A stretch of 47,363 bases of DNA, taken from positions 1-47,363 of IMG/VR virus record IMGVR_UViG_3300006751_000022. One strand, given 5' to 3'. The stretch comes from a virus. This document shows positions 1 to 47,363 of this stretch, in pieces (the first letter of the stretch is position 1; each line of letters opens with the position of its first letter). Under the pieces are notes generated by a model. It was not told where the DNA came from. It saw only the letters and a program-made list of their open reading frames with translations, and did not search any database. Made by a program: the position numbers and the translations under genes.

Positions 1-318
1 GAAACTGGAACAGATATTGTTCTGAATTATTCAGTCCCCGGCACCCCCGGATCTTTTCCAAAAACTCAATTAAAACCAAGGCGTAGACCATCGGCTCTTT
101 GTGATGATATGGTGGCTGACTGCTCTCAATTGCTTGACAGCATTCCAGATATCGAATCTCTTTTTGAAAGAAAAGCCAAAACAGAGGTTCAAGCCATTCT
201 GGATGAGTATCTGTCAACTGATACTTCCTCCGAATCAACCTCTACCGAGACGCAGAAATACAACACTACGTCATCGTCAAAAGTTGATAAAGCATTCCAA
301 GAATTAATGGGCGCTTAG
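1..318 (+). CDS. C-terminal part of probable gp32-like ssDNA-binding protein (5' partial)
   Basis: The frame is open from base 1 to the TAG at 316-318, so the gene starts upstream of the window. The visible 105 residues have a basic stretch (KPRRRP, about residues 26-30), then a short acidic helical segment (LLDSIPDIESLFERKAKTEV), then a Ser/Thr/Glu-rich low-complexity linker. A basic core followed by an acidic, low-complexity tail is the usual layout of phage gp32-type single-stranded DNA-binding proteins, whose tail recruits replication partners. The neighbouring recombinase, exonuclease and helicase fit this reading. The DNA-binding core is outside the window, so the family call is an inference from the tail and context. 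Confidence 0.45.
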   Translation, partial: ETGTDIVLNYSVPGTPGSFPKTQLKPRRRPSALCDDMVADCSQLLDSIPDIESLFERKAKTEVQAILDEYLSTDTSSESTSTETQKYNTTSSSKVDKAFQELMGA

Positions 319-328
319 TTTTAATTGG

Positions 329-361
329 ACCGCAGGAAGGCATGGGTTTACAGATGCCTTA
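329..361 (+). repeat. Hairpin-forming direct repeat, copy 1 (upstream of FKBP gene)
   Basis: ACCGCAGG followed by an inverted repeat AAGGCAT/ATGCCTT (337-343 with 354-360) around a 10-nt loop. A near-identical copy lies at 819-849, directly after the FKBP gene, so the two copies bracket that gene. It could be a weak terminator, an mRNA-processing stem or a recombination scar. Confidence 0.7.
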
Positions 362-382
362 TTTAAATATTCGGAGGATAAT

Positions 383-811
383 ATGAGTGTAAATAAAGGA
401 CAGAAAGTCGCTGTTCACTATGTGGGAACATTAGATGATGGCACTGAGTTCGACAATTCTAGAACAAGAGGCGAACCCTTAAAATTTGAATTTGGAGCCG
501 CCACCATCATGCCAGCATTTCAAGATGCTATTTCAGAAATGAATATCGGCGAGATTAAAAAAATAGAAGTTGAACCAGATCAAGCTTATGGGCCAATAAA
601 TCCCGATGCCTATACGGTTGTGCCGCTTCAAAATTTTAAAACGCCTGAAGATCTGGTTGTTGGATCTATTGTCCATGGCCAAAACGCATCAGGGCAACGC
701 TTTGCTGCTAAAATCGATGAAATAAGTCAAGACAGCGTTAAGTTGGATTTTAATCACCCGATGGCCGGCAAGAAGTTGAGTTTTGAAATTGAACTTATAA
801 GCGCGAGTTAG
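383..811 (+). CDS. FKBP-type peptidyl-prolyl cis-trans isomerase, SlyD/FkpB-like
   Basis: This 142-aa cytosolic protein starts at an ATG preceded by TCGGAGG. The N-terminal FKBP strand pattern V-H-Y-V-G-T-L-D-D-G-T-E-F-D-N-S is at residues 11-26. A C-terminal N-H-P-M-A-G-K signature at 124-130 is followed by L-x-F-E-I-E-L, which is characteristic of SlyD/FkpB proteins with an insert-in-flap domain (here about residues 70-123). The family catalyses prolyl isomerisation and acts as a folding chaperone. SlyD's His-rich metal-binding tail is absent. The gene sits alone between two copies of a hairpin repeat, which suggests it may have been acquired as a unit. In a phage it may assist folding of virion or host-takeover proteins. 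Confidence 0.9.
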   Translation: MSVNKGQKVAVHYVGTLDDGTEFDNSRTRGEPLKFEFGAATIMPAFQDAISEMNIGEIKKIEVEPDQAYGPINPDAYTVVPLQNFKTPEDLVVGSIVHGQNASGQRFAAKIDEISQDSVKLDFNHPMAGKKLSFEIELISAS

Positions 812-818
812 GTCCAAA

Positions 819-849
819 ACCGCAGGGAGGCATGGGTTACAGATGCCTT
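819..849 (+). repeat. Hairpin-forming direct repeat, copy 2 (downstream of FKBP gene)
   Basis: ACCGCAGG then AGGCAT/ATGCCT (828-833 with 843-848) with a 9-nt loop. It differs from the copy at 329-361 by one substitution and one deleted T. It sits between the FKBP stop and the next ribosome-binding site. Confidence 0.7.
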
Positions 850-872
850 AATTTTAAATGAATGGAGCAAAC

Positions 873-1112
873 ATGGCTGGTAAAAAAAAGATTCCTGCCC
901 AAAGGGCAATTGAGTTGTCTGCTATTATGGCAGGCTGCACTTTATTGGAAGTTAACGAGATGTTAAAAACAGCAGGATTTCCAGATATGAATGAGACTTC
1001 CTATACAATGGTTAAAAAACAATATATCCCCTTTTTAAGGTCTGCGGGAGATAAATATATCAAAGAGCATTTGTATAGCCCCCGCAGACTTAATCAATTA
1101 AAAGGAGAATAA
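873..1112 (+). CDS. Small conserved-looking helical protein, unknown function
   Basis: A 79-aa protein. I place the start at ATG 873, which has GGAG six bases upstream, rather than the in-frame ATG at 858, which has no ribosome-binding site. It begins M-A-G-K-K-K, is mostly predicted helix and has three Tyr/Phe-rich turns. No motif is recognised. The stop lies just before the AAGGAG site and start of the thioredoxin gene, so the two are probably co-transcribed. Confidence 0.65.
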   Translation: MAGKKKIPAQRAIELSAIMAGCTLLEVNEMLKTAGFPDMNETSYTMVKKQYIPFLRSAGDKYIKEHLYSPRRLNQLKGE

Positions 1113-1115
1113 AAA

Positions 1116-1436
1116 ATGATTATTAATCTAAACGATGAAACATTTGAAGAATCAACTTCATCGGGCATCACTTTAGTTGACTTTTATGCAGATTGGTGTC
1201 AACCGTGCATAAGAATGATGCCAAAAGTCGAATCAGTAGCCTCTAAGCTTGGCGAAGATATAACCGTTGCAAAAGTTAATGTTGATGAAGCTCGAAATAC
1301 TGCTGCCAAATTTGGTGTGCGAAGTATTCCAACTTTTGCTCTAATTAAAGATGGAAAGGTTCTTCGTATCTCTGCTGGTTCCAAGAGCGAACAAGATTTA
1401 CTTTTGTTTGCTGAATCTTACAACAGAGGTGTATAA
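1116..1436 (+). CDS. Thioredoxin (active site WCQPC)
   Basis: A 106-aa single-domain thioredoxin fold. The active site is W-C-Q-P-C at residues 27-31, where the usual thioredoxin has W-C-G-P-C. The cis-proline motif S-I-P-T-F and the following K-D-G-K turn are in place. A strong AAGGAG lies just before the ATG. The likely role is dithiol reductant in the infected cell. The class II ribonucleotide reductase encoded at 5030-7003 has a C-terminal Cys pair that thioredoxin normally re-reduces, so the two probably work together. A Gln between the catalytic cysteines would be expected to shift the redox potential. It overlaps no neighbour, and the recombinase gene starts immediately after its stop. 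Confidence 0.95.
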   Translation: MIINLNDETFEESTSSGITLVDFYADWCQPCIRMMPKVESVASKLGEDITVAKVNVDEARNTAAKFGVRSIPTFALIKDGKVLRISAGSKSEQDLLLFAESYNRGV

Positions 1437-2555
1437 TTGGGAAAGGTAGTACAAATGAAGAAAAAACCGGGAAAAATGGATCTTGAAGCAATCAAAAAGC
1501 GAATCAATAAAACGACTGGCATGAATGTTGCTCACGATCTAACGAAAGATAATCCCACTGAAGTTAAACAGTGGATTCCGACTGGCTCCCGTTGGTTGGA
1601 TTCGATTATCTGTAGGGGCAAGATGGCTGGCATCCCCGTTGGTAAAATAACAGAAATAGCTGGTCTGCCAGCTACAGGCAAGTCTTTTATGGCTGCGCAG
1701 GTAGCAGGTAATGCACAAAAAATGGATATGCAAGTAGTCTATTTTGATTCTGAATCTTCACTCGATCCAGCTTTTTTGAGAAGAGCCGGCTGTGAATTGA
1801 GCACACTAATGTATGTTCAGGCCGTTTCGGTTGAGAAAGTTTTGGAAACAATTGAGGATTTGATGTCAGCAAGCTCAGAAACACAATGGTTGTTTATCTG
1901 GGATTCCATTGCAAATACAGCATGCGAAACAGATATTGAAGGCGACTTCAATCCCCTGTCAAGTATGGCAGTCAAGGCACGGACCATGGGTAAAGCTTTT
2001 CGAAAGTTAACTATTCCTTTGGCCAATCAACAATCAACGCTAATTTTAATTAATCAGTTGAAAACCAATATTACGAGAAGTATCGCAGAGGCTATGACCA
2101 CCCCCTTTGTAGCCCCCGGCGGCAAAGCAATTGAATATAATTGCTCTCTCAGGGTTTGGCTTACTAAACGGAAAGCTAAAAATGCATTCACTACGGATAA
2201 TAGTGGATTTCGAATTGGCTCTGAAGTTAAAGTTAAATTAGAGAAATCTCGTTTTGGTACTGAAGGCCGCAGAGCAACTTTTCAAATTCTCTGGGGCTCT
2301 GACGTCGGAATTCAAGATGAAGAAAGCTGGTTTACAGCATTGAAATTGTCTGGAACCGATAAGTTAAAACAGGCCGGCGGTTGGTATACTCTGATTGACA
2401 AAAAGGGCTATGAACATAAGTTCCAAGTCTCTAAGTGGGTGGAAAAGCTAAAAGACAAGAATTTCCGCCAATTGGTATATGATTTGATGGATGAGGTTAT
2501 CATTCATCGCTTTGACAAAACGGCAAATGAGATAGATTTGGGCGACGAAGAATAA
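1437..2555 (+). CDS. RecA/UvsX-type recombinase
   Basis: A 372-aa ATP-dependent strand-exchange protein. Walker A is G-L-P-A-T-G-K-S at residues 76-83 and Walker B is L-F-I-W-D-S at 152-157. The Q-Q-S-T-L-I-L-I-N-Q-L stretch matches the loop-2 entry of RecA-family cores. The start used is TTG 1437, directly after the thioredoxin stop with AGAGGT upstream. ATG 1455 is a possible alternative giving 366 aa. The length resembles T4 UvsX (about 390 aa). It probably loads on ssDNA coated by the gp32-like protein at the window start and supports recombination-dependent replication with the helicase at 3665-5020. Confidence 0.88.
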   Translation: MGKVVQMKKKPGKMDLEAIKKRINKTTGMNVAHDLTKDNPTEVKQWIPTGSRWLDSIICRGKMAGIPVGKITEIAGLPATGKSFMAAQVAGNAQKMDMQVVYFDSESSLDPAFLRRAGCELSTLMYVQAVSVEKVLETIEDLMSASSETQWLFIWDSIANTACETDIEGDFNPLSSMAVKARTMGKAFRKLTIPLANQQSTLILINQLKTNITRSIAEAMTTPFVAPGGKAIEYNCSLRVWLTKRKAKNAFTTDNSGFRIGSEVKVKLEKSRFGTEGRRATFQILWGSDVGIQDEESWFTALKLSGTDKLKQAGGWYTLIDKKGYEHKFQVSKWVEKLKDKNFRQLVYDLMDEVIIHRFDKTANEIDLGDEE

Positions 2556-2567
2556 AAATAAAATTAC

Positions 2568-2596
2568 TTGACAAACCACTTCCTCCGTGTTATATT
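2568..2596 (+). promoter_or_regulatory. Sigma70-type promoter, canonical class
   Basis: TTGACA (2568-2573), 17-bp spacer, TATATT (2591-2596) with an extended -10 TG one base upstream. It drives the exonuclease gene. No GGACA dyad is present. Confidence 0.85.
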
Positions 2597-2615
2597 ATAG
2601 CATGGAGGTTTTTTT

Positions 2616-3614
2616 ATGGAGGAAAAGATGAAAAAGGTTATTATAATTGATGCACTTAATCTGTTTATTAGAAATTATGTTGTGAATCCCACAATGGACA
2701 GAAAGGGCATTCCCATCGGCGGCTGCATTGGATTTCTTAAATCAATGCAGAAAATTACAAGAATACTCCGACCTGACGAGATTATAGTTTGTTGGGACGG
2801 CATCGGTGGATCTCAAAGAAAGAAAGCAAAAAATAAAGACTATAAGGCCGGAAGAAAGCCTCTTCGGTTTAACAGACGAATGATTGAGCTTGACCCAGCC
2901 TCTCAGGAGCAAAATAGAATTTATCAACAAATTCGCCTTTATGAATATCTTAACGAAATGCCAGTGATACAAGTATCGTTGGATGGAATAGAGGCAGATG
3001 ACTTAATAGGACACATAGTACACCAAGATTACTATTCTGGTTGGGAAAAGGTCATTGTTTCAAGTGATAAAGATTTTTTTCAATTGGCTTCTGATGAAAC
3101 AAGTGTATATCGACCCATTCAAGATACATTTGTTACGATTGAATCGCTTTTGGACAAGGACAGGATACATCCCAACAATTATGCACTTGCGAGGGCGTTG
3201 GTGGGCGACAAATCCGATAACTTGCCGGGAGTTCCGAGAGTTGGACTGAAAACGGTGGCAAAGTTGTTCAACTTTCTGTTGGAGTCAAAAAAATACACTG
3301 TATTCGATATTATTGAAAATTGCCGGAAACAGGATAAAATCACCGCCGCCCATAGAAATATTATAGACAACAATCAGTTGGTTTTTGAAAATTATGATAT
3401 GATGCAGTTATATGATCCAATAATATCTTACACGAACAAACAATCGATTGACTATCAAATTCAAAATTTTGAATTTGATTTTGCAAAAATTAATGTTACA
3501 AAGATGCTTTTTGAAGATGGCCAAGGTTCTTTAAATTTCAATGAGTTATACACATATTTCAGAAGCTTTTCTGCATTAAACATTCATGAAAAAAAAATAA
3601 AAAATAGTATTTGA
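2616..3614 (+). CDS. 5'-3' exonuclease / FEN-type nuclease (T4 RNase H-like)
   Basis: A 332-aa protein with the metal-binding pattern of the PIN/FEN family: D12 in I-I-D-A-L-N, E-A-D-D at 126-129, S-S-D-K-D-F at 149-154 and G-D-K-S-D-N at 197-202. These are followed by the helix-hairpin-helix-like N-L-P-G-V-P-R-V-G that binds duplex DNA. In T4, RNase H removes RNA primers from Okazaki fragments, and the same role is likely here because the window's polymerase gene shows no attached 5' nuclease. Start ATG 2616 has GGAGG nine bases upstream. ATG 2628 has its own GGAGG and is an equally good start. Its own TTGACA promoter precedes it, and the next promoter lies over its stop codon. Confidence 0.9.
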   Translation: MEEKMKKVIIIDALNLFIRNYVVNPTMDRKGIPIGGCIGFLKSMQKITRILRPDEIIVCWDGIGGSQRKKAKNKDYKAGRKPLRFNRRMIELDPASQEQNRIYQQIRLYEYLNEMPVIQVSLDGIEADDLIGHIVHQDYYSGWEKVIVSSDKDFFQLASDETSVYRPIQDTFVTIESLLDKDRIHPNNYALARALVGDKSDNLPGVPRVGLKTVAKLFNFLLESKKYTVFDIIENCRKQDKITAAHRNIIDNNQLVFENYDMMQLYDPIISYTNKQSIDYQIQNFEFDFAKINVTKMLFEDGQGSLNFNELYTYFRSFSALNIHEKKIKNSI

Positions 3615-3639
3615 CAATGTTCTGTCAACGTGTTATATA
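3611..3639 (+). promoter_or_regulatory. Sigma70-type promoter with inverted repeat over the -35
   Basis: TTGACA (3611-3616), 17-bp spacer, TATATA (3634-3639) with an extended -10 TG. TTGACA-N6-TGTCAA (3611-3628) is a perfect dyad covering the -35 box. It drives the helicase gene. Confidence 0.75.
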
Positions 3640-3664
3640 ATTATATTAGGTTTTGGAGGAAACT

Positions 3665-5020
3665 ATGGCTAATCAAACGGAGACTCTTTCCCGTTTCGGG
3701 AAATCGTTTCAAGAAAAGTTGTGTCAGCTTATCTTGGAAGATAGACCATTCTGTGATCAAATCTCAGAGGTCTTAAATATAAATTTTTTAGAACTCAAAT
3801 ATCTTCAGGTGTTTGTAGAGACAATATTCAACTATCGAGATCGATACAAGACTCATCCCAGTTATGAGTTGATGGCTACAATGCTTAAATCAGGTTTGTT
3901 GCAAGAAAATGGAGCCGTTAAAAAGCAGGTCCGAGATTATTATTCTAGAATAATGAGCGGTGCTGTCGTCGGTGCAGATTATATTAAAGAACAGGCCATA
4001 GATTTTTGCAAAAAACAAGTTCTAAAAGAAGCTATGATCAAATCTGTTGGGCTTTTAAAATCATCTTCTTATGATGAAATACAGAAGATCATCAATGACG
4101 CATTAAGGCTCGGTGTGGAAAACAACTTCGGCCACGATTATTTGAAAGATTTTGAACAGCGGTTTATCCTGAAGCCAAGACACCCTGTGAGCACCGGATG
4201 GGAACGCATAGATGATGTTAGTAAAGGCGGTCTTGGAAGAAGAGAGCTTGGAGTTGTTATTGCTCCCACTGGCGCCGGGAAATCGATGGTACTGTGCCAT
4301 TTGGGCTCCCACGCTGTTAAGGATGGCAAAACAGTTATCCATTATACTCTTGAGTTGGCAGATACGGTAGTTGGACAAAGATATGACTCTTGTATAAGTG
4401 GTGTCCCACTTGGCGATTTGTTGAGAAATAAAGAAAAAGTTTTTGATGTTGTCCAAGACCTCGAAGGCCAACTAATTATTAAGGAATATCCAACAAAGTC
4501 GGCATCGACTTCCACAATTAAGAGTCATCTTGAAAAATTAAGGAAACGCTCAATTGAGCCTGATATGATTATTGTCGATTATGCCGATTTATTAAAACCA
4601 ATCAAATCAAGTAGCGAAAAGAGGCACGAATTGGAAAACATCTATGAAGAGCTTAGAGCAATAGCTCAGGTTTATAATTGTCCCGTGTGGACAGCCTCGC
4701 AGACCAATAGGTCTGGCCTGAATGCAGAGGTTATCACGATGGAATCTATATCGGAAGCCTTTAATAAGTGCTTTGTTGCCGATTTTATCTTTTCTTTGTC
4801 TCGAACAATTCAAGATAAACAGGCGAATAAGGGCAGAGTTTTTGTAGCCAAAAACAGAAATGGACCAGATGGCTTGGTATTTCCAACCTTTATTGATTGG
4901 TCAAGCATATGTATGAAGGTATTGGAGAATACCGGAGAAGACACAGACGATGCTGTTAAGGAAACCACGGCATCCGCGTTACAGTATTTGAAAACAAAAT
5001 ACGAACAACACAAGAAATAG
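3665..5020 (+). CDS. DnaB/gp41-type replicative DNA helicase
   Basis: A 451-aa protein. The start is ATG 3665 with GGAGG directly upstream (an in-frame TTG at 3653 would itself sit on that ribosome-binding site). Residues 1-150 are the helical N-terminal domain used for ring assembly and primase contact. The RecA-like motor follows, with Walker A A-P-T-G-A-G-K-S at 200-207, Walker B M-I-I-V-D-Y-A-D-L-L at 301-310, and then the Q-T-N-R-S-G motif of the DnaB C-terminal domain. Hexameric helicases of this type unwind the fork 5'-3' on the lagging strand. No separate primase gene was recognised in the window. Confidence 0.9.
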   Translation: MANQTETLSRFGKSFQEKLCQLILEDRPFCDQISEVLNINFLELKYLQVFVETIFNYRDRYKTHPSYELMATMLKSGLLQENGAVKKQVRDYYSRIMSGAVVGADYIKEQAIDFCKKQVLKEAMIKSVGLLKSSSYDEIQKIINDALRLGVENNFGHDYLKDFEQRFILKPRHPVSTGWERIDDVSKGGLGRRELGVVIAPTGAGKSMVLCHLGSHAVKDGKTVIHYTLELADTVVGQRYDSCISGVPLGDLLRNKEKVFDVVQDLEGQLIIKEYPTKSASTSTIKSHLEKLRKRSIEPDMIIVDYADLLKPIKSSSEKRHELENIYEELRAIAQVYNCPVWTASQTNRSGLNAEVITMESISEAFNKCFVADFIFSLSRTIQDKQANKGRVFVAKNRNGPDGLVFPTFIDWSSICMKVLENTGEDTDDAVKETTASALQYLKTKYEQHKK

Positions 5021-5029
5021 GAGAACATT

Positions 5030-7003
5030 GTGGTGAAACTAGCAGACATTAGTGTGAGAAAGTTTAAACTATCGGATCAATTTATTAACCAATATAGAGA
5101 AAAGACCGTTCCGTGGGGACCAGTCGGATATATTACATTTAAAAGAACCTATGCAAGGCGTTTGAGTGAGTTTGATCCCAACGCTACAGGCACAGAAGAG
5201 TGGTATCAAACATGTCGCAGAGTAATTGAGGGCATGTTTGATATTCAAAAGCGCCATGTTGTGGCCACAGGTCTCGAATGGAATGATGCCAAAGCCCAAA
5301 GAACAGCAAAAGAAGCTTATGATAGGCTGTTTACTCTCAAGTGGACACCTCCCGGCAGAGGATTGTGGATGATGGGTACAAAGTTTATTTATGAGCGCAC
5401 AGGCGCAGGACTTTTTAATTGTGCATTCCGCTCTACCAAAGATCTTGGCTCCAAAGGCGGCTATTTATTCTCTTGGATGATGGATGCTTTAATGGTCGGA
5501 ATTGGTGTTGGGTTTGATACTCTTGCCGCCGGTACTTTCACGGTCAAAGAGCCTCAGTGGACCAACGACATTCACATGATTGAGGACTCTCGCGAGGGCT
5601 GGGTCAACTCTGTCCACCTGATATTAGATGGCTATTTCTTGGGCAAGAAAGTGCCCCAGTTCGATTACTCCTTGATCCGTGGTATCGGAGAGCCCATCAA
5701 GGGCTTTGGTGGCACCGCAAGCGGAGCAGGTCCCTTAATTGAGCTACACAAGAATCTTAAAGAGCTATATGTGAACAAGGCCGGAGAAGAGATAACATCG
5801 GTTGATATTGTCGACACAGAAAATCTTATCGGACGGTGCGTCGTCGCAGGCAATGTCCGCCGTTCCGCCGCACTCGCCCTCGGCCAAGCCGAGGATAAAA
5901 GTTATTTAACAATGAAGAATGACCAAGAAAAACTCTATCACCATCGATGGGGCTCCAACAACTCATTTGAGGCTAAAGTTGGAATGGACTATACTTGGCA
6001 TGCCGAACAAAGTCAACAAAATGGTGAGCCGGGCTACATTTGGCTTGACAATGCAAGATACTATGGTAGGATGAAGGATGGCATTAGATATGATGATACA
6101 AAGGTGATGGGATTTAATCCCTGTGTCGAGCAACAACTTGAAGACGGAGAATTATGTTGTCTTGTTGAGACATTCCCCGCAAAGCACGACACCTATGAAG
6201 ACTATCTTAGAACCTTGAAGATCGCTTATCTGTATGGCAAGACAGTTACCCTGATTAATACCCATTGGCCTGAGACTAATGCCATCATGTTAAAAAATAG
6301 AAGAATCGGCCTATCTCAATCTGGTGTGGTCCAAGCGTTTAATAAGTTTGGCAGACGACAAGTCTATGAGTGGTGTGACAATGCTTACGATGAAGTTCAG
6401 GCAATGGACATTGAATATTCAGATTGGCTTTGTATACCCCGTTCTGTTCGTATGACATCGATAAAGCCTTCTGGAACTGTATCTTTGTTAAATGGTTCAA
6501 CTCCCGGCATACATTTTCCCGAGGATGAATACTATATTCGACGGATCCGCTTTGCCACAACATCCGATTTACTTCCAGCACTTAAGTCCGCTGGCTATAA
6601 GATAGAAGAAGATGCTTATTCTCCGAATACAATGTGTGTTGAGTTTCCTGTTTACGAGCCTCATTTCACAAAAGGAAAGCGCGATGTTTCTATGTGGGAG
6701 CAATTGGAGATAGCAGCCCAGTATCAGCACTTTTGGGCCGACAATAGTGTGTCCATTACAGTCACGTTCAAACCATCCGAAGCGCCTCAGTTGAAAGATG
6801 CACTTGAGATGTACGAAACCCGCCTCAAGGCTGTTTCTTTTTTGAAATATGAAGAAACTGGCTACAAACAGGCTCCTTATGAGCCAATTACAAAAAAACA
6901 ATATGAAGAGATGATCTCGAAGGTTGTCCCAGTTCAGAGAATAAACACTGAACAAGCCGGAGCCGGGTCTAAATTTTGTACAAACGATACATGCACAATT
7001 TAA
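5030..7003 (+). CDS. nrdJ: Adenosylcobalamin-dependent (class II) ribonucleotide reductase
   Basis: A 657-aa protein starting at GTG 5030 (AGGAGA upstream, GTG repeated at 5033). Its cysteine layout matches monomeric Lactobacillus-type class II RNR: C131 in L-F-N-C-A-F, then N-P-C-V-E with C365 and E367, then C376. The 11-residue gap equals that between the radical cysteine and the second active-site cysteine in that enzyme. A C-terminal C-x4-C pair (C650, C655) is the swinging redox arm that thioredoxin re-reduces. The enzyme makes deoxyribonucleotides without needing oxygen or a second radical subunit, but it depends on host B12. At 657 aa it is shorter than the roughly 740-aa bacterial monomer. 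It is flanked by replication genes and followed 10 bases later by the GroES-like gene. Confidence 0.93.
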   Translation: MVKLADISVRKFKLSDQFINQYREKTVPWGPVGYITFKRTYARRLSEFDPNATGTEEWYQTCRRVIEGMFDIQKRHVVATGLEWNDAKAQRTAKEAYDRLFTLKWTPPGRGLWMMGTKFIYERTGAGLFNCAFRSTKDLGSKGGYLFSWMMDALMVGIGVGFDTLAAGTFTVKEPQWTNDIHMIEDSREGWVNSVHLILDGYFLGKKVPQFDYSLIRGIGEPIKGFGGTASGAGPLIELHKNLKELYVNKAGEEITSVDIVDTENLIGRCVVAGNVRRSAALALGQAEDKSYLTMKNDQEKLYHHRWGSNNSFEAKVGMDYTWHAEQSQQNGEPGYIWLDNARYYGRMKDGIRYDDTKVMGFNPCVEQQLEDGELCCLVETFPAKHDTYEDYLRTLKIAYLYGKTVTLINTHWPETNAIMLKNRRIGLSQSGVVQAFNKFGRRQVYEWCDNAYDEVQAMDIEYSDWLCIPRSVRMTSIKPSGTVSLLNGSTPGIHFPEDEYYIRRIRFATTSDLLPALKSAGYKIEEDAYSPNTMCVEFPVYEPHFTKGKRDVSMWEQLEIAAQYQHFWADNSVSITVTFKPSEAPQLKDALEMYETRLKAVSFLKYEETGYKQAPYEPITKKQYEEMISKVVPVQRINTEQAGAGSKFCTNDTCTI

Positions 7004-7013
7004 AGGAGAAAAA

Positions 7014-7298
7014 ATGCATTTTTTACCATTTAATCGTCACTTAGTTGTCGATTTGATTGAACAAGAAGAAAAAATAGATGAAAGTATTATAGTGCTGCCA
7101 TCTGATTATGAAAAGCCTGTGTCACCCTATGCCAAGGCTATACTTATAGAAGCGTCCAGAGATTCAAAATTTTATGACTCTTTGCAAACCAATGATACAA
7201 TATTGGTTGAAAGGAGAATGTTACATAAAATTGAAATTGATGACTCTTCTTTCTATTTAATATTAGAAAATTATATTTTTGGGAGAATTGATACATGA
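7014..7298 (+). CDS. GroES-like co-chaperonin (gp31-type), probable
   Basis: A 94-aa protein. The pattern F-N-R-H-L-V-V-D-L-I-E-Q-E-E, then an I-V-L-P segment, a short mobile-loop-length stretch, a beta strand Y-A-K-A-I-L-I-E-A, N-D-T-I-L-V, and a final L-I-L-E-N-Y-I-F-G-R-I follows the order of Cpn10: a first strand R-x-V-V, a mobile loop, 'V-G-D-x-V-x-F' and a closing E-x-D-I-L-A-I-like strand. Sequence identity to bacterial GroES is low, as for T4 gp31 and RB49 CocO. A phage GroEL gene is present at 23237-24805, which raises the likelihood. AAGGAG precedes the ATG, and the stop overlaps the next start by 4 bases. A structure prediction would settle the call. Confidence 0.55.
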   Translation: MHFLPFNRHLVVDLIEQEEKIDESIIVLPSDYEKPVSPYAKAILIEASRDSKFYDSLQTNDTILVERRMLHKIEIDDSSFYLILENYIFGRIDT

Positions 7299-7888
7299 AA
7301 TTAACAAAAGACAACCTTCGCTCTTTAATCAAAGAAGTGACTTTCGAGAGACAGAAAAGCTCTATGATTCTGTCCGAGACACCACCTGACACTGAAGATC
7401 CGCTTCCCAGCGACGTATCAAGGAAAACTTACGACAGAATCATAGACGTTTTGGAGGGCCGAGACCCTTCCGTGGAAACCATCGTCATAATGTCGGGCCA
7501 AAACCCTATGGCCCAAGAAACAGACGCAGCTAAAAATGCCATGCTAGACAATAGACTTAAAAAAGATCTCACCAGCATGAATTTGCAATTCATCCCGGTT
7601 GGTGGCAAATTTGACAATGATGAGGACTCTGTTTTGATTATGAACCCATCTCGCGCACAGGCCGAAAGTTTAAACAGAAAATATAACCAATGGGGTTATG
7701 TCTGGGGCGAGAAATTGCCAAATTTTCAAATGATCCAAGTTGATTATGATAAAGATCAGGGCGAATTTCAGGCTCCCGGCTCCAAAGTGACCACCTTTGT
7801 CATAAAGGACAAAAAAGCTCAATTGGCCCAAGACAATTATACTTTTGATTACGAGTCTGGTCTTAAATTTCTCATTCCATTATATTGA
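7295..7888 (+). CDS. Conserved phage protein of unknown function with capsid-targeting-like N-terminus
   Basis: A 197-aa protein translationally coupled to the GroES-like gene (ATGA overlap). The first 14 residues, M-K-L-T-K-D-N-L-R-S-L-I-K-E, are basic, amphipathic and end in I-K-E, like the (L/I)-x-E sites cut by T4-type prohead proteases. The body contains I-V-I-M-S-G-Q-N-P-M and a paired S-V-L-I-M-N-P-S. This layout (a domain with 'I-x-x-x-x-x-N-P' and an Asn-rich loop) recurs in uncharacterised phage proteins. I can see no catalytic motif. It may be an internal virion protein. Confidence 0.7.
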   Translation: MKLTKDNLRSLIKEVTFERQKSSMILSETPPDTEDPLPSDVSRKTYDRIIDVLEGRDPSVETIVIMSGQNPMAQETDAAKNAMLDNRLKKDLTSMNLQFIPVGGKFDNDEDSVLIMNPSRAQAESLNRKYNQWGYVWGEKLPNFQMIQVDYDKDQGEFQAPGSKVTTFVIKDKKAQLAQDNYTFDYESGLKFLIPLY

Positions 7889-7896
7889 GGTGATTA

Positions 7897-8607
7897 GTGA
7901 AAAGTATATTTTTATATGATGACAGCATCGGCAAGGTAGACCTTGTACAGCATATGGGTTCTGACTTGACAGTTGTCAATAGCGCAAGGGTGTCATTTGG
8001 AATAGAAAAAGAAGAACTGGATACCCGAGACAAAAAGTTGATCAATTATCTTATAAAACACAGACACACTTCAACTTTGGAGCACTGTAGTGTAACTTTT
8101 AAATTTACAGTTCCGCTATTTGTTCGATCACAGCACCACAGACATAGAACGTGGAGTTATAATGAAATATCCAGACGCTATACTTCTAAAGATTTACAAT
8201 TTTATACTCCCGACTCGTTCAGAACCCAGCATGAATCAAATCGACAAGCATCTAATGAGGCTGAACTCATCGACCCGGTAATTATCCCAGATTTATATGA
8301 TATTGGTTATGGAGTAACAGCTTCGAATTTAATAAATCGAGCCACTAAGGAGAGCGTTGGATTGTTTAACATGCTTTTAAAATCCGGCGTGTGTCGTGAG
8401 CAGGCAAGAATGGTTTTGCCTCAAAACTTATATACAGAATATTATGGAACGGTCAATCTTAATAATTTACTTAAGTTCGTCGACTTGCGAACCCACGAAG
8501 GAGCCCAATGGGAAATTAGAAGAGTTGCAGAGGCTTGTTTACAGTTTGCTAATGACCTTTTCCCAATAACGGTTAAGTCCTATAGGGAACTTAGAGGTGG
8601 GAAATAG
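7897..8607 (+). CDS. thyX: Flavin-dependent thymidylate synthase ThyX
   Basis: A 236-aa protein from GTG 7897 (GAGGTGAT upstream). It carries the ThyX signature R-H-R-T-W-S at residues 82-87, followed by Y-N-E-I-S-R-R-Y, and a preceding H-T-S-T-L-E-H. The enzyme converts dUMP to dTMP using methylenetetrahydrofolate, FAD and NADPH. Together with the RNR upstream and the dUTPase at 17121-17555 it gives a self-contained dTTP supply. The length matches the family (about 220-250 aa). Its 3' end overlaps the next small gene by 11 bases. Confidence 0.95.
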   Translation: MKSIFLYDDSIGKVDLVQHMGSDLTVVNSARVSFGIEKEELDTRDKKLINYLIKHRHTSTLEHCSVTFKFTVPLFVRSQHHRHRTWSYNEISRRYTSKDLQFYTPDSFRTQHESNRQASNEAELIDPVIIPDLYDIGYGVTASNLINRATKESVGLFNMLLKSGVCREQARMVLPQNLYTEYYGTVNLNNLLKFVDLRTHEGAQWEIRRVAEACLQFANDLFPITVKSYRELRGGK

Positions 8608-8893
8608 GCCACTAAGGGTTGGCAATTTAATTATTTTGAGTGCTTTTGGCAAATCAGTTATGAAACCAAACAATGCCAAAGTCGGAATCGTGATTTCAGG
8701 CCCTTATGAAAAGAATTATATGTGTGCCAAAACTGGCCTATATGTCAAATATTTCACCTATGATGTTATCTTGGGAGAGGAACTACTTAAGGACATACCA
8801 GAAGACTTTATTTATAGAATGGGAGACGATGACCATGAAGAGAATCCACGAGGGTTGGAAGAGATATTTGAACGAGATGGAGATGAAGAGTGA
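8597..8893 (+). CDS. Small VGNLI-type protein, distant relative of the KVGD family
   Basis: A 98-aa protein beginning at GTG 8597 inside the end of thyX. The start of the protein reads L-R-V-G-N-L-I-I-L-S, followed by a K-V-G-I-V-I-S strand and an acidic tail. The same order (V-G-D-L-I, short loop, G-I-V-I) is seen in the array proteins at 35.7-45.7 kb, so I read it as an outlying member of that small-barrel family. The function is unknown. Its last 59 bases overlap the next gene. Confidence 0.55.
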   Translation: MGNRPLRVGNLIILSAFGKSVMKPNNAKVGIVISGPYEKNYMCAKTGLYVKYFTYDVILGEELLKDIPEDFIYRMGDDDHEENPRGLEEIFERDGDEE

Positions 8894-9566
8894 CCCCCAT
8901 CAAAGTCGATTAAAAGTTGGCGAAAAGATGCGGGATTTTCTTTTTTCCCCTTTACAAATCGTAGATCCAAGTCTTGACATGTCAATGCGGGCAAGTGGGA
9001 ATGTCGCCTCCACATATAACTTCTTATATTGGGCTGTGTTTGGGACAAAGCAAGAGAGAAAAGAAAACCCGGGAAGAATTTATCGCCCCAAATTGGGCCT
9101 AGAGTTTGCGCATCAAAAAGTTGAAATGCTGATGTTAAAACTTACTGACGATGAAGAGAGAACTCTCGCTGCTGACATTGATACCATCATAGAGGTGGTA
9201 AAGACTAAACAACACCCCACAAGTAGTGTTCAAATACCAGTGACACTGACTGGGCATCCAAACGTGGAGCCTTCGTTTGGAACAACATTTTTCGGTGGCT
9301 CCGGGGCAGTTGACTGGGGCATGGGTGGTTCGATTTTGACACCAGATGGCAAGAGTTATTTGATTTACATCTTGGAAAAAATTAAAAGCCAATTACCTGA
9401 AACAGATATTGAACCTCTCCCACCAAAGGACTTGACTAGTTTGTATTTCTTGGGCCAGCCCTTTGTTCCTGCTGGTCCTGCTGATGGTGTCGAAAAGGGA
9501 CACTTCTCTTCAAAAGCATTTGATTATGAAGCTTTTTTGAAGTCAATTGGCAGAGGTGGTAAGTGA
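8835..9566 (+). CDS. Unknown phage protein with capsid-targeting-like N-terminus
   Basis: A 243-aa protein. Start ATG 8835 is chosen because GGGAGA lies eight bases upstream and because the resulting N-terminus, M-K-R-I-H-E-G-W-K-R-Y-L-N-E, matches the N-termini at 26615 and 27604 (x-E-N-W-R-x-F-L-x-E). Further upstream the frame only overlaps the preceding gene. The middle contains a Gly-rich F-F-G-G-S-G-A-V-D-W-G-M-G-G-S segment, which suggests a compact loop-rich domain. A single helical patch follows the leader. The product is probably a virion-associated or internal protein if the leader is real. Confidence 0.6.
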   Translation: MKRIHEGWKRYLNEMEMKSDPHQSRLKVGEKMRDFLFSPLQIVDPSLDMSMRASGNVASTYNFLYWAVFGTKQERKENPGRIYRPKLGLEFAHQKVEMLMLKLTDDEERTLAADIDTIIEVVKTKQHPTSSVQIPVTLTGHPNVEPSFGTTFFGGSGAVDWGMGGSILTPDGKSYLIYILEKIKSQLPETDIEPLPPKDLTSLYFLGQPFVPAGPADGVEKGHFSSKAFDYEAFLKSIGRGGK

Positions 9567-10372
9567 TAGGTCACACCTTTTCGATGGACAAATTGGTCAT
9601 CGGGGGGAGTTTAGAGTCCCTTTTGTATTCATATATAACCGAAACTCCAATTGTTATTGACCAGCCCCGCCGACCGTCTGAAATAAGCGAAGTACACCCT
9701 ACTTTGAACTTTTGTTTTTTAGGATATAGACCAGAAGAAAAGATATTTTCTCTTCAACTCTGGGATCGCCTATCTTTTTTATTATCGTTGTCTGGTCTTC
9801 TCTTGTTTCCCAATTCAATTGAAAACATTCGAGGAGAAGTCGGTAAACTATATGTTTCGACTTATAATCTGGGAAAGTTTGAAGTCACATTTAATAAGTT
9901 AAAGAAGTTCGATTCGCAGTTGACAAATTTCGCATGGATGCATGATTGGTTCGCCGTTCGATCTGGAGGAAAACATGATATCGATAAGCTTGAAGATGAG
10001 GAATATTTAGCGAACAAATTGGTGTTCTACCCCTCTAAAAGAATCGGAGTCAGGGGAGCCAGAGATGTCGTGTCGATAACTTATCTCAAAATTGATAAGA
10101 TTTATGATATTGAGTATTCTGAGGCGTATGTTTCTCTTAAAACTAGAATGATGATGAAACAAGCAGGTATCCGAGGTACCAGTAAGGGATATGATAGGTA
10201 TCGAAAAAGAAAATTTGATCCAATCAAAATAGAACACCTCCATCGAGATATTACAGAGCAAATAGTTCCCAATATGACTTTGGGACAGATATTAGACTTA
10301 CCAAGAAACACCAAGGGTAAATTATGGAAAATGACAGCAAGCCTTTTCAGACGACAGTTTCCTTTCATCTAG
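9563..10372 (+). CDS. Unknown phage protein with Rossmann-like N-terminus
   Basis: A 269-aa protein from GTG 9563, overlapping the previous stop by 4 bases (GTGA) with GAGGTGG upstream. An N-terminal strand with V-I-G-G-S-L-E-S-L-L-Y-S-Y looks like a glycine-rich nucleotide-binding turn, and the C-terminal third is basic (K-G-Y-D-R-Y-R-K-R-K). The gene overlaps the next one, a nucleotidyltransferase-like gene, by 49 bases, so the two are translationally coupled and may form a pair. No family is recognised. Confidence 0.6.
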   Translation: MIGHTFSMDKLVIGGSLESLLYSYITETPIVIDQPRRPSEISEVHPTLNFCFLGYRPEEKIFSLQLWDRLSFLLSLSGLLLFPNSIENIRGEVGKLYVSTYNLGKFEVTFNKLKKFDSQLTNFAWMHDWFAVRSGGKHDIDKLEDEEYLANKLVFYPSKRIGVRGARDVVSITYLKIDKIYDIEYSEAYVSLKTRMMMKQAGIRGTSKGYDRYRKRKFDPIKIEHLHRDITEQIVPNMTLGQILDLPRNTKGKLWKMTASLFRRQFPFI

Positions 10373-11247
10373 CGGGAATCGTACCAGTTGCTGGCCAACC
10401 GTTGGATTTTGATCTTGACGTGCCTGATTGTCTTATGCCAATTGCCCCCAACTATACACTTGTTGAACATGCCATTTATGAATGTGCGATGGCCGGCTGC
10501 GAAACTATTTGGCTAGTGTGCAATGATGATATAGCACCCCTGATAAGACATCGAGTGGGTGATTATATTCAAGACCCTGTTTATATTGGGAGAAAATCTA
10601 GATTCCCATCTACTGAAAGAATCCAGATTCCTATTTTTTATGTCCCCATACACCCCAAAGATAGGGACAAGAGAGATTGTTTATCGTGGTCTGTTATCCA
10701 CGGCGCTCTGATCAGTTTAAAGGTTAGCTCTCAATTGAGCAAGTGGGTTATTCCTGATAAGTATTTTGTTTCTTTCCCATATGGAGTGTATCCTGTTGAG
10801 GAGTTGCGAGAACATAGAAAGCTAATTTCTTCTAAAAATAATTTTTATATATCTTATCAAGATAAGGACATATCGAATGATTTGTATTGTAGCTTTACTT
10901 TTGGTAAGGACGATTTTGTAAAGTATAGGAGAAACATTCGCAAAAAAGGGACTGGAATGTATACCACTGACGTAGTTGATGAGAGGGGCATACCCAGATC
11001 ATTTCTTCCGGTAGAACAAAGATATTCCGCAAGGTTTTTTAAACCATCAGATGTTTTTACTGATTTGGACATCTCCACATCAGCAATTTTTTCGCCATCT
11101 AGTTTTCAAAATATATCTTCGTGGCAGGAATATCGCGAATATATGACCTCTGCGCTTTCTATGGAGATTAAACGCCCATGGAAGGGAATATTGAAATATA
11201 GAGAGTTTAATCCTATAGGCGTAGATGTCGTTGATAGCGAAAACTAG
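10324..11247 (+). CDS. Nucleotidyltransferase-like (sugar-nucleotide type) protein
   Basis: A 307-aa protein. Residues 18-70 follow the opening of NTP-transferase folds: G-I-V-P-V-A-G-Q-P, then M-P-I-A-P-N-Y-T-L-V-E-H-A-I-Y-E-C-A-M-A-G-C-E-T-I-W, that is a nucleotide-binding loop, a P-I-x...L-V-E helix and an A-G-x-x-x-I strand. The canonical G-x-G-T-R-L is altered to a G-Q-P loop, so the substrate or even activity is uncertain. It starts inside the preceding gene. It could modify a sugar nucleotide or phage DNA/cell-surface component, or be a non-catalytic relative. Confidence 0.5.
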   Translation: MENDSKPFQTTVSFHLAGIVPVAGQPLDFDLDVPDCLMPIAPNYTLVEHAIYECAMAGCETIWLVCNDDIAPLIRHRVGDYIQDPVYIGRKSRFPSTERIQIPIFYVPIHPKDRDKRDCLSWSVIHGALISLKVSSQLSKWVIPDKYFVSFPYGVYPVEELREHRKLISSKNNFYISYQDKDISNDLYCSFTFGKDDFVKYRRNIRKKGTGMYTTDVVDERGIPRSFLPVEQRYSARFFKPSDVFTDLDISTSAIFSPSSFQNISSWQEYREYMTSALSMEIKRPWKGILKYREFNPIGVDVVDSEN

Positions 11248-11277
11248 TTAAATATATAGAAAGACAGGAGGATTTAC

Positions 11278-11490
11278 ATGAACACAACAAAGAAAAACCC
11301 TAATTTCCCCTCACATGGGCGGAAAATAACCTTTTCGCAGATGCGAACTATTCGCTTGATAGCACTATTATCATTGTCATTGAATTGTTTTTTGTTTTTA
11401 TGTTTGTGGATTTTAGAAGCTAGAGTATCCAAGTTGGAATCCAAACATGTTGATAATACCCCTTTAGAAATCAATTTTGGGTCGAAATAG
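11278..11490 (+). CDS. Small single-pass membrane protein
   Basis: A 70-aa protein with AGGAGG before the ATG. Residues 1-24 are basic, residues 26-46 form one transmembrane helix (L-I-A-L-L-S-L-S-L-N-C-F-L-F-L), and a short charged segment (A-R-V-S-K-L-E-S-K) follows. The basic N-terminus predicts N-in topology. The function is unknown; small proteins of this form in phages are often lysis or superinfection factors. Confidence 0.65.
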   Translation: MNTTKKNPNFPSHGRKITFSQMRTIRLIALLSLSLNCFLFLCLWILEARVSKLESKHVDNTPLEINFGSK

Positions 11491-11503
11491 AATACTTACT
11501 TAT

Positions 11504-11734
11504 ATGGAGCCAAAATTTTTCATAGGCCAAAATGTGGTTATAACCAAGAATGTTACCTTTCTTTTTGAAGATGTTGTCGTTCGTGCCGGAGAAGTCGGAG
11601 AGGTCGTGGAGCACGATTTTTTTGTTTTAGCGCCTGACGACGAACCAATGATAGACTATATTGTTAAGGTTGGAACTCGAACTTTGTTTTTTTATGTATT
11701 TGAGTTGGCCCCATACCCAACATTGGAGGATTAA
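11504..11734 (+). CDS. Small beta-rich protein, SH3-like
   Basis: A 76-aa protein if ATG 11504 is used. A TTG at 11477 inside the previous gene is another possible start, and neither has a good ribosome-binding site. F-I-G-Q-N-V-V-I-T, A-G-E-V-G-E-V-V-E-H-D and a final V-F-E-L-A-P form the strand order seen in the KVGD proteins. It begins a run of three such small genes before the polymerase. The function is unknown. Confidence 0.5.
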   Translation: MEPKFFIGQNVVITKNVTFLFEDVVVRAGEVGEVVEHDFFVLAPDDEPMIDYIVKVGTRTLFFYVFELAPYPTLED

Positions 11735-11737
11735 GCT

Positions 11738-11923
11738 ATGCTTTCTGGCTGTGCTTTGCGTGTCATTAAAGAATGTGAGCCATTGATTATTGGAGAAACC
11801 GTATATTGTATTGAAGATTGCCCCAAAAGGCAAATAATTAGGGTGTGGTGCAGCCGCACTGTATTTGGAGTCAATGAGGTAATCTTCAACTATGCAAGAA
11901 GAGAGTGCTTTAAAATTATTTAA
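11738..11923 (+). CDS. Small Cys-containing protein, unknown
   Basis: A 61-aa protein. GGAGG lies nine bases before the ATG at 11738. It has five cysteines (C5, C13, C24, C28 in a C-I-E-D-C pair, and others spread to the end), which might bind a metal, and a beta-rich middle. The 3' end overlaps the following gene by 32 bases. No family is recognised. Confidence 0.5.
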   Translation: MLSGCALRVIKECEPLIIGETVYCIEDCPKRQIIRVWCSRTVFGVNEVIFNYARRECFKII

Positions 11924-12146
11924 AGTAGGTGAATTAGTTCAATATGTATCGTACTATAACGATCCCGATGGCCCGTGGAAAATGTTTGGCGATCTGGGCA
12001 TCATTGTGTCTATTAGGGTTGTTGAGGATAAATACCAAGTTGTTAAAGTTAGGTGGTTTTCCGATAATTCTGAAATTGATATGGCACCAGAGTGTTTGAT
12101 GAAAGTCAAAATTTCTGAAGATTCTGACTTGACAGGTGAACAATAG
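11892..12146 (+). CDS. KVGE-type small-barrel protein
   Basis: An 84-aa protein. After a nine-residue leader it reads F-K-V-G-E-L-V-Q-Y-V, then D-L-G-I-I-V-S, then V-V-K-V-R-W-F-S and a closing E-C-L-M-K-V. This is the full strand order of the array family (K-V-G-D-L-V, G-I-I, V-R-W, L-E-V), so it is a clear outlying member. The -35 of the next promoter lies inside its last codons. Confidence 0.65.
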   Translation: MQEESALKLFKVGELVQYVSYYNDPDGPWKMFGDLGIIVSIRVVEDKYQVVKVRWFSDNSEIDMAPECLMKVKISEDSDLTGEQ

Positions 12147-12157
12147 TTTGTTATAAT
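12129..12157 (+). promoter_or_regulatory. Sigma70-type promoter
   Basis: TTGACA (12129-12134), 17-bp spacer, TATAAT (12152-12157), a full consensus. It drives the 58-aa gene at 12176. Confidence 0.85.
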
Positions 12158-12175
12158 ATATAATATGGAGAAAAT

Positions 12176-12352
12176 ATGTCTTATTCTACAGAAGAAAGTC
12201 AATGGATGTTTGTAACCAGCACGATTAGAAAATTAAAAACCCTAAATCACTGGGTTATGACTGGGGAACCGCACAAGCAGCATATAAAGAATGCAATAAA
12301 GGAATTAGAAAAAGCTCAAGAAATCTTGCGAAAAAAGGTTGACAAAGACTAA
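12176..12352 (+). CDS. 58-aa helical protein
   Basis: ATG 12176 has TATGGAGA just upstream and its own consensus promoter. The product begins M-S-Y-S-T-E-E-S-Q-W-M-F and ends in an amphipathic, Lys/Glu-rich helix (I-K-E-L-E-K-A-Q-E-I-L-R-K-K). The stop codon lies within the next promoter. The function is unknown. A dedicated strong promoter for so small a gene argues that it is real. Confidence 0.65.
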   Translation: MSYSTEESQWMFVTSTIRKLKTLNHWVMTGEPHKQHIKNAIKELEKAQEILRKKVDKD

Positions 12353-12367
12353 GTTTCATGTTATATT
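12339..12367 (+). promoter_or_regulatory. Sigma70-type promoter for the DNA polymerase gene
   Basis: TTGACA (12339-12344), 17-bp spacer, TATATT (12362-12367) with an extended TG. The -35 overlaps the last codons of the 58-aa gene. Confidence 0.85.
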
Positions 12368-12393
12368 ATTAATATGAAACGTGGAGGTTTTAT

Positions 12394-15300
12394 ATGAATG
12401 ATATTAAATTTGTGGGGTTGCATGCACATAGCGGCGTAGGTTCCCCATTTGATGGTTTTGGGTATCCCCAAGAACATATGGAGTTTGCCTTTAACAATGG
12501 CTGTGAGGCTCTCGCCCTAACAGATCATGGAAATATGAATGGTCTGGCATACCAGATACAACATGCCAAAAGAATGTTGGCTGATGGGAAAAACTTCAAG
12601 CCGATCTTTGGGGTTGAAGCCTATTTTATTAAAGATTTGGCGGAATGGAAGGATGAATTTGAAAAGCATAAACTAGATAAGAAGAAGGCGAGACAGATTG
12701 ATGCCGACCAATCGGGCACTAATGTGGAAAACGAGGGCGCATCTAAAAGCAAAAGCCGTTCCTCGATCAATCGCAGCCGACATCTTGTCCTCTTGGCAAT
12801 GAATCAAGAAGGTTTAAACAACATTTTCAAACTTATTTCGGAGAGCTATACCGGTGAATATTTCTATAGAAAGCCTCGAATCGACTACAATCTATTACGT
12901 AAGTATGGTGATGGCGTTATTGCTGCTTCTGCTTGTCTTGGTGGCGTATACGCTGGCTGCTATTGGGAAAAGCGCGATGAAGGCGAAGAAGCAGTTCTCG
13001 AATGTATGCGCGAGACAACCCAAACGATGCTCGACATCTTCGGAGACCGCTGGATCGGAGAGCTTCAATGGAACGCAGTGCCAGAACAGCACGAACTCAA
13101 CAATTACATTATCCAAATGCACAAAGAGTTTGGCATCCCCCTGATTTCTACCGCAGATTCTCACTATCCTCACCCAACAGCTTGGAAGGATCGTGAACTT
13201 TATAAAAGACTTGGCTGGCTTGGTAAAGGCAAGCCCGAGTGGCTAGATATGAACCTCCCCCTTTCCGTTGACGAGATCGATTATGAACTCTATCCCAAGA
13301 ACGGCAATCAAATGTGGGAGGACTACAAAAGATATTCTAAACAATGTGGAGTTGAATACGATGATAAACTTATACTGGATAGCATTCAAGAAACTCATAG
13401 AATTGCTTTTGAGCGTGTTGAAAGATTCGATCCTGATGTTACCGTTCGTCTTCCTGATTTTGTGGTTCCTGCTGGTTTTACTGCCGACGATTATTTAGAA
13501 CGCCTATCTATCACTGGTTTAATTAATTTTGGAAAAACCAGCGGCAAAGATTTGGCAGAATATCACAAAAGATTGAAGCATGAGTTGGCCATCATTGCCG
13601 ATCGTGGTTTTTCGAAGTACTTCTTGACAATGAAAGCAATCTCCGATAAGACCAATGAGATCCAATTAGCAGGTCCCGGAAGGGGTTCTGCCGCTGGTTC
13701 GCTGGTAGCATATGTCCTCGGCATTACACAGATCGACCCCATCAAGTATGGGCTTCTGTTCTCTCGTTTTATGCGCTCAGATGCCACCGATTATCCCGAC
13801 ATTGATTACGATGTGTCAGACCCAATGACGCTTAAAGCGAAGCTTATTGAAGAATGGGGAAGCAATACGGTTGTCCCTATTTCTAATTGGAACACATTAC
13901 AGCTTCGCTCTCTCATCAAGGACATCTCTAAATTCTATGAGATCCCGTTCAATGAAGTCAACAACGTGACGAATAAGATGATGCATGAGGCAACCCCAAT
14001 TGCAAAGAAGAAGCATGGCATCAAAGCCGGGGTCTATACTCCAACCTTTCATGAGGTCATGGATTACTCCGAGAGCCTTAAGGCATTTTTTAATAAATAT
14101 CCTCAAGTCAAGGATCACGTTCAGGCATTGCAGGGCTCCTATCGCTCATGCTCCAGACATGCCGGTGGTGTTGTAATAGGTGAAGAACTGGACAAGTTCA
14201 TGCCCCTTATAGCATCGAAGGGGGTTAGACAGACCCCTTGGTCTGAAGGCCAAAACGTTCGCCAATTAGAGCCAATGGGATTCATTAAGTTTGACATCCT
14301 TGGGCTCTCCACGTTGCGTATGATTGAGGATTGTATCTCTCGGATCTTGACACGTCACCATGGGATTGAGAACCCCTCCTTCTCTGACATCAAGTCCTAC
14401 TACGATACCCACCTGCACCCGGATGCGATAGACCTACAAGACCAGCAGGTCTTTGAGAACATCTTTCACAAAGGCCAGTGGATCGGTGTGTTCCAGTTCA
14501 CAGAGAACGGAGCCCAACGTTTTGCCAAAAAAGTTAAGCCCCGATCAATTATCGATCTCTCTGCTATCACTTCGATCTATCGACCCGGACCTTTGTCTGC
14601 TGGTGTTGACCGTGACTTCGCCGAAGCAAAGGAACAACCTCAGTATGTTGAATACCTCAACGACACTGTCCGCGAGATCACAGAAGAGACCTATGGATTC
14701 CTCATCTTTCAAGAACAGATAGCCATGCTTGCACACAAGTTAGGTGACAATTTGAGTCTGGATGAAGGGAACCTCCTCCGTAAACTACTTACAAAGAAGG
14801 GAACGGGGAAAGGGAATGAGGTCAAAGAAAGGATCTACAACAAATTCATCGAAGGATGTAGACATAAATGCATTCCGGAAAAGGAAGCAATCAGTCTCTG
14901 GAGAAATTTTGAGTATTTTTCAGGCTATGGCTTTAATAAGTCTCATGCCATTGCTTATTCTATTATCAGCTATCAGTGCGCTTATCTTTGCAATTATTAT
15001 AAACCCGAATGGACCGCAAGCTTCCTCGACAGAGAACCAGAGACAAGAAAAGAAAAAGCAATAAACCTTGCTAAGCAGCATGGCTTCGCCATTCGAGACT
15101 TGAACATTAATACATCTGGCTATCGGTGGGATCTGGTGGATGACAAGACATTGGTCGCTCCACTGACAACGATCAAAGGACTTGGAGAGAAAGCAATTGA
15201 ACAAATCATTGCCAATCGACCCTTTGTCAATGCTGAAGAACTCTTGTTCAATGAGAACATTGTCTACTCTAAGTTCAACAAAAAGGCAATTGATGTCCTT

Positions 15301-15822
15301 TGTCGGGCGGGAGCTATGACTGACCTTATTGATGACAGATTCACTGGTGACAAACACTTCTGGTCTGTGATATGCGTTGATAAACCAAGGAGCAAGAAGA
15401 AGCTCGATGAGAAGATCGAACTGTATCGACCCGAAGGTTCATTCACAGAAGAGGAGCGAATTGAGTATTTGACTGATTTAACCGGAATGTTTCCTTTTGC
15501 TTTGGTGATGACAGAAGACGTCAATCGCCGCTTAGGAGAACTTTACATTCCGCCCATCTCTGAGTTTGATAGGGACTTGGGAGTGTGCTGGGTCATTCCA
15601 AGACAGATTGTTAAAAAGAAGACTCGCAATGGTAAGCCATTCTATGTTGTGGATGTCATTGACGAGAACTCTGTGCAGACAAGAATTCGCTGCTGGGGTG
15701 TCGATCCCACTAGGGATAAGTTACATCGCAATCGTCCCTATATGATCCGCCCTGCGTACTCTTTGGACTGGGGCTTCTCAACCAGAGGTCCGATAAATAA
15801 AACTTGGAAAATGTTGGGATAA
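12394..15822 (+). CDS. dnaE: C-family DNA polymerase, bacterial Pol III alpha subunit type
   Basis: A 1142-aa protein (E. coli DnaE is 1160). The N-terminal PHP domain has L-H-A-H-S near residue 9 and A-L-T-D-H-G-N near 50. The palm has P-G-R-G-S-A-A-G-S near 428, the catalytic pair in Y-P-D-I-D-Y-D near 466 and the third aspartate in K-F-D-I-L-G-L near 631. A helix-hairpin-helix (I-K-G-L-G-E-K-A-I) follows near 930, and an OB-like C-terminus (F-Y-V-V-D-V-I-D) near 1080. An insertion rich in Lys, Ser and Asn lies at about 85-125. Its start has GGAGG and a dedicated promoter. Most phages with UvsX/gp41-type partners use a family B polymerase, so a full-length DnaE here is notable. Confidence 0.95.
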   Translation: MNDIKFVGLHAHSGVGSPFDGFGYPQEHMEFAFNNGCEALALTDHGNMNGLAYQIQHAKRMLADGKNFKPIFGVEAYFIKDLAEWKDEFEKHKLDKKKARQIDADQSGTNVENEGASKSKSRSSINRSRHLVLLAMNQEGLNNIFKLISESYTGEYFYRKPRIDYNLLRKYGDGVIAASACLGGVYAGCYWEKRDEGEEAVLECMRETTQTMLDIFGDRWIGELQWNAVPEQHELNNYIIQMHKEFGIPLISTADSHYPHPTAWKDRELYKRLGWLGKGKPEWLDMNLPLSVDEIDYELYPKNGNQMWEDYKRYSKQCGVEYDDKLILDSIQETHRIAFERVERFDPDVTVRLPDFVVPAGFTADDYLERLSITGLINFGKTSGKDLAEYHKRLKHELAIIADRGFSKYFLTMKAISDKTNEIQLAGPGRGSAAGSLVAYVLGITQIDPIKYGLLFSRFMRSDATDYPDIDYDVSDPMTLKAKLIEEWGSNTVVPISNWNTLQLRSLIKDISKFYEIPFNEVNNVTNKMMHEATPIAKKKHGIKAGVYTPTFHEVMDYSESLKAFFNKYPQVKDHVQALQGSYRSCSRHAGGVVIGEELDKFMPLIASKGVRQTPWSEGQNVRQLEPMGFIKFDILGLSTLRMIEDCISRILTRHHGIENPSFSDIKSYYDTHLHPDAIDLQDQQVFENIFHKGQWIGVFQFTENGAQRFAKKVKPRSIIDLSAITSIYRPGPLSAGVDRDFAEAKEQPQYVEYLNDTVREITEETYGFLIFQEQIAMLAHKLGDNLSLDEGNLLRKLLTKKGTGKGNEVKERIYNKFIEGCRHKCIPEKEAISLWRNFEYFSGYGFNKSHAIAYSIISYQCAYLCNYYKPEWTASFLDREPETRKEKAINLAKQHGFAIRDLNINTSGYRWDLVDDKTLVAPLTTIKGLGEKAIEQIIANRPFVNAEELLFNENIVYSKFNKKAIDVLCRAGAMTDLIDDRFTGDKHFWSVICVDKPRSKKKLDEKIELYRPEGSFTEEERIEYLTDLTGMFPFALVMTEDVNRRLGELYIPPISEFDRDLGVCWVIPRQIVKKKTRNGKPFYVVDVIDENSVQTRIRCWGVDPTRDKLHRNRPYMIRPAYSLDWGFSTRGPINKTWKMLG

Positions 15823-15825
15823 GTT

Positions 15826-16407
15826 ATGAATTTTATACCTGATAGAAAAATATATAAAAATATCATTTCTGCCGAAGAAGCTGAAATTTTGATAGAGTTT
15901 GGTGAATTTTGGATACATCCCCTTTTTCTTTTCCGTGAACCCCGGCGACCTGACAAACCTACGTTCTTCCCCTCTGGCGATCATCAAAACTCATTTTATC
16001 TTGAGGTGGTTCCTGTTGTCATAAGAATCGTGAAAAAAATAGAAAACAGTCTAGGTGTAAGAGTGGTAAGCGAGCCAACGGAGGATGCATGCCCAAGAGG
16101 TATACGGCTGACATCTCATTGGGCAGTTATGAATTATAATGAGGGCAGCATTGTTCACTATGACACTGGGAGCGCTCAGCACATGCCTTGGTGCAACTTA
16201 AGTTGTTCAATATTATTATCAAACCCCGATTCTTTTACTGGCGGTGATGTTCATTTTGATGATGGAACTCTAAAGCCCACTGAGCACCATTTGAATGCAT
16301 TGGTTTACAGCAGCATTGAGGCCGAGGCCCTGAACAAGCATTGGGTTGACGCTACCGATGGGGCAGACAGATGGATGATGTTGATGTTTTTTAAAGCCAT
16401 TTTTTAA
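15826..16407 (+). CDS. 2-oxoglutarate/Fe(II)-dependent oxygenase-like protein
   Basis: A 193-aa protein three bases after the polymerase stop. The double-stranded beta-helix facial triad is visible as H111-x-D113 (V-H-Y-D) and H172 (K-H-W-V), with R182 in D-R-W placed to bind 2-oxoglutarate. F-x-G-G-D-V-H-F at about 137-144 matches the G-G-x-L-x-F segment of prolyl-4-hydroxylase-like members. Such phage enzymes hydroxylate protein side chains or bases; the substrate cannot be told. The N-terminal 60 residues are unlike the core and may recognise the substrate. Confidence 0.75.
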   Translation: MNFIPDRKIYKNIISAEEAEILIEFGEFWIHPLFLFREPRRPDKPTFFPSGDHQNSFYLEVVPVVIRIVKKIENSLGVRVVSEPTEDACPRGIRLTSHWAVMNYNEGSIVHYDTGSAQHMPWCNLSCSILLSNPDSFTGGDVHFDDGTLKPTEHHLNALVYSSIEAEALNKHWVDATDGADRWMMLMFFKAIF

Positions 16408-16427
16408 AAAATAATTTCAAAATTAAC

Positions 16428-16455
16428 TTGACAAATCTATCAAACGTGTTATATT
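16428..16455 (+). promoter_or_regulatory. Sigma70-type promoter
   Basis: TTGACA (16428-16433), 16-bp spacer, TATATT (16450-16455) with an extended TG. It drives the operon from 16479. Confidence 0.85.
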
Positions 16456-16478
16456 ATATATGTTCAACGGAGGAATAT

Positions 16479-16763
16479 ATGAACGAACAAACAAGTAAAA
16501 TTTTGGAACTTGCGGATTCTCTGAATCCAGAGAAGAACAAGGAAACACACATGAAGGAATACATCACTTCAGTTAAAGCTTTAGAAGATGCCATGGAGCC
16601 CTTTAAGGAGCAGAAGCGTGACCTTCGAAAAGAATATGACGATAATGGCTGGCTTAACAAAGAAGAACAGCGTATGGTCACCCGGGCATATCGACTGCTC
16701 AAAGACGACATTGACATCGGAGAGCTTATCGATATGTACGATGCATTGCGAGGTTCTAAATGA
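16479..16763 (+). CDS. Helical protein, coiled-coil, unknown
   Basis: A 94-aa protein. Start ATG 16479 has CGGAGG upstream and follows the promoter. It is highly charged and helical: a central coiled coil (about 25-55, A-L-E-D-A-M-E-P-F-K-E-Q-K-R) followed by a second helix pair. The layout loosely recalls the DNA-binding GapR/DUF2312 fold (coiled coil plus C-terminal helices), but I cannot confirm this. The stop overlaps the next start (ATGA). Confidence 0.7.
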   Translation: MNEQTSKILELADSLNPEKNKETHMKEYITSVKALEDAMEPFKEQKRDLRKEYDDNGWLNKEEQRMVTRAYRLLKDDIDIGELIDMYDALRGSK

Positions 16764-17119
16764 TATTGGGATTATTGCTTGCCTGTGGGGAACAGGTCAC
16801 AAGCCCCGAGCCCCTCTATTTGACAGAGGAGTATTATGACTGGACATGTCATGACTACGAAGACAGGTCAGAAATTATAGTTAGCACCAACACATGTGAA
16901 GATCACGAAACAGGCCTTTATTGGCTTATTGCCGAGTCACACCTTGTTGCTGGCGGGGGTTTTAAACGAAAGTTAGACAAAGCCCCCAATTGGGAAATTG
17001 ACTGTCTGTATGAGACAAAGCTTCCACTTCTTGATGATTATTGTATTGAAGTGGGGGGTGTCACATTGACAGCCTACGTCGAACCAGCCACTTGGTCTGG
17101 TGCATTATTTGGAGATTAA
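16760..17119 (+). CDS. Putative lipoprotein
   Basis: A 119-aa protein. A very short signal with lipobox L-L-A-C (C9) opens it, followed by E-Q-V-T-S. The remainder is acidic, contains six more Cys that could form disulfides in the periplasm (for example C30 with C45), and is Trp/Tyr rich. It lacks the usual positive N-region, so export is probable but not certain. It is coupled to the upstream gene by ATGA. Phage lipoproteins often act in superinfection exclusion. Confidence 0.55.
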   Translation: MILGLLLACGEQVTSPEPLYLTEEYYDWTCHDYEDRSEIIVSTNTCEDHETGLYWLIAESHLVAGGGFKRKLDKAPNWEIDCLYETKLPLLDDYCIEVGGVTLTAYVEPATWSGALFGD

Positions 17120-17120
17120 A

Positions 17121-17555
17121 ATGGAAGTTAAAATTAAAAAACTGCATCCAGATGCTATAATACCATCATATGCCAAGCATGGAGATGCTGGTATGGATAT
17201 GTATGCCGCTTCTCAAGGGACAGCAGACAAGTATGGCAACATGGTATATCACACAGGCATTGCAATGGAGATTCCTTCTGGCTATGTTGGATTGATATAT
17301 CCAAGATCATCTGTGTCAAAAACACCCCACTCACTAAGAAATCATGTTGGCGTTGTTGATAGTGGCTATCGCGGAGAAATTATATTTAAGTTTGGCTGGG
17401 TCGAATCTAGCTCACTTGATACACAAGTTTACGATGCTGGTGATCGCATCGGACAAATTATTATTATGCCCTACCCAAGAGTGGAGTTTGTCGAGGTTGA
17501 TCGATTATCCGATTCCGACCGAGGTGACGGCGGGTTTGGGAGTACAGGCCAATGA
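17121..17555 (+). CDS. dut: dUTP diphosphatase (trimeric dUTPase)
   Basis: A 144-aa protein. Start ATG 17121 has GGAG upstream. All five dUTPase motifs appear in order: G-D-A-G-M-D-M-Y-A, P-R-S-S-V-S-K, V-V-D-S-G-Y-R-G-E-I, G-D-R-I-G-Q-I-I-I and a C-terminal G-D-G-G-F-G-S-T-G-Q. It hydrolyses dUTP to dUMP, keeping uracil out of DNA and feeding ThyX. The length is standard for the trimeric family. The gene overlaps the lipoprotein-like gene only at its ribosome-binding site and ends with an ATGA junction. Confidence 0.95.
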   Translation: MEVKIKKLHPDAIIPSYAKHGDAGMDMYAASQGTADKYGNMVYHTGIAMEIPSGYVGLIYPRSSVSKTPHSLRNHVGVVDSGYRGEIIFKFGWVESSSLDTQVYDAGDRIGQIIIMPYPRVEFVEVDRLSDSDRGDGGFGSTGQ

Positions 17556-17821
17556 ATAGGCAACAAAGAAGAGAGCATGCCAGACAGCAAAAAAAACTAA
17601 AGGAAAAGCCAGAGCTTGAGCAAAAGTTGGGGTTGTTTGATAAAATGCCAGACCATTGTCTTGCTTGTCTTAAAGATTTTGACAAGAAAGATAAGACAAT
17701 GGTCACTTCTTGGTCTGTAGTGGTTAGAGAGAAGGAAGGAATTGTCCGCCTCTATTGTCCAGACTGTTGGCAGAAGGCCAAAGATGTCGTGGAGGTATTG
17801 AAAAATGAGAATACTGATTGA
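17552..17821 (+). CDS. Small zinc-ribbon-like protein
   Basis: An 89-aa protein. The basic N-terminus (R-Q-Q-R-R-E-H-A-R-Q-Q-K-K) is followed by C-L-A-C and, about 28 residues later, C-P-D-C, a four-cysteine zinc-ribbon arrangement. It is coupled to dut by ATGA. A nucleic-acid-binding role is plausible from the basic arm and zinc site but is not shown. Confidence 0.65.
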   Translation: MNRQQRREHARQQKKLKEKPELEQKLGLFDKMPDHCLACLKDFDKKDKTMVTSWSVVVREKEGIVRLYCPDCWQKAKDVVEVLKNENTD

Positions 17822-17966
17822 ATCTCACAAGGGAGACTTCAAACAGCAGGGGTGGTATATAAAAGAGAATGATACTGGCTTCTGGGCATGCCTAAGTCCT
17901 GACTCAGATGTAGAATTTAAATTCCCATGGAATTTGTTTTCATTTAATAAATTGGAGGAAAAATGA
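17805..17966 (+). CDS. 53-aa protein, unknown
   Basis: ATG 17805 lies inside the previous gene, with GGAGG ten bases upstream, and the stop overlaps the next start (ATGA at 17963). The product starts M-R-I-L-I-E-S-H-K-G-D-F and is aromatic-rich (W-Y-I-K, F-W-A-C, F-P-W-N-L-F). No homologue is recognised. Coupling on both sides is the main evidence. Confidence 0.5.
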   Translation: MRILIESHKGDFKQQGWYIKENDTGFWACLSPDSDVEFKFPWNLFSFNKLEEK

Positions 17967-18151
17967 TTGAAGACGCACCAAAACACAACCCACAAAAGAA
18001 AGTGTGGGAGAATGCAGGTATTTTTGATACCTATCACGAGGCCAGAGCAAAGGCTGAATTGATGAAGTCGGAGACCAAGATCCGTCGTTGTGGTCCCGCT
18101 GGCACAAAATTTAAAATTAAACGAGTTGTGAAGATGCTGGGGGATGGATGA
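17963..18151 (+). CDS. Small basic protein, unknown
   Basis: A 62-aa protein. GGAGG lies directly upstream of ATG 17963. It is basic at its C-terminus (F-K-I-K-R-V-V-K-M), with an E-A-R-A-K-A-E-L helix in the middle. The stop overlaps the start of the IMPDH/GMPR-family gene (ATGA), so it is in the same operon. Function unknown. Confidence 0.55.
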   Translation: MIEDAPKHNPQKKVWENAGIFDTYHEARAKAELMKSETKIRRCGPAGTKFKIKRVVKMLGDG

Positions 18152-19152
18152 GATCAACAGTTACGTTTGATGATGTTCTTATAGTCCCTCAGTATTCGGA
18201 GATAGTTAGTAGAAAATCAATTGATATTGCCAGCATCCTATCTCCCAATGTGGTTTTAGATTTGCCTATCTTTGGAGCGCCAATGGATACTGTTACGGAT
18301 CCCTTTATGCTAAACACAATGAACAGCCACGGCGCTTGTGGGATAATGCATAGATATAACTCAATCTATGAGCAAGTATCATCGATAAAGAGAGTTACTG
18401 GAACAAAAGCAGCAGCCATTGGTGTGACTGGGGATTATCTAAATAGGGCAATCAAGCTGGTTGAGTCTGGCGTCGAGATCATTTGTGTCGATGTGGCTCA
18501 TGGTCACCATGCACTTGTCCGTCATGCGATAAAGACACTGAGAAACACATTGGGGTATGATTTACACATCATGGCTGGCAACGTGGCAACCCTTGAAGCC
18601 TTTAATGATTTGTCTGACTGGGGCGCCAATTCTATTAGAGTTGGAATCGGCGGAGGGTCAATATGTTCTACCCGAATCCAAACTGGCCATGGCATCCCCA
18701 CTTTGCAGTCTATTATTGACTGTTCTTTATCAGATAGACCAGCGAAATTAATAGCCGACGGTGGCCTTAAAAGTTCTGGGGACATGGTAAAGGCCATCGC
18801 CGCCGGCGCTGATTTTGTTATGGCTGGCTCCTTGTTGGCTGGAACGCTTGAGTCTCCCGGAGAGACAACCTTGATCAATGGATCAACTTATAAAAAGTAC
18901 CGTGGCATGGCTTCCATTGAAGCCCAAATCGATTGGAGGGGGCACTCTTCTTCTGAAGAAGGTGTTTCACATATGATGCCTTATAAGGGGTCTGTAAAAA
19001 AGATTTTAAAAGAGCTAGAAGCTGGAATTAGAAGTGGCTTTTCATATAGCGGCGCACTAAATATTGTAGACTTTCAAGCGAAAGCTAAATTTGTAAAACA
19101 AAGCTCGGCTGGCTTATATGAAAGCCGAACCCACATCAAGGATCGCTTTTAA
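18148..19152 (+). CDS. IMP dehydrogenase / GMP reductase family enzyme
   Basis: A 334-aa TIM-barrel protein. It opens with T-F-D-D-V-L-I-V-P and has the A-P-M-D-T-V-T motif. The catalytic cysteine loop is G-G-G-S-I-C-S-T-R at about 168-176, followed by G-x-G-I-P-T-L. A-D-G-G, M-A-G-S-L-L-A-G and Y-R-G-M-A-S complete the IMP phosphate site. CBS domains are absent and the length equals GMP reductase, yet the C-terminal M-P-Y-K-G-S-V and S-A-G-L-Y-E-S read more like IMPDH. The R-Y flap dyad of IMPDH is missing. It therefore either makes XMP for GTP synthesis or recycles GMP to IMP. It starts within the previous stop and ends overlapping the next start. Confidence 0.88.
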   Translation: MRSTVTFDDVLIVPQYSEIVSRKSIDIASILSPNVVLDLPIFGAPMDTVTDPFMLNTMNSHGACGIMHRYNSIYEQVSSIKRVTGTKAAAIGVTGDYLNRAIKLVESGVEIICVDVAHGHHALVRHAIKTLRNTLGYDLHIMAGNVATLEAFNDLSDWGANSIRVGIGGGSICSTRIQTGHGIPTLQSIIDCSLSDRPAKLIADGGLKSSGDMVKAIAAGADFVMAGSLLAGTLESPGETTLINGSTYKKYRGMASIEAQIDWRGHSSSEEGVSHMMPYKGSVKKILKELEAGIRSGFSYSGALNIVDFQAKAKFVKQSSAGLYESRTHIKDRF

Positions 19153-19478
19153 TGAACAAGGTCAAGAAAAACAAAAAGATAGTTTTCGACGACACAGATA
19201 TCAGGCATGCCAAGTTGAAGATAAGACTCCAACACGACGGCCTTTCACAGGCCGAATTTTTTAGAGCTTTTGTTACAGCTTACATTGAAAAGGACAGGGA
19301 TATAATAAAATTTATTAATAAGTACAAATTGGATAATAAGAAACAAAGTAAAAAAGCTATCAAAACAACCCAAAAGGATATCGAATCTGGGTTTGTGAAG
19401 ATGGAGCAGTTCGGAATTGTCGATGGCGAAATCGAGGATATTTTCGATCTTATCGCAAGTGAACACCCAGATTTGTAA
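19152..19478 (+). CDS. Small basic protein, possible ribbon-helix-helix
   Basis: A 108-aa protein coupled to the previous gene by TAATG. The stretch A-K-L-K-I-R-L-Q-H-D-G-L-S-Q-A-E-F-F-R-A-F (about 20-40) has the strand-then-helix spacing of ribbon-helix-helix DNA binders. A long Lys-rich helix follows and then an acidic tail. It could be a regulator; the fold call is tentative. Confidence 0.55.
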   Translation: MNKVKKNKKIVFDDTDIRHAKLKIRLQHDGLSQAEFFRAFVTAYIEKDRDIIKFINKYKLDNKKQSKKAIKTTQKDIESGFVKMEQFGIVDGEIEDIFDLIASEHPDL

Positions 19479-19502
19479 AAAAACCATTTTTTTGGTGTTT
19501 TT
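19477..19502 (+). terminator. Possible weak terminator
   Basis: A7-CCA-T7 followed by GGTG and five Ts, just after the operon's last stop. AT-only stem, so weak evidence. Confidence 0.3.
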
Positions 19503-19555
19503 CTTGTTCTGGAGCATATTTATAGTGAATAAACATTTTAAGGAGTTTATATATT

Positions 19556-20116
19556 ATGGCTAAGAAAAAACTTTTAAGCGAAGCACAAATCCGTCGCTTC
19601 ATGGGTCTTGCAGGCATGAAACCTATGGTTGTCAGCAATGTCATCCAAGAGATGGGAATGTCTTATGAAGCAGAAGAAGACCCAGCAGATATGGAAGCTG
19701 GCGCTCCACCCGCTGCCGAAGACCCCGCTGCTATGGCAGGTGAAATGCCCGGCGATGAAATGCCCGGTGATGAAATGCCCGGAGAGCCAGAAGGCGACAT
19801 GGAAGTTTCTGTCGATGAGAAAGACATTGAAGAATTGGAAATGGCTTTTGACAAGGTGATGTCTGCACTGAAAGGTGAAGAGCCAATGGAAGAGCCAATG
19901 GAAGAACCAATGGAAGAGCCCCCAATGGAGCCTGTCGAAGAACCGCTCGAAGAGCCTGTCGAAGATGAAGAAGCGGCAATGGATGATGAGCTAGCTGAGG
20001 TCAGCCTTCAAATGTCTGAAGAAGAAATTGTTCAAGAAGTTGCCCGCCGTGTAGCCAAAAGAATTCTCAAAGCAAAGCGAGCCAAGAAAGCTTTAGATGA
20101 AGCCCTTGGTAAATAA
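19556..20116 (+). CDS. Acidic repeat protein, possible prohead core/internal protein
   Basis: A 186-aa protein. The N-terminal 35 residues are basic/amphipathic. A Met/Pro/Gly/Glu-rich centre contains three copies of a 15-base unit (G-D-E-M-P-like, 19741-19785) and four or more copies of a 12-base unit (E-E-P-M, about 19879-19930). The C-terminus is a helical basic segment (R-V-A-K-R-I-L-K-A-K-R-A-K-K-A). Long acidic, helical, repeat-bearing proteins of this kind in T4-like phages act as scaffold core proteins, which fits but is inference. No TTGACA promoter is visible upstream, and a strong terminator follows. Confidence 0.6.
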   Translation: MAKKKLLSEAQIRRFMGLAGMKPMVVSNVIQEMGMSYEAEEDPADMEAGAPPAAEDPAAMAGEMPGDEMPGDEMPGEPEGDMEVSVDEKDIEELEMAFDKVMSALKGEEPMEEPMEEPMEEPPMEPVEEPLEEPVEDEEAAMDDELAEVSLQMSEEEIVQEVARRVAKRILKAKRAKKALDEALGK

Positions 20117-20154
20117 TAATTAAAAAAATAAAATTTGTTACACTAAAGAGAGTG

Positions 20155-20183
20155 AAAAAGGCAGGCCATGATCTGCCTTTTTT
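20155..20183 (+). terminator. Rho-independent terminator
   Basis: A5 tract, stem GGCAG/CTGCC (20160-20164 with 20173-20177), 8-nt loop, T6 tract. The A and T tracts extend the stem. Confidence 0.88.
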
Positions 20184-20197
20184 ATTATGGAGGAAAT

Positions 20198-20596
20198 ATG
20201 TTTTGGATGCAAATCTTTTTAGCCTTTACGGTCGGAATGATTGTATGTAAGTTGTTCGGCGGCCTTTTGTCCTTGGGTTATTCGGCTTTTTTGTTTCAAA
20301 AAGTGCATGACGATTCATTGAGAATCATGGGAACTATTTGTCAGGATCTGTCTGAGGTACATCATTTAAAACTTTTGGAACTTCGAAGGATGGGAAAGCC
20401 GGAAGAAGAAATAGAGATCGCCCGAAATGTTTCTAATTATCATTTAAACTCAATTCGAGCCACTATAGTTCGCAATTTCATATCGACTTTTCCCAAAGCC
20501 CAATCTCATATTTTAAGGTTTTCTGATTGGGAATCTGCGATGCAAGAATTAGATAGACTAATTAAGAAAGAGAAACAAAATAAATTTAATAAATAA
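20198..20596 (+). CDS. Membrane-anchored helical protein
   Basis: A 132-aa protein. ATG 20198 with GGAGG is used, since an upstream in-frame ATG lies inside the terminator stem. Residues 4-32 form one or two transmembrane segments (F-L-A-F-T-V-G-M-I-V-C) and the rest is a charged cytosolic helical domain. Function unknown. It lies between the terminator and clpP and may share an mRNA with clpP. Confidence 0.65.
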   Translation: MFWMQIFLAFTVGMIVCKLFGGLLSLGYSAFLFQKVHDDSLRIMGTICQDLSEVHHLKLLELRRMGKPEEEIEIARNVSNYHLNSIRATIVRNFISTFPKAQSHILRFSDWESAMQELDRLIKKEKQNKFNK

Positions 20597-20605
20597 GAGG
20601 GCAAA

Positions 20606-21235
20606 ATGTCTAAAAAAATTAAACTGGAAACCGAAGAGGATTCCGCAAAAGAACAAGATCAGGACGCAGACGAATCGGCAGCAATCGCAGGTTTGCTTTC
20701 AAGCTTAGAAAGGCCTGACATGCGCAGCATGGCCTTGTTTGGAGAAATCGATGAAGAAAAGGCCTCTGACATTTGTGTCGGCCTTCTTCTATTAAGTAAA
20801 AACAGTGATGAAGAGAAGCTTGGTCCCATTAACTTCTATATATCAACTTATGGTGGCAATGCTGATGACATGTTTTCCATAATTGATATGATGGATATTG
20901 CAAAGCGAAATTGTGAAATCCGCACCTACGGCCTTGGAAAGGTTATGTCAGCAGGTGTCCTTTTGTTGGCCAATGGAACACCGGGCAGCCGCTATGTTGG
21001 CAAACATTGCCGGATTATGATTCATTCATGCAATGCAGGATCTGTTGGAGATATTCATAATTTAAAAAATGAAATGGCCGCAATACAACACCAGCAAGAA
21101 CAATACATCAACGCGTTGGTAGAAGTATCATCACTCACCAAGAGGCAGTTGAACCGTCTTCTTGACAGAAAGGTTAATGTTTATTTAACAGCCACTGAGG
21201 CAATTGAGTATGGTATTGCTGATGAAATTATGTAG
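20606..21235 (+). CDS. clpP: ClpP-family serine protease
   Basis: A 209-aa protein. The catalytic triad is S115 (G-K-V-M-S-A-G), H140 (R-I-M-I-H-S) and D187 (L-L-D-R-K). Ser-to-His is 25 residues apart as in E. coli ClpP, and I-S-T-Y-G-G-N supplies the oxyanion-strand glycine pair. An extra acidic N-terminal 35 residues precede the core. ClpP forms the proteolytic barrel of ClpXP/ClpAP, and no Clp ATPase gene is seen here, so it would have to use host unfoldases. In some phages a ClpP-like protein is the prohead protease, which is an alternative reading. ClpS (30374) and a tmRNA (27253) are also encoded. Confidence 0.9.
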   Translation: MSKKIKLETEEDSAKEQDQDADESAAIAGLLSSLERPDMRSMALFGEIDEEKASDICVGLLLLSKNSDEEKLGPINFYISTYGGNADDMFSIIDMMDIAKRNCEIRTYGLGKVMSAGVLLLANGTPGSRYVGKHCRIMIHSCNAGSVGDIHNLKNEMAAIQHQQEQYINALVEVSSLTKRQLNRLLDRKVNVYLTATEAIEYGIADEIM

Positions 21236-21246
21236 GAGATAAATTA

Positions 21247-22167
21247 ATGGCAATTGATAGAGAATTTTACAACGAAGCCTCAGCCGCAAAGCTCGGCTGG
21301 GAACCCGAGTGGTTTGGTGTATCAACACACGACGACAGACTCACCAGAGCTATTCGCAAGTTTCAAAAAGACAACGAACTGACTGCCGATGGCCTCTGTG
21401 GCCCATCTACTTTTCGTAGAATCTGGACCCATCGAGAGTCAAATATAGATGACTATCGACAACCCTATGTTGTCGAGAAAGAAACCTCAGTCATTGTTCA
21501 CAATGGCAAGTTCTTTCCAATTGAATGGCCTCGGGTTGTCCTGTGGTCAGAAAACCCATCCGGCCTCGATGCCAAAGAGGGAACCTATTCTTCTTATGCC
21601 GGCCACCCTGACAGGAAGCCCAGTTTCTTCGTTACACATTGGGACGTATGTCTTAGCAGCAAGTCGTGCCAATCTGTGCTTGCGAAGCGAGGAATCAGCA
21701 TCCACTACATGATTGATAATGATGGTACAATTTACCAAGCATTGGACACCCAACATGCCGCATGGCATGCCGGAGGGCGCAGGTGGAACCATAGCTCCAT
21801 CGGGGTCGAAATAAGTAACGCATTTTCACTGAAGTACCAAAAAACATATATATCTCGGGGGTTCGGAGAGCGCCCAGTAGTCACAGATGCCCGTGTACAT
21901 GGAACCAAATTAAAGCCGCACTTAGGCTTCTATCCGGTACAAATTGAAGCCTTGAAGGCATTGTATAAAGCCATTCACGGAGCTACGGGTATCCCGTTGG
22001 AAACCCCACTCGACAGCAATGGTGATATGTTAACGAAAGTGTCCTCAACTGCGAAAGCAAACAAATTCAAGGGCTTCTTATCGCACTTCCATCTCACCAG
22101 AGGCAAGATCGATTGTGCAGGTCTTGACATCCAAAGGCTTTTAGAGGAGATCAAGAATGATCAATAA
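21247..22167 (+). CDS. Endolysin: peptidoglycan-binding domain plus T7-type N-acetylmuramoyl-L-alanine amidase
   Basis: A 306-aa protein. Residues about 28-60 form a PG_binding_1 domain (A-I-R-K-F-Q-K-D-N, T-A-D-G-L-C-G-P-S-T-F). The amidase_2 domain follows, with H131 (T-H-W-D), I-H-Y-M-I-D at 152-157 and H174 (A-W-H-A-G-G), and zinc ligands H282 and C290 eight residues apart, exactly the spacing in T7 lysozyme. No signal peptide or SAR helix is present, so a holin is needed. The gene's position away from other lysis genes is typical of large phages. It would cut the amide bond between MurNAc and the peptide. Confidence 0.9.
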   Translation: MAIDREFYNEASAAKLGWEPEWFGVSTHDDRLTRAIRKFQKDNELTADGLCGPSTFRRIWTHRESNIDDYRQPYVVEKETSVIVHNGKFFPIEWPRVVLWSENPSGLDAKEGTYSSYAGHPDRKPSFFVTHWDVCLSSKSCQSVLAKRGISIHYMIDNDGTIYQALDTQHAAWHAGGRRWNHSSIGVEISNAFSLKYQKTYISRGFGERPVVTDARVHGTKLKPHLGFYPVQIEALKALYKAIHGATGIPLETPLDSNGDMLTKVSSTAKANKFKGFLSHFHLTRGKIDCAGLDIQRLLEEIKNDQ

Positions 22168-23179
22168 GTTAAGCGAACTAGACAAGCTAATCACAGAAGT
22201 CATGAGTATGAGGGGCGTGGTTGCAGAGAAGGAGATGGCCACAAAAGATATTGACTTCGACCAAGAGGAAAAGCAACTTACAATCAAACTGCCGCAGTTC
22301 CGAATCACAGAGGATTGGGGAACCAAAGAGGGAAGACCCGATGTAATAAAAAAATTCTTTTCCAAAGTTGAAGGGGACACACTTGAGGCCAAAATCAAAT
22401 CTTTGAACGATTTTGTTACCAATTGCGATGAAGAGTCGTGCATTAACGATGTCTCTGCTCCACAAGTTTTAACAAATCTCGTGACACTGGACATCTTGGC
22501 ATCAATCATTCATCAATTCGGCCCTTCGCCTGCTGGCTTCTTGTTCGAAGCATTCTTGGCAGCCCTTGTGAGCGGCACTCAAATCGTTCCTGATAAATCA
22601 ATTTCCACTGAAGACATTATAAATAAAGATGGCCAACCAATAAGCATTAAATTATTAAAGAAGGATGGTTATGTTCACGGCAGCTATAAAGACCTCGCCG
22701 CAGCTTGGACCCAAACCGGCCCAGATAAAGAAAAACCAGTTGTACAGGAAGCCGGAGAAGCATGGGACGGCACAATGAAATATCTTGTTGTCAACAAGTT
22801 GGGCTCCGAAGATGAACTGATCCTTCAGTGGTATCTGTTTCCCGTCACTAAGGTGCTTATGGCCGACATGCTAAAGGCAACAAAGTCCTCCGGCAAAAAA
22901 GGCCGCTATGCCGATATACACGGAACCCAATTCCGAATTAAAAAGGAATACTATAAGCAATTCCCCCTTGCCACGCTAAACATTGGATCACGATCCAATA
23001 TTGTTGAAATAGCCAGACGATACGCAGACAAGCTTGGAGATTCAATGTTTCAAATTTATTCATTGCTTGATTCTCTTGGCAACAACATTAACAACTACTT
23101 CTTAGACCAAGACACCAAAGCAGCGAAACTCGCCGCCGACCAAGCAGAAGATCTCAAAAAAGCAATAGAAAATTATTAA
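22157..23179 (+). CDS. Unknown phage protein, possible PD-(D/E)XK-like fold
   Basis: A 340-aa protein overlapping the endolysin end by 11 bases, with GAGGAGA upstream. The centre reads G-F-L-F-E-A-F-L-A-A-L-V-S-G, then a 25-residue gap, then D-G-Q-P-I-S-I-K-L-L, i.e. helix-E, then D-x5-I-K, similar to the spaced acidic/Lys pattern of PD-(D/E)XK nucleases. Similar helix-strand arrangements also occur in phage structural proteins, so this is a suggestion only. The opening M-I-N-K-L-S-E-L-D-K-L-I-T-E resembles the leader seen at 7295. The C-terminus is helical. Confidence 0.55.
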   Translation: MINKLSELDKLITEVMSMRGVVAEKEMATKDIDFDQEEKQLTIKLPQFRITEDWGTKEGRPDVIKKFFSKVEGDTLEAKIKSLNDFVTNCDEESCINDVSAPQVLTNLVTLDILASIIHQFGPSPAGFLFEAFLAALVSGTQIVPDKSISTEDIINKDGQPISIKLLKKDGYVHGSYKDLAAAWTQTGPDKEKPVVQEAGEAWDGTMKYLVVNKLGSEDELILQWYLFPVTKVLMADMLKATKSSGKKGRYADIHGTQFRIKKEYYKQFPLATLNIGSRSNIVEIARRYADKLGDSMFQIYSLLDSLGNNINNYFLDQDTKAAKLAADQAEDLKKAIENY

Positions 23180-23187
23180 CTTTTTAC

Positions 23188-23215
23188 TTGACAAAACATC
23201 AAAATGTGTTATATT
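23188..23215 (+). promoter_or_regulatory. Sigma70-type promoter for groEL
   Basis: TTGACA (23188-23193), 16-bp spacer, TATATT (23210-23215) with an extended TG. Confidence 0.85.
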
Positions 23216-23236
23216 ATATAAGAACATGGAGGATAA

Positions 23237-24805
23237 GTGAAACACTATCAAAATGGACAAGAACTCAATGTAAAGATTTTAAGAGGCATTGATATTCTTG
23301 CAGACAATGTGGCATCCACACTTGGACCAAAAGGCCGCAATGTGATCCTATATCACAAAGAAGAAAACATTCCCGTTATTACCAAAGATGGTGTGACGGT
23401 AGCAAAGTTTGTCGAGCTTGAAGATCCCTTCGAGAATGTCGGAGCGCAGATCATCAAGCAAGCAGCAGCCAAGACGAACGAGACAGCAGGTGATGGAACA
23501 ACCACCTCCACCGTATTGGCCCGAGGCATACTTAAAAAAGCACAAAAATACCTTATGGCTGGGGTGTCGCCTATTGAGCTTAAGCGAGGTATTGATCTCG
23601 CAGTGGCTGCAATCTGTACCAATTTGAAGGAAATGGCAACCCCAATTCAATCAGAGGAAGATATAGCACACATTGCAACCATCTCGGCTAACAATGATAA
23701 AGTTATTGGTACACTGGTTGCAACAGCAGTTGATAGAGCGGGTAAGGATGGCTCGGTGATAGTTGAAGAGGCCCGTTCACTTGAGACGAGCTTGGATCTT
23801 ATTGAAGGATTTCGTTTCGACTCAGGCTATGCAGCTACTGCGTTCATTACGAATGAGCGTAGTGGAACAGTTGAATATGAGACTCCGATGATTCTAGTGA
23901 CGGACGAGAAGCTTGAACGTGTTGACCAAATTCTACCAGTCCTTGAATTAGCATCCCGAGAAAATCGCCCTCTTCTGGTTATTGCGTCTGATATTGTGGA
24001 CCAAGCCCTCGCCGCTCTTATTATGAATGCGGTTCGTGGAACGATGAAAGTGGCTGCAATTAAAGCTCCACGTTATGGCGAAGAAAGACGCTCAATAATG
24101 AAAGATCTCTGCCTTTCAACCGGAGCCACTATGATTACCCGAGAAAACTCGTTAACCCTAAAAGATGTTAAATTAGCACACTTTGGAGGGTGTAAAAAGG
24201 TATCTGCGGATAAAGGCTGGACAACAATAGTTGGAGGTAAAGGAAACTATGATGAGATCGATAAGAAGATTGAAGCACTTAAAACAGAAATTCAACAGAC
24301 TGAATCACTCAAAGCTTGTGAAAGAATACAGGAACGGATTACAAGACTTGCGTCTGGCATTGCTGTTATTCGTGTTGGCGCTGCTACTGACGTTGAAATG
24401 ATTGAAAAAAAGCACCGCATCGATGATGCACTTGAAGCAGTCCGCTCAGCCCAAGAGGAAGGGATTGTCTCTGGAGGTGGTACTGCCCTACTCCGGGCCG
24501 TCCGTGATCTCATGGTCGAGACAGAGAATGAGGAACAAAATTTGGGCGTTAAGATAGTTTTCGAAGCCATCGAAGAGCCACTAAGACAAATGTGTCTTAA
24601 TGCTGGAGAGTCCCCGGATATTATCGTTGACAAGGTAAAAAGCCTAGAGTTTGGCTGGGGTTACGATTTTGCGTCTGGTCAGGTCAAGGACCTATATCTA
24701 GCTGGGATTATCGATCCGGTCAAGGTTACACGATGTGCGCTGCAAAATGCCGCCTCAGTGTCATCAACTTTAATCACGACTAACCATGCGATTGTTTGCC
24801 AGTAG
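23237..24805 (+). CDS. groEL: Chaperonin GroEL (Cpn60)
   Basis: A 522-aa protein from GTG 23237 with GGAGG upstream. The nucleotide site shows L-G-P-K-G-R-N-V, D-G-V-T-V-A-K and G-D-G-T-T-T-S-T-V. The intermediate-domain G-I-V-S-G-G-G-T-A-L-L and the apical domain are full length. The C-terminus ends without the Gly-Gly-Met repeat tail that bacterial GroEL carries into the cavity. It has a dedicated strong promoter and is not next to the GroES-like gene at 7014. Phage GroELs may fold capsid or enzyme clients or replace the host ring; some work without a co-chaperonin. Confidence 0.97.
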   Translation: MKHYQNGQELNVKILRGIDILADNVASTLGPKGRNVILYHKEENIPVITKDGVTVAKFVELEDPFENVGAQIIKQAAAKTNETAGDGTTTSTVLARGILKKAQKYLMAGVSPIELKRGIDLAVAAICTNLKEMATPIQSEEDIAHIATISANNDKVIGTLVATAVDRAGKDGSVIVEEARSLETSLDLIEGFRFDSGYAATAFITNERSGTVEYETPMILVTDEKLERVDQILPVLELASRENRPLLVIASDIVDQALAALIMNAVRGTMKVAAIKAPRYGEERRSIMKDLCLSTGATMITRENSLTLKDVKLAHFGGCKKVSADKGWTTIVGGKGNYDEIDKKIEALKTEIQQTESLKACERIQERITRLASGIAVIRVGAATDVEMIEKKHRIDDALEAVRSAQEEGIVSGGGTALLRAVRDLMVETENEEQNLGVKIVFEAIEEPLRQMCLNAGESPDIIVDKVKSLEFGWGYDFASGQVKDLYLAGIIDPVKVTRCALQNAASVSSTLITTNHAIVCQ

Positions 24806-24822
24806 CACTATTTATTATTGCT

Positions 24823-25086
24823 ATGACCAATGACCACCATCAAGAACTTAGAGAGATAATTTTAGACCTCAAGAACGATATTGAGCGCATGGCAGAACGT
24901 CAATCCGGCATGATCGACGACGTTAAAAAAATCAAAGAAGCAATATATAATCCTGACCAAGGACTCTATGCAAGAATAAAGGCATTGGAACAATGGAAAG
25001 AGTCCTCTCAAAAGGTGACTTGGGTTATTATGACAACTGTTTTGGGTCTAGCAACAACAACTATTTACAAGTTTATCGTTGGATAA
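24823..25086 (+). CDS. Small coiled-coil/TM protein, XhlA/holin-like
   Basis: An 87-aa protein. The start is ATG 24823; no good ribosome-binding site is visible, and TTG 24796 inside groEL is an alternative. Residues 5-55 form a coiled coil ending in a K-A-L-E-Q-W-K motif, and a single C-terminal transmembrane helix (V-T-W-V-I-M-T-T-V-L-G-L-A) closes it. The coiled coil plus C-terminal TM order is that of phage XhlA/hemolysin-like holin accessory proteins, so a lysis role is possible. Confidence 0.55.
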   Translation: MTNDHHQELREIILDLKNDIERMAERQSGMIDDVKKIKEAIYNPDQGLYARIKALEQWKESSQKVTWVIMTTVLGLATTTIYKFIVG

Positions 25087-25088
25087 AC

Positions 25089-25117
25089 TTGACAAACACT
25101 TATAAATGTGTTATATT
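25089..25117 (+). promoter_or_regulatory. Sigma70-type promoter
   Basis: TTGACA (25089-25094), 17-bp spacer, TATATT (25112-25117) with an extended TG. Drives the six-gene operon from 25144 to about 27208. Confidence 0.85.
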
Positions 25118-25143
25118 ATTATTACTTACACCTTGGAGGTTTT

Positions 25144-25536
25144 ATGAGAGTAAGAGTTACACACGGCATCGAACTGAGTCAGGTGCCAAACAAAATTAAA
25201 GAAATGGTACAAGAGATTGTTAATGAGCTTGGCAATAGTCTTGAAAGCTTGGAAGCTTCAGCCATGTTAAGCAACGATCTTGCTTATTTGCCCGCTGTAG
25301 TGGATATTCTTGATAGGGTTCGAAAGAATCTAACGGAAGTAGATCAAGCTCTAGCTGATTCTCACGCCATATCAAGCGGCCTTGTTAGGCATTTGAAATC
25401 GCTTAACGCGCCTTCTGAAAGTGCCACCAACGTTGCGCCTTCTGAGGATGAACTCAAAGCTATGAGTGAAATGTTGGCAGACGTAGGAGACAAGATTGAT
25501 GCAATCAACCAAGAATCTGATGTTCATCAAGGGTGA
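25144..25536 (+). CDS. Helical protein, unknown
   Basis: A 130-aa protein. ATG 25144 has GGAGG upstream. It is mostly helical with heptad-like stretches (I-V-N-E-L-G-N-S-L-E-S-L-E-A-S and L-D-R-V-R-K-N-L-T-E-V). Nothing is recognised. The next gene begins within its last 38 bases. Confidence 0.6.
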   Translation: MRVRVTHGIELSQVPNKIKEMVQEIVNELGNSLESLEASAMLSNDLAYLPAVVDILDRVRKNLTEVDQALADSHAISSGLVRHLKSLNAPSESATNVAPSEDELKAMSEMLADVGDKIDAINQESDVHQG

Positions 25537-25729
25537 TCTTGTGCATGTGCCACAATCGGCCATACTGTATGGATCATCATCACCCAACTTAAAAATATAT
25601 GTCATCAAGAAGCCAATGTTGGCTATTTTCATGGATTATAAAAACGACGGAATGTCTGAAATAGTAATGGACGGACAAAAGTGGTTGGTCAAAAATAAAG
25701 AAATATTTTCAAACAAGGAAACATTATGA
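25499..25729 (+). CDS. Small GDLV-type protein
   Basis: A 76-aa protein. ATG 25499 has AGGAGA upstream; a second ATG at 25520 would yield M-F-I-K-G-D-L-V-H-V, a start resembling the KVGD array family. The body is beta-rich (Y-V-I-K-K-P-M-L-A-I-F). It is likely to be a divergent relative. It overlaps the preceding gene and is coupled to the next by ATGA. Confidence 0.5.
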   Translation: MQSTKNLMFIKGDLVHVPQSAILYGSSSPNLKIYVIKKPMLAIFMDYKNDGMSEIVMDGQKWLVKNKEIFSNKETL

Positions 25730-26007
25730 TGTTAGTAGAACTCGTGCAGATTAAAAAAAGACAAGGGCGACACTATCTAAGTAAGATTTATTTAAATCCT
25801 AGGCACATAGTATATATAAGTGAAGATGTGGGAACCAAGAACACAATTAGTGAAAGCAACGATCTTGGATTGGTTCCAGAGACATCCTTCAGCATTATCC
25901 GCTTAAATGATAATGGCCTGCACAGTGAGATTAGTGTTGTTGGCGATCCTCAAATGATTGAGGGCAAGATATTTTTTAAAAAAAAGCGAAATATTCTAAG
26001 GGGGTGA
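25726..26007 (+). CDS. Small beta-rich protein, unknown (FlbD-like pattern)
   Basis: A 93-aa protein. The order V-E-L-V-Q-I, Y-L-N-P-R-H-I-V-Y-I, a central loop, then S-I-I-R-L-N-D-N-G and S-V-V-G-D-P-Q-M-I-E-G-K-I-F matches the short sheet-plus-helix layout of FlbD-like proteins, which begin with an N-P-x-x-I strand. It is not assigned a role. It is coupled to neighbours by ATGA and a 1-base gap. Confidence 0.55.
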   Translation: MMLVELVQIKKRQGRHYLSKIYLNPRHIVYISEDVGTKNTISESNDLGLVPETSFSIIRLNDNGLHSEISVVGDPQMIEGKIFFKKKRNILRG

Positions 26008-26008
26008 C

Positions 26009-26257
26009 ATGAGATATTTTGAAATTTATGCTTGGACGGATTGTCCTTATTGTAGTGATGCCAAAGCCCTTCTGATTGAGAATGGTGAGCAATTTTTATT
26101 TTGCTGCATTGACCAGTCAGAGATGTTGCTTCAACATATCAAAACAAAGTGGGGCTGGCAAACAGTTCCTTTGATCTTAGAGAAAAACACCACCAATGAA
26201 GATGTTATATTTGTTGGTGGTTTTACTGATTTGCAAAAGCATTTGGAGAACAAATGA
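26009..26257 (+). CDS. Glutaredoxin
   Basis: An 82-aa protein with GGGGGTG upstream. The active site is D-C-P-Y-C (C12, C15), the cis-Pro motif T-V-P is at about 53-55, and V-G-G-F near the C-terminus binds glutathione. It would use glutathione to reduce disulfides, giving the phage a second dithiol donor besides the thioredoxin at 1116. It is short and typical in size. The stop overlaps the next start (ATGA). Confidence 0.92.
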   Translation: MRYFEIYAWTDCPYCSDAKALLIENGEQFLFCCIDQSEMLLQHIKTKWGWQTVPLILEKNTTNEDVIFVGGFTDLQKHLENK

Positions 26258-26592
26258 GAGTTAATAAACCATGGGGTCATGAGATCCGCTGGGCGCTGAA
26301 CGAGAAGTATATTGGAAAGCTGCTTAGAATCGAACCGGGACAAAAACTATCAAGACAATATCATCAAGAGAAAGATGAGACTATTTATGTTCTTGATGGC
26401 GTTCTTGTTCTTGAGATTGGCTCGAAAGAAGACATGATTAGAATCATAATGCACCCGGGCTCATATCGTCGTATAGAGCCGGGAACTATCCACCGTTTCG
26501 CCGCACCATCCGACGGATGTACATTGATTGAGGTTTCAACACCAGAAATTGATGATGTGGTTAGACTTGAAGATGACTATGGTCGAGTATAA
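26254..26592 (+). CDS. Cupin, mannose-6-phosphate isomerase type II C-terminal-like
   Basis: A 112-aa single-domain cupin. It opens with V-N-K-P-W-G-H-E, as in type II phosphomannose isomerases. The metal-binding motif is Q-Y-H-Q-E-K-D-E-T-I-Y-V-L (H, H-like Q, E) and the second is G-T-I-H-R-F. The bacterial enzyme has an N-terminal guanylyltransferase domain that is absent, so this is the cupin half only. It could isomerise a sugar phosphate or bind sugar. It is followed by a nucleotidylyltransferase, so the pair may act in nucleotide-sugar or cofactor metabolism. Confidence 0.82.
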   Translation: MRVNKPWGHEIRWALNEKYIGKLLRIEPGQKLSRQYHQEKDETIYVLDGVLVLEIGSKEDMIRIIMHPGSYRRIEPGTIHRFAAPSDGCTLIEVSTPEIDDVVRLEDDYGRV

Positions 26593-26614
26593 TAATTAAC
26601 TACTATTTAGTATT

Positions 26615-27208
26615 ATGAAACTTATAATGGAAAACTGGAGGAGCTTCTTAAAAGAAGATAGTACTCCGCTTGTTGTTATTTATTTTGGTGGTTTCAAGCC
26701 ACCACACAAGGGTCATCTCGCTGTTGTTGAGGAGTACCTCTCAATGCCCGAGGTTGAACGTGTTTATATTCTGTTCGGCACATCCCCACGCCATTCAGCC
26801 GATCGATCTCTCTATCTTGATGAGACTCATTCGCAAGCTGTTTGGCATTTATTTTTGGATTCTCTATCTTCGGATAAAGTAACAGTGCTTCCACCAACAT
26901 CGGGAAATACTATGGTCGCAGCAGCGGAACTCGCATGGCTACCAGAGCTATCTGGAAAGCGAATAACTGCTGGCTATGGAGCTAAAGAGCCGAAGTATGG
27001 CCAATCGTTTATCCGTGTTGTTGAGTCTCTTGCTGAAGAAAAGGGACAACCTCTGGCGATCCCCGTGGCAACACCAAGCTCGATAGATGTTCCGGGGGTA
27101 TCATCGACTAAAATACGGGAGGCTCTCGTTCAGAAGGACATGAAATATTTAGAACAAGCTGTCCCCGCTGGTGTTTCTGTCGAAGAATATATAAATATTT
27201 TAACTTAA
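26615..27208 (+). CDS. Nucleotidylyltransferase (NMN/pantetheine adenylyl or cytidylyl type) with capsid-targeting-like N-terminus
   Basis: A 197-aa protein. Its first 14 residues, M-K-L-I-M-E-N-W-R-S-F-L-K-E, look like a detachable leader. The HUP-class catalytic motif is P-P-H-K-G-H at 29-34, with G-G-F-K-P before it, and the second motif V-S-S-T-K-I-R-E-A-L lies near the end. These residues bind ATP/CTP and transfer the nucleotide. The substrate (NMN, glycerol-3-phosphate or pantetheine) cannot be decided from the motifs alone. It is the last gene before the tmRNA promoter. Confidence 0.85.
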   Translation: MKLIMENWRSFLKEDSTPLVVIYFGGFKPPHKGHLAVVEEYLSMPEVERVYILFGTSPRHSADRSLYLDETHSQAVWHLFLDSLSSDKVTVLPPTSGNTMVAAAELAWLPELSGKRITAGYGAKEPKYGQSFIRVVESLAEEKGQPLAIPVATPSSIDVPGVSSTKIREALVQKDMKYLEQAVPAGVSVEEYINILT

Positions 27209-27211
27209 TTC

Positions 27212-27240
27212 TTGACAAGATAGAAGAAACAGGTTATACT
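27212..27240 (+). promoter_or_regulatory. Sigma70-type promoter for tmRNA
   Basis: TTGACA (27212-27217), 17-bp spacer, TATACT (27235-27240). Thirteen bases before the tmRNA 5' end. Confidence 0.85.
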
Positions 27241-27252
27241 ATATATTATAGA

Positions 27253-27587
27253 GGGGGCGTAATGGTTTCGACAGGGTAGAACTCGGAGGACGAGTGCAGG
27301 TAGGTAAGATACAACCTTAAAAGTTCAATTGCAATAACTGCAAACAATAATTATTATTTCGAACAAGCCTTAGCTGCTTAATCGGGTGGCCGTCCCGAGC
27401 CATCTAACCAAGAGGGACAAAACAACAGACAAGTTGTAAAAATCAAACAACTCGGTGCAATAGGACAGTAAGCATCGTTTCACAACTGTCTACCTTTGTT
27501 AGTTTGTGATAGTAAACTAACTAAACCTGTGAATGACTCTATTCTAAGCTACTGTGGACGAGGGTTCGACTCCCTCCGCCTCCACCA
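27253..27587 (+). ncRNA. ssrA: tmRNA (SsrA) with tag ANNNYYFEQALAA
   Basis: A 335-nt RNA. The 5' G5CG (27253-27259) pairs with CGCCTCC (27577-27583), with one G-U. The T-arm GAGGG-TTCGACT-CCCTC is at 27560-27576, and A-CCA is genomically encoded at 27584-27587. The 5' side has the conserved start of tmRNAs (GTAATGGTTTCGACAGG). A resume GCA at 27340 opens a reading frame ending at TAA 27379-27381, giving tag A-N-N-N-Y-Y-F-E-Q-A-L-A-A. Its C-terminus matches the ALAA degron read by ClpXP. It rescues stalled ribosomes; the phage also encodes ClpP, giving a local partner. Confidence 0.96.
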
Positions 27588-27603
27588 TTTAGGAAAATAA
27601 GTT

Positions 27604-28758
27604 ATGAGTGATGCAAAATTAATATTTGAAAACTGGCGCGGCTTTCTTAATGAAAGAAAGTCAGATGCCCTTTATAAAGCGATAGTCGATTTTTTTGTCG
27701 ATGTACTCTGGAAACCAAAAAATTTTAGAGTCTCATATGTACCAGCCGGTGAACCAATAAAACACTGGAGCCGCGATGACAAGGACTGGTGGCAAGCCTT
27801 TCATACAGGCGAGCCCCTTAGAGCCCCGGGAAGTGAAAACGAAAAACACGCCGCTATGTATGGAGATGTTATAGCAGATGAGGAATATCTTTACAAGAGA
27901 TATTTAGAGATTCTTGCGGACAACAATGTCACAGATGATCCGATTTTCTCAGATTGGTCAAAGGGCGGCAACCCGTATCGCGCACCGGCGCACCCTGATT
28001 TTGTCTACGCTATCAATAAATTTCGTTTCCGGGCTGTTTACAGAGATCCTACCGGCAACTCCGGCGGTTCAATGTCTGATAATGGTCGTATGACACTATT
28101 TCATTATGGACGGATTGACGGTGTTGATGACAACGAAGCCTTCTTGAGACTAAAGGAGAAATTTCGAAGCACATTGGATCATGAAATAGTTCACTACATA
28201 AATTCTGTTAGGTCGGGATTTGTCCGTACTCGTTCAGTCGGGGGAGAAAAACAATATGATACTGGCTCTCAAGAGTATGTAGACTCCACAGAGGAAATGC
28301 AAGCAAGGCTGATTGAAGCGTTTAAAAGATTTGAACGTCTGCCTGATGTCCCCGAGCGGCGATGGACAACAAAAGAAGAAGGCGGATGGTGGAAAACTTT
28401 TAAAAATTGGATTGGCATGGGCTACGATCCCTACGACCTTAGTAAAGATAAAGACAGAGATGGCCTCGCAGACCACCCCAGCCTCAAACGTAAAGGCAAA
28501 GAAAGATGGTATCTAACGCTTTACACAGGAAGTATTAGATGGTTTATCAAGCAGTGGATTGAAGTCTTTTATGCCGAGGGAATAGAAAGATATTATCTTG
28601 AAAATCACACCAAAGAGAACCAACAAAGACTACTTGGCAGGGTTTATCAATATGCCAAGGATTTGAAAGACAGCAGGAATTATAAAAAATGGGTTGAACA
28701 AGAAGAGCGCATGAGAGCCTCAATTGACAAAGCCTTTAAGACTAACAAGGAGACATAA
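27604..28758 (+). CDS. Putative zinc metallopeptidase with capsid-targeting-like N-terminus
   Basis: A 384-aa protein. Residues 1-18 contain L-I-F-E-N-W-R-G-F-L-N-E, the same leader as in the gene at 26615. The zinc motif H-E-I-V-H is at 193-197, followed about 35 residues later by E230 in S-T-E-E-M-Q-A-R, consistent with a gluzincin-like third ligand. The central part (residues 250-300) includes an acidic D-K-D-R-D-G-L calcium-like loop. A protease delivered by the virion could act on host or cell-wall proteins, but this is speculative. The distance from the tmRNA 3' end is only 16 bases. Confidence 0.7.
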   Translation: MSDAKLIFENWRGFLNERKSDALYKAIVDFFVDVLWKPKNFRVSYVPAGEPIKHWSRDDKDWWQAFHTGEPLRAPGSENEKHAAMYGDVIADEEYLYKRYLEILADNNVTDDPIFSDWSKGGNPYRAPAHPDFVYAINKFRFRAVYRDPTGNSGGSMSDNGRMTLFHYGRIDGVDDNEAFLRLKEKFRSTLDHEIVHYINSVRSGFVRTRSVGGEKQYDTGSQEYVDSTEEMQARLIEAFKRFERLPDVPERRWTTKEEGGWWKTFKNWIGMGYDPYDLSKDKDRDGLADHPSLKRKGKERWYLTLYTGSIRWFIKQWIEVFYAEGIERYYLENHTKENQQRLLGRVYQYAKDLKDSRNYKKWVEQEERMRASIDKAFKTNKET

Positions 28759-28760
28759 CA

Positions 28761-28925
28761 ATGACAGAGATATTAGCATCGAAAAACTTTAGTTTGTTTT
28801 GTGCTGTTTTAAACGGCGCGTTTGCACTTCAAGCGTTCCTTATTGGCAGTTGGTTATGGGGCGGATTCTGCTTGGCCTTCTGTGTATTATGTTCGAACAA
28901 TTATCGAAATGCGGAGAAGCAGTGA
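28761..28925 (+). CDS. 54-aa membrane protein
   Basis: ATG 28761 has AAGGAG nine bases upstream. Two hydrophobic segments (F-S-L-F-C-A-V-L-N-G-A-F-A and G-G-F-C-L-A-F-C-V-L-C) span the membrane, with a short polar tail. It is coupled to the next gene by a GTGA overlap. The role is unknown. Confidence 0.55.
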   Translation: MTEILASKNFSLFCAVLNGAFALQAFLIGSWLWGGFCLAFCVLCSNNYRNAEKQ

Positions 28926-29122
28926 GCCCCGGAGACAGAGTGAGAGATTTGATTCGTGGGAGACTCGGCACCTCTAAAGGCCCCGTATTTCGTTATGGTG
29001 TGCATTGGGTTTTGGTCGAGTGGGACACCGGCCCTGACTCCATTATTCTGGAGCACTGTCTGGAACTATTCGACCAAAAGGAGAATGATTGGGACTGTAC
29101 ACCCTTCGGTGAACAAAGATAA
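28922..29122 (+). CDS. SPGDRV-type small-barrel protein
   Basis: A 66-aa protein from GTG 28922, overlapping the previous stop, with GGAG upstream. It reads S-P-G-D-R-V-R-D-L, R-L-G-T, V-L-V-E-W-D-T-G and ends in L-E-L-F. This matches the array family (V-G-D-L-V..G-I-I..V-x-W..G) and so is another outlying member. Function unknown. Confidence 0.6.
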   Translation: MSPGDRVRDLIRGRLGTSKGPVFRYGVHWVLVEWDTGPDSIILEHCLELFDQKENDWDCTPFGEQR

Positions 29123-29128
29123 ATAAAT

Positions 29129-29204
29129 GCAGGTGTAGCTCAGTTGGTAGAGCATCACGTTGCCAACGTGAATGTCGTGGGTTCGAGCCCCATCACCTGC
29201 TCCA
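29129..29204 (+). tRNA. tRNA-Gly (anticodon GCC)
   Basis: A 76-nt cloverleaf including an encoded CCA (29202-29204). Acceptor GCAGGTG pairs with CACCTGC. The anticodon stem TCACG/CGTGA encloses the loop TTGCCAA with GCC at 29162-29164. The T-arm is GTGGG-TTCGAGC-CCCAT. Phage tRNAs often match codons the phage uses more than its host does. Confidence 0.97.
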
Positions 29205-29224
29205 TTTTAAAAAAGGAGGATTGA

Positions 29225-29485
29225 ATGAAAAAGATTATTCATGTCAACCAGCATAAAATTCGCAAGAATACAAAACATGGAACTGACGAACCAGTTCTTA
29301 CTGTTAAGACTTACAAAGAAAACAACTATGCCCACGAAGCTATAATGAAAACGAAAGATGGTGCCACAATCGGCAAAGTAATATATAGCCCTCACAAACC
29401 ACTAAGCTGTGGAGCGAGGGTGTGGATTGAATTGGATACTGATGTTATTGATGTGGATCTAATTGTAAGAGGTGAAGATGTTTAA
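29225..29485 (+). CDS. Conserved hypothetical protein
   Basis: An 86-aa protein with AGGAGG before the ATG. It begins K-K-I-I-H-V-N-Q-H-K-I-R-K-N and ends in S-P-H-K-P-L-S-C-G-A-R-V-W-I-E. I recall this pattern in other phage and bacterial hypotheticals, but its function is unknown. The stop overlaps the lipoprotein start. Confidence 0.65.
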   Translation: MKKIIHVNQHKIRKNTKHGTDEPVLTVKTYKENNYAHEAIMKTKDGATIGKVIYSPHKPLSCGARVWIELDTDVIDVDLIVRGEDV

Positions 29486-30365
29486 CTTATTATATTTATT
29501 GGCCTGTTCACCAGAAATCGGTCTGATTGGTTACAGAGACAAACAACAAGATAGCAGTGCGGTGCAAGATACTACCACCACTACGGAACCTGCCGGAGAG
29601 CCCTCCCCCCCTGATACCTCCCTACCCCCAAGGGAGGGGGTGTCTGGATATATATATTGGAAGCTTCAACAGGTCGCTTGCCCTGCTTGCGTTGGTCAAT
29701 CTCATGAAATCGCAATAGATTTTAAAGCTGAATTCCACCAACCGATTACAGATTCACATGTTGGTTGGATACCTGAACCTTCAGAGTGTACTCAGAACTT
29801 ATTTATAACCAATCCCTCAACCATACCTGAGAGTGTAGGTTCCAGCCTAACGCTACAGGGGAACATTCATTCGTTCACAGTGCCAATGACAGGCCAAGCC
29901 CAATATGAAACACAGCAGATATATGAGACACAATATGAGCGTGATACAATCTACAGCCTGTATGGTGATGGGGTCAATACCACATTCACTTCGTCTCATG
30001 GGTTTGATTATATTGAACCCTTTAATATGTTATATGTTGATCCGTCATATGCTTTTGACGCTGCAATAAGCCGCACTGGTATGACATTCTTTTGGGGTCC
30101 GAGTGGGACCAATCACAAGTTTATGATTACAGTTTCTGTTTATAGTCAAGATGGCTCTCAATTCCTTGGTTATGTAACTTGTGTGGGCTCTGACGTTGGC
30201 TATATGACAATCTCAAGCCAGTATCTTTCTTCATATCCAGTTTGGTCGTTGGTCGCAATTCACCTTGCGAGACACCAAGTTGATCTTATTGAGACGGATT
30301 TATTTAATTCTTATATTGAATCTCACATGGAGTGGGAAGTGGTAGGAACAGGGCACATTGAATAG
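29478..30365 (+). CDS. Putative lipoprotein with a GC-rich proline segment
   Basis: A 295-aa protein from ATG 29478 (GAGGTGAAG upstream). It has a lipobox L-L-A-C, then a Thr/Pro/Ser linker carrying a GC-rich stretch (P-S-P-P-D-T-S-L-P-P-R-E-G) and a beta-rich domain with C-P-A-C and later single cysteines. The protein is probably anchored at a membrane surface. The proline tract looks inserted (see the hairpin at 29617). No enzyme motif is recognised. Confidence 0.55.
   Translation: MFNLLYLLACSPEIGLIGYRDKQQDSSAVQDTTTTTEPAGEPSPPDTSLPPREGVSGYIYWKLQQVACPACVGQSHEIAIDFKAEFHQPITDSHVGWIPEPSECTQNLFITNPSTIPESVGSSLTLQGNIHSFTVPMTGQAQYETQQIYETQYERDTIYSLYGDGVNTTFTSSHGFDYIEPFNMLYVDPSYAFDAAISRTGMTFFWGPSGTNHKFMITVSVYSQDGSQFLGYVTCVGSDVGYMTISSQYLSSYPVWSLVAIHLARHQVDLIETDLFNSYIESHMEWEVVGTGHIE
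29617..29637 (+). repeat. GC-rich perfect hairpin inside the lipoprotein gene
   Basis: CCTCCCT / AGGGAGG (29617-29623 with 29631-29637), 7-nt loop, in an otherwise AT-rich gene. Surrounding C- and G-runs allow alternative pairing. Confidence 0.65.
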
Positions 30366-30373
30366 GAGAACCA

Positions 30374-30694
30374 ATGCCAAAAAAATCATTAGATAAAAAA
30401 AGCGACATCGGTGTCATGGATCGACAGAAGAATGAGATGGAGCCACCCAAGAAGTACAAAGTTGTCTTCCACAATGATGACTACACTTCGTTTCAATTTG
30501 TTGAACAAGTGTTGATACAACTGTTTCACAAATCAGCCACAGCGGCCAGATCCATTGCCAAATCAATACATCACTCTGGGAAGGGTATAGCTGGTGTCTA
30601 TTCCAAGGAGATCGCTGAAACCAAAGCCCACCAAGTCAACCTTGCTGCCAGAGCACAGGGATTGCCCCTGCTGGCGGAGATTGAACCGGAATGA
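30374..30694 (+). CDS. clpS: ClpS, N-end rule adaptor
   Basis: A 106-aa protein. It has P-P-K-K-Y-K-V-V-F-H-N-D-D-Y-T-S (N34, D35, D36, matching E. coli ClpS numbering), H66 in I-H-H-S-G-K-G, and A-E-T-K for the C-terminal helix. These residues form the pocket for a free N-terminal amino group of type 2 N-degrons. It hands substrates to ClpA. With the phage ClpP and tmRNA tag it suggests a redirection of host proteolysis; no ClpA is seen. The stop overlaps the next start (ATGA). Confidence 0.95.
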   Translation: MPKKSLDKKSDIGVMDRQKNEMEPPKKYKVVFHNDDYTSFQFVEQVLIQLFHKSATAARSIAKSIHHSGKGIAGVYSKEIAETKAHQVNLAARAQGLPLLAEIEPE

Positions 30695-30843
30695 ATCCTA
30701 TTTTGAAGAAAATTTGTTTAGTTTGTGTATTCATAAATATATATCTTATGTTCTTCAATATCATGATTGAGGCCGAATGGTACGTTCCTTTCATGAACTT
30801 TCTATTCGCAGGGCTGTGTTGGTACTCATATGACAAGTCATGA
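30691..30843 (+). CDS. 50-aa membrane protein
   Basis: ATG 30691 overlaps the ClpS stop (ATGA). Two transmembrane segments (I-C-L-V-C-V-F-I-N-I-Y-L-M-F-F and M-N-F-L-F-A-G-L-C-W-Y) enclose a short loop with E-A-E. It ends inside the phosphoesterase gene, whose start lies 14 bases before this stop. Function unknown. Confidence 0.55.
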   Translation: MNPILKKICLVCVFINIYLMFFNIMIEAEWYVPFMNFLFAGLCWYSYDKS

Positions 30844-31537
30844 TAAAGATTACGTCCGACTAATAATATCGGATGTGCATCTTGGGAGTTACTATTCAAA
30901 AGAAGCCAAGCTGCTCTCCTTTCTCAAGACCGTTGAATTTGATGAATTGGTCTTAGCTGGGGATATTATTGACTTCATCAAGATACCTCAGTTCACCGAG
31001 ACAACAATAAAGATTTTTGATTATATATCAAAGCTGAATAAAAAAATAATATATGTTGTCGGCAATCACGATATTGCATTTGAGAAGTTCATCGGCAAAC
31101 AGTTTGCCCACATTGAGTTTGTCTCTCAGTATGAGTTTGAATATGGGAACAGATCATATAGGATTCAACATGGCGATCAGTATGAAACTGGACTGATACA
31201 CTGGAGATTTACAATGAAAGTGGTCTCTGTGTTTCACGATATGTTGGAGAGATTCTTTAAAAGAAACCTCGCAGCCCTTCTTGTAAAGATGTTTGTTAAG
31301 AAGAAGAAGATCAAGCGTATCTGGAATCTCATCCAGTGGAATGATGATGTTGATGTCTTCATCATGGGACACACTCATATTCCTGAAGTGGTCATCTGGG
31401 TAGACCAGAGCGAGAATATAAGAACCTATGCCAACACGGGAGACTGGGTTGAGCACACGACATATATCATTCTTAAAGACGGAAACCTGCGATTGAAAAA
31501 GTATGAATTGTCCCAATCTGGCGACACACCACCTTAA
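30830..31537 (+). CDS. Calcineurin-like metallophosphoesterase (LpxH/YfcE-like)
   Basis: A 235-aa protein. The metal-binding motifs appear in order: S-D-V-H-L-G (D15, H17), A-G-D-I-I-D (about 43-48), V-G-N-H-D (about 77-81) and M-G-H-T-H-I-P near 180. It hydrolyses phosphate esters; UDP-diacylglucosamine, nucleotides and protein phosphates are all possible substrates. The next gene encodes a phosphate permease, so phosphate scavenging is a plausible context. The start is weakly marked (no clear ribosome-binding site), suggesting coupling to the upstream membrane protein. Confidence 0.9.
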   Translation: MTSHDKDYVRLIISDVHLGSYYSKEAKLLSFLKTVEFDELVLAGDIIDFIKIPQFTETTIKIFDYISKLNKKIIYVVGNHDIAFEKFIGKQFAHIEFVSQYEFEYGNRSYRIQHGDQYETGLIHWRFTMKVVSVFHDMLERFFKRNLAALLVKMFVKKKKIKRIWNLIQWNDDVDVFIMGHTHIPEVVIWVDQSENIRTYANTGDWVEHTTYIILKDGNLRLKKYELSQSGDTPP

Positions 31538-31579
31538 TGAAATCTCGCTGCTATTTAATTGCAAACAAGGAAAGAAATT

Positions 31580-32533
31580 ATGTCTTTATCAATAGTATTT
31601 GGTGCTATTGGTTTTTTTTTGGCAGCATTTTCTGTCATTGGAAACGATAGCGCACAAACACTTGGAACTTTTATAAGCTCCAACAACAAAAAGGTTAAGT
31701 GGTATTGGATGTGGGCTTTTGCATCTGTCATTCTGACTGCTACCCTCCTATCGGGGTGGGTGCAAGGTGACATTGCATTTGGCCGCCTGAATAAGATTCC
31801 ACTTCCCGATCAATTTCAGTGGTATCACGCTATGGCTCCAGCATTGTTACTGGGGCTTACTCGTTTTGGAATACCCGTTTCGACGACACTCTTAACTTTA
31901 AGTGCCTTTTCGAGCGGCATTGTGTTGGAAAAGATAATCATGAAATCGGCCATGGGCTATGCGATAGCTGCTGTGGCTGCATATGCCATTTGGATGGTCA
32001 TGTCGAGGTATCTAAATGAAAAGGAAAAGGTGAGCGAGAACAAGAGAAAGTTTTGGGCTATAGCTCAATGGTTTTCAACAGGTTTCTTATGGTATATGTG
32101 GTTGTCGCATGACATCGCCAACGTCTTTGTTTACCTACCAAGGGACGGCGTTTCGTTGCAGATGATGTTAGGTGTAATTGTTATTCTGGTTATTGGTTTG
32201 GCTCACCTGTTCTACAATCGAGGAGGAAAGATCCAAGAAATTGTCCTCTCCAAGAGTGGAACCCGCTTCATCCGATCAGCTTGTCTCATTGATTTATTTT
32301 ATGCAATGGTTCTCTGGTATTTTAAGATATACAATGATATTCCAATGAGTACCACATGGGTCTTTGTTGGCCTGTTGGCTGGTAGAGAGTTGGCAGTGTA
32401 TCGAATATTCAATAAGGACAAAGAAGTTAAGGTCATCTTCCCAGTACTTGTTGATGACTTCTTAAAAATTATGTTAGGTCTTGCACTTAGTGTGGCTGTA
32501 GTCACGGGTGTAATCTATTTTGATTCTTTGTGA
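31580..32533 (+). CDS. PiT-family inorganic phosphate permease
   Basis: A 317-aa multi-spanning membrane protein. ATG 31580 (AAGGA upstream) is chosen. The first helix ends in the PiT signature-like G-N-D-S-A-Q-T-L-G at 21-29, and a second symmetrical region has G-I-P-V-S-T-T-L-L. About eight or nine transmembrane segments are visible. PiT proteins import phosphate with H+ or Na+; direction and ion are not clear. Phage-encoded transporters of this type are uncommon and act as auxiliary metabolic genes. A strong terminator follows. Confidence 0.8.
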   Translation: MSLSIVFGAIGFFLAAFSVIGNDSAQTLGTFISSNNKKVKWYWMWAFASVILTATLLSGWVQGDIAFGRLNKIPLPDQFQWYHAMAPALLLGLTRFGIPVSTTLLTLSAFSSGIVLEKIIMKSAMGYAIAAVAAYAIWMVMSRYLNEKEKVSENKRKFWAIAQWFSTGFLWYMWLSHDIANVFVYLPRDGVSLQMMLGVIVILVIGLAHLFYNRGGKIQEIVLSKSGTRFIRSACLIDLFYAMVLWYFKIYNDIPMSTTWVFVGLLAGRELAVYRIFNKDKEVKVIFPVLVDDFLKIMLGLALSVAVVTGVIYFDSL

Positions 32534-32561
32534 ATAAGTTAAGCCCCGCGTCGTTATTTCG

Positions 32562-32590
32562 GGTCAAAGTGTTAAGCTTTGGCCTTTTTT
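32562..32590 (+). terminator. Rho-independent terminator
   Basis: GGTCAAAG / CTTTGGCC (32562-32569 with 32577-32584) with one T-G pair, 7-nt loop, T6 tract. Ends the permease unit. Confidence 0.88.
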
Positions 32591-32630
32591 ACTTTCCTTT
32601 CTATAGTTATTAATAGGGGGGAGTTATGAA

Positions 32631-33350
32631 ATGTATTTTGGGGGATTACTTTTAAGTTTGTTGATAAGCTGTGACGTAAGGATCACAGAAGACCCGTTTT
32701 CAATAGACATTCAGTCGCAATCAGTCTGCCGCTACAATCCAAAGGGATTAAAGCAATCGATGAAATCTTCGGTGCAAATATCTTTTATGGTTGGTGGAGA
32801 GCAAGTTGGCAAAGCATCGGGCAACTATTTCAAACATCGTGGGAACACTTTTGTAATCACCGCAGCCCATGTGGCTGATGCCGCCGAACAATCTGATCTT
32901 GTGGTGAACGAAAGGATTGGTATTGGATATTCGGAGGTGGACATTGTCTACACCAACGAGATTCATGATCTGGCTATACTTAAACTCAAGAGTGACTTGG
33001 CCACTGTTGATCCTATAAAGTGGCGCAGGAAGGATCGGTGGGAGCTTGACATCGGTGAGCCTTTGTATTACACTGGTCATCCAATGGACTTGGATCATAT
33101 TTCATTCAATGGTTCGGTTGCCAAGATTTATCAAGAAACAATTGTGATGCAGGGATTTGCCTATATGGGATCATCCGGCTCCGCAGTATTTGACAAGAGA
33201 GGGAGAGTCGTTGGGGTCATCTCCGCAATAAAGTTTGACGTTCCGGGCGGCGCATTTCCACAGCTTCTTCCAAGCGTTGTAATGATTGGGGGCATAAGTG
33301 TGCTGCATGATGGAGAGCTTCACAGCCTCTTGGAGGCTGCTGGTGAATGA
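32631..33350 (+). CDS. Trypsin-like serine protease, possible lipoprotein
   Basis: A 239-aa protein from ATG 32631 (GGGGGAG upstream; an ATG at 32626 leads only to a short frame). It has a hydrophobic start and a lipobox-like L-L-I-S-C (C14). The catalytic triad is H80 (T-A-A-H), D113 (I-H-D-L-A-I-L) and S182 (M-G-S-S-G-S-A-V), as in the trypsin/DegP fold. Proteolysis would take place outside the cytosol if exported. No PDZ domain is present. The stop overlaps the next start. Confidence 0.85.
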   Translation: MYFGGLLLSLLISCDVRITEDPFSIDIQSQSVCRYNPKGLKQSMKSSVQISFMVGGEQVGKASGNYFKHRGNTFVITAAHVADAAEQSDLVVNERIGIGYSEVDIVYTNEIHDLAILKLKSDLATVDPIKWRRKDRWELDIGEPLYYTGHPMDLDHISFNGSVAKIYQETIVMQGFAYMGSSGSAVFDKRGRVVGVISAIKFDVPGGAFPQLLPSVVMIGGISVLHDGELHSLLEAAGE

Positions 33351-33583
33351 AGTGGAGATTTAAGATTGGCACCCTTTTAGAAGACTCGGGAACCGTCGGT
33401 GTAGTCTCAGCCCACTTACCTTTGGGTTGTGAAACATTTGAAGGATTTGCAAAAATCAATTGGAGAAATAACTATGAAATAGTATATGCAAATCAGACTA
33501 CTTATATAATAGGGGCTTCCGCCCTCCACCGATTAGTTGACTCTGGTCAAATAAATTTATTAAAACTTCCTTATAAAACTTGA
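33347..33583 (+). CDS. FKIG-type small beta protein
   Basis: A 78-aa protein coupled to the protease by ATGA. R-F-K-I-G-T-L-L-E-D-S-G-T-V-G-V-V-S-A and A-K-I-N-W-R-N share the array family's layout (K-V-G-D-L, G-I-V, V-x-W), so it may be a distant member. Its stop codon lies within the next promoter's -35. Confidence 0.5.
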   Translation: MKWRFKIGTLLEDSGTVGVVSAHLPLGCETFEGFAKINWRNNYEIVYANQTTYIIGASALHRLVDSGQINLLKLPYKT

Positions 33584-33608
33584 CAAGAGATAGAAAATTG
33601 GTTATATT
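33580..33608 (+). promoter_or_regulatory. Sigma70-type promoter
   Basis: TTGACA (33580-33585), 17-bp spacer, TATATT (33603-33608). Last of the canonical class; from 34448 on, promoters switch to the dyad class. Confidence 0.85.
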
Positions 33609-33628
33609 ATAGACACGCTGGAGAACAA

Positions 33629-33874
33629 ATGTTACTGGAAAAGGAAAAAGGAATTATAAAATCCATCGGCCCATTTGAGAGAGCCAAGACAAACTTAGAA
33701 AGGTTTGCGTGGAATTTTATGATTGTTTACACGGTGTATAACATTGTGAAAGCTTATGAATACATCGAACAGGGTGAAGAGGATAAGCTAAAACTCACCA
33801 AAATAACGGCTGATACCACCCTACAGGGGGTCTTTCACCTTATTTTGGAAAAGAACAATAATGTTTGGGATTGA
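33629..33874 (+). CDS. Small helical protein, unknown
   Basis: An 81-aa protein with TGGAG before the ATG. It is mixed helical (E-R-A-K-T-N-L-E-R-F-A-W-N-F-M-I-V-Y) and has no recognised motif. Confidence 0.55.
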   Translation: MLLEKEKGIIKSIGPFERAKTNLERFAWNFMIVYTVYNIVKAYEYIEQGEEDKLKLTKITADTTLQGVFHLILEKNNNVWD

Positions 33875-33876
33875 CA

Positions 33877-34134
33877 ATGTTCGGAGAGTTACACCAATTC
33901 TTGTCGTTTGACAGCAGGAATGAAAGAAGAGAATATTGGCTTGGAAGGCTTGTGCAAGCAAAATCGCCCATAAGGATCGATTTGTTTAACTTTTTGCCAC
34001 AAGATATTCTTGGCTTAGTAATAGATTTGGAGGAATCAAATGGATCTAATTATGTATTGGTTGTTAGGTGGACAAATGGTCTTACCTTTCCCTGTTATCA
34101 ACACAGCATTTATTCACATGAAGAAGGAAAATAA
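33877..34134 (+). CDS. Small protein with a barrel-like C-terminal half
   Basis: An 85-aa protein. ATG 33877 follows the previous stop by two bases, with weak GGGA upstream. The C-terminal half (I-L-G-L-V-I-D-L-E, Y-V-L-V-V-R-W-T-N-G-L-T) reads like the G-I-V..V-R-W..G core of the KVGD family. Function unknown. Confidence 0.5.
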   Translation: MFGELHQFLSFDSRNERREYWLGRLVQAKSPIRIDLFNFLPQDILGLVIDLEESNGSNYVLVVRWTNGLTFPCYQHSIYSHEEGK

Positions 34135-34135
34135 A

Positions 34136-34447
34136 ATGACAAAGTCTAAACACACAACAAAGGCCACTAAAAAAGAGATTAAAGGTGGTTTAATGACTCT
34201 GGCAACAGAAAACACCCCCAATAGGTTCAATGTCAAGTTTGATAGCGATGGCTCCGGCCCTTGTGCGGTGCTGATGGTCGAAAGAGACAAGGGGGAGGAT
34301 TCCAATGGACGCTCCCCATTTAATAGCTGGACAATGATGCCAGCGAAATATATGGGCTGGCGAGTTGTTTTCTTGCATGTTCCACATGGATATATTGACA
34401 CATTTTATGATGCCGATGGTAATTATAAAGTGACAGCAGACGCTTAA
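34136..34447 (+). CDS. Conserved-looking hypothetical protein
   Basis: A 103-aa protein from ATG 34136 with AAGGA upstream. The basic Lys/Thr-rich head (M-T-K-S-K-H-T-T-K-A-T-K-K-E) leads to a folded C-terminus (F-N-V-K-F-D-S-D-G-S-G-P-C). The stop directly precedes the first dyad promoter. Confidence 0.6.
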   Translation: MTKSKHTTKATKKEIKGGLMTLATENTPNRFNVKFDSDGSGPCAVLMVERDKGEDSNGRSPFNSWTMMPAKYMGWRVVFLHVPHGYIDTFYDADGNYKVTADA

Positions 34448-34491
34448 CGGACATTTTCTGTCCTCGACAATCTGGTTGAACAGGTTATATT
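34448..34491 (+). promoter_or_regulatory. Dyad promoter 1
   Basis: GGACA-TTTTC-TGTCC (34449-34463), -35 TCGACA (34464-34469), 16-bp spacer, -10 TATATT (34486-34491). Drives 34512-35493. Confidence 0.85.
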
Positions 34492-34511
34492 ATTAATACA
34501 TTGGAGGTCAA

Positions 34512-34697
34512 ATGAAAAAAGAAAACAATGAAATTACTATCAAGATTAACGTGTCTGATGCCATGCTTTCAGCAATAGCGAATGTTTTGGTCATGACGAG
34601 TTCGCCCAAGCTACCACAAGCTCTTATGACACTGAAGTCTACTACTACCCTGCCCCCCTCACCCCCCTTGGGCTTCCGAGCAAAAGGGGGTAATTAG
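34512..34697 (+). CDS. Small protein with GC-rich proline tail
   Basis: A 61-aa protein, GGAGG before ATG 34512. The N-terminal half is I-K-I-N-V-S-D-A-M-L-S-A-I-A-N. The last 15 residues are encoded by a GC-rich C/G-run sequence (P-P-S-P-P-L-G-F-R-A-K-G-G-N) that looks inserted and probably replaced the original C-terminus. Confidence 0.5.
   Translation: MKKENNEITIKINVSDAMLSAIANVLVMTSSPKLPQALMTLKSTTTLPPSPPLGFRAKGGN
34663..34690 (+). promoter_or_regulatory. GC-rich hairpin over the ribosome-binding site of the zinc-knuckle gene
   Basis: CCCCCTT / AAGGGGG (34663-34669 with 34684-34690) encloses a GCT-TCCG-AGC inner stem. The G5 strand is the only plausible ribosome-binding site for GTG 34699, so the fold could limit its translation. 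Confidence 0.5.
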
Positions 34698-34698
34698 C

Positions 34699-35493
34699 GT
34701 GTTTAAATACGCTCACGGAGGCGTGGTTAGGTGTTCATTCTGTGGCGTAAGGGGGCATAATATACGATCTTGTAAAGATGTTGTTATAGCAGCAACTGAT
34801 GAGGACAATATATCTTATGACGCACAACAGGTTTATAAAGCCAAGTCCGAGTTGGCCAAGCGAACTGCTCCAAAGTCCAAACAGGTGAACCAAAGAGGTA
34901 AACCTCGTTGCGGTTTTTGCCGATCCACAAAGCACAATAGAAAGAATTGCCGAAGAATGAAAAAGTTCAGAAACAAGCTTTATAAAGCAAATACAAACTG
35001 GCGGAAACATTTTGCAAATAGGGCTAACATTCTTGGTGTGGGACAAGGGGCTTTAATAGAGGCATGTGGTGTGCCTGTAAATGTGTTGGCGAAGTTTAGT
35101 GTTTCACCCACCAAGGGAAGTCATATTGGAATCGTAAATGAATATGATTATGACAATTTAAATGTATTTTGCAATTACTCTGGTTCATATGATTATAGGT
35201 CATCGGCAGATGTAACTGCCAAACTAATAACCACCGGCGGTTTGGTAGATATAAGCATAGGGAAATATATTGGTGAGGATTTGTTTCGTGAAAACACCCT
35301 TTTCGCTCATTGGTGCAAGTTTAAAGTTATAAATCGAAAAGAAATACAGTTTTCAAAGAAGTGGCTGGGGGATAAGAACATCCCGATGTTGGATTGGTTG
35401 CCCCAAACACACAGTTTTGAAGAGTTACAATCGCTTGGCATTGTTGCGTTTTTAGATTATTGGACAAAAAATGTCCTCGACAATAATGAATAG
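34699..35493 (+). CDS. Double CCHC zinc-knuckle protein, paralogue 1
   Basis: A 264-aa protein from GTG 34699. Two retroviral-type zinc knuckles, C-x2-C-x4-H-x4-C, sit at C12-C15-H20-C25 and C71-C74-H79-C84, separated by a 45-residue linker. After them comes a basic helix (K-K-F-R-N-K-L-Y-K-A-N-T-N-W-R) and a domain with L-G-V-G-Q-G-A-L-I-E. Zinc knuckles usually bind single-stranded nucleic acid. Two paralogues follow at 38709 and 43259. The stop codon lies inside the next dyad promoter. Confidence 0.75.
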   Translation: MFKYAHGGVVRCSFCGVRGHNIRSCKDVVIAATDEDNISYDAQQVYKAKSELAKRTAPKSKQVNQRGKPRCGFCRSTKHNRKNCRRMKKFRNKLYKANTNWRKHFANRANILGVGQGALIEACGVPVNVLAKFSVSPTKGSHIGIVNEYDYDNLNVFCNYSGSYDYRSSADVTAKLITTGGLVDISIGKYIGEDLFRENTLFAHWCKFKVINRKEIQFSKKWLGDKNIPMLDWLPQTHSFEELQSLGIVAFLDYWTKNVLDNNE

Positions 35494-35504
35494 TGGGTTA
35501 TATT
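35462..35504 (+). promoter_or_regulatory. Dyad promoter 2
   Basis: GGACA-AAAAA-TGTCC (35462-35476), TCGACA (35477-35482), 16 bp, TATATT (35499-35504). The dyad lies within the upstream gene's last codons. Confidence 0.8.
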
Positions 35505-35530
35505 AGTTATGTATTCAAACGGGAGGCAAA

Positions 35531-35710
35531 ATGAAATACAATATTATTAAACTTGAACAGCAACCTAAAGGCTCAGTTCATTGTGGAACTATTCGTTCCG
35601 AAGGGAAGGTGGCGACCTATTTAACAAGGTCATCAGCTTATGAAAAGGTGAGCAAACTGAAAACAACTTCGCCCAATTCGACATTTATTGTGTCGAAGCA
35701 CTGGAGGTGA
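35531..35710 (+). CDS. 59-aa protein, first gene of the dyad-2 operon
   Basis: ATG 35531 with GGGAGG upstream. The product starts M-K-Y-N-I-I-K-L-E-Q-Q-P and ends K-H-W-R. Its last codons (T-G-G-A-G-G-T-G-A) carry the ribosome-binding site for the next gene. Function unknown. Confidence 0.6.
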   Translation: MKYNIIKLEQQPKGSVHCGTIRSEGKVATYLTRSSAYEKVSKLKTTSPNSTFIVSKHWR

Positions 35711-35713
35711 TTC

Positions 35714-35887
35714 GTGAAAATCGGAGACACCGTTAGGATAAGACCTTCTGGTGAGGTGGGGGTAATTACGGAAAGTGTAGACCGTGTTATAGGAACACAT
35801 GTAGACAAATTGCCAAGGTGGGTTGTCCACCTTGCTATAACAATGAGAAATCATATATTTTTAGAGAAGGATTTAGAAATAATTTAA
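35714..35887 (+). CDS. KVGD family member (GTG start)
   Basis: A 57-aa protein, M-K-I-G-D-T-V-R-I-R-P, then G-E-V-G-V-I-T and a V-V-H-L strand. It is the first member in the accessory region. It uses GTG and has GGAGGT upstream inside the previous gene. Function unknown. Confidence 0.7.
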   Translation: MKIGDTVRIRPSGEVGVITESVDRVIGTHVDKLPRWVVHLAITMRNHIFLEKDLEII

Positions 35888-35909
35888 TACTCAGATGGAG
35901 GGGTATACA

Positions 35910-36044
35910 ATGAGCAGAATAGTAAAACGGGCAGTCGCCCTGTCCAGAAAAAATAGCGAATGGTATGCAGCCAGCAGCCAACCAAAACCATTAACCAAAG
36001 AGGTGAAAAATGAAAACAAAGAGATACAAAAGGGTCGTGTGTAA
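35910..36044 (+). CDS. 44-aa basic protein
   Basis: ATG 35910 with GGAGGGG upstream. M-S-R-I-V-K-R-A-V-A-L-S-R-K begins a strongly basic, Lys/Gln-rich peptide that overlaps the next gene by 35 bases. Possibly nucleic-acid binding; tentative. Confidence 0.45.
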   Translation: MSRIVKRAVALSRKNSEWYAASSQPKPLTKEVKNENKEIQKGRV

Positions 36045-36336
36045 AGATGGGTTCTCAATGAGCGTTCAAGCTCATGATGGGGCTTATTGCGAACCAAGAA
36101 TAGATAATGCAGCAAATTACACAGAGGTAGAAGTCGGCTATCCAACACAGATAGAAGAACTGCTCATGCCTTGGTGTGAAGACAAAGATAAGCCATGCAA
36201 TACAGTCTATGGCTATGTCCCTGTCTTCACTGTTCACCTCGTTATAACAAAACATGGTGGTATGGTTGAGGGTGAGGTTCCAAACGGAGTGTTGCTTTAT
36301 GATAAAGCCGGACAAAATCTGTCCTCGACAGGATGA
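36010..36336 (+). CDS. Conserved-looking hypothetical with promoter-encoded tail
   Basis: A 108-aa protein; GAGGTG precedes ATG 36010. It contains Y-T-E-V-E-V-G-Y-P and D-T-V-Y-G-Y-V-P-V-like segments (here N-T-V-Y-G-Y-V-P-V) that I recall in phage hypotheticals. Its last nine codons (A-G-Q-N-L-S-S-T-G) are the dyad and -35 of the next promoter, so the protein ends inside regulatory DNA. Confidence 0.65.
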   Translation: MKTKRYKRVVCKDGFSMSVQAHDGAYCEPRIDNAANYTEVEVGYPTQIEELLMPWCEDKDKPCNTVYGYVPVFTVHLVITKHGGMVEGEVPNGVLLYDKAGQNLSSTG

Positions 36337-36352
36337 CGGAACAGGTTATAAT
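36309..36352 (+). promoter_or_regulatory. Dyad promoter 3
   Basis: GGACA-AAATC-TGTCC (36310-36324), TCGACA (36325-36330), 16 bp, TATAAT (36347-36352). The -10 directly abuts GTAGGAGAC, i.e. the remains of a V-G-D-L-V coding start. Confidence 0.85.
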
Positions 36353-36367
36353 GTAGGAGACTTAGTA

Positions 36368-36583
36368 ATGGTACACGGGGTTCACTTGGGTATCATTACT
36401 TTGTTTTATGCTCCCCGTGGATTGTGGGTAATAAGGCTTGCACATGACGGACAGGAACTTGCCCTATTTAGGGATGATTTTGAACCATTAAACTATATGG
36501 AGAACAATAATGGAAGAACAGATGACAATAATGGAAAAGTTAAGATATGTTCCCAAGGAGGGGGATGTGTTGATTTATCTTGA
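36368..36583 (+). CDS. KVGD family member with truncated 5' end
   Basis: A 71-aa protein from ATG 36368. The preceding codons (36353-36367) encode V-G-D-L-V in frame but their ATG is replaced by the promoter's TATAAT. Translation therefore starts at the methionine after V-G-D-L-V, with AGGAGA (part of the same codons) as ribosome-binding site. The core H-L-G-I-I-T-L, G-L-W-V-I-R-L and F-E-P-L is intact. The C-terminus runs into the next gene by 74 bases. Confidence 0.55.
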   Translation: MVHGVHLGIITLFYAPRGLWVIRLAHDGQELALFRDDFEPLNYMENNNGRTDDNNGKVKICSQGGGCVDLS

Positions 36584-36755
36584 TGGGTCGCACTTGCAAA
36601 TCAAAGAGATTAAGAAAACCCACGTTAAACTTGAAAAATCGGGAAGCGGTGAGGATCTTCCTTTGAAGCCCGTTGCTCACATTAGGTCAGATATGATTAA
36701 GAATGAGTGCTTCCTTTGCAGAAGAAAATTGGCGGCACCAAATGAAAACAGGTGA
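36510..36755 (+). CDS. KEGD-type small protein
   Basis: An 81-aa protein, GGAG before ATG 36510. V-P-K-E-G-D-V-L-I-Y-L-D-G lies near residue 14, like K-V-G-D-L-V with a longer head. A C-F-L-C-R-R pair follows. It ends N-E-N-R, the shared junction with the next gene (14-base overlap). Confidence 0.6.
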   Translation: MEEQMTIMEKLRYVPKEGDVLIYLDGSHLQIKEIKKTHVKLEKSGSGEDLPLKPVAHIRSDMIKNECFLCRRKLAAPNENR

Positions 36756-36912
36756 TTTGGTAAAAGTACAAGGACACTGCGTTGAAGAGTATGCCCTGTT
36801 GGTAGAAATTGGGGAAAAAGATGGTTGCAATTGGGTGCGGGTTCGCTATTTTGATGGTGAAGAGGAAGTGCTTCATCCAACACAGGTGAAAAGAGTTAGT
36901 GAAAGCAGGTGA
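36742..36912 (+). CDS. KVGD family member, recent duplicate A
   Basis: A 56-aa protein, M-K-T-G-D-L-V-K-V-Q-G-H-C-V-E-E-Y-A-L-L then C-N-W-V-R-V-R-Y-F-D-G-E-E-E. It is strongly similar to the protein at 37837-38028, whereas other members diverge widely. The upstream ribosome-binding site is altered (GGCGG). It ends S-E-S-R at a 14-base overlap with the next. Confidence 0.7.
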   Translation: MKTGDLVKVQGHCVEEYALLVEIGEKDGCNWVRVRYFDGEEEVLHPTQVKRVSESR

Positions 36913-37117
36913 TTTGATATGCTTTGCTTTCAAACCCCCTTTGCGGAGGGTTCCCCCAATGGCAATAGTTGTCCATGCCTACAAGAGTCATGATTACCTC
37001 GAAGGACACGTTGAGGTTGTTTGGATAACTGGTTCGATGGCTGGACAAAGAAAGTGTTACCCCCCTTCAAACTTGGTAAAAGTAAAACCGGACATTTTTT
37101 GTCCTTTACAACTTTAA
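36899..37117 (+). CDS. KVGD family member (GTG start)
   Basis: A 72-aa protein, M-K-A-G-D-L-I-C-F-A-F, A-I-V-V-H-A-Y, V-E-V-V-W-I-T-G-S. Basic loop K-P-P-L-R-R-V-P-P after the first strand. The last codons (K-V-K-P-D-I-F-C-P-L-Q-L) read through the next dyad and -35. Confidence 0.65.
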   Translation: MKAGDLICFAFKPPLRRVPPMAIVVHAYKSHDYLEGHVEVVWITGSMAGQRKCYPPSNLVKVKPDIFCPLQL

Positions 37118-37133
37118 GCAAATATGCTATATT
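37089..37133 (+). promoter_or_regulatory. Dyad promoter 4 (variant)
   Basis: GGACA-TTTTT-TGTCC (37090-37104), -35 TTTACA (37105-37110), 17 bp, TATATT (37128-37133). The only copy with a TTTACA -35 and a 17-bp spacer. Confidence 0.75.
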
Positions 37134-37162
37134 ATATATGAACCCCAGAACAAGGAGTTAAC

Positions 37163-37495
37163 ATGGATGTTTGGGTAGTTATAGATAGATACGATCACAG
37201 TGAACACATTGTTACAGTTCACCTGACCGAAAAGGGTGCAATGATTCACACTTATGGTATTTTGCTTGAGTCTTATGATGGTATTTGTGATTCTGTCTGG
37301 GATGATAGCGAGGACGACGACTTCAAAGAAGAGTACCCCGATGCTTATGAGTTTGTTAAGAAGTATTGTGGAAACATCGAAGAGGCCAAGCTTGCCGATT
37401 TGAGCAAGCATCAAGTTGATTTGACCTGTTTTATTGGAAATGCTACCGACTGGTCAACCGATGTATCAATTGAACAAACACGGCTGCAAGCATGA
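37163..37495 (+). CDS. Acidic hypothetical protein
   Basis: A 110-aa protein with AAGGAG before the ATG. Beta start (V-W-V-V-I-D-R-Y-D-H-S-E-H-I), then a very acidic loop (D-D-S-E-D-D-D-F-K-E-E-Y) and a helical end. Coupled by ATGA to the first KVGD gene of this operon. Confidence 0.6.
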   Translation: MDVWVVIDRYDHSEHIVTVHLTEKGAMIHTYGILLESYDGICDSVWDDSEDDDFKEEYPDAYEFVKKYCGNIEEAKLADLSKHQVDLTCFIGNATDWSTDVSIEQTRLQA

Positions 37496-37665
37496 AGGTC
37501 GGTGATTTAGTGAAACTGATACACAGCCTTTATGGTGGTTATGGCATCATTACCAATATAAGAGACTGGCCTAACAGTTCCTCCATCTGGTATACGGTTC
37601 ACTGGCAAAACGGTGTAACACGGGAGACATACGAAGCTGATGAATTGGAGGCAGTATGCAAGTAG
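37492..37665 (+). CDS. KVGD family member
   Basis: A 57-aa protein, M-K-V-G-D-L-V-K-L-I-H-S then G-Y-G-I-I-T, T-V-H-W-Q-N-G and E-L-E-A-V. It ends C-K-stop, with the next ATG ten bases back (ATGCAAGTAG). Starts by ATGA coupling. Confidence 0.72.
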   Translation: MKVGDLVKLIHSLYGGYGIITNIRDWPNSSSIWYTVHWQNGVTRETYEADELEAVCK

Positions 37666-37850
37666 GTGACTTAATCAAATGGACAGACTATAAAGGTGAT
37701 ACCCCCGTGGGGCATGTTGGCCTACTTATCAAAGACCTAAAGGACTATTGGTCAAACCCATCGGACTGGAACGATTTCTACGTCCTTTGTGAAGGTCAGT
37801 ATGTCTTTTGGACTTCATGGCAATGCGAGGTGTATAATGGAAGTAAATGA
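37656..37850 (+). CDS. KVGD family member
   Basis: A 64-aa protein, M-Q-V-G-D-L-I-K-W-T-D-Y then H-V-G-L-L-I-K. The ribosome-binding site TTGGAGG lies in the previous gene's L-E-A codons. It ends G-S-K and overlaps the next by 14 bases. Confidence 0.7.
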   Translation: MQVGDLIKWTDYKGDTPVGHVGLLIKDLKDYWSNPSDWNDFYVLCEGQYVFWTSWQCEVYNGSK

Positions 37851-38028
37851 TTTAGTTAAGGTGCGAGGTCACTGTGTTGAAGAGTACGCCCTCTTAATTG
37901 AAATAGAAGGAAAGAGCGGATGCAACTGGGTACGGGTGCGGTATTTTGACGGGGAGGAAGAGATACTTCACCCAACCCAGATAACCCCAGTTAAGAAAAC
38001 CGGACAAAATATGTCCTCGACAAGTTAA
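37837..38028 (+). CDS. KVGD family member, recent duplicate B
   Basis: A 63-aa protein, M-E-V-N-D-L-V-K-V-R-G-H-C-V-E-E-Y-A-L-L-I-E-I. It matches the 36742 protein over most of its length. The G of G-D is replaced by N. Its tail (T-G-Q-N-M-S-S-T-S) is translated from the next dyad promoter, and that of duplicate A is not. Confidence 0.7.
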   Translation: MEVNDLVKVRGHCVEEYALLIEIEGKSGCNWVRVRYFDGEEEILHPTQITPVKKTGQNMSSTS

Positions 38029-38044
38029 GGGAACAGGTTATATT
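38001..38044 (+). promoter_or_regulatory. Dyad promoter 5
   Basis: GGACA-AAATA-TGTCC (38002-38016), TCGACA (38017-38022), 16 bp, TATATT (38039-38044). Confidence 0.85.
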
Positions 38045-38072
38045 ATAAGCATAACCCAAGCAGAGGTGACTT

Positions 38073-38276
38073 ATGAAAGTCGGTGATTTAATTGGTATCG
38101 GATGGAGCGGAGTGTGGAAACAGCCTTTTGTAGCAGTGATAAGAGAGGTACACTGTTTCCGAAAACACATGACCAAAAAAGGCGAAATCAGTGGTTATAC
38201 TGTTTTCATTCCAGCTACAGGAAAAGAAACATTCATAACCCCAAGAGATGTGAGGAGTCTAAATGAAGATAGGTGA
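38073..38276 (+). CDS. KVGD family member
   Basis: A 67-aa protein; GAGGTGA precedes the ATG. M-K-V-G-D-L-I-G-I-G-W-S-G, F-V-A-V-I-R-E-V-H-C and a T-V-F-I strand. It ends N-E-D-R with a 14-base overlap onto the next member. Confidence 0.72.
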   Translation: MKVGDLIGIGWSGVWKQPFVAVIREVHCFRKHMTKKGEISGYTVFIPATGKETFITPRDVRSLNEDR

Positions 38277-38430
38277 TTTAATAAAATACAAACATCGTTA
38301 CATAGGGGAGCAATTTGTAGTTGTGGGTATCCGCAATTTCGGTAAAGCTGCCGCTGTGAAGTGCATATCAGCCAAAACCCTGAAAAAAACCAGATGGTCT
38401 TGTTCATCAACTGTTGAGGTACTCGCATGA
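38263..38430 (+). CDS. KVGD family member
   Basis: A 55-aa protein, M-K-I-G-D-L-I-K-Y-K-H-R then F-V-V-V-G-I-R. A basic A-K-T-L-K-K-T-R-W turn follows. It ends V-E-V-L-A with ATGA onto the next gene. Confidence 0.7.
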   Translation: MKIGDLIKYKHRYIGEQFVVVGIRNFGKAAAVKCISAKTLKKTRWSCSSTVEVLA

Positions 38431-38648
38431 AAAAGAATAAGTTCAAGATAGGTGATTTGATAACGATGTCTGCTGCTGGTCGCAATCTGTCGAGCAATTG
38501 GGCGTACAAAGGGGAAATGGGCATCATTGTCCAGATAATGTCAAATGTTGAGAACCCTTATCAAATACGATGGATTCGATCAAAGTGGCGAAGAGCAGCT
38601 TGGTACAAGCAATATGAGCTAAAGTTTGTCAAACCGGACAAAAAATGA
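38427..38648 (+). CDS. KVGD family member with basic head
   Basis: A 73-aa protein, M-K-K-N-K-F-K-I-G-D-L-I-T-M-S, G-E-M-G-I-I-V-Q-I and Y-Q-I-R-W-I-R-S-K-W-R-R. Four extra residues precede K-I-G-D. The last codons K-P-D-K-K extend into the next promoter dyad, whose right half carries a TGACC mismatch that makes the stop codon. Confidence 0.7.
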   Translation: MKKNKFKIGDLITMSAAGRNLSSNWAYKGEMGIIVQIMSNVENPYQIRWIRSKWRRAAWYKQYELKFVKPDKK

Positions 38649-38678
38649 CCTCGACAAGTCGAGACAACAAGTTATATT
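38635..38678 (+). promoter_or_regulatory. Dyad promoter 6 with second dyad over the -35
   Basis: GGACA-AAAAA-TGACC (38636-38650, one mismatch), TCGACA (38651-38656), 16 bp, TATATT (38673-38678). CTCGAC-AA-GTCGAG (38650-38663) overlies the -35. Confidence 0.8.
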
Positions 38679-38708
38679 ATATATGAACCTCAAAAAAAGG
38701 AGATAAAA

Positions 38709-39524
38709 ATGCAATGTGGATATTGTTACAATTACGGACACAACAAAATGGGATGCCCTAAAGCAAAAGAAAGGGCTGCTACCATCCTACCCCAGTGGGA
38801 GCAGTGGCAGAAGATGGAGCATGACAACGACTATGTCAAAACCTCGACATATAAAGCTGCTCGTCACTTTGAATGGGAATACAAATATCGCGAAGCTCTT
38901 GATATACATCTTCAAAAGCAGAAGCGCAGCACAAAAGTTAAGGTTTGCAATTTCTGCGGTCAATCCGGCCACAACAAAAGAACCTGCCAAGAGCTTAAAG
39001 ACTTTAAGGGCGAAATAAAACAAGCAACCATCGCCTATAGAAAGACCGTCATCAATGCTATCTCCGAAACTGGACAGGGCATTGGCAGCATGTTTACGGG
39101 TGAATATTCACATTGGAATCGTCATAAGGGCGAATATGATGAGGGAAAGCAGGGCATCGCTTTGGTTACTGGTATCAAGTGGCACTTGATTAACTTGGTT
39201 GATGTTCGGGAGCATGGAGAAATCAGCCTCAATCGCAGTGTCAGTGAACCTATTTTTGAAGTTAGATGGACTCATGGTTTCGTTGAGTCTCATGTTCCGT
39301 TTGTCAATTATAGTATTGACAACCAGTCAGTACTAAGTGTCAGTTGGAGAGGCTCAGATAAAAAACTACTTGCCCCCTCTAAAACTGTAACCCCACCCGA
39401 CGGTTGGGCAACTTGCGATGATTCGCTTTCCCAACGTCATTTGTCCAAAGTTCTTTCTGGTCGCAAGTCTCAAAGAAAGAACCAGCTTGAGTACTTTCGA
39501 GGAAAAATGAACCAGTGGAAGTAA
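38709..39524 (+). CDS. Double CCHC zinc-knuckle protein, paralogue 2
   Basis: A 271-aa protein with AGGAG upstream. Knuckles at C3-C6-H11-C16 and C80-C83-H88-C93, spaced further apart than in paralogue 1 (63 versus 45 residues) by a helical linker. Basic stretch K-S-Q-R-K-N-Q at the end. The post-knuckle helix and G-x-G-I-G-S pattern match paralogues 1 and 3. It is the only gene on this promoter. Confidence 0.75.
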   Translation: MQCGYCYNYGHNKMGCPKAKERAATILPQWEQWQKMEHDNDYVKTSTYKAARHFEWEYKYREALDIHLQKQKRSTKVKVCNFCGQSGHNKRTCQELKDFKGEIKQATIAYRKTVINAISETGQGIGSMFTGEYSHWNRHKGEYDEGKQGIALVTGIKWHLINLVDVREHGEISLNRSVSEPIFEVRWTHGFVESHVPFVNYSIDNQSVLSVSWRGSDKKLLAPSKTVTPPDGWATCDDSLSQRHLSKVLSGRKSQRKNQLEYFRGKMNQWK

Positions 39525-39526
39525 AC

Positions 39527-39570
39527 CGGACAGAATCTGTCCTCGACAAGTTAAGAGAACAGGTTACATT
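39527..39570 (+). promoter_or_regulatory. Dyad promoter 7
   Basis: GGACA-GAATC-TGTCC (39528-39542; six-bp stem possible), TCGACA (39543-39548), 16 bp, TACATT (39565-39570). Confidence 0.82.
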
Positions 39571-39599
39571 ATATACATCACTCAAGCAATGGAGGTCGG

Positions 39600-39905
39600 A
39601 TGAACGACCAAGCTATAACAAACCTAATTAAAGTCCTGCTCAACGGTTCGGACGCATCTTATCGACTCAAGCGACAAATTACCAACGCTCTTGACCCTGA
39701 CAATGTGGCCATCTGGTGGCATGTTTCCGATGTTGAACATATCGCAGCAAAAGAAGAAGAAGCCTATGGTGAAGCTGTCGGCTCAATCTATGACCGCTCA
39801 CAGTTCCACGACTTGCTGGAGGATGTCTGCGGAAACTCCGAGTATGGGGTGACTGTCGAGACAATTGAAGATACCCTTAACTATTACAAACAGGAAGGTG
39901 CGTAA
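39600..39905 (+). CDS. Acidic hypothetical protein
   Basis: A 101-aa protein with GGAGG before the ATG. Helical, acidic at its C-terminus (V-E-T-I-E-D-T-L-N-Y-Y-K-Q-E). Coupled by TAATG to the next gene. Confidence 0.62.
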   Translation: MNDQAITNLIKVLLNGSDASYRLKRQITNALDPDNVAIWWHVSDVEHIAAKEEEAYGEAVGSIYDRSQFHDLLEDVCGNSEYGVTVETIEDTLNYYKQEGA

Positions 39906-40249
39906 TGGGATACCGTTCAGACGTTATATTCTGGGTTCACAAGTCATTGGTCAGCAGATTGCTAACAATGACCAACCAAGACAAAGAAGCTTTCAATGTC
40001 CTTTTCAAATGGGCAGACCTCGAAAAAGACAAAGAGGGTAACATGAAGTTTGACATAGGCCACATCAAATGGTATGATGCCTATGGAGGCGTTGCAGCCA
40101 TCGAAGGCTTTATGTGTGACTTGGAAGCTGAAGACGAAGAGTGGGGCTTTGGCTTTCACAGACTTGGTGAAGAGTTTGGCGACCACGAACAACGTGGACA
40201 GTCCGAGCTTTGGGAAGTGTACCCAATGCAGAGTCTGTCATGCAATTGA
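39905..40249 (+). CDS. Conserved hypothetical (MGYRSDV start)
   Basis: A 114-aa protein. M-G-Y-R-S-D-V-I-F-W-V-H is a start I recall in uncharacterised phage and plasmid proteins. The middle (H-I-K-W-Y-D-A-Y-G-G-V-A-A-I-E-G-F) and the acidic E-A-E-D-E-E-W-G-F are well ordered. The tRNA-like RNA starts eight bases after the stop, so both may share the dyad-7 transcript. Confidence 0.65.
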   Translation: MGYRSDVIFWVHKSLVSRLLTMTNQDKEAFNVLFKWADLEKDKEGNMKFDIGHIKWYDAYGGVAAIEGFMCDLEAEDEEWGFGFHRLGEEFGDHEQRGQSELWEVYPMQSLSCN

Positions 40250-40257
40250 TATTTTAT

Positions 40258-40398
40258 GGGGATGCCCTGCGCCAGCGCACACTGGCAATGGGGTTGAAAC
40301 GGTGGTTCCAGTTGTGCGACTCGCACCGCCTCAGTTGATGGATCGACTGGCTGCACTCAAGGTGTGGTTGGAGCGTGGGTTCGACTCCCACCATCCCC
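40258..40398 (+). ncRNA. 141-nt tRNA-like structured RNA
   Basis: The ends form a 7-bp acceptor-like stem (GGGGATG 40258-40264 with CATCCCC 40392-40398). Inside it is a perfect T-arm: GTGGG-TTCGACT-CCCAC (40375-40391). The 110 nt between them fold into further hairpins: TGCG/CGCA or GCCAG/CTGGC near 40268-40284, GTGCG-ACT-CGCAC near 40314-40326 and CAGTTGA-TGGA-TCGACTG near 40332-40349. There is no clear 7-nt anticodon loop or D-arm and no CCA after the stem. The T-loop equals that of the tmRNA in this genome. No convincing protein frame overlaps it. Confidence 0.6.
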
Positions 40399-40409
40399 TT
40401 TCACTTTTT

Positions 40410-40453
40410 CGGACATTTTCTGTCCTCGACAAGTCGAGACAATATGTTATATT
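40410..40453 (+). promoter_or_regulatory. Dyad promoter 8 with second dyad over the -35
   Basis: GGACA-TTTTC-TGTCC (40411-40425), TCGACA (40426-40431), 16 bp, TATATT (40448-40453). CTCGAC-AA-GTCGAG at 40425-40438. Drives a seven-gene operon. Confidence 0.85.
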
Positions 40454-40482
40454 ATATATGAACCTCAAAGAAAGGAGCTAAC

Positions 40483-40863
40483 ATGGCTTATTTAAAACCA
40501 AACATGACAGTATTCATGGCCAACAACGGCCAGCCCATCTATTCAACAATTGAGAAGATTGCCTTCCGCAAGTATTGGGGAAAGAAGCGAGACAAGAAAA
40601 CAGGACTGATGAAAAAAGCAAGAAAATCAATGCCTTATGCGATTTGTACTGTTAAAATGTCATCTGATACCGACATACCCACGGGGGCGCAATTCACAAT
40701 CGCTGGCTATCAGCTTCGCAACGTGATTATGAAAGGTGAGAAAATCCTGACCTTCGACCAAAAGTATGTGGCAGACTTCGCCCAAGAGTACGGTAACAAG
40801 TGGGTCAGACGCATGATTATTGAAGAGTTCAAGCATGATGGTGATGACAATGAAAGTCGGTGA
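40483..40863 (+). CDS. Hypothetical basic protein opening the dyad-8 operon
   Basis: A 126-aa protein with AAGGAG before the ATG. Basic linker (K-K-R-D-K-K-T-G-L-M-K-K-A-R-K) in the middle and mixed strands. It ends D-D-N-E-S-R at the same 14-base junction that joins the following six small genes, so this non-family gene has been fitted to the array. Confidence 0.65.
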   Translation: MAYLKPNMTVFMANNGQPIYSTIEKIAFRKYWGKKRDKKTGLMKKARKSMPYAICTVKMSSDTDIPTGAQFTIAGYQLRNVIMKGEKILTFDQKYVADFAQEYGNKWVRRMIIEEFKHDGDDNESR

Positions 40864-41035
40864 TTTGATAAAAGATAAGATGAGCGAACAAGTCGGCATC
40901 ATTGTGGCCACCAAGATGGTAAATAATGGGTCTGCCCCCGCCGGTGAACTTGAGCCATATCACCGATGCTTGGTTGGCAAGGATTACATTTGGTTTTTTG
41001 AGATTTCATTGGAGGTCATCAATGAAAATCGGTGA
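40850..41035 (+). CDS. KVGD family member
   Basis: A 61-aa protein, M-K-V-G-D-L-I-K-D-K-M-S-E-Q-V-G-I-I-V-A-T, ending L-E-V-I-N-E-N-R. Contains a proline/glycine loop (G-S-A-P-A-G-E) not seen in the others. Confidence 0.74.
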   Translation: MKVGDLIKDKMSEQVGIIVATKMVNNGSAPAGELEPYHRCLVGKDYIWFFEISLEVINENR

Positions 41036-41222
41036 TGCAGTAAGAATAACAACAGAGTTTGGGCAATACTGGCATTATACTGTGGAGATTTCTGGCATGG
41101 TCGGAATACTCCTTCGTCTCAATCGAGGGAATGACCAAGCTGAAGTTTATCTTTCCAATGGACAGACCTGTAAAATTAGTTGCCCCCATGCTTGGTTGGA
41201 GGTGTTAAATGAAAGTAGGTGA
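41022..41222 (+). CDS. KVGD family member
   Basis: A 66-aa protein, M-K-I-G-D-A-V-R-I-T-T-E, M-V-G-I-L-L-R-L, E-V-Y-L-S-N-G and L-E-V-L-N-E-S-R. A Cys pair C-K-I-S-C lies near the end. Confidence 0.74.
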   Translation: MKIGDAVRITTEFGQYWHYTVEISGMVGILLRLNRGNDQAEVYLSNGQTCKISCPHAWLEVLNESR

Positions 41223-41385
41223 TTTGGTAAACGTAAGAGACTATGGAGTCGGTGTCATTGCTGATTTTACTTGGGAGTTTGTTCAGGATGTGCCGTATAA
41301 ATGGGCTTCCATCTGGTTGATTGCTCAAGAACGCCTAATTTTTACTTCAATTACTTTAGTCGAGGTCATCAATGAAAATCGGTGA
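41209..41385 (+). CDS. KVGD family member
   Basis: A 58-aa protein, M-K-V-G-D-L-V-N-V-R-D-Y-G-V-G-V-I-A, then W-A-S-I-W-L-I and L-V-E-V-I-N-E-N-R. The first loop is the shortest in the array. Confidence 0.74.
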   Translation: MKVGDLVNVRDYGVGVIADFTWEFVQDVPYKWASIWLIAQERLIFTSITLVEVINENR

Positions 41386-41557
41386 TTTAATTATACGAAA
41401 ATACGATGGTATGTTAGCCATAGTTATCAACACAGACAGGCTTCACACTGGCCTCGTCACGGTGCAGTACTACGCAGTACCCAAAGAAGCTGAATACGGT
41501 GGCTGGCACTGTGATGACCTTGCGTCAAGCTGGAGGCTTCAAGATGAAAGTCGGTGA
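41372..41557 (+). CDS. KVGD family member
   Basis: A 61-aa protein, M-K-I-G-D-L-I-I-R-K-Y-D-G-M-L-A-I-V-I-N, V-T-V-Q-Y-Y and W-R-L-Q-D-E-S-R. H/C-rich turn (W-H-C-D-D) near the C-terminus. Confidence 0.74.
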   Translation: MKIGDLIIRKYDGMLAIVINTDRLHTGLVTVQYYAVPKEAEYGGWHCDDLASSWRLQDESR

Positions 41558-41699
41558 TTTGGTAAGAGATACGCAATTCAATGATGTCGGTGTCGTTGTT
41601 GAAATTGATGAAGGGGAGAACCTATATAAAATAATATTCCCCAACAGCATGGAATGGCTAACAGATGCTTACATCGAGGTGATAAGTGAAAGTAGGTGA
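41544..41699 (+). CDS. KVGD family member
   Basis: A 51-aa protein, M-K-V-G-D-L-V-R-D-T-Q-F-N-D-V-G-V-V-V-E-I, Y-K-I-I-F-P-N and I-E-V-I-S-E-S-R. The following gene starts with GTG at the same overlap. Confidence 0.73.
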   Translation: MKVGDLVRDTQFNDVGVVVEIDEGENLYKIIFPNSMEWLTDAYIEVISESR

Positions 41700-41868
41700 C
41701 TTGGTCAAGTGGACAGCACCGCATCCCCACCCTGAAGACTGCATTATCGGTCTTGTCGAAGCGGTTTGCGATAGATATATCTATGTGCGGTGGGCAGATG
41801 GCACACTCGATGAATATGAGGTTGAAGACTGGAAATCTAAACGTCTTGATTTGGAGGTGATAAGTTAA
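41686..41868 (+). CDS. KVGD family member (GTG start), end of dyad-8 operon
   Basis: A 60-aa protein, M-K-V-G-D-L-V-K-W-T-A-P-H-P-H-P, I-I-G-L-V-E-A-V and Y-V-R-W-A-D-G-T. Its P-H-P-H-P loop is matched by S-P-Y-P in the protein at 44928. It ends L-E-V-I-S without the N-E-S-R tail, as expected for the last gene of an operon. Confidence 0.73.
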   Translation: MKVGDLVKWTAPHPHPEDCIIGLVEAVCDRYIYVRWADGTLDEYEVEDWKSKRLDLEVIS

Positions 41869-41871
41869 GAC

Positions 41872-41915
41872 CGGACAGAATATGTCCTCGACAATTCAAC
41901 CAAACAGGTTACATT
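41872..41915 (+). promoter_or_regulatory. Dyad promoter 9
   Basis: GGACA-GAATA-TGTCC (41873-41887), TCGACA (41888-41893), 16 bp, TACATT (41910-41915). Drives a seven-gene KVGD operon. Confidence 0.82.
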
Positions 41916-41945
41916 ATATACATCACTCAGACAATGGAGGTCACA

Positions 41946-42167
41946 ATGAAAAAAGGTGACTTAATCAGAAACAAAAACGATGGCGAGTTCGCCATAATCC
42001 TTTCAACCTATACCAAGTTCTTTCAGGACTCCAACTACTCCGGTGAGCATGACTATGGGGTGGCCGACACCGCTGTCCGTATCAAGTGGATTGAAGGAGG
42101 TCATGAGCATACCTTTCAGAGGTCAAAGATGCGTCGAAATTGGGAGGTTCTCAATGAAAGTCGGTGA
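41946..42167 (+). CDS. KVGD family member, first of dyad-9 operon
   Basis: A 73-aa protein, GGAGG before ATG 41946. M-K-K-G-D-L-I-R-N-K-N-D-G-E-F-A-I-I-L-S then V-R-I-K-W-I-E-G-G. It ends W-E-V-L-N-E-S-R at the overlap. Confidence 0.74.
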   Translation: MKKGDLIRNKNDGEFAIILSTYTKFFQDSNYSGEHDYGVADTAVRIKWIEGGHEHTFQRSKMRRNWEVLNESR

Positions 42168-42327
42168 TTTAGTAAAGGTTAGGGGCATTAGCCAGAAGAG
42201 GTTGGGGCTTGTGGTTGAGATCCCACCCCATGATGACTATTGGGGAGATACTGCTGTTGTAGAATGGCTTTGTGGCTTTAGAGAAGAGCTAACCCAAGAT
42301 AGAGTGGAGGTTGTATCATGCAAGTAG
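42154..42327 (+). CDS. KVGD family member
   Basis: A 57-aa protein, M-K-V-G-D-L-V-K-V-R-G-I-S-Q-K-R-L-G-L-V-V-E-I, A-V-V-E-W-L-C-G-F and V-E-V-V-S-C-K. It ends with the C-K-stop, 10-base overlap variant. Confidence 0.73.
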   Translation: MKVGDLVKVRGISQKRLGLVVEIPPHDDYWGDTAVVEWLCGFREELTQDRVEVVSCK

Positions 42328-42530
42328 GCGATTTAGTTAAGTTCCGCTATATCTATAGCGGTTGTGACTTGAACGATAAAAAAGCCCTGTACTTGGGTGA
42401 AGCTTTCATCCATCGGAATGATGGTATCGTCGTTGAGAATCATAAGATTCTTGAGATTGGAGCCACAAAGCCAACAATCGTCGATTCTGGTTTGCTCAAG
42501 TACATGGAGGTTATCAATGAAAGTCGGTGA
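42318..42530 (+). CDS. KVGD family member
   Basis: A 70-aa protein, M-Q-V-G-D-L-V-K-F-R-Y-I-Y-S-G-C then D-G-I-V-V-E-N. It ends M-E-V-I-N-E-S-R. One of two M-Q starts, both following the C-K junction. Confidence 0.73.
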   Translation: MQVGDLVKFRYIYSGCDLNDKKALYLGEAFIHRNDGIVVENHKILEIGATKPTIVDSGLLKYMEVINESR

Positions 42531-42666
42531 TTTAGTTAAAGACCAGCACGGCAACACCGGAATCATTACAAAGGGATACTGGGGAAACCATAAACATTGG
42601 TGGGTTCATTGGACTCATGGCGGCTCAAATACAATCCACGAACGATGGTTGGAGGTGATAGCATGA
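42517..42666 (+). CDS. KVGD family member (shortest)
   Basis: A 49-aa protein, M-K-V-G-D-L-V-K-D-Q-H-G-N-T-G-I-I-T-K, W-W-V-H-W-T-H-G-G-S-N, W-L-E-V-I-A. It shows the family core in its simplest form and ends by ATGA onto the next. Confidence 0.74.
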   Translation: MKVGDLVKDQHGNTGIITKGYWGNHKHWWVHWTHGGSNTIHERWLEVIA

Positions 42667-42827
42667 AAGTCGGTGATTTAGCAATGACCCACAGGGGCAA
42701 CCTTTGCGTTGTGGTCGAGGTCGGCAAAAACATTTGGGGTCGAATCGACTGGTACAACATTGTTTTCAGTTCTTCTGGATACCTACGCACCGGATACCCT
42801 GCCCACTGGCTACGGAGGCACCGATGA
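42663..42827 (+). CDS. KVGD family member
   Basis: A 54-aa protein, M-K-V-G-D-L-A-M-T-H-R-G-N-L-C-V-V-V-E-V, G-R-I-D-W-Y-N. Ends in a basic L-R-R-H-R instead of L-E-V-I; coupled by ATGA. Confidence 0.7.
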   Translation: MKVGDLAMTHRGNLCVVVEVGKNIWGRIDWYNIVFSSSGYLRTGYPAHWLRRHR

Positions 42828-43030
42828 AAGTAGGTGATTTAGTAAGATTTACCGACAAAGGAACATATTCAAAATGGTTCTATTGCAGATATGCAAAGAT
42901 TGAGAGTGTGAGCAAATGCAAAGCACATCTTCGTGTAAGATGGATTTTTCCTGTGAAATATTATGATAGATGGACAACAATATCTGACTTTGGCGCAGAT
43001 AAGTTTGAGGTCATCAATGAAGGTCGGTGA
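42824..43030 (+). CDS. KVGD family member
   Basis: A 68-aa protein, M-K-V-G-D-L-V-R-F-T-D-K-G-T, long middle, H-L-R-V-R-W-I-F-P and F-E-V-I-N-E-G-R at the overlap. Confidence 0.73.
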   Translation: MKVGDLVRFTDKGTYSKWFYCRYAKIESVSKCKAHLRVRWIFPVKYYDRWTTISDFGADKFEVINEGR

Positions 43031-43184
43031 TTTGATAAGGTCAAAAATGAATAATGGACTTCTTGGCATCATTAAGGAAGCCTATGACTCTCCGAAGGGA
43101 TTGTGGATAATCCATTGGATGGACGGTGGAACCTTTCATTCAGGGTCTTTGGCTCATGAGAACAATTTTGAGGTAATAAGTTAA
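43017..43184 (+). CDS. KVGD family member, end of dyad-9 operon
   Basis: A 55-aa protein, M-K-V-G-D-L-I-R-S-K-M-N-N-G-L-L-G-I-I-K, L-W-I-I-H-W-M-D-G-G-T-F and F-E-V-I-S. As at 41868 the last gene lacks N-E-S-R. Confidence 0.73.
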   Translation: MKVGDLIRSKMNNGLLGIIKEAYDSPKGLWIIHWMDGGTFHSGSLAHENNFEVIS

Positions 43185-43185
43185 G

Positions 43186-43229
43186 CGGACATTTTCTGTC
43201 CTCGACAATCTGACCAAACAGGTTAGATT
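43186..43229 (+). promoter_or_regulatory. Dyad promoter 10
   Basis: GGACA-TTTTC-TGTCC (43187-43201), TCGACA (43202-43207), 16 bp, TAGATT (43224-43229). Confidence 0.82.
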
Positions 43230-43258
43230 ATAAGCATAACCCAAACCGTGGAGACACA

Positions 43259-44092
43259 ATGAACATATTTGAAAACAACGGAAGTGGCCGAAGCACATCA
43301 GCTTGCGGCTATTGCAGAACCACCGGACACGACATTAGGGACTGCCCACAGGTTCCCAAAGATTATGCCTATTGGAAAGACTACAAAGTACCGCTTCAAG
43401 CTGGCAATCCCTGTCGCTGGTTCGCTGCTAATCAGCCCAAGTACTGGGGCGAGTGGTACACCAAGTGCATCAACGCCATGCACAGACAGCTTGAATATCA
43501 AAAGAAGAAGAACCAACCAAAAGTTAAGCGCACCTCTTATCCTCGTTCTTGCGGCTTCTGCGGTGAACTTGGACATACCCGTCGAAAGTGTCAGAAGATG
43601 AAGACCTTCTTGGTCGAAGCTTATCAAGCCAATGAGAACTGGCGACGAAAAGCCTATGAAGCTTTGGTCAACAATCTTGGTATTTCTGTCGGTGCTGCTA
43701 TAAAAGTTAAGAAAAGTGCTGGGTATCACTACGGTGCAGAGGCAACAGAGCATGTAGCCTTGGTGTCTTCGGTCAATTGGGATAAGTTAAACCTGTCCTG
43801 TGCCAATCAAACATGGGAAGACCAGTGGAGACAGCACCTCAGTGTGGAAGTCCTTCTCAACGGTCAAACCCTCACACTAAGGTTTGCAGACAGACTGCTT
43901 GAACCTGTTTTCCGTCACATTTCTGGCTATAGTGGTGTCACTTATCTTGATAAGGTCGCCCCTGCTCCAAAGCCCCTTGATGAGTCTTGGGTCACTGACT
44001 ACAAAGAAGCTTTCGACTTCATCGCAAAGAAGCGCAGCTATGAAAGGCTTGAGCAAGCGGGTATCGTCGCTCTTGTCGAGAAGTGGAAATAA
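43259..44092 (+). CDS. Double CCHC zinc-knuckle protein, paralogue 3
   Basis: A 277-aa protein. Knuckles C16-C19-H24-C29 and C98-C101-H106-C111, spaced 68 residues apart. A linker with Q-Y-Q-K-K-K-N-Q-P-K-V-K-R precedes the second knuckle. The post-knuckle region N-L-G-I-S-V-G-A-A-I-K and L-V-S-S-V-N-W-D-K-L-N-L aligns in order with paralogues 1 and 2. Probably nucleic-acid binding. Confidence 0.76.
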   Translation: MNIFENNGSGRSTSACGYCRTTGHDIRDCPQVPKDYAYWKDYKVPLQAGNPCRWFAANQPKYWGEWYTKCINAMHRQLEYQKKKNQPKVKRTSYPRSCGFCGELGHTRRKCQKMKTFLVEAYQANENWRRKAYEALVNNLGISVGAAIKVKKSAGYHYGAEATEHVALVSSVNWDKLNLSCANQTWEDQWRQHLSVEVLLNGQTLTLRFADRLLEPVFRHISGYSGVTYLDKVAPAPKPLDESWVTDYKEAFDFIAKKRSYERLEQAGIVALVEKWK

Positions 44093-44093
44093 A

Positions 44094-44137
44094 CGGACAT
44101 TTTCTGTCCTCGACAACTGTCGAGGATAGGTTATATT
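44094..44137 (+). promoter_or_regulatory. Dyad promoter 11 with long second dyad
   Basis: GGACA-TTTTC-TGTCC (44095-44109), TCGACA (44110-44115), 16 bp, TATATT (44132-44137). TCCTCGACA-AC-TGTCGAGGA (44107-44126) is a perfect 9-bp dyad over the -35. Confidence 0.85.
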
Positions 44138-44166
44138 ATATACATCACTCAAGAACAGGAACTTTT

Positions 44167-44928
44167 ATGACAGCAAAACAACAACAACTTGCCCTCATCC
44201 AAAAAACCATCGAAGCTGCCGACAAGCTTGGCAACAAAAGGGATGTTTACACTCTGGGTTCTCTCCTGCGCTATCGACAAAAGCGAAAGCTGTCCCACCG
44301 TCAGGAAGACTTCTTAAAGAAGCTAATCCAGCGCAACGATGAGTCTGCATTGAAGGCACTGGCTGATAAAAATGCAGAGTGGGAGCGTGAATGGCGAAGC
44401 AACGATGAATTGAGGGCAAAGGCCGAGGTCATTGCAAATTATTATTTGACCACGACCTACTATAATGTACCTGCTCGAAAGGTCATTCAATGGCGCAAGA
44501 TTGAAAGCTTTACAGCCCACTCAGAAGAAGAGAAGAGCGAGTTGTATGCAGACTGTCTCCCTCCGAAGCGTCAGGTTTTGAGAATGGTTAACAACAAGTA
44601 TGCTGAGAACGTATGGCAAAGCCACAATGCCGAGCCTAAATGGAAGGTCGGTGACATGGTAGCTATCCGCAAGTCTTATAAAGGAACCCTTAACCTTGGA
44701 AACAAAATCGCCACAAGCCATTGGCATGGCAAACAAGGTTTCCCGATGTTCGATGAATTGAGCTATTTGATTGTAGCAGTGGATTCAAAGCCAATCAGTG
44801 AGTCTCTCAAGTACGACAAGAGCCGAGGTGGTTGCAGATATTACAAACTGCTACCCGTAGGCTACCCTACCCCCGTGGATGTCATGGAGTGTAACCTAAA
44901 GAAGCTTCTCAAAAAACAGGTGAGCTAA
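44167..44928 (+). CDS. Helical protein with an internal KVGD module
   Basis: A 253-aa protein. ATG 44167 with AGGAA upstream. The N-terminal 150 residues are charged and helical (K-L-S-H-R-Q-E-D-F-L-K-K-L). After residue 155, W-K-V-G-D-M-V-A-I-R-K-S-Y-K-G-T-L begins the same barrel pattern as the array, so this looks like a fusion of that module to a helical domain. It leads a five-gene operon. Confidence 0.65.
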   Translation: MTAKQQQLALIQKTIEAADKLGNKRDVYTLGSLLRYRQKRKLSHRQEDFLKKLIQRNDESALKALADKNAEWEREWRSNDELRAKAEVIANYYLTTTYYNVPARKVIQWRKIESFTAHSEEEKSELYADCLPPKRQVLRMVNNKYAENVWQSHNAEPKWKVGDMVAIRKSYKGTLNLGNKIATSHWHGKQGFPMFDELSYLIVAVDSKPISESLKYDKSRGGCRYYKLLPVGYPTPVDVMECNLKKLLKKQVS

Positions 44929-45122
44929 TGAAAGTCGGTAATTTAGTTACATGGTCGGAACCCTCCCCGTACCCCGAACAATGTCAGCTTGGTGTGATTA
45001 TAACAATCGAAGCTTGTACGATTTGTCCAGAAGACCAGTACGTCCAGATTCAATGGGCAGATGAGGAGAAAGGCAGCAGCAGGTCATGGGAACAAGTCCA
45101 AGACATAAAGGTGATAGCATGA
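44928..45122 (+). CDS. KVGD family member
   Basis: A 64-aa protein, M-K-V-G-N-L-V-T-W-S-E-P-S-P-Y-P-E-Q-C, L-G-V-I-I-T and V-Q-I-Q-W-A-D-E-E. D of G-D is N. The stop of the previous gene (TAATG) is shared. Its loop resembles the member at 41686. Confidence 0.72.
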   Translation: MKVGNLVTWSEPSPYPEQCQLGVIITIEACTICPEDQYVQIQWADEEKGSSRSWEQVQDIKVIA

Positions 45123-45328
45123 AAGTCGGTGATTTAGTTAAATACAAGACAACTGGTGACATGGGCTTGATTATTCGGATGGAGACAAAGCCAGCTTTGC
45201 CAACCGATAGAGAATGGGTTTATGTGGCATGGATAGGCCAAGAAGGTCAAGCCACTCGATGGCGATGGGGTCGAGAACTCTCAGGGTATCCCAAAGCAGA
45301 CTTGGAGGTCATCAATGAAGGTCGGTGA
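45119..45328 (+). CDS. KVGD family member
   Basis: A 69-aa protein, M-K-V-G-D-L-V-K-Y-K-T-T-G-D-M-G-L-I-I-R-M, V-Y-V-A-W-I-G-Q and L-E-V-I-N-E-G-R. ATGA-type start, 14-base overlap end. Confidence 0.74.
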   Translation: MKVGDLVKYKTTGDMGLIIRMETKPALPTDREWVYVAWIGQEGQATRWRWGRELSGYPKADLEVINEGR

Positions 45329-45494
45329 TTTGGTTAAAATCGAAACTTATCGCAACAGTGGCGACATTGAAGCAATTGGAATACTTTTGAAATACGATCT
45401 CGTCCGAGCGCGAGCCACTGTTCATGTTACTGATGGAACCCAGCAAAATGTTCCAGTCGGTCTGATTTCGAGGTATCGTAATGAAAGTCGGTGA
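45315..45494 (+). CDS. KVGD family member
   Basis: A 59-aa protein, M-K-V-G-D-L-V-K-I-E-T-Y-R-N-S-G then A-I-G-I-L-L-K, A-T-V-H-V-T-D-G. It ends R-Y-R-N-E-S-R at the overlap. Confidence 0.74.
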   Translation: MKVGDLVKIETYRNSGDIEAIGILLKYDLVRARATVHVTDGTQQNVPVGLISRYRNESR

Positions 45495-45660
45495 TTTGGT
45501 ATCAGCCCCGAAGAGTCAATTTGATGACTTTGACATGAAGCAGTTCTTTGGTTTGGTTGTCTGGACGGATGGCTACAAGGTCACTCTTCTTGTCGATGGG
45601 CTGGAAGAAACATGGACAACCTTTGACCTCAAAGCGATAGGCGCAAAGGTCATAAGTTAA
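45481..45660 (+). CDS. KVGD family member, end of dyad-11 operon
   Basis: A 59-aa protein, M-K-V-G-D-L-V-S-A-P-K-S, F-F-G-L-V-V-W-T-D-G-Y, K-V-T-L-L-V-D-G and K-V-I-S. No N-E-S-R tail, as in the other last-in-operon members. Confidence 0.74.
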   Translation: MKVGDLVSAPKSQFDDFDMKQFFGLVVWTDGYKVTLLVDGLEETWTTFDLKAIGAKVIS

Positions 45661-45662
45661 AC

Positions 45663-45706
45663 CGGACAATTTCTGTCCTCGACAATCTGGCTGAACAGGT
45701 TATATT
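45663..45706 (+). promoter_or_regulatory. Dyad promoter 12
   Basis: GGACA-ATTTC-TGTCC (45664-45678), TCGACA (45679-45684), 16 bp, TATATT (45701-45706). Drives one small gene. Confidence 0.85.
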
Positions 45707-45730
45707 ATATACATCACAAGGAAAGCTAAC

Positions 45731-45913
45731 ATGAAAAAGCAATCATCTAAAGCCCAAATACTCAAGCAACTGGCCGCAGCCAGAGGCATCGAGCGCAAGC
45801 GACACTTTGAAGCTGGCGGGTCTTTGGTCGATTGGCGTGGAGGCACTCGAACAGTGACAAAAAACAAAAAGAAGTCAGCTTCAAAACTGGCTTGCCGAGG
45901 GCGATTCCGCTAA
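45731..45913 (+). CDS. 60-aa very basic protein
   Basis: AAGGAAAG precedes ATG 45731. M-K-K-Q-S-S-K-A-Q-I-L-K-Q-L begins a helical, Lys/Arg-rich protein (K-N-K-K-K-S-A-S-K near the end) ending C-R-G-R-F-R. Probably nucleic-acid or ribosome binding, by charge only. It is a monocistronic unit between two dyad promoters. Confidence 0.6.
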   Translation: MKKQSSKAQILKQLAAARGIERKRHFEAGGSLVDWRGGTRTVTKNKKKSASKLACRGRFR

Positions 45914-45915
45914 AC

Positions 45916-45959
45916 CGGACAGAAATTGTCCTCGACAACTCGCCAAAACTAATTATATT
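45916..45959 (+). promoter_or_regulatory. Dyad promoter 13
   Basis: GGACA-GAAAT-TGTCC (45917-45931), TCGACA (45932-45937), 16 bp, TATATT (45954-45959). Drives the AAA+ gene. Confidence 0.85.
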
Positions 45960-46008
45960 ATATACATCAAACAAAAACTTTCTTTAACCCCCCAATCTGG
46001 AGTCCATC

Positions 46009-47067
46009 ATGGCAGTAGATTTTAAAACATTCCTCTCAGTCGTTCCTCACATCGTCGCAGCACGATTCCCAATCCTTACCCGAGGCCGCCACGGTATCGG
46101 GAAATCCACTGTGGTTTATCAGCTTGCAGACAGCATGGGTCTTCCAGTTGTCGAGCGTCGAGCTTCACAGATGACCGAAGGTGACCTCTTGGGTCTGCCG
46201 AAGGTCGAAGGTAATATCACAAAGTGGCTTGCTCCAGAGTGGCTCCATGAAGCTTGTAATAAGCCTGTAGTCCTCTTCCTCGATGAAGTTGACCGAGCGA
46301 CGATGGAAGTCCGACAGGGCATCTTTGAGCTTTGCGATTCTCGTAAAATCGCTGGCTATGAGCTTCATCCAGATACCATCATCTTTGCTGCCGTCAACGG
46401 TGGACAGCATGGAGCGCAGTACCAAGTCGGTGAAATGGATCCAGCGGAGCTTGACCGTTACACTGTCTTTGACCTTGAGCCTTCAATTGAAGATTGGCTG
46501 ATTTGGGCTAAAGACAACGTAGTTCAAGAGATTTGGGACTTCATCAACCATAATCATGGTCACTTGGAGCACAACGATGACTATGAACCTAACAAGGTTT
46601 ATCCTTCTCGTCGCTCTTGGGAACGTCTTTCTAAGACCTTGACCTCGATGGGGAAGGACATCGAATCCTCTCCGGTTCTCTATCAGCTTGCCTGTGCTTT
46701 CATCGGCTTTGAAGGTGCTGTAGCTTTCAATGACTTCATGAAGAACTATGAACGTCAAGTCACTATCGAGAACATCCTTGATGAAGGTAAGCTTGAATTG
46801 ACCAAAGATTGGAAAATCAATGACCATAACTCTCTTATCGAGAAGTTCAAGGCCAAAGAGGTTTTCAATGAGAAGCTCGATGACAATCGTTTGCAGAACC
46901 TTGCAAACTACTTTGTCACCCTTCCTTCTGAGATTGCCATGACCCTTTGGCAAGTAATGGGAACCACCGAGTTCGCCACCTACAACGTGGCAAAGCTCCA
47001 CAACCTCACTGCTTCTTGTGGAACCGTTGTTCAAGACTTCATCGTCGAAATCTTGACCGCAAAATAA
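46009..47067 (+). CDS. MoxR-like AAA+ ATPase
   Basis: A 352-aa protein; CTGGAG precedes the ATG. Walker A G-R-H-G-I-G-K-S at 26-33, Walker B V-V-L-F-L-D-E at 87-93, sensor-1 N130 (A-A-V-N-G) and E-L-D-R-Y as the arginine-finger region. The G-D-L-L-G-L-P segment near 58-64 is typical of MoxR-type remodelers. These work with a von Willebrand/metallopeptidase-like partner, and the next gene looks like such a partner. The C-terminal 180 residues are helical. Codon use appears richer in GC than the array genes. Confidence 0.86.
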   Translation: MAVDFKTFLSVVPHIVAARFPILTRGRHGIGKSTVVYQLADSMGLPVVERRASQMTEGDLLGLPKVEGNITKWLAPEWLHEACNKPVVLFLDEVDRATMEVRQGIFELCDSRKIAGYELHPDTIIFAAVNGGQHGAQYQVGEMDPAELDRYTVFDLEPSIEDWLIWAKDNVVQEIWDFINHNHGHLEHNDDYEPNKVYPSRRSWERLSKTLTSMGKDIESSPVLYQLACAFIGFEGAVAFNDFMKNYERQVTIENILDEGKLELTKDWKINDHNSLIEKFKAKEVFNEKLDDNRLQNLANYFVTLPSEIAMTLWQVMGTTEFATYNVAKLHNLTASCGTVVQDFIVEILTAK

Positions 47068-47071
47068 GAAA

Positions 47072-47115
47072 CGGACAAAAACTGTCCTCGACAATAGTCG
47101 AGGACATGTTATATT
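47072..47115 (+). promoter_or_regulatory. Dyad promoter 14 with long second dyad
   Basis: GGACA-AAAAC-TGTCC (47073-47087), TCGACA (47088-47093), 16 bp, TATATT (47110-47115). TGTCCTCGAC-AATA-GTCGAGGACA (47083-47106) is a 10-bp perfect dyad. Confidence 0.85.
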
Positions 47116-47145
47116 ATATATGAACCCAATCAATGGAGGTCTTTC

Positions 47146-47363
47146 ATGGCTTTTGATTTAGATAAACATACTTGGCGACTCCTTCAGAATGAGCCTTTCT
47201 TTGCCGCTCTCTCTCGTCGCATCCACAAGACACCGACAACAGCTATTCCAACCGCTGGTGTTAAGTTAAACCCTGAGACTGCACAGTTTGAAATGATTTA
47301 CAATCCTGAGTTCTTTGAGAAGCTGGAAGATAATCATAAGCTTGGAGTCTTGATGCACGAATA
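47146..47363 (+). CDS. DUF2201/VWA-metallopeptidase-like partner of the MoxR ATPase (3' partial)
   Basis: Seventy-two codons are visible before the window ends. GGAGG precedes ATG 47146. The order E-P-F-F-A-A-L-S-R-R-I, I-P-T-A-G-V-K-L-N, M-I-Y-N-P-E-F-F and G-V-L-M-H-E matches the N-terminal metallopeptidase-like region of DUF2201 proteins (a strand, Y-N-P-x-F, then H-E of a zinc site). A VWA domain would be expected further on but is off the window. Confidence 0.65.
   Translation, partial: MAFDLDKHTWRLLQNEPFFAALSRRIHKTPTTAIPTAGVKLNPETAQFEMIYNPEFFEKLEDNHKLGVLMHE

Follow-up and report, generated by a model that had tools for sequence, protein, structure and literature searches.

Phage tmRNAs are usually regarded as borrowed host genes. 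Among cultured phages, 402 of 18,146 were reported to carry a tmRNA (PMC9004378), and it has been proposed that these RNAs maintain translation or tag host proteins during infection (PMC9004378, PMC7162821). The marine T4-like phages Melnitz (a Methylophilales phage) and Mosig (a Pelagibacter phage) each encode a complete tmRNA under its own control (PMC9004378), and phage DS6A has a tmRNA-like RNA without a tag, which inhibits the host tmRNA (PMC4131195). Jumbo-phage ClpP and ClpS, for their part, have been proposed to target host proteins (PMC7824862). A search of papers for phage trans-translation together with ClpP returned nothing direct, and the tmRNA database published in 2025 covers viruses only as far as they are in RefSeq (PMC11915505). 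The new element described here is a lineage of viral tmRNAs that share a tag.

The window, i.e. the whole stretch of DNA that was analysed, comprises 47,363 nt of the IMG/VR virus record IMGVR_UViG_3300006751_000022. ARAGORN assigned to the tmRNA exactly the boundaries given in Table 1, with the tag ANNNYYFEQALAA, and the Rfam model RF00023 aligned over its positions 1–374 (gathering threshold 47 bits, E 4.5e-44). The promoter ahead of the gene matches the consensus at 11 of 12 positions, ranks first among the five promoter-like sites of the region and is separated from the start of the tmRNA by 12 nt. The tRNA-like domain shows the acceptor stem GGGGGCG/CGCCUCC with G3:U70 inside it, an A73 discriminator and an encoded CCA; G3:U70 is the alanine identity pair read by host AlaRS. 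The resume codon opens a short tag frame whose peptide ends hydrophobic-Ala-Ala before the stop codon. ARAGORN, Rfam, the promoter scan and the sequence itself thus bear out the sequence-only reading, which had described a complete tmRNA with a strong promoter, an encoded CCA and this tag, and Pfam likewise confirmed the ClpP and ClpS genes at the positions it had proposed. The only other RNA gene found in the window by ARAGORN and Rfam is a tRNA-Gly(GCC). A candidate second tmRNA at 40290–40399 (17.6 bits) was rejected, as only an 18-nt T-arm-like stretch contributes to the score (13.4 bits).

Table 1. Position, strand and supporting evidence of the main features in the window.
Feature	Position	Strand	Evidence or note
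sigma70-type promoter TTGACA-17 nt-TATACT	27212..27240	+	promoter scan, sequence
one-piece tmRNA (ssrA)	27253..27587	+	ARAGORN; RF00023 114.4 bits, full length; covariation in relatives
tag reading frame GCA...TAA, encodes ANNNYYFEQALAA	27340..27381	+	ARAGORN, gene positions 88–129
gene after tmRNA, family unassigned by Pfam/PHROG	27604..28758	+	HEIVH zinc-peptidase-like motif, N-terminal ENWRGFLNE motif
tRNA-Gly(GCC)	29129..29204	+	ARAGORN + RF00005 71.4 bits
ClpP-like serine protease, phage clade	20606..21235	+	PF00574 E 2.2e-32
ClpS, N-degron adaptor	30374..30694	+	PF02617 E 2.7e-26
GroEL-like chaperonin (proteostasis context)	23237..24805	+	PF00118 E 1.3e-66; PHROG 5725 E 1.6e-144

Regarding the frequency of phage tmRNAs, which had been called uncommon, the statement holds for cultured phages, but in IMG/VR a single tmRNA 3’-end pattern was found in at least 120 stretches, and 97 of those listed hold a tmRNA confirmed by ARAGORN, so that at least 97 exist for this one pattern. 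A first survey of virus contigs with such a pattern, which is blind to the tag, gave 31 one-piece tmRNAs among the matches listed. Five of these carry tags of the form ANNNxHF..., equal in frequency to the group of the DVELSTMTFEDAM type. Other groups of viral tmRNAs (L016, L059, L086, L099 and L101; L026, L062, L065 and L089) have long recurrent tags of up to 31 residues, e.g. DVELSTMTFEDAMAFVGADYAVAA and ANADTFDFSAMSFTGNTVRGAANESRFALAA. Screening for ANNNx[YHND]F[ED], written as a DNA pattern, yielded at least 119 virus stretches. ARAGORN found a tmRNA in at least 91 of them, and the family form of the tag, ANNNx[H/N/Y]F[E/D]...LAA, is present in at least 91 virus contigs. The tag had been judged atypical from its letters, which is correct and is explained by this tag lineage of viruses.

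Among the matches listed we counted 82 distinct related sequences with the motif ANNNx[HNY]F[ED]...LAA. Conservation at positions 2–4 and 6–8 is partly imposed by the search pattern; position 6 is His in 72 of the 82, where Tyr, His, Asn or Asp were permitted. Conservation of the C-terminus is independent of the pattern: every one of the 82 tags has AA at its end, 75 of them LAA, and the codon of the penultimate Ala varies among GCC (30), GCT (23), GCG (21) and GCA (8). A fixed end combined with synonymous change of the Ala codon indicates that the tag peptide is under selection. The RNA itself is conserved as well. G3:U70 and an ACCA end were each found in 88 of 95 tag-family sequences, and most of the exceptions look like shifts caused by end trimming. 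In an alignment of 43 diverse relatives G3:U70 is kept in every one; 33 of the 59 consensus pairs show compensatory changes and 97% of the predicted base-pair cells are paired, so the tmRNA is more than a chance match. A tmRNA tree from which the tag codons had been removed still groups the tag family together with moderate support (81/93), and neighbouring genes are common to up to 54 of 93 tag-family loci.

This conservation also bears on the idea that the tmRNA is a decoy or competitor, which titrates host SmpB and replaces the host tag in order to spare particular proteins or to evade host adaptors. The phage tag is indeed unlike known host tags, such as the ANNDFAPAMAA found in a Halobacteriovorax MAG, and the RNA of DS6A provides a precedent for inhibition of a host tmRNA. 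A pure decoy, however, would have no need of a ClpX/ClpA-type degron, for which the LAA end in 75 of 82 tags with synonymous codon change argues, and we regard this explanation as very unlikely.

We also screened 84,980 bacterial and archaeal genomes with the DNA pattern of the tag; since the pattern fixes certain flanking bases, a bacterial tag in another resume context could escape it. Out of 82 DNA matches only three are tmRNAs, and all three lie inside virus-like stretches. One is on a contig of 101,404 bp whose proteins are identical to those of an equally long IMG/VR virus contig, and the genes flanking the other two belong to the viral family. Each of the three genomes has a further tmRNA match elsewhere, for two of which ARAGORN confirmed the tag. 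In the WOR-3 MAG 'chromosome' CP070664.1 (L363) a viral-type tmRNA lies on a phage-like segment that contains runs of N and is probably a misassembly or a provirus. A blastn search for a cultured relative with a tag of this family gave none, the matches being confined to short pieces, chiefly of the 3’ end. Judged from these sequence comparisons, one-piece tmRNAs with tags of this form appear to be a lineage so far found almost only in viruses.

A tmRNA that is merely a host gene, acquired through integration at ssrA or by recent transfer and of no use to the phage, would be conceivable given that ssrA is often used for integration and that 37-nt fragments of the 3’ end occur in many temperate phage records. 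What the window holds is a full-length gene with its own promoter, in a phage that is T4-like (see below), and it is kept in the at least 91 virus contigs with neighbouring genes in common. Together with the three virus-like matches in 84,980 genomes, this led us to reject an integration remnant or host copy, which we consider extremely improbable; neither a bacterial host tag nor a leftover of integration, which the sequence-only reading had named as the finding that would speak against it, was encountered.

To place the window in its genome, we compared it with a sister record (G001) of 191,495 bases, which matches positions 1–27947 at 100% and 27664–47363 at 99.8%. The window spans both ends of this record, and the two records together close into a circle of about 191 kb. 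The sister record encodes a terminase, a portal, a T4-type major capsid protein, an S77 prohead protease, a tail sheath and a T4 baseplate protein, a set of genes that identifies a T4-like myovirus. SmpB was not found in the 191 kb genome, nor in any virus record tested, and ClpX and ClpA have no recognisable gene in the 191 kb, so these factors must be supplied by the host. Regarding the host, the closest cultured terminases are those of Flavobacterium and Microcystis phages (44–47%), SD-like motifs ahead of 33 of 53 genes (background 11.6%) speak against Bacteroidota, and three co-binnings with MAGs point to hosts that disagree.

The gene that follows the tmRNA starts 16 nt past its end. It has no match in Pfam or PHROG, its relatives were found solely in the sister record, and the two contig ends of that record differ there by about 13%. 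About ten unrelated proteins, including this one (window 7295–7888, 26615–27208 and 27604–28758; L130–L139 of the sister record), start with a common motif, ENWRxFLxE or LRxIIKE. In sequence the motif resembles the T4 capsid-targeting sequences that are cut by the S77 prohead protease, and the proteins may be packaged and injected. Besides the GroEL-like chaperonin, the window encodes a separate GroES-like protein (7014–7298; PF00166 E 0.001, slightly short of the cut-off) and host-like genes of metabolism and redox chemistry, namely an IMP dehydrogenase (18148–19152), a phosphate transporter (31559–32533, weak match), a glutaredoxin (26009–26257), a thioredoxin (1116–1436) and an FKBP isomerase (383–811). 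Three proteins (34699–35493, 38709–39524 and 43259–44092) carry paired CCHC zinc-knuckle motifs (CGFCGxxGHNxRxC); none of the three has a PHROG match and the first is without a Pfam match too.

The ClpP-like gene lies on the strand of the tmRNA about 6 kb upstream, with other genes in between. The alignment shows Ser115 and His140 in place and Asn191 at the position of the ClpP Asp, and the protein therefore lacks the Ser-His-Asp triad of cellular ClpP (MEROPS S14). The same exchange is seen in 7 of the 8 distinct proteins that make up its clade, which is supported by 100/99 in the tree. The Pfam match begins at position 16 of the profile, which indicates that the canonical N-terminal segment is missing; in cellular ClpP this segment (the axial loops) contacts the AAA+ ATPase. 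In its place is an acidic, disordered N-terminus (residues 1–22 with pLDDT below 50 in AlphaFold2). According to the AlphaFold2 model (pLDDT 79) the fold is that of ClpP, the Foldseek matches being ClpP structures with E about 1e-15, probability 1.00 and TM about 0.8. A role as head-maturation protease was rejected, because the S77 prohead protease (sister record 121949–122560, E 8.7e-36) is a separate gene flanked by portal and capsid genes, and some 48 kb separate the capsid gene from the ClpP-like gene beyond it.

These observations raise the question of a dedicated route, in which the phage tag and the ClpP-like barrel belong together and ANNNxHF[E/D] is read by phage factors, or by altered host factors, that feed phage ClpP. 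Of 12 tag-family records that are 150 kb or longer, 11 have ClpP-like genes, compared with 2 of 8 large virus contigs picked at random, the Ser-His-Asn clade is in this comparison confined to tag-family phages, and the protein is not the head protease, since a separate prohead protease exists. On the other hand, all tag-family phages belong to a single clade and the co-presence is therefore not independent, and of the 11 genomes with a ClpP no more than 8 have a member of the Ser-His-Asn clade, the rest having different ClpP paralogs. One record of 155 kb (G076) has a tmRNA and no ClpP match, no unfoldase was found encoded in the 191 kb genome, and the protein is without the region that meets the ATPase. 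We consider a dedicated route unlikely. In its broadest form, a virus-specific lineage of trans-translation with its own degradation code (ANNNxHF[E/D]...LAA) might re-route stalled chains to the matched Ser-His-Asn barrel or away from host adaptors, an idea we hold to be similarly doubtful. Four tag-family records (G007, G044, G049 and G055) carry two ClpP-like paralogs each, in every case a Ser-His-Asn clade member beside a protein with Ser-His-Asp. Outside the tag family, ClpP occurs in about 5 of 10 contigs that have a tmRNA and a length of 150 kb or more, a count that leaves out G012 for which no tmRNA was confirmed, compared with 2 of 8 random ones; these numbers are small.

The ClpS gene is on the tmRNA strand, 2.8 kb downstream and separated by other genes. 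Its product matches structures of E. coli ClpS (E 5.8e-17 for the top match), and the alignment shows conserved NDDYT, H-x-x-G-K and AETK motifs and a Phe at the position of E. coli Met40. The motifs of the N-degron alpha-amino pocket (N34, D35, D36 and H66 in E. coli ClpS) and those that contact ClpA are thus conserved in the phage protein. Of 48 tag-family records just 3 have ClpS, which was rejected as a regular partner of the tag lineage. In E. coli ClpS reportedly shifts ClpAP from ssrA-tagged substrates to N-degrons, and ClpS and tmRNA are therefore not expected to act in series. The claim that the tmRNA has its own proteolysis partners is supported only in part: the ClpP-like and ClpS genes are real, but the ClpP clade is divergent, ClpS is rare in the tag family, and SmpB, ClpX and ClpA were not found. 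The view that the trio works as a unit was not supported, with ClpS in 3 of 48 records and a ClpP without its N-terminus and mostly with Asn for Asp. Nor was there support for the supposition that the trio is unusual: Sinorhizobium phage Phosso and four virus records (G003, G010, G028 and G034) also combine tmRNA, ClpP-like protein and ClpS, and Myxococcus phage Mx1 has a tmRNA together with a ClpP-like gene.

The reading we favour, and consider quite probable, is that of a working phage tmRNA of viral lineage, which performs trans-translation with host SmpB and whose products go to host ClpXP (or ClpAP). The tmRNA would be transcribed from its own strong promoter, be charged with alanine by host AlaRS via G3:U70 and, bound by host SmpB and EF-Tu, enter ribosomes that have stalled on truncated mRNAs in the infected cell; we assume that it fits host SmpB, AlaRS and ClpX. 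It would then add (A)ANNNYYFEQALAA to the stalled chain, so that tagged chains would end in ...AANNNYYFEQALAA, and the LAA end would direct them to host ClpXP (or ClpAP), with ribosomes freed and amino acids recycled for the phage. For the two phage proteins, ClpP-like and ClpS, a role in parallel to this pathway is more likely than one as obligatory steps in it, and ClpS would deliver N-degron proteins to host ClpAP; a link of either to the tmRNA is an unproven hypothesis. That a large viral lineage has a conserved tag of its own, hardly seen in bacterial genomes, indicates that ribosome rescue is kept and diversified by viruses for their own use. The tag can serve directly as a marker to detect phages of this family, its conserved segment offers a concrete target for asking which adaptor or protease reads it, and the Ser-His-Asn ClpP-like clade is a second testable component.

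Compared with the described systems, Melnitz and Mosig resemble the window phage in being marine and T4-like, but their tmRNAs are two-piece, permuted and of the alphaproteobacterial type, unlike the one-piece tmRNA with the tag ANNNYYFEQALAA, and the report on them (PMC9004378) names no ClpP or ClpS. PA5oct and Atu_ph07 encode ClpX (PMC6102473), in contrast to the window phage, and neither has a tmRNA above the Rfam cut-offs; PA5oct has ClpS, FtsH and ClpP besides ClpX. In the tmRNA tree the row closest to the tag family is Bacillus phage G, which likewise has a one-piece tmRNA (67.6 bits, tag AKLNITNNELQVA) and ClpP, but its ClpP is canonical and stands beside a ClpX-like gene, it has no ClpS match and its tag is unrelated. 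Listeria ClpP1, which has Asn in its catalytic triad, shares the Ser-His-Asn active site with the phage ClpP-like protein; it is a cellular protein that assembles with ClpP2, whereas the phage protein lacks the N-terminal segment. The cultured phage Phosso (PV764938) differs from the window phage in being a 469 kb jumbo phage with a permuted tmRNA (113 bits) and in that one of its two ClpP-like proteins is canonical with Ser-His-Asp, but like the window phage it combines tmRNA, ClpP-like protein and ClpS in one genome.
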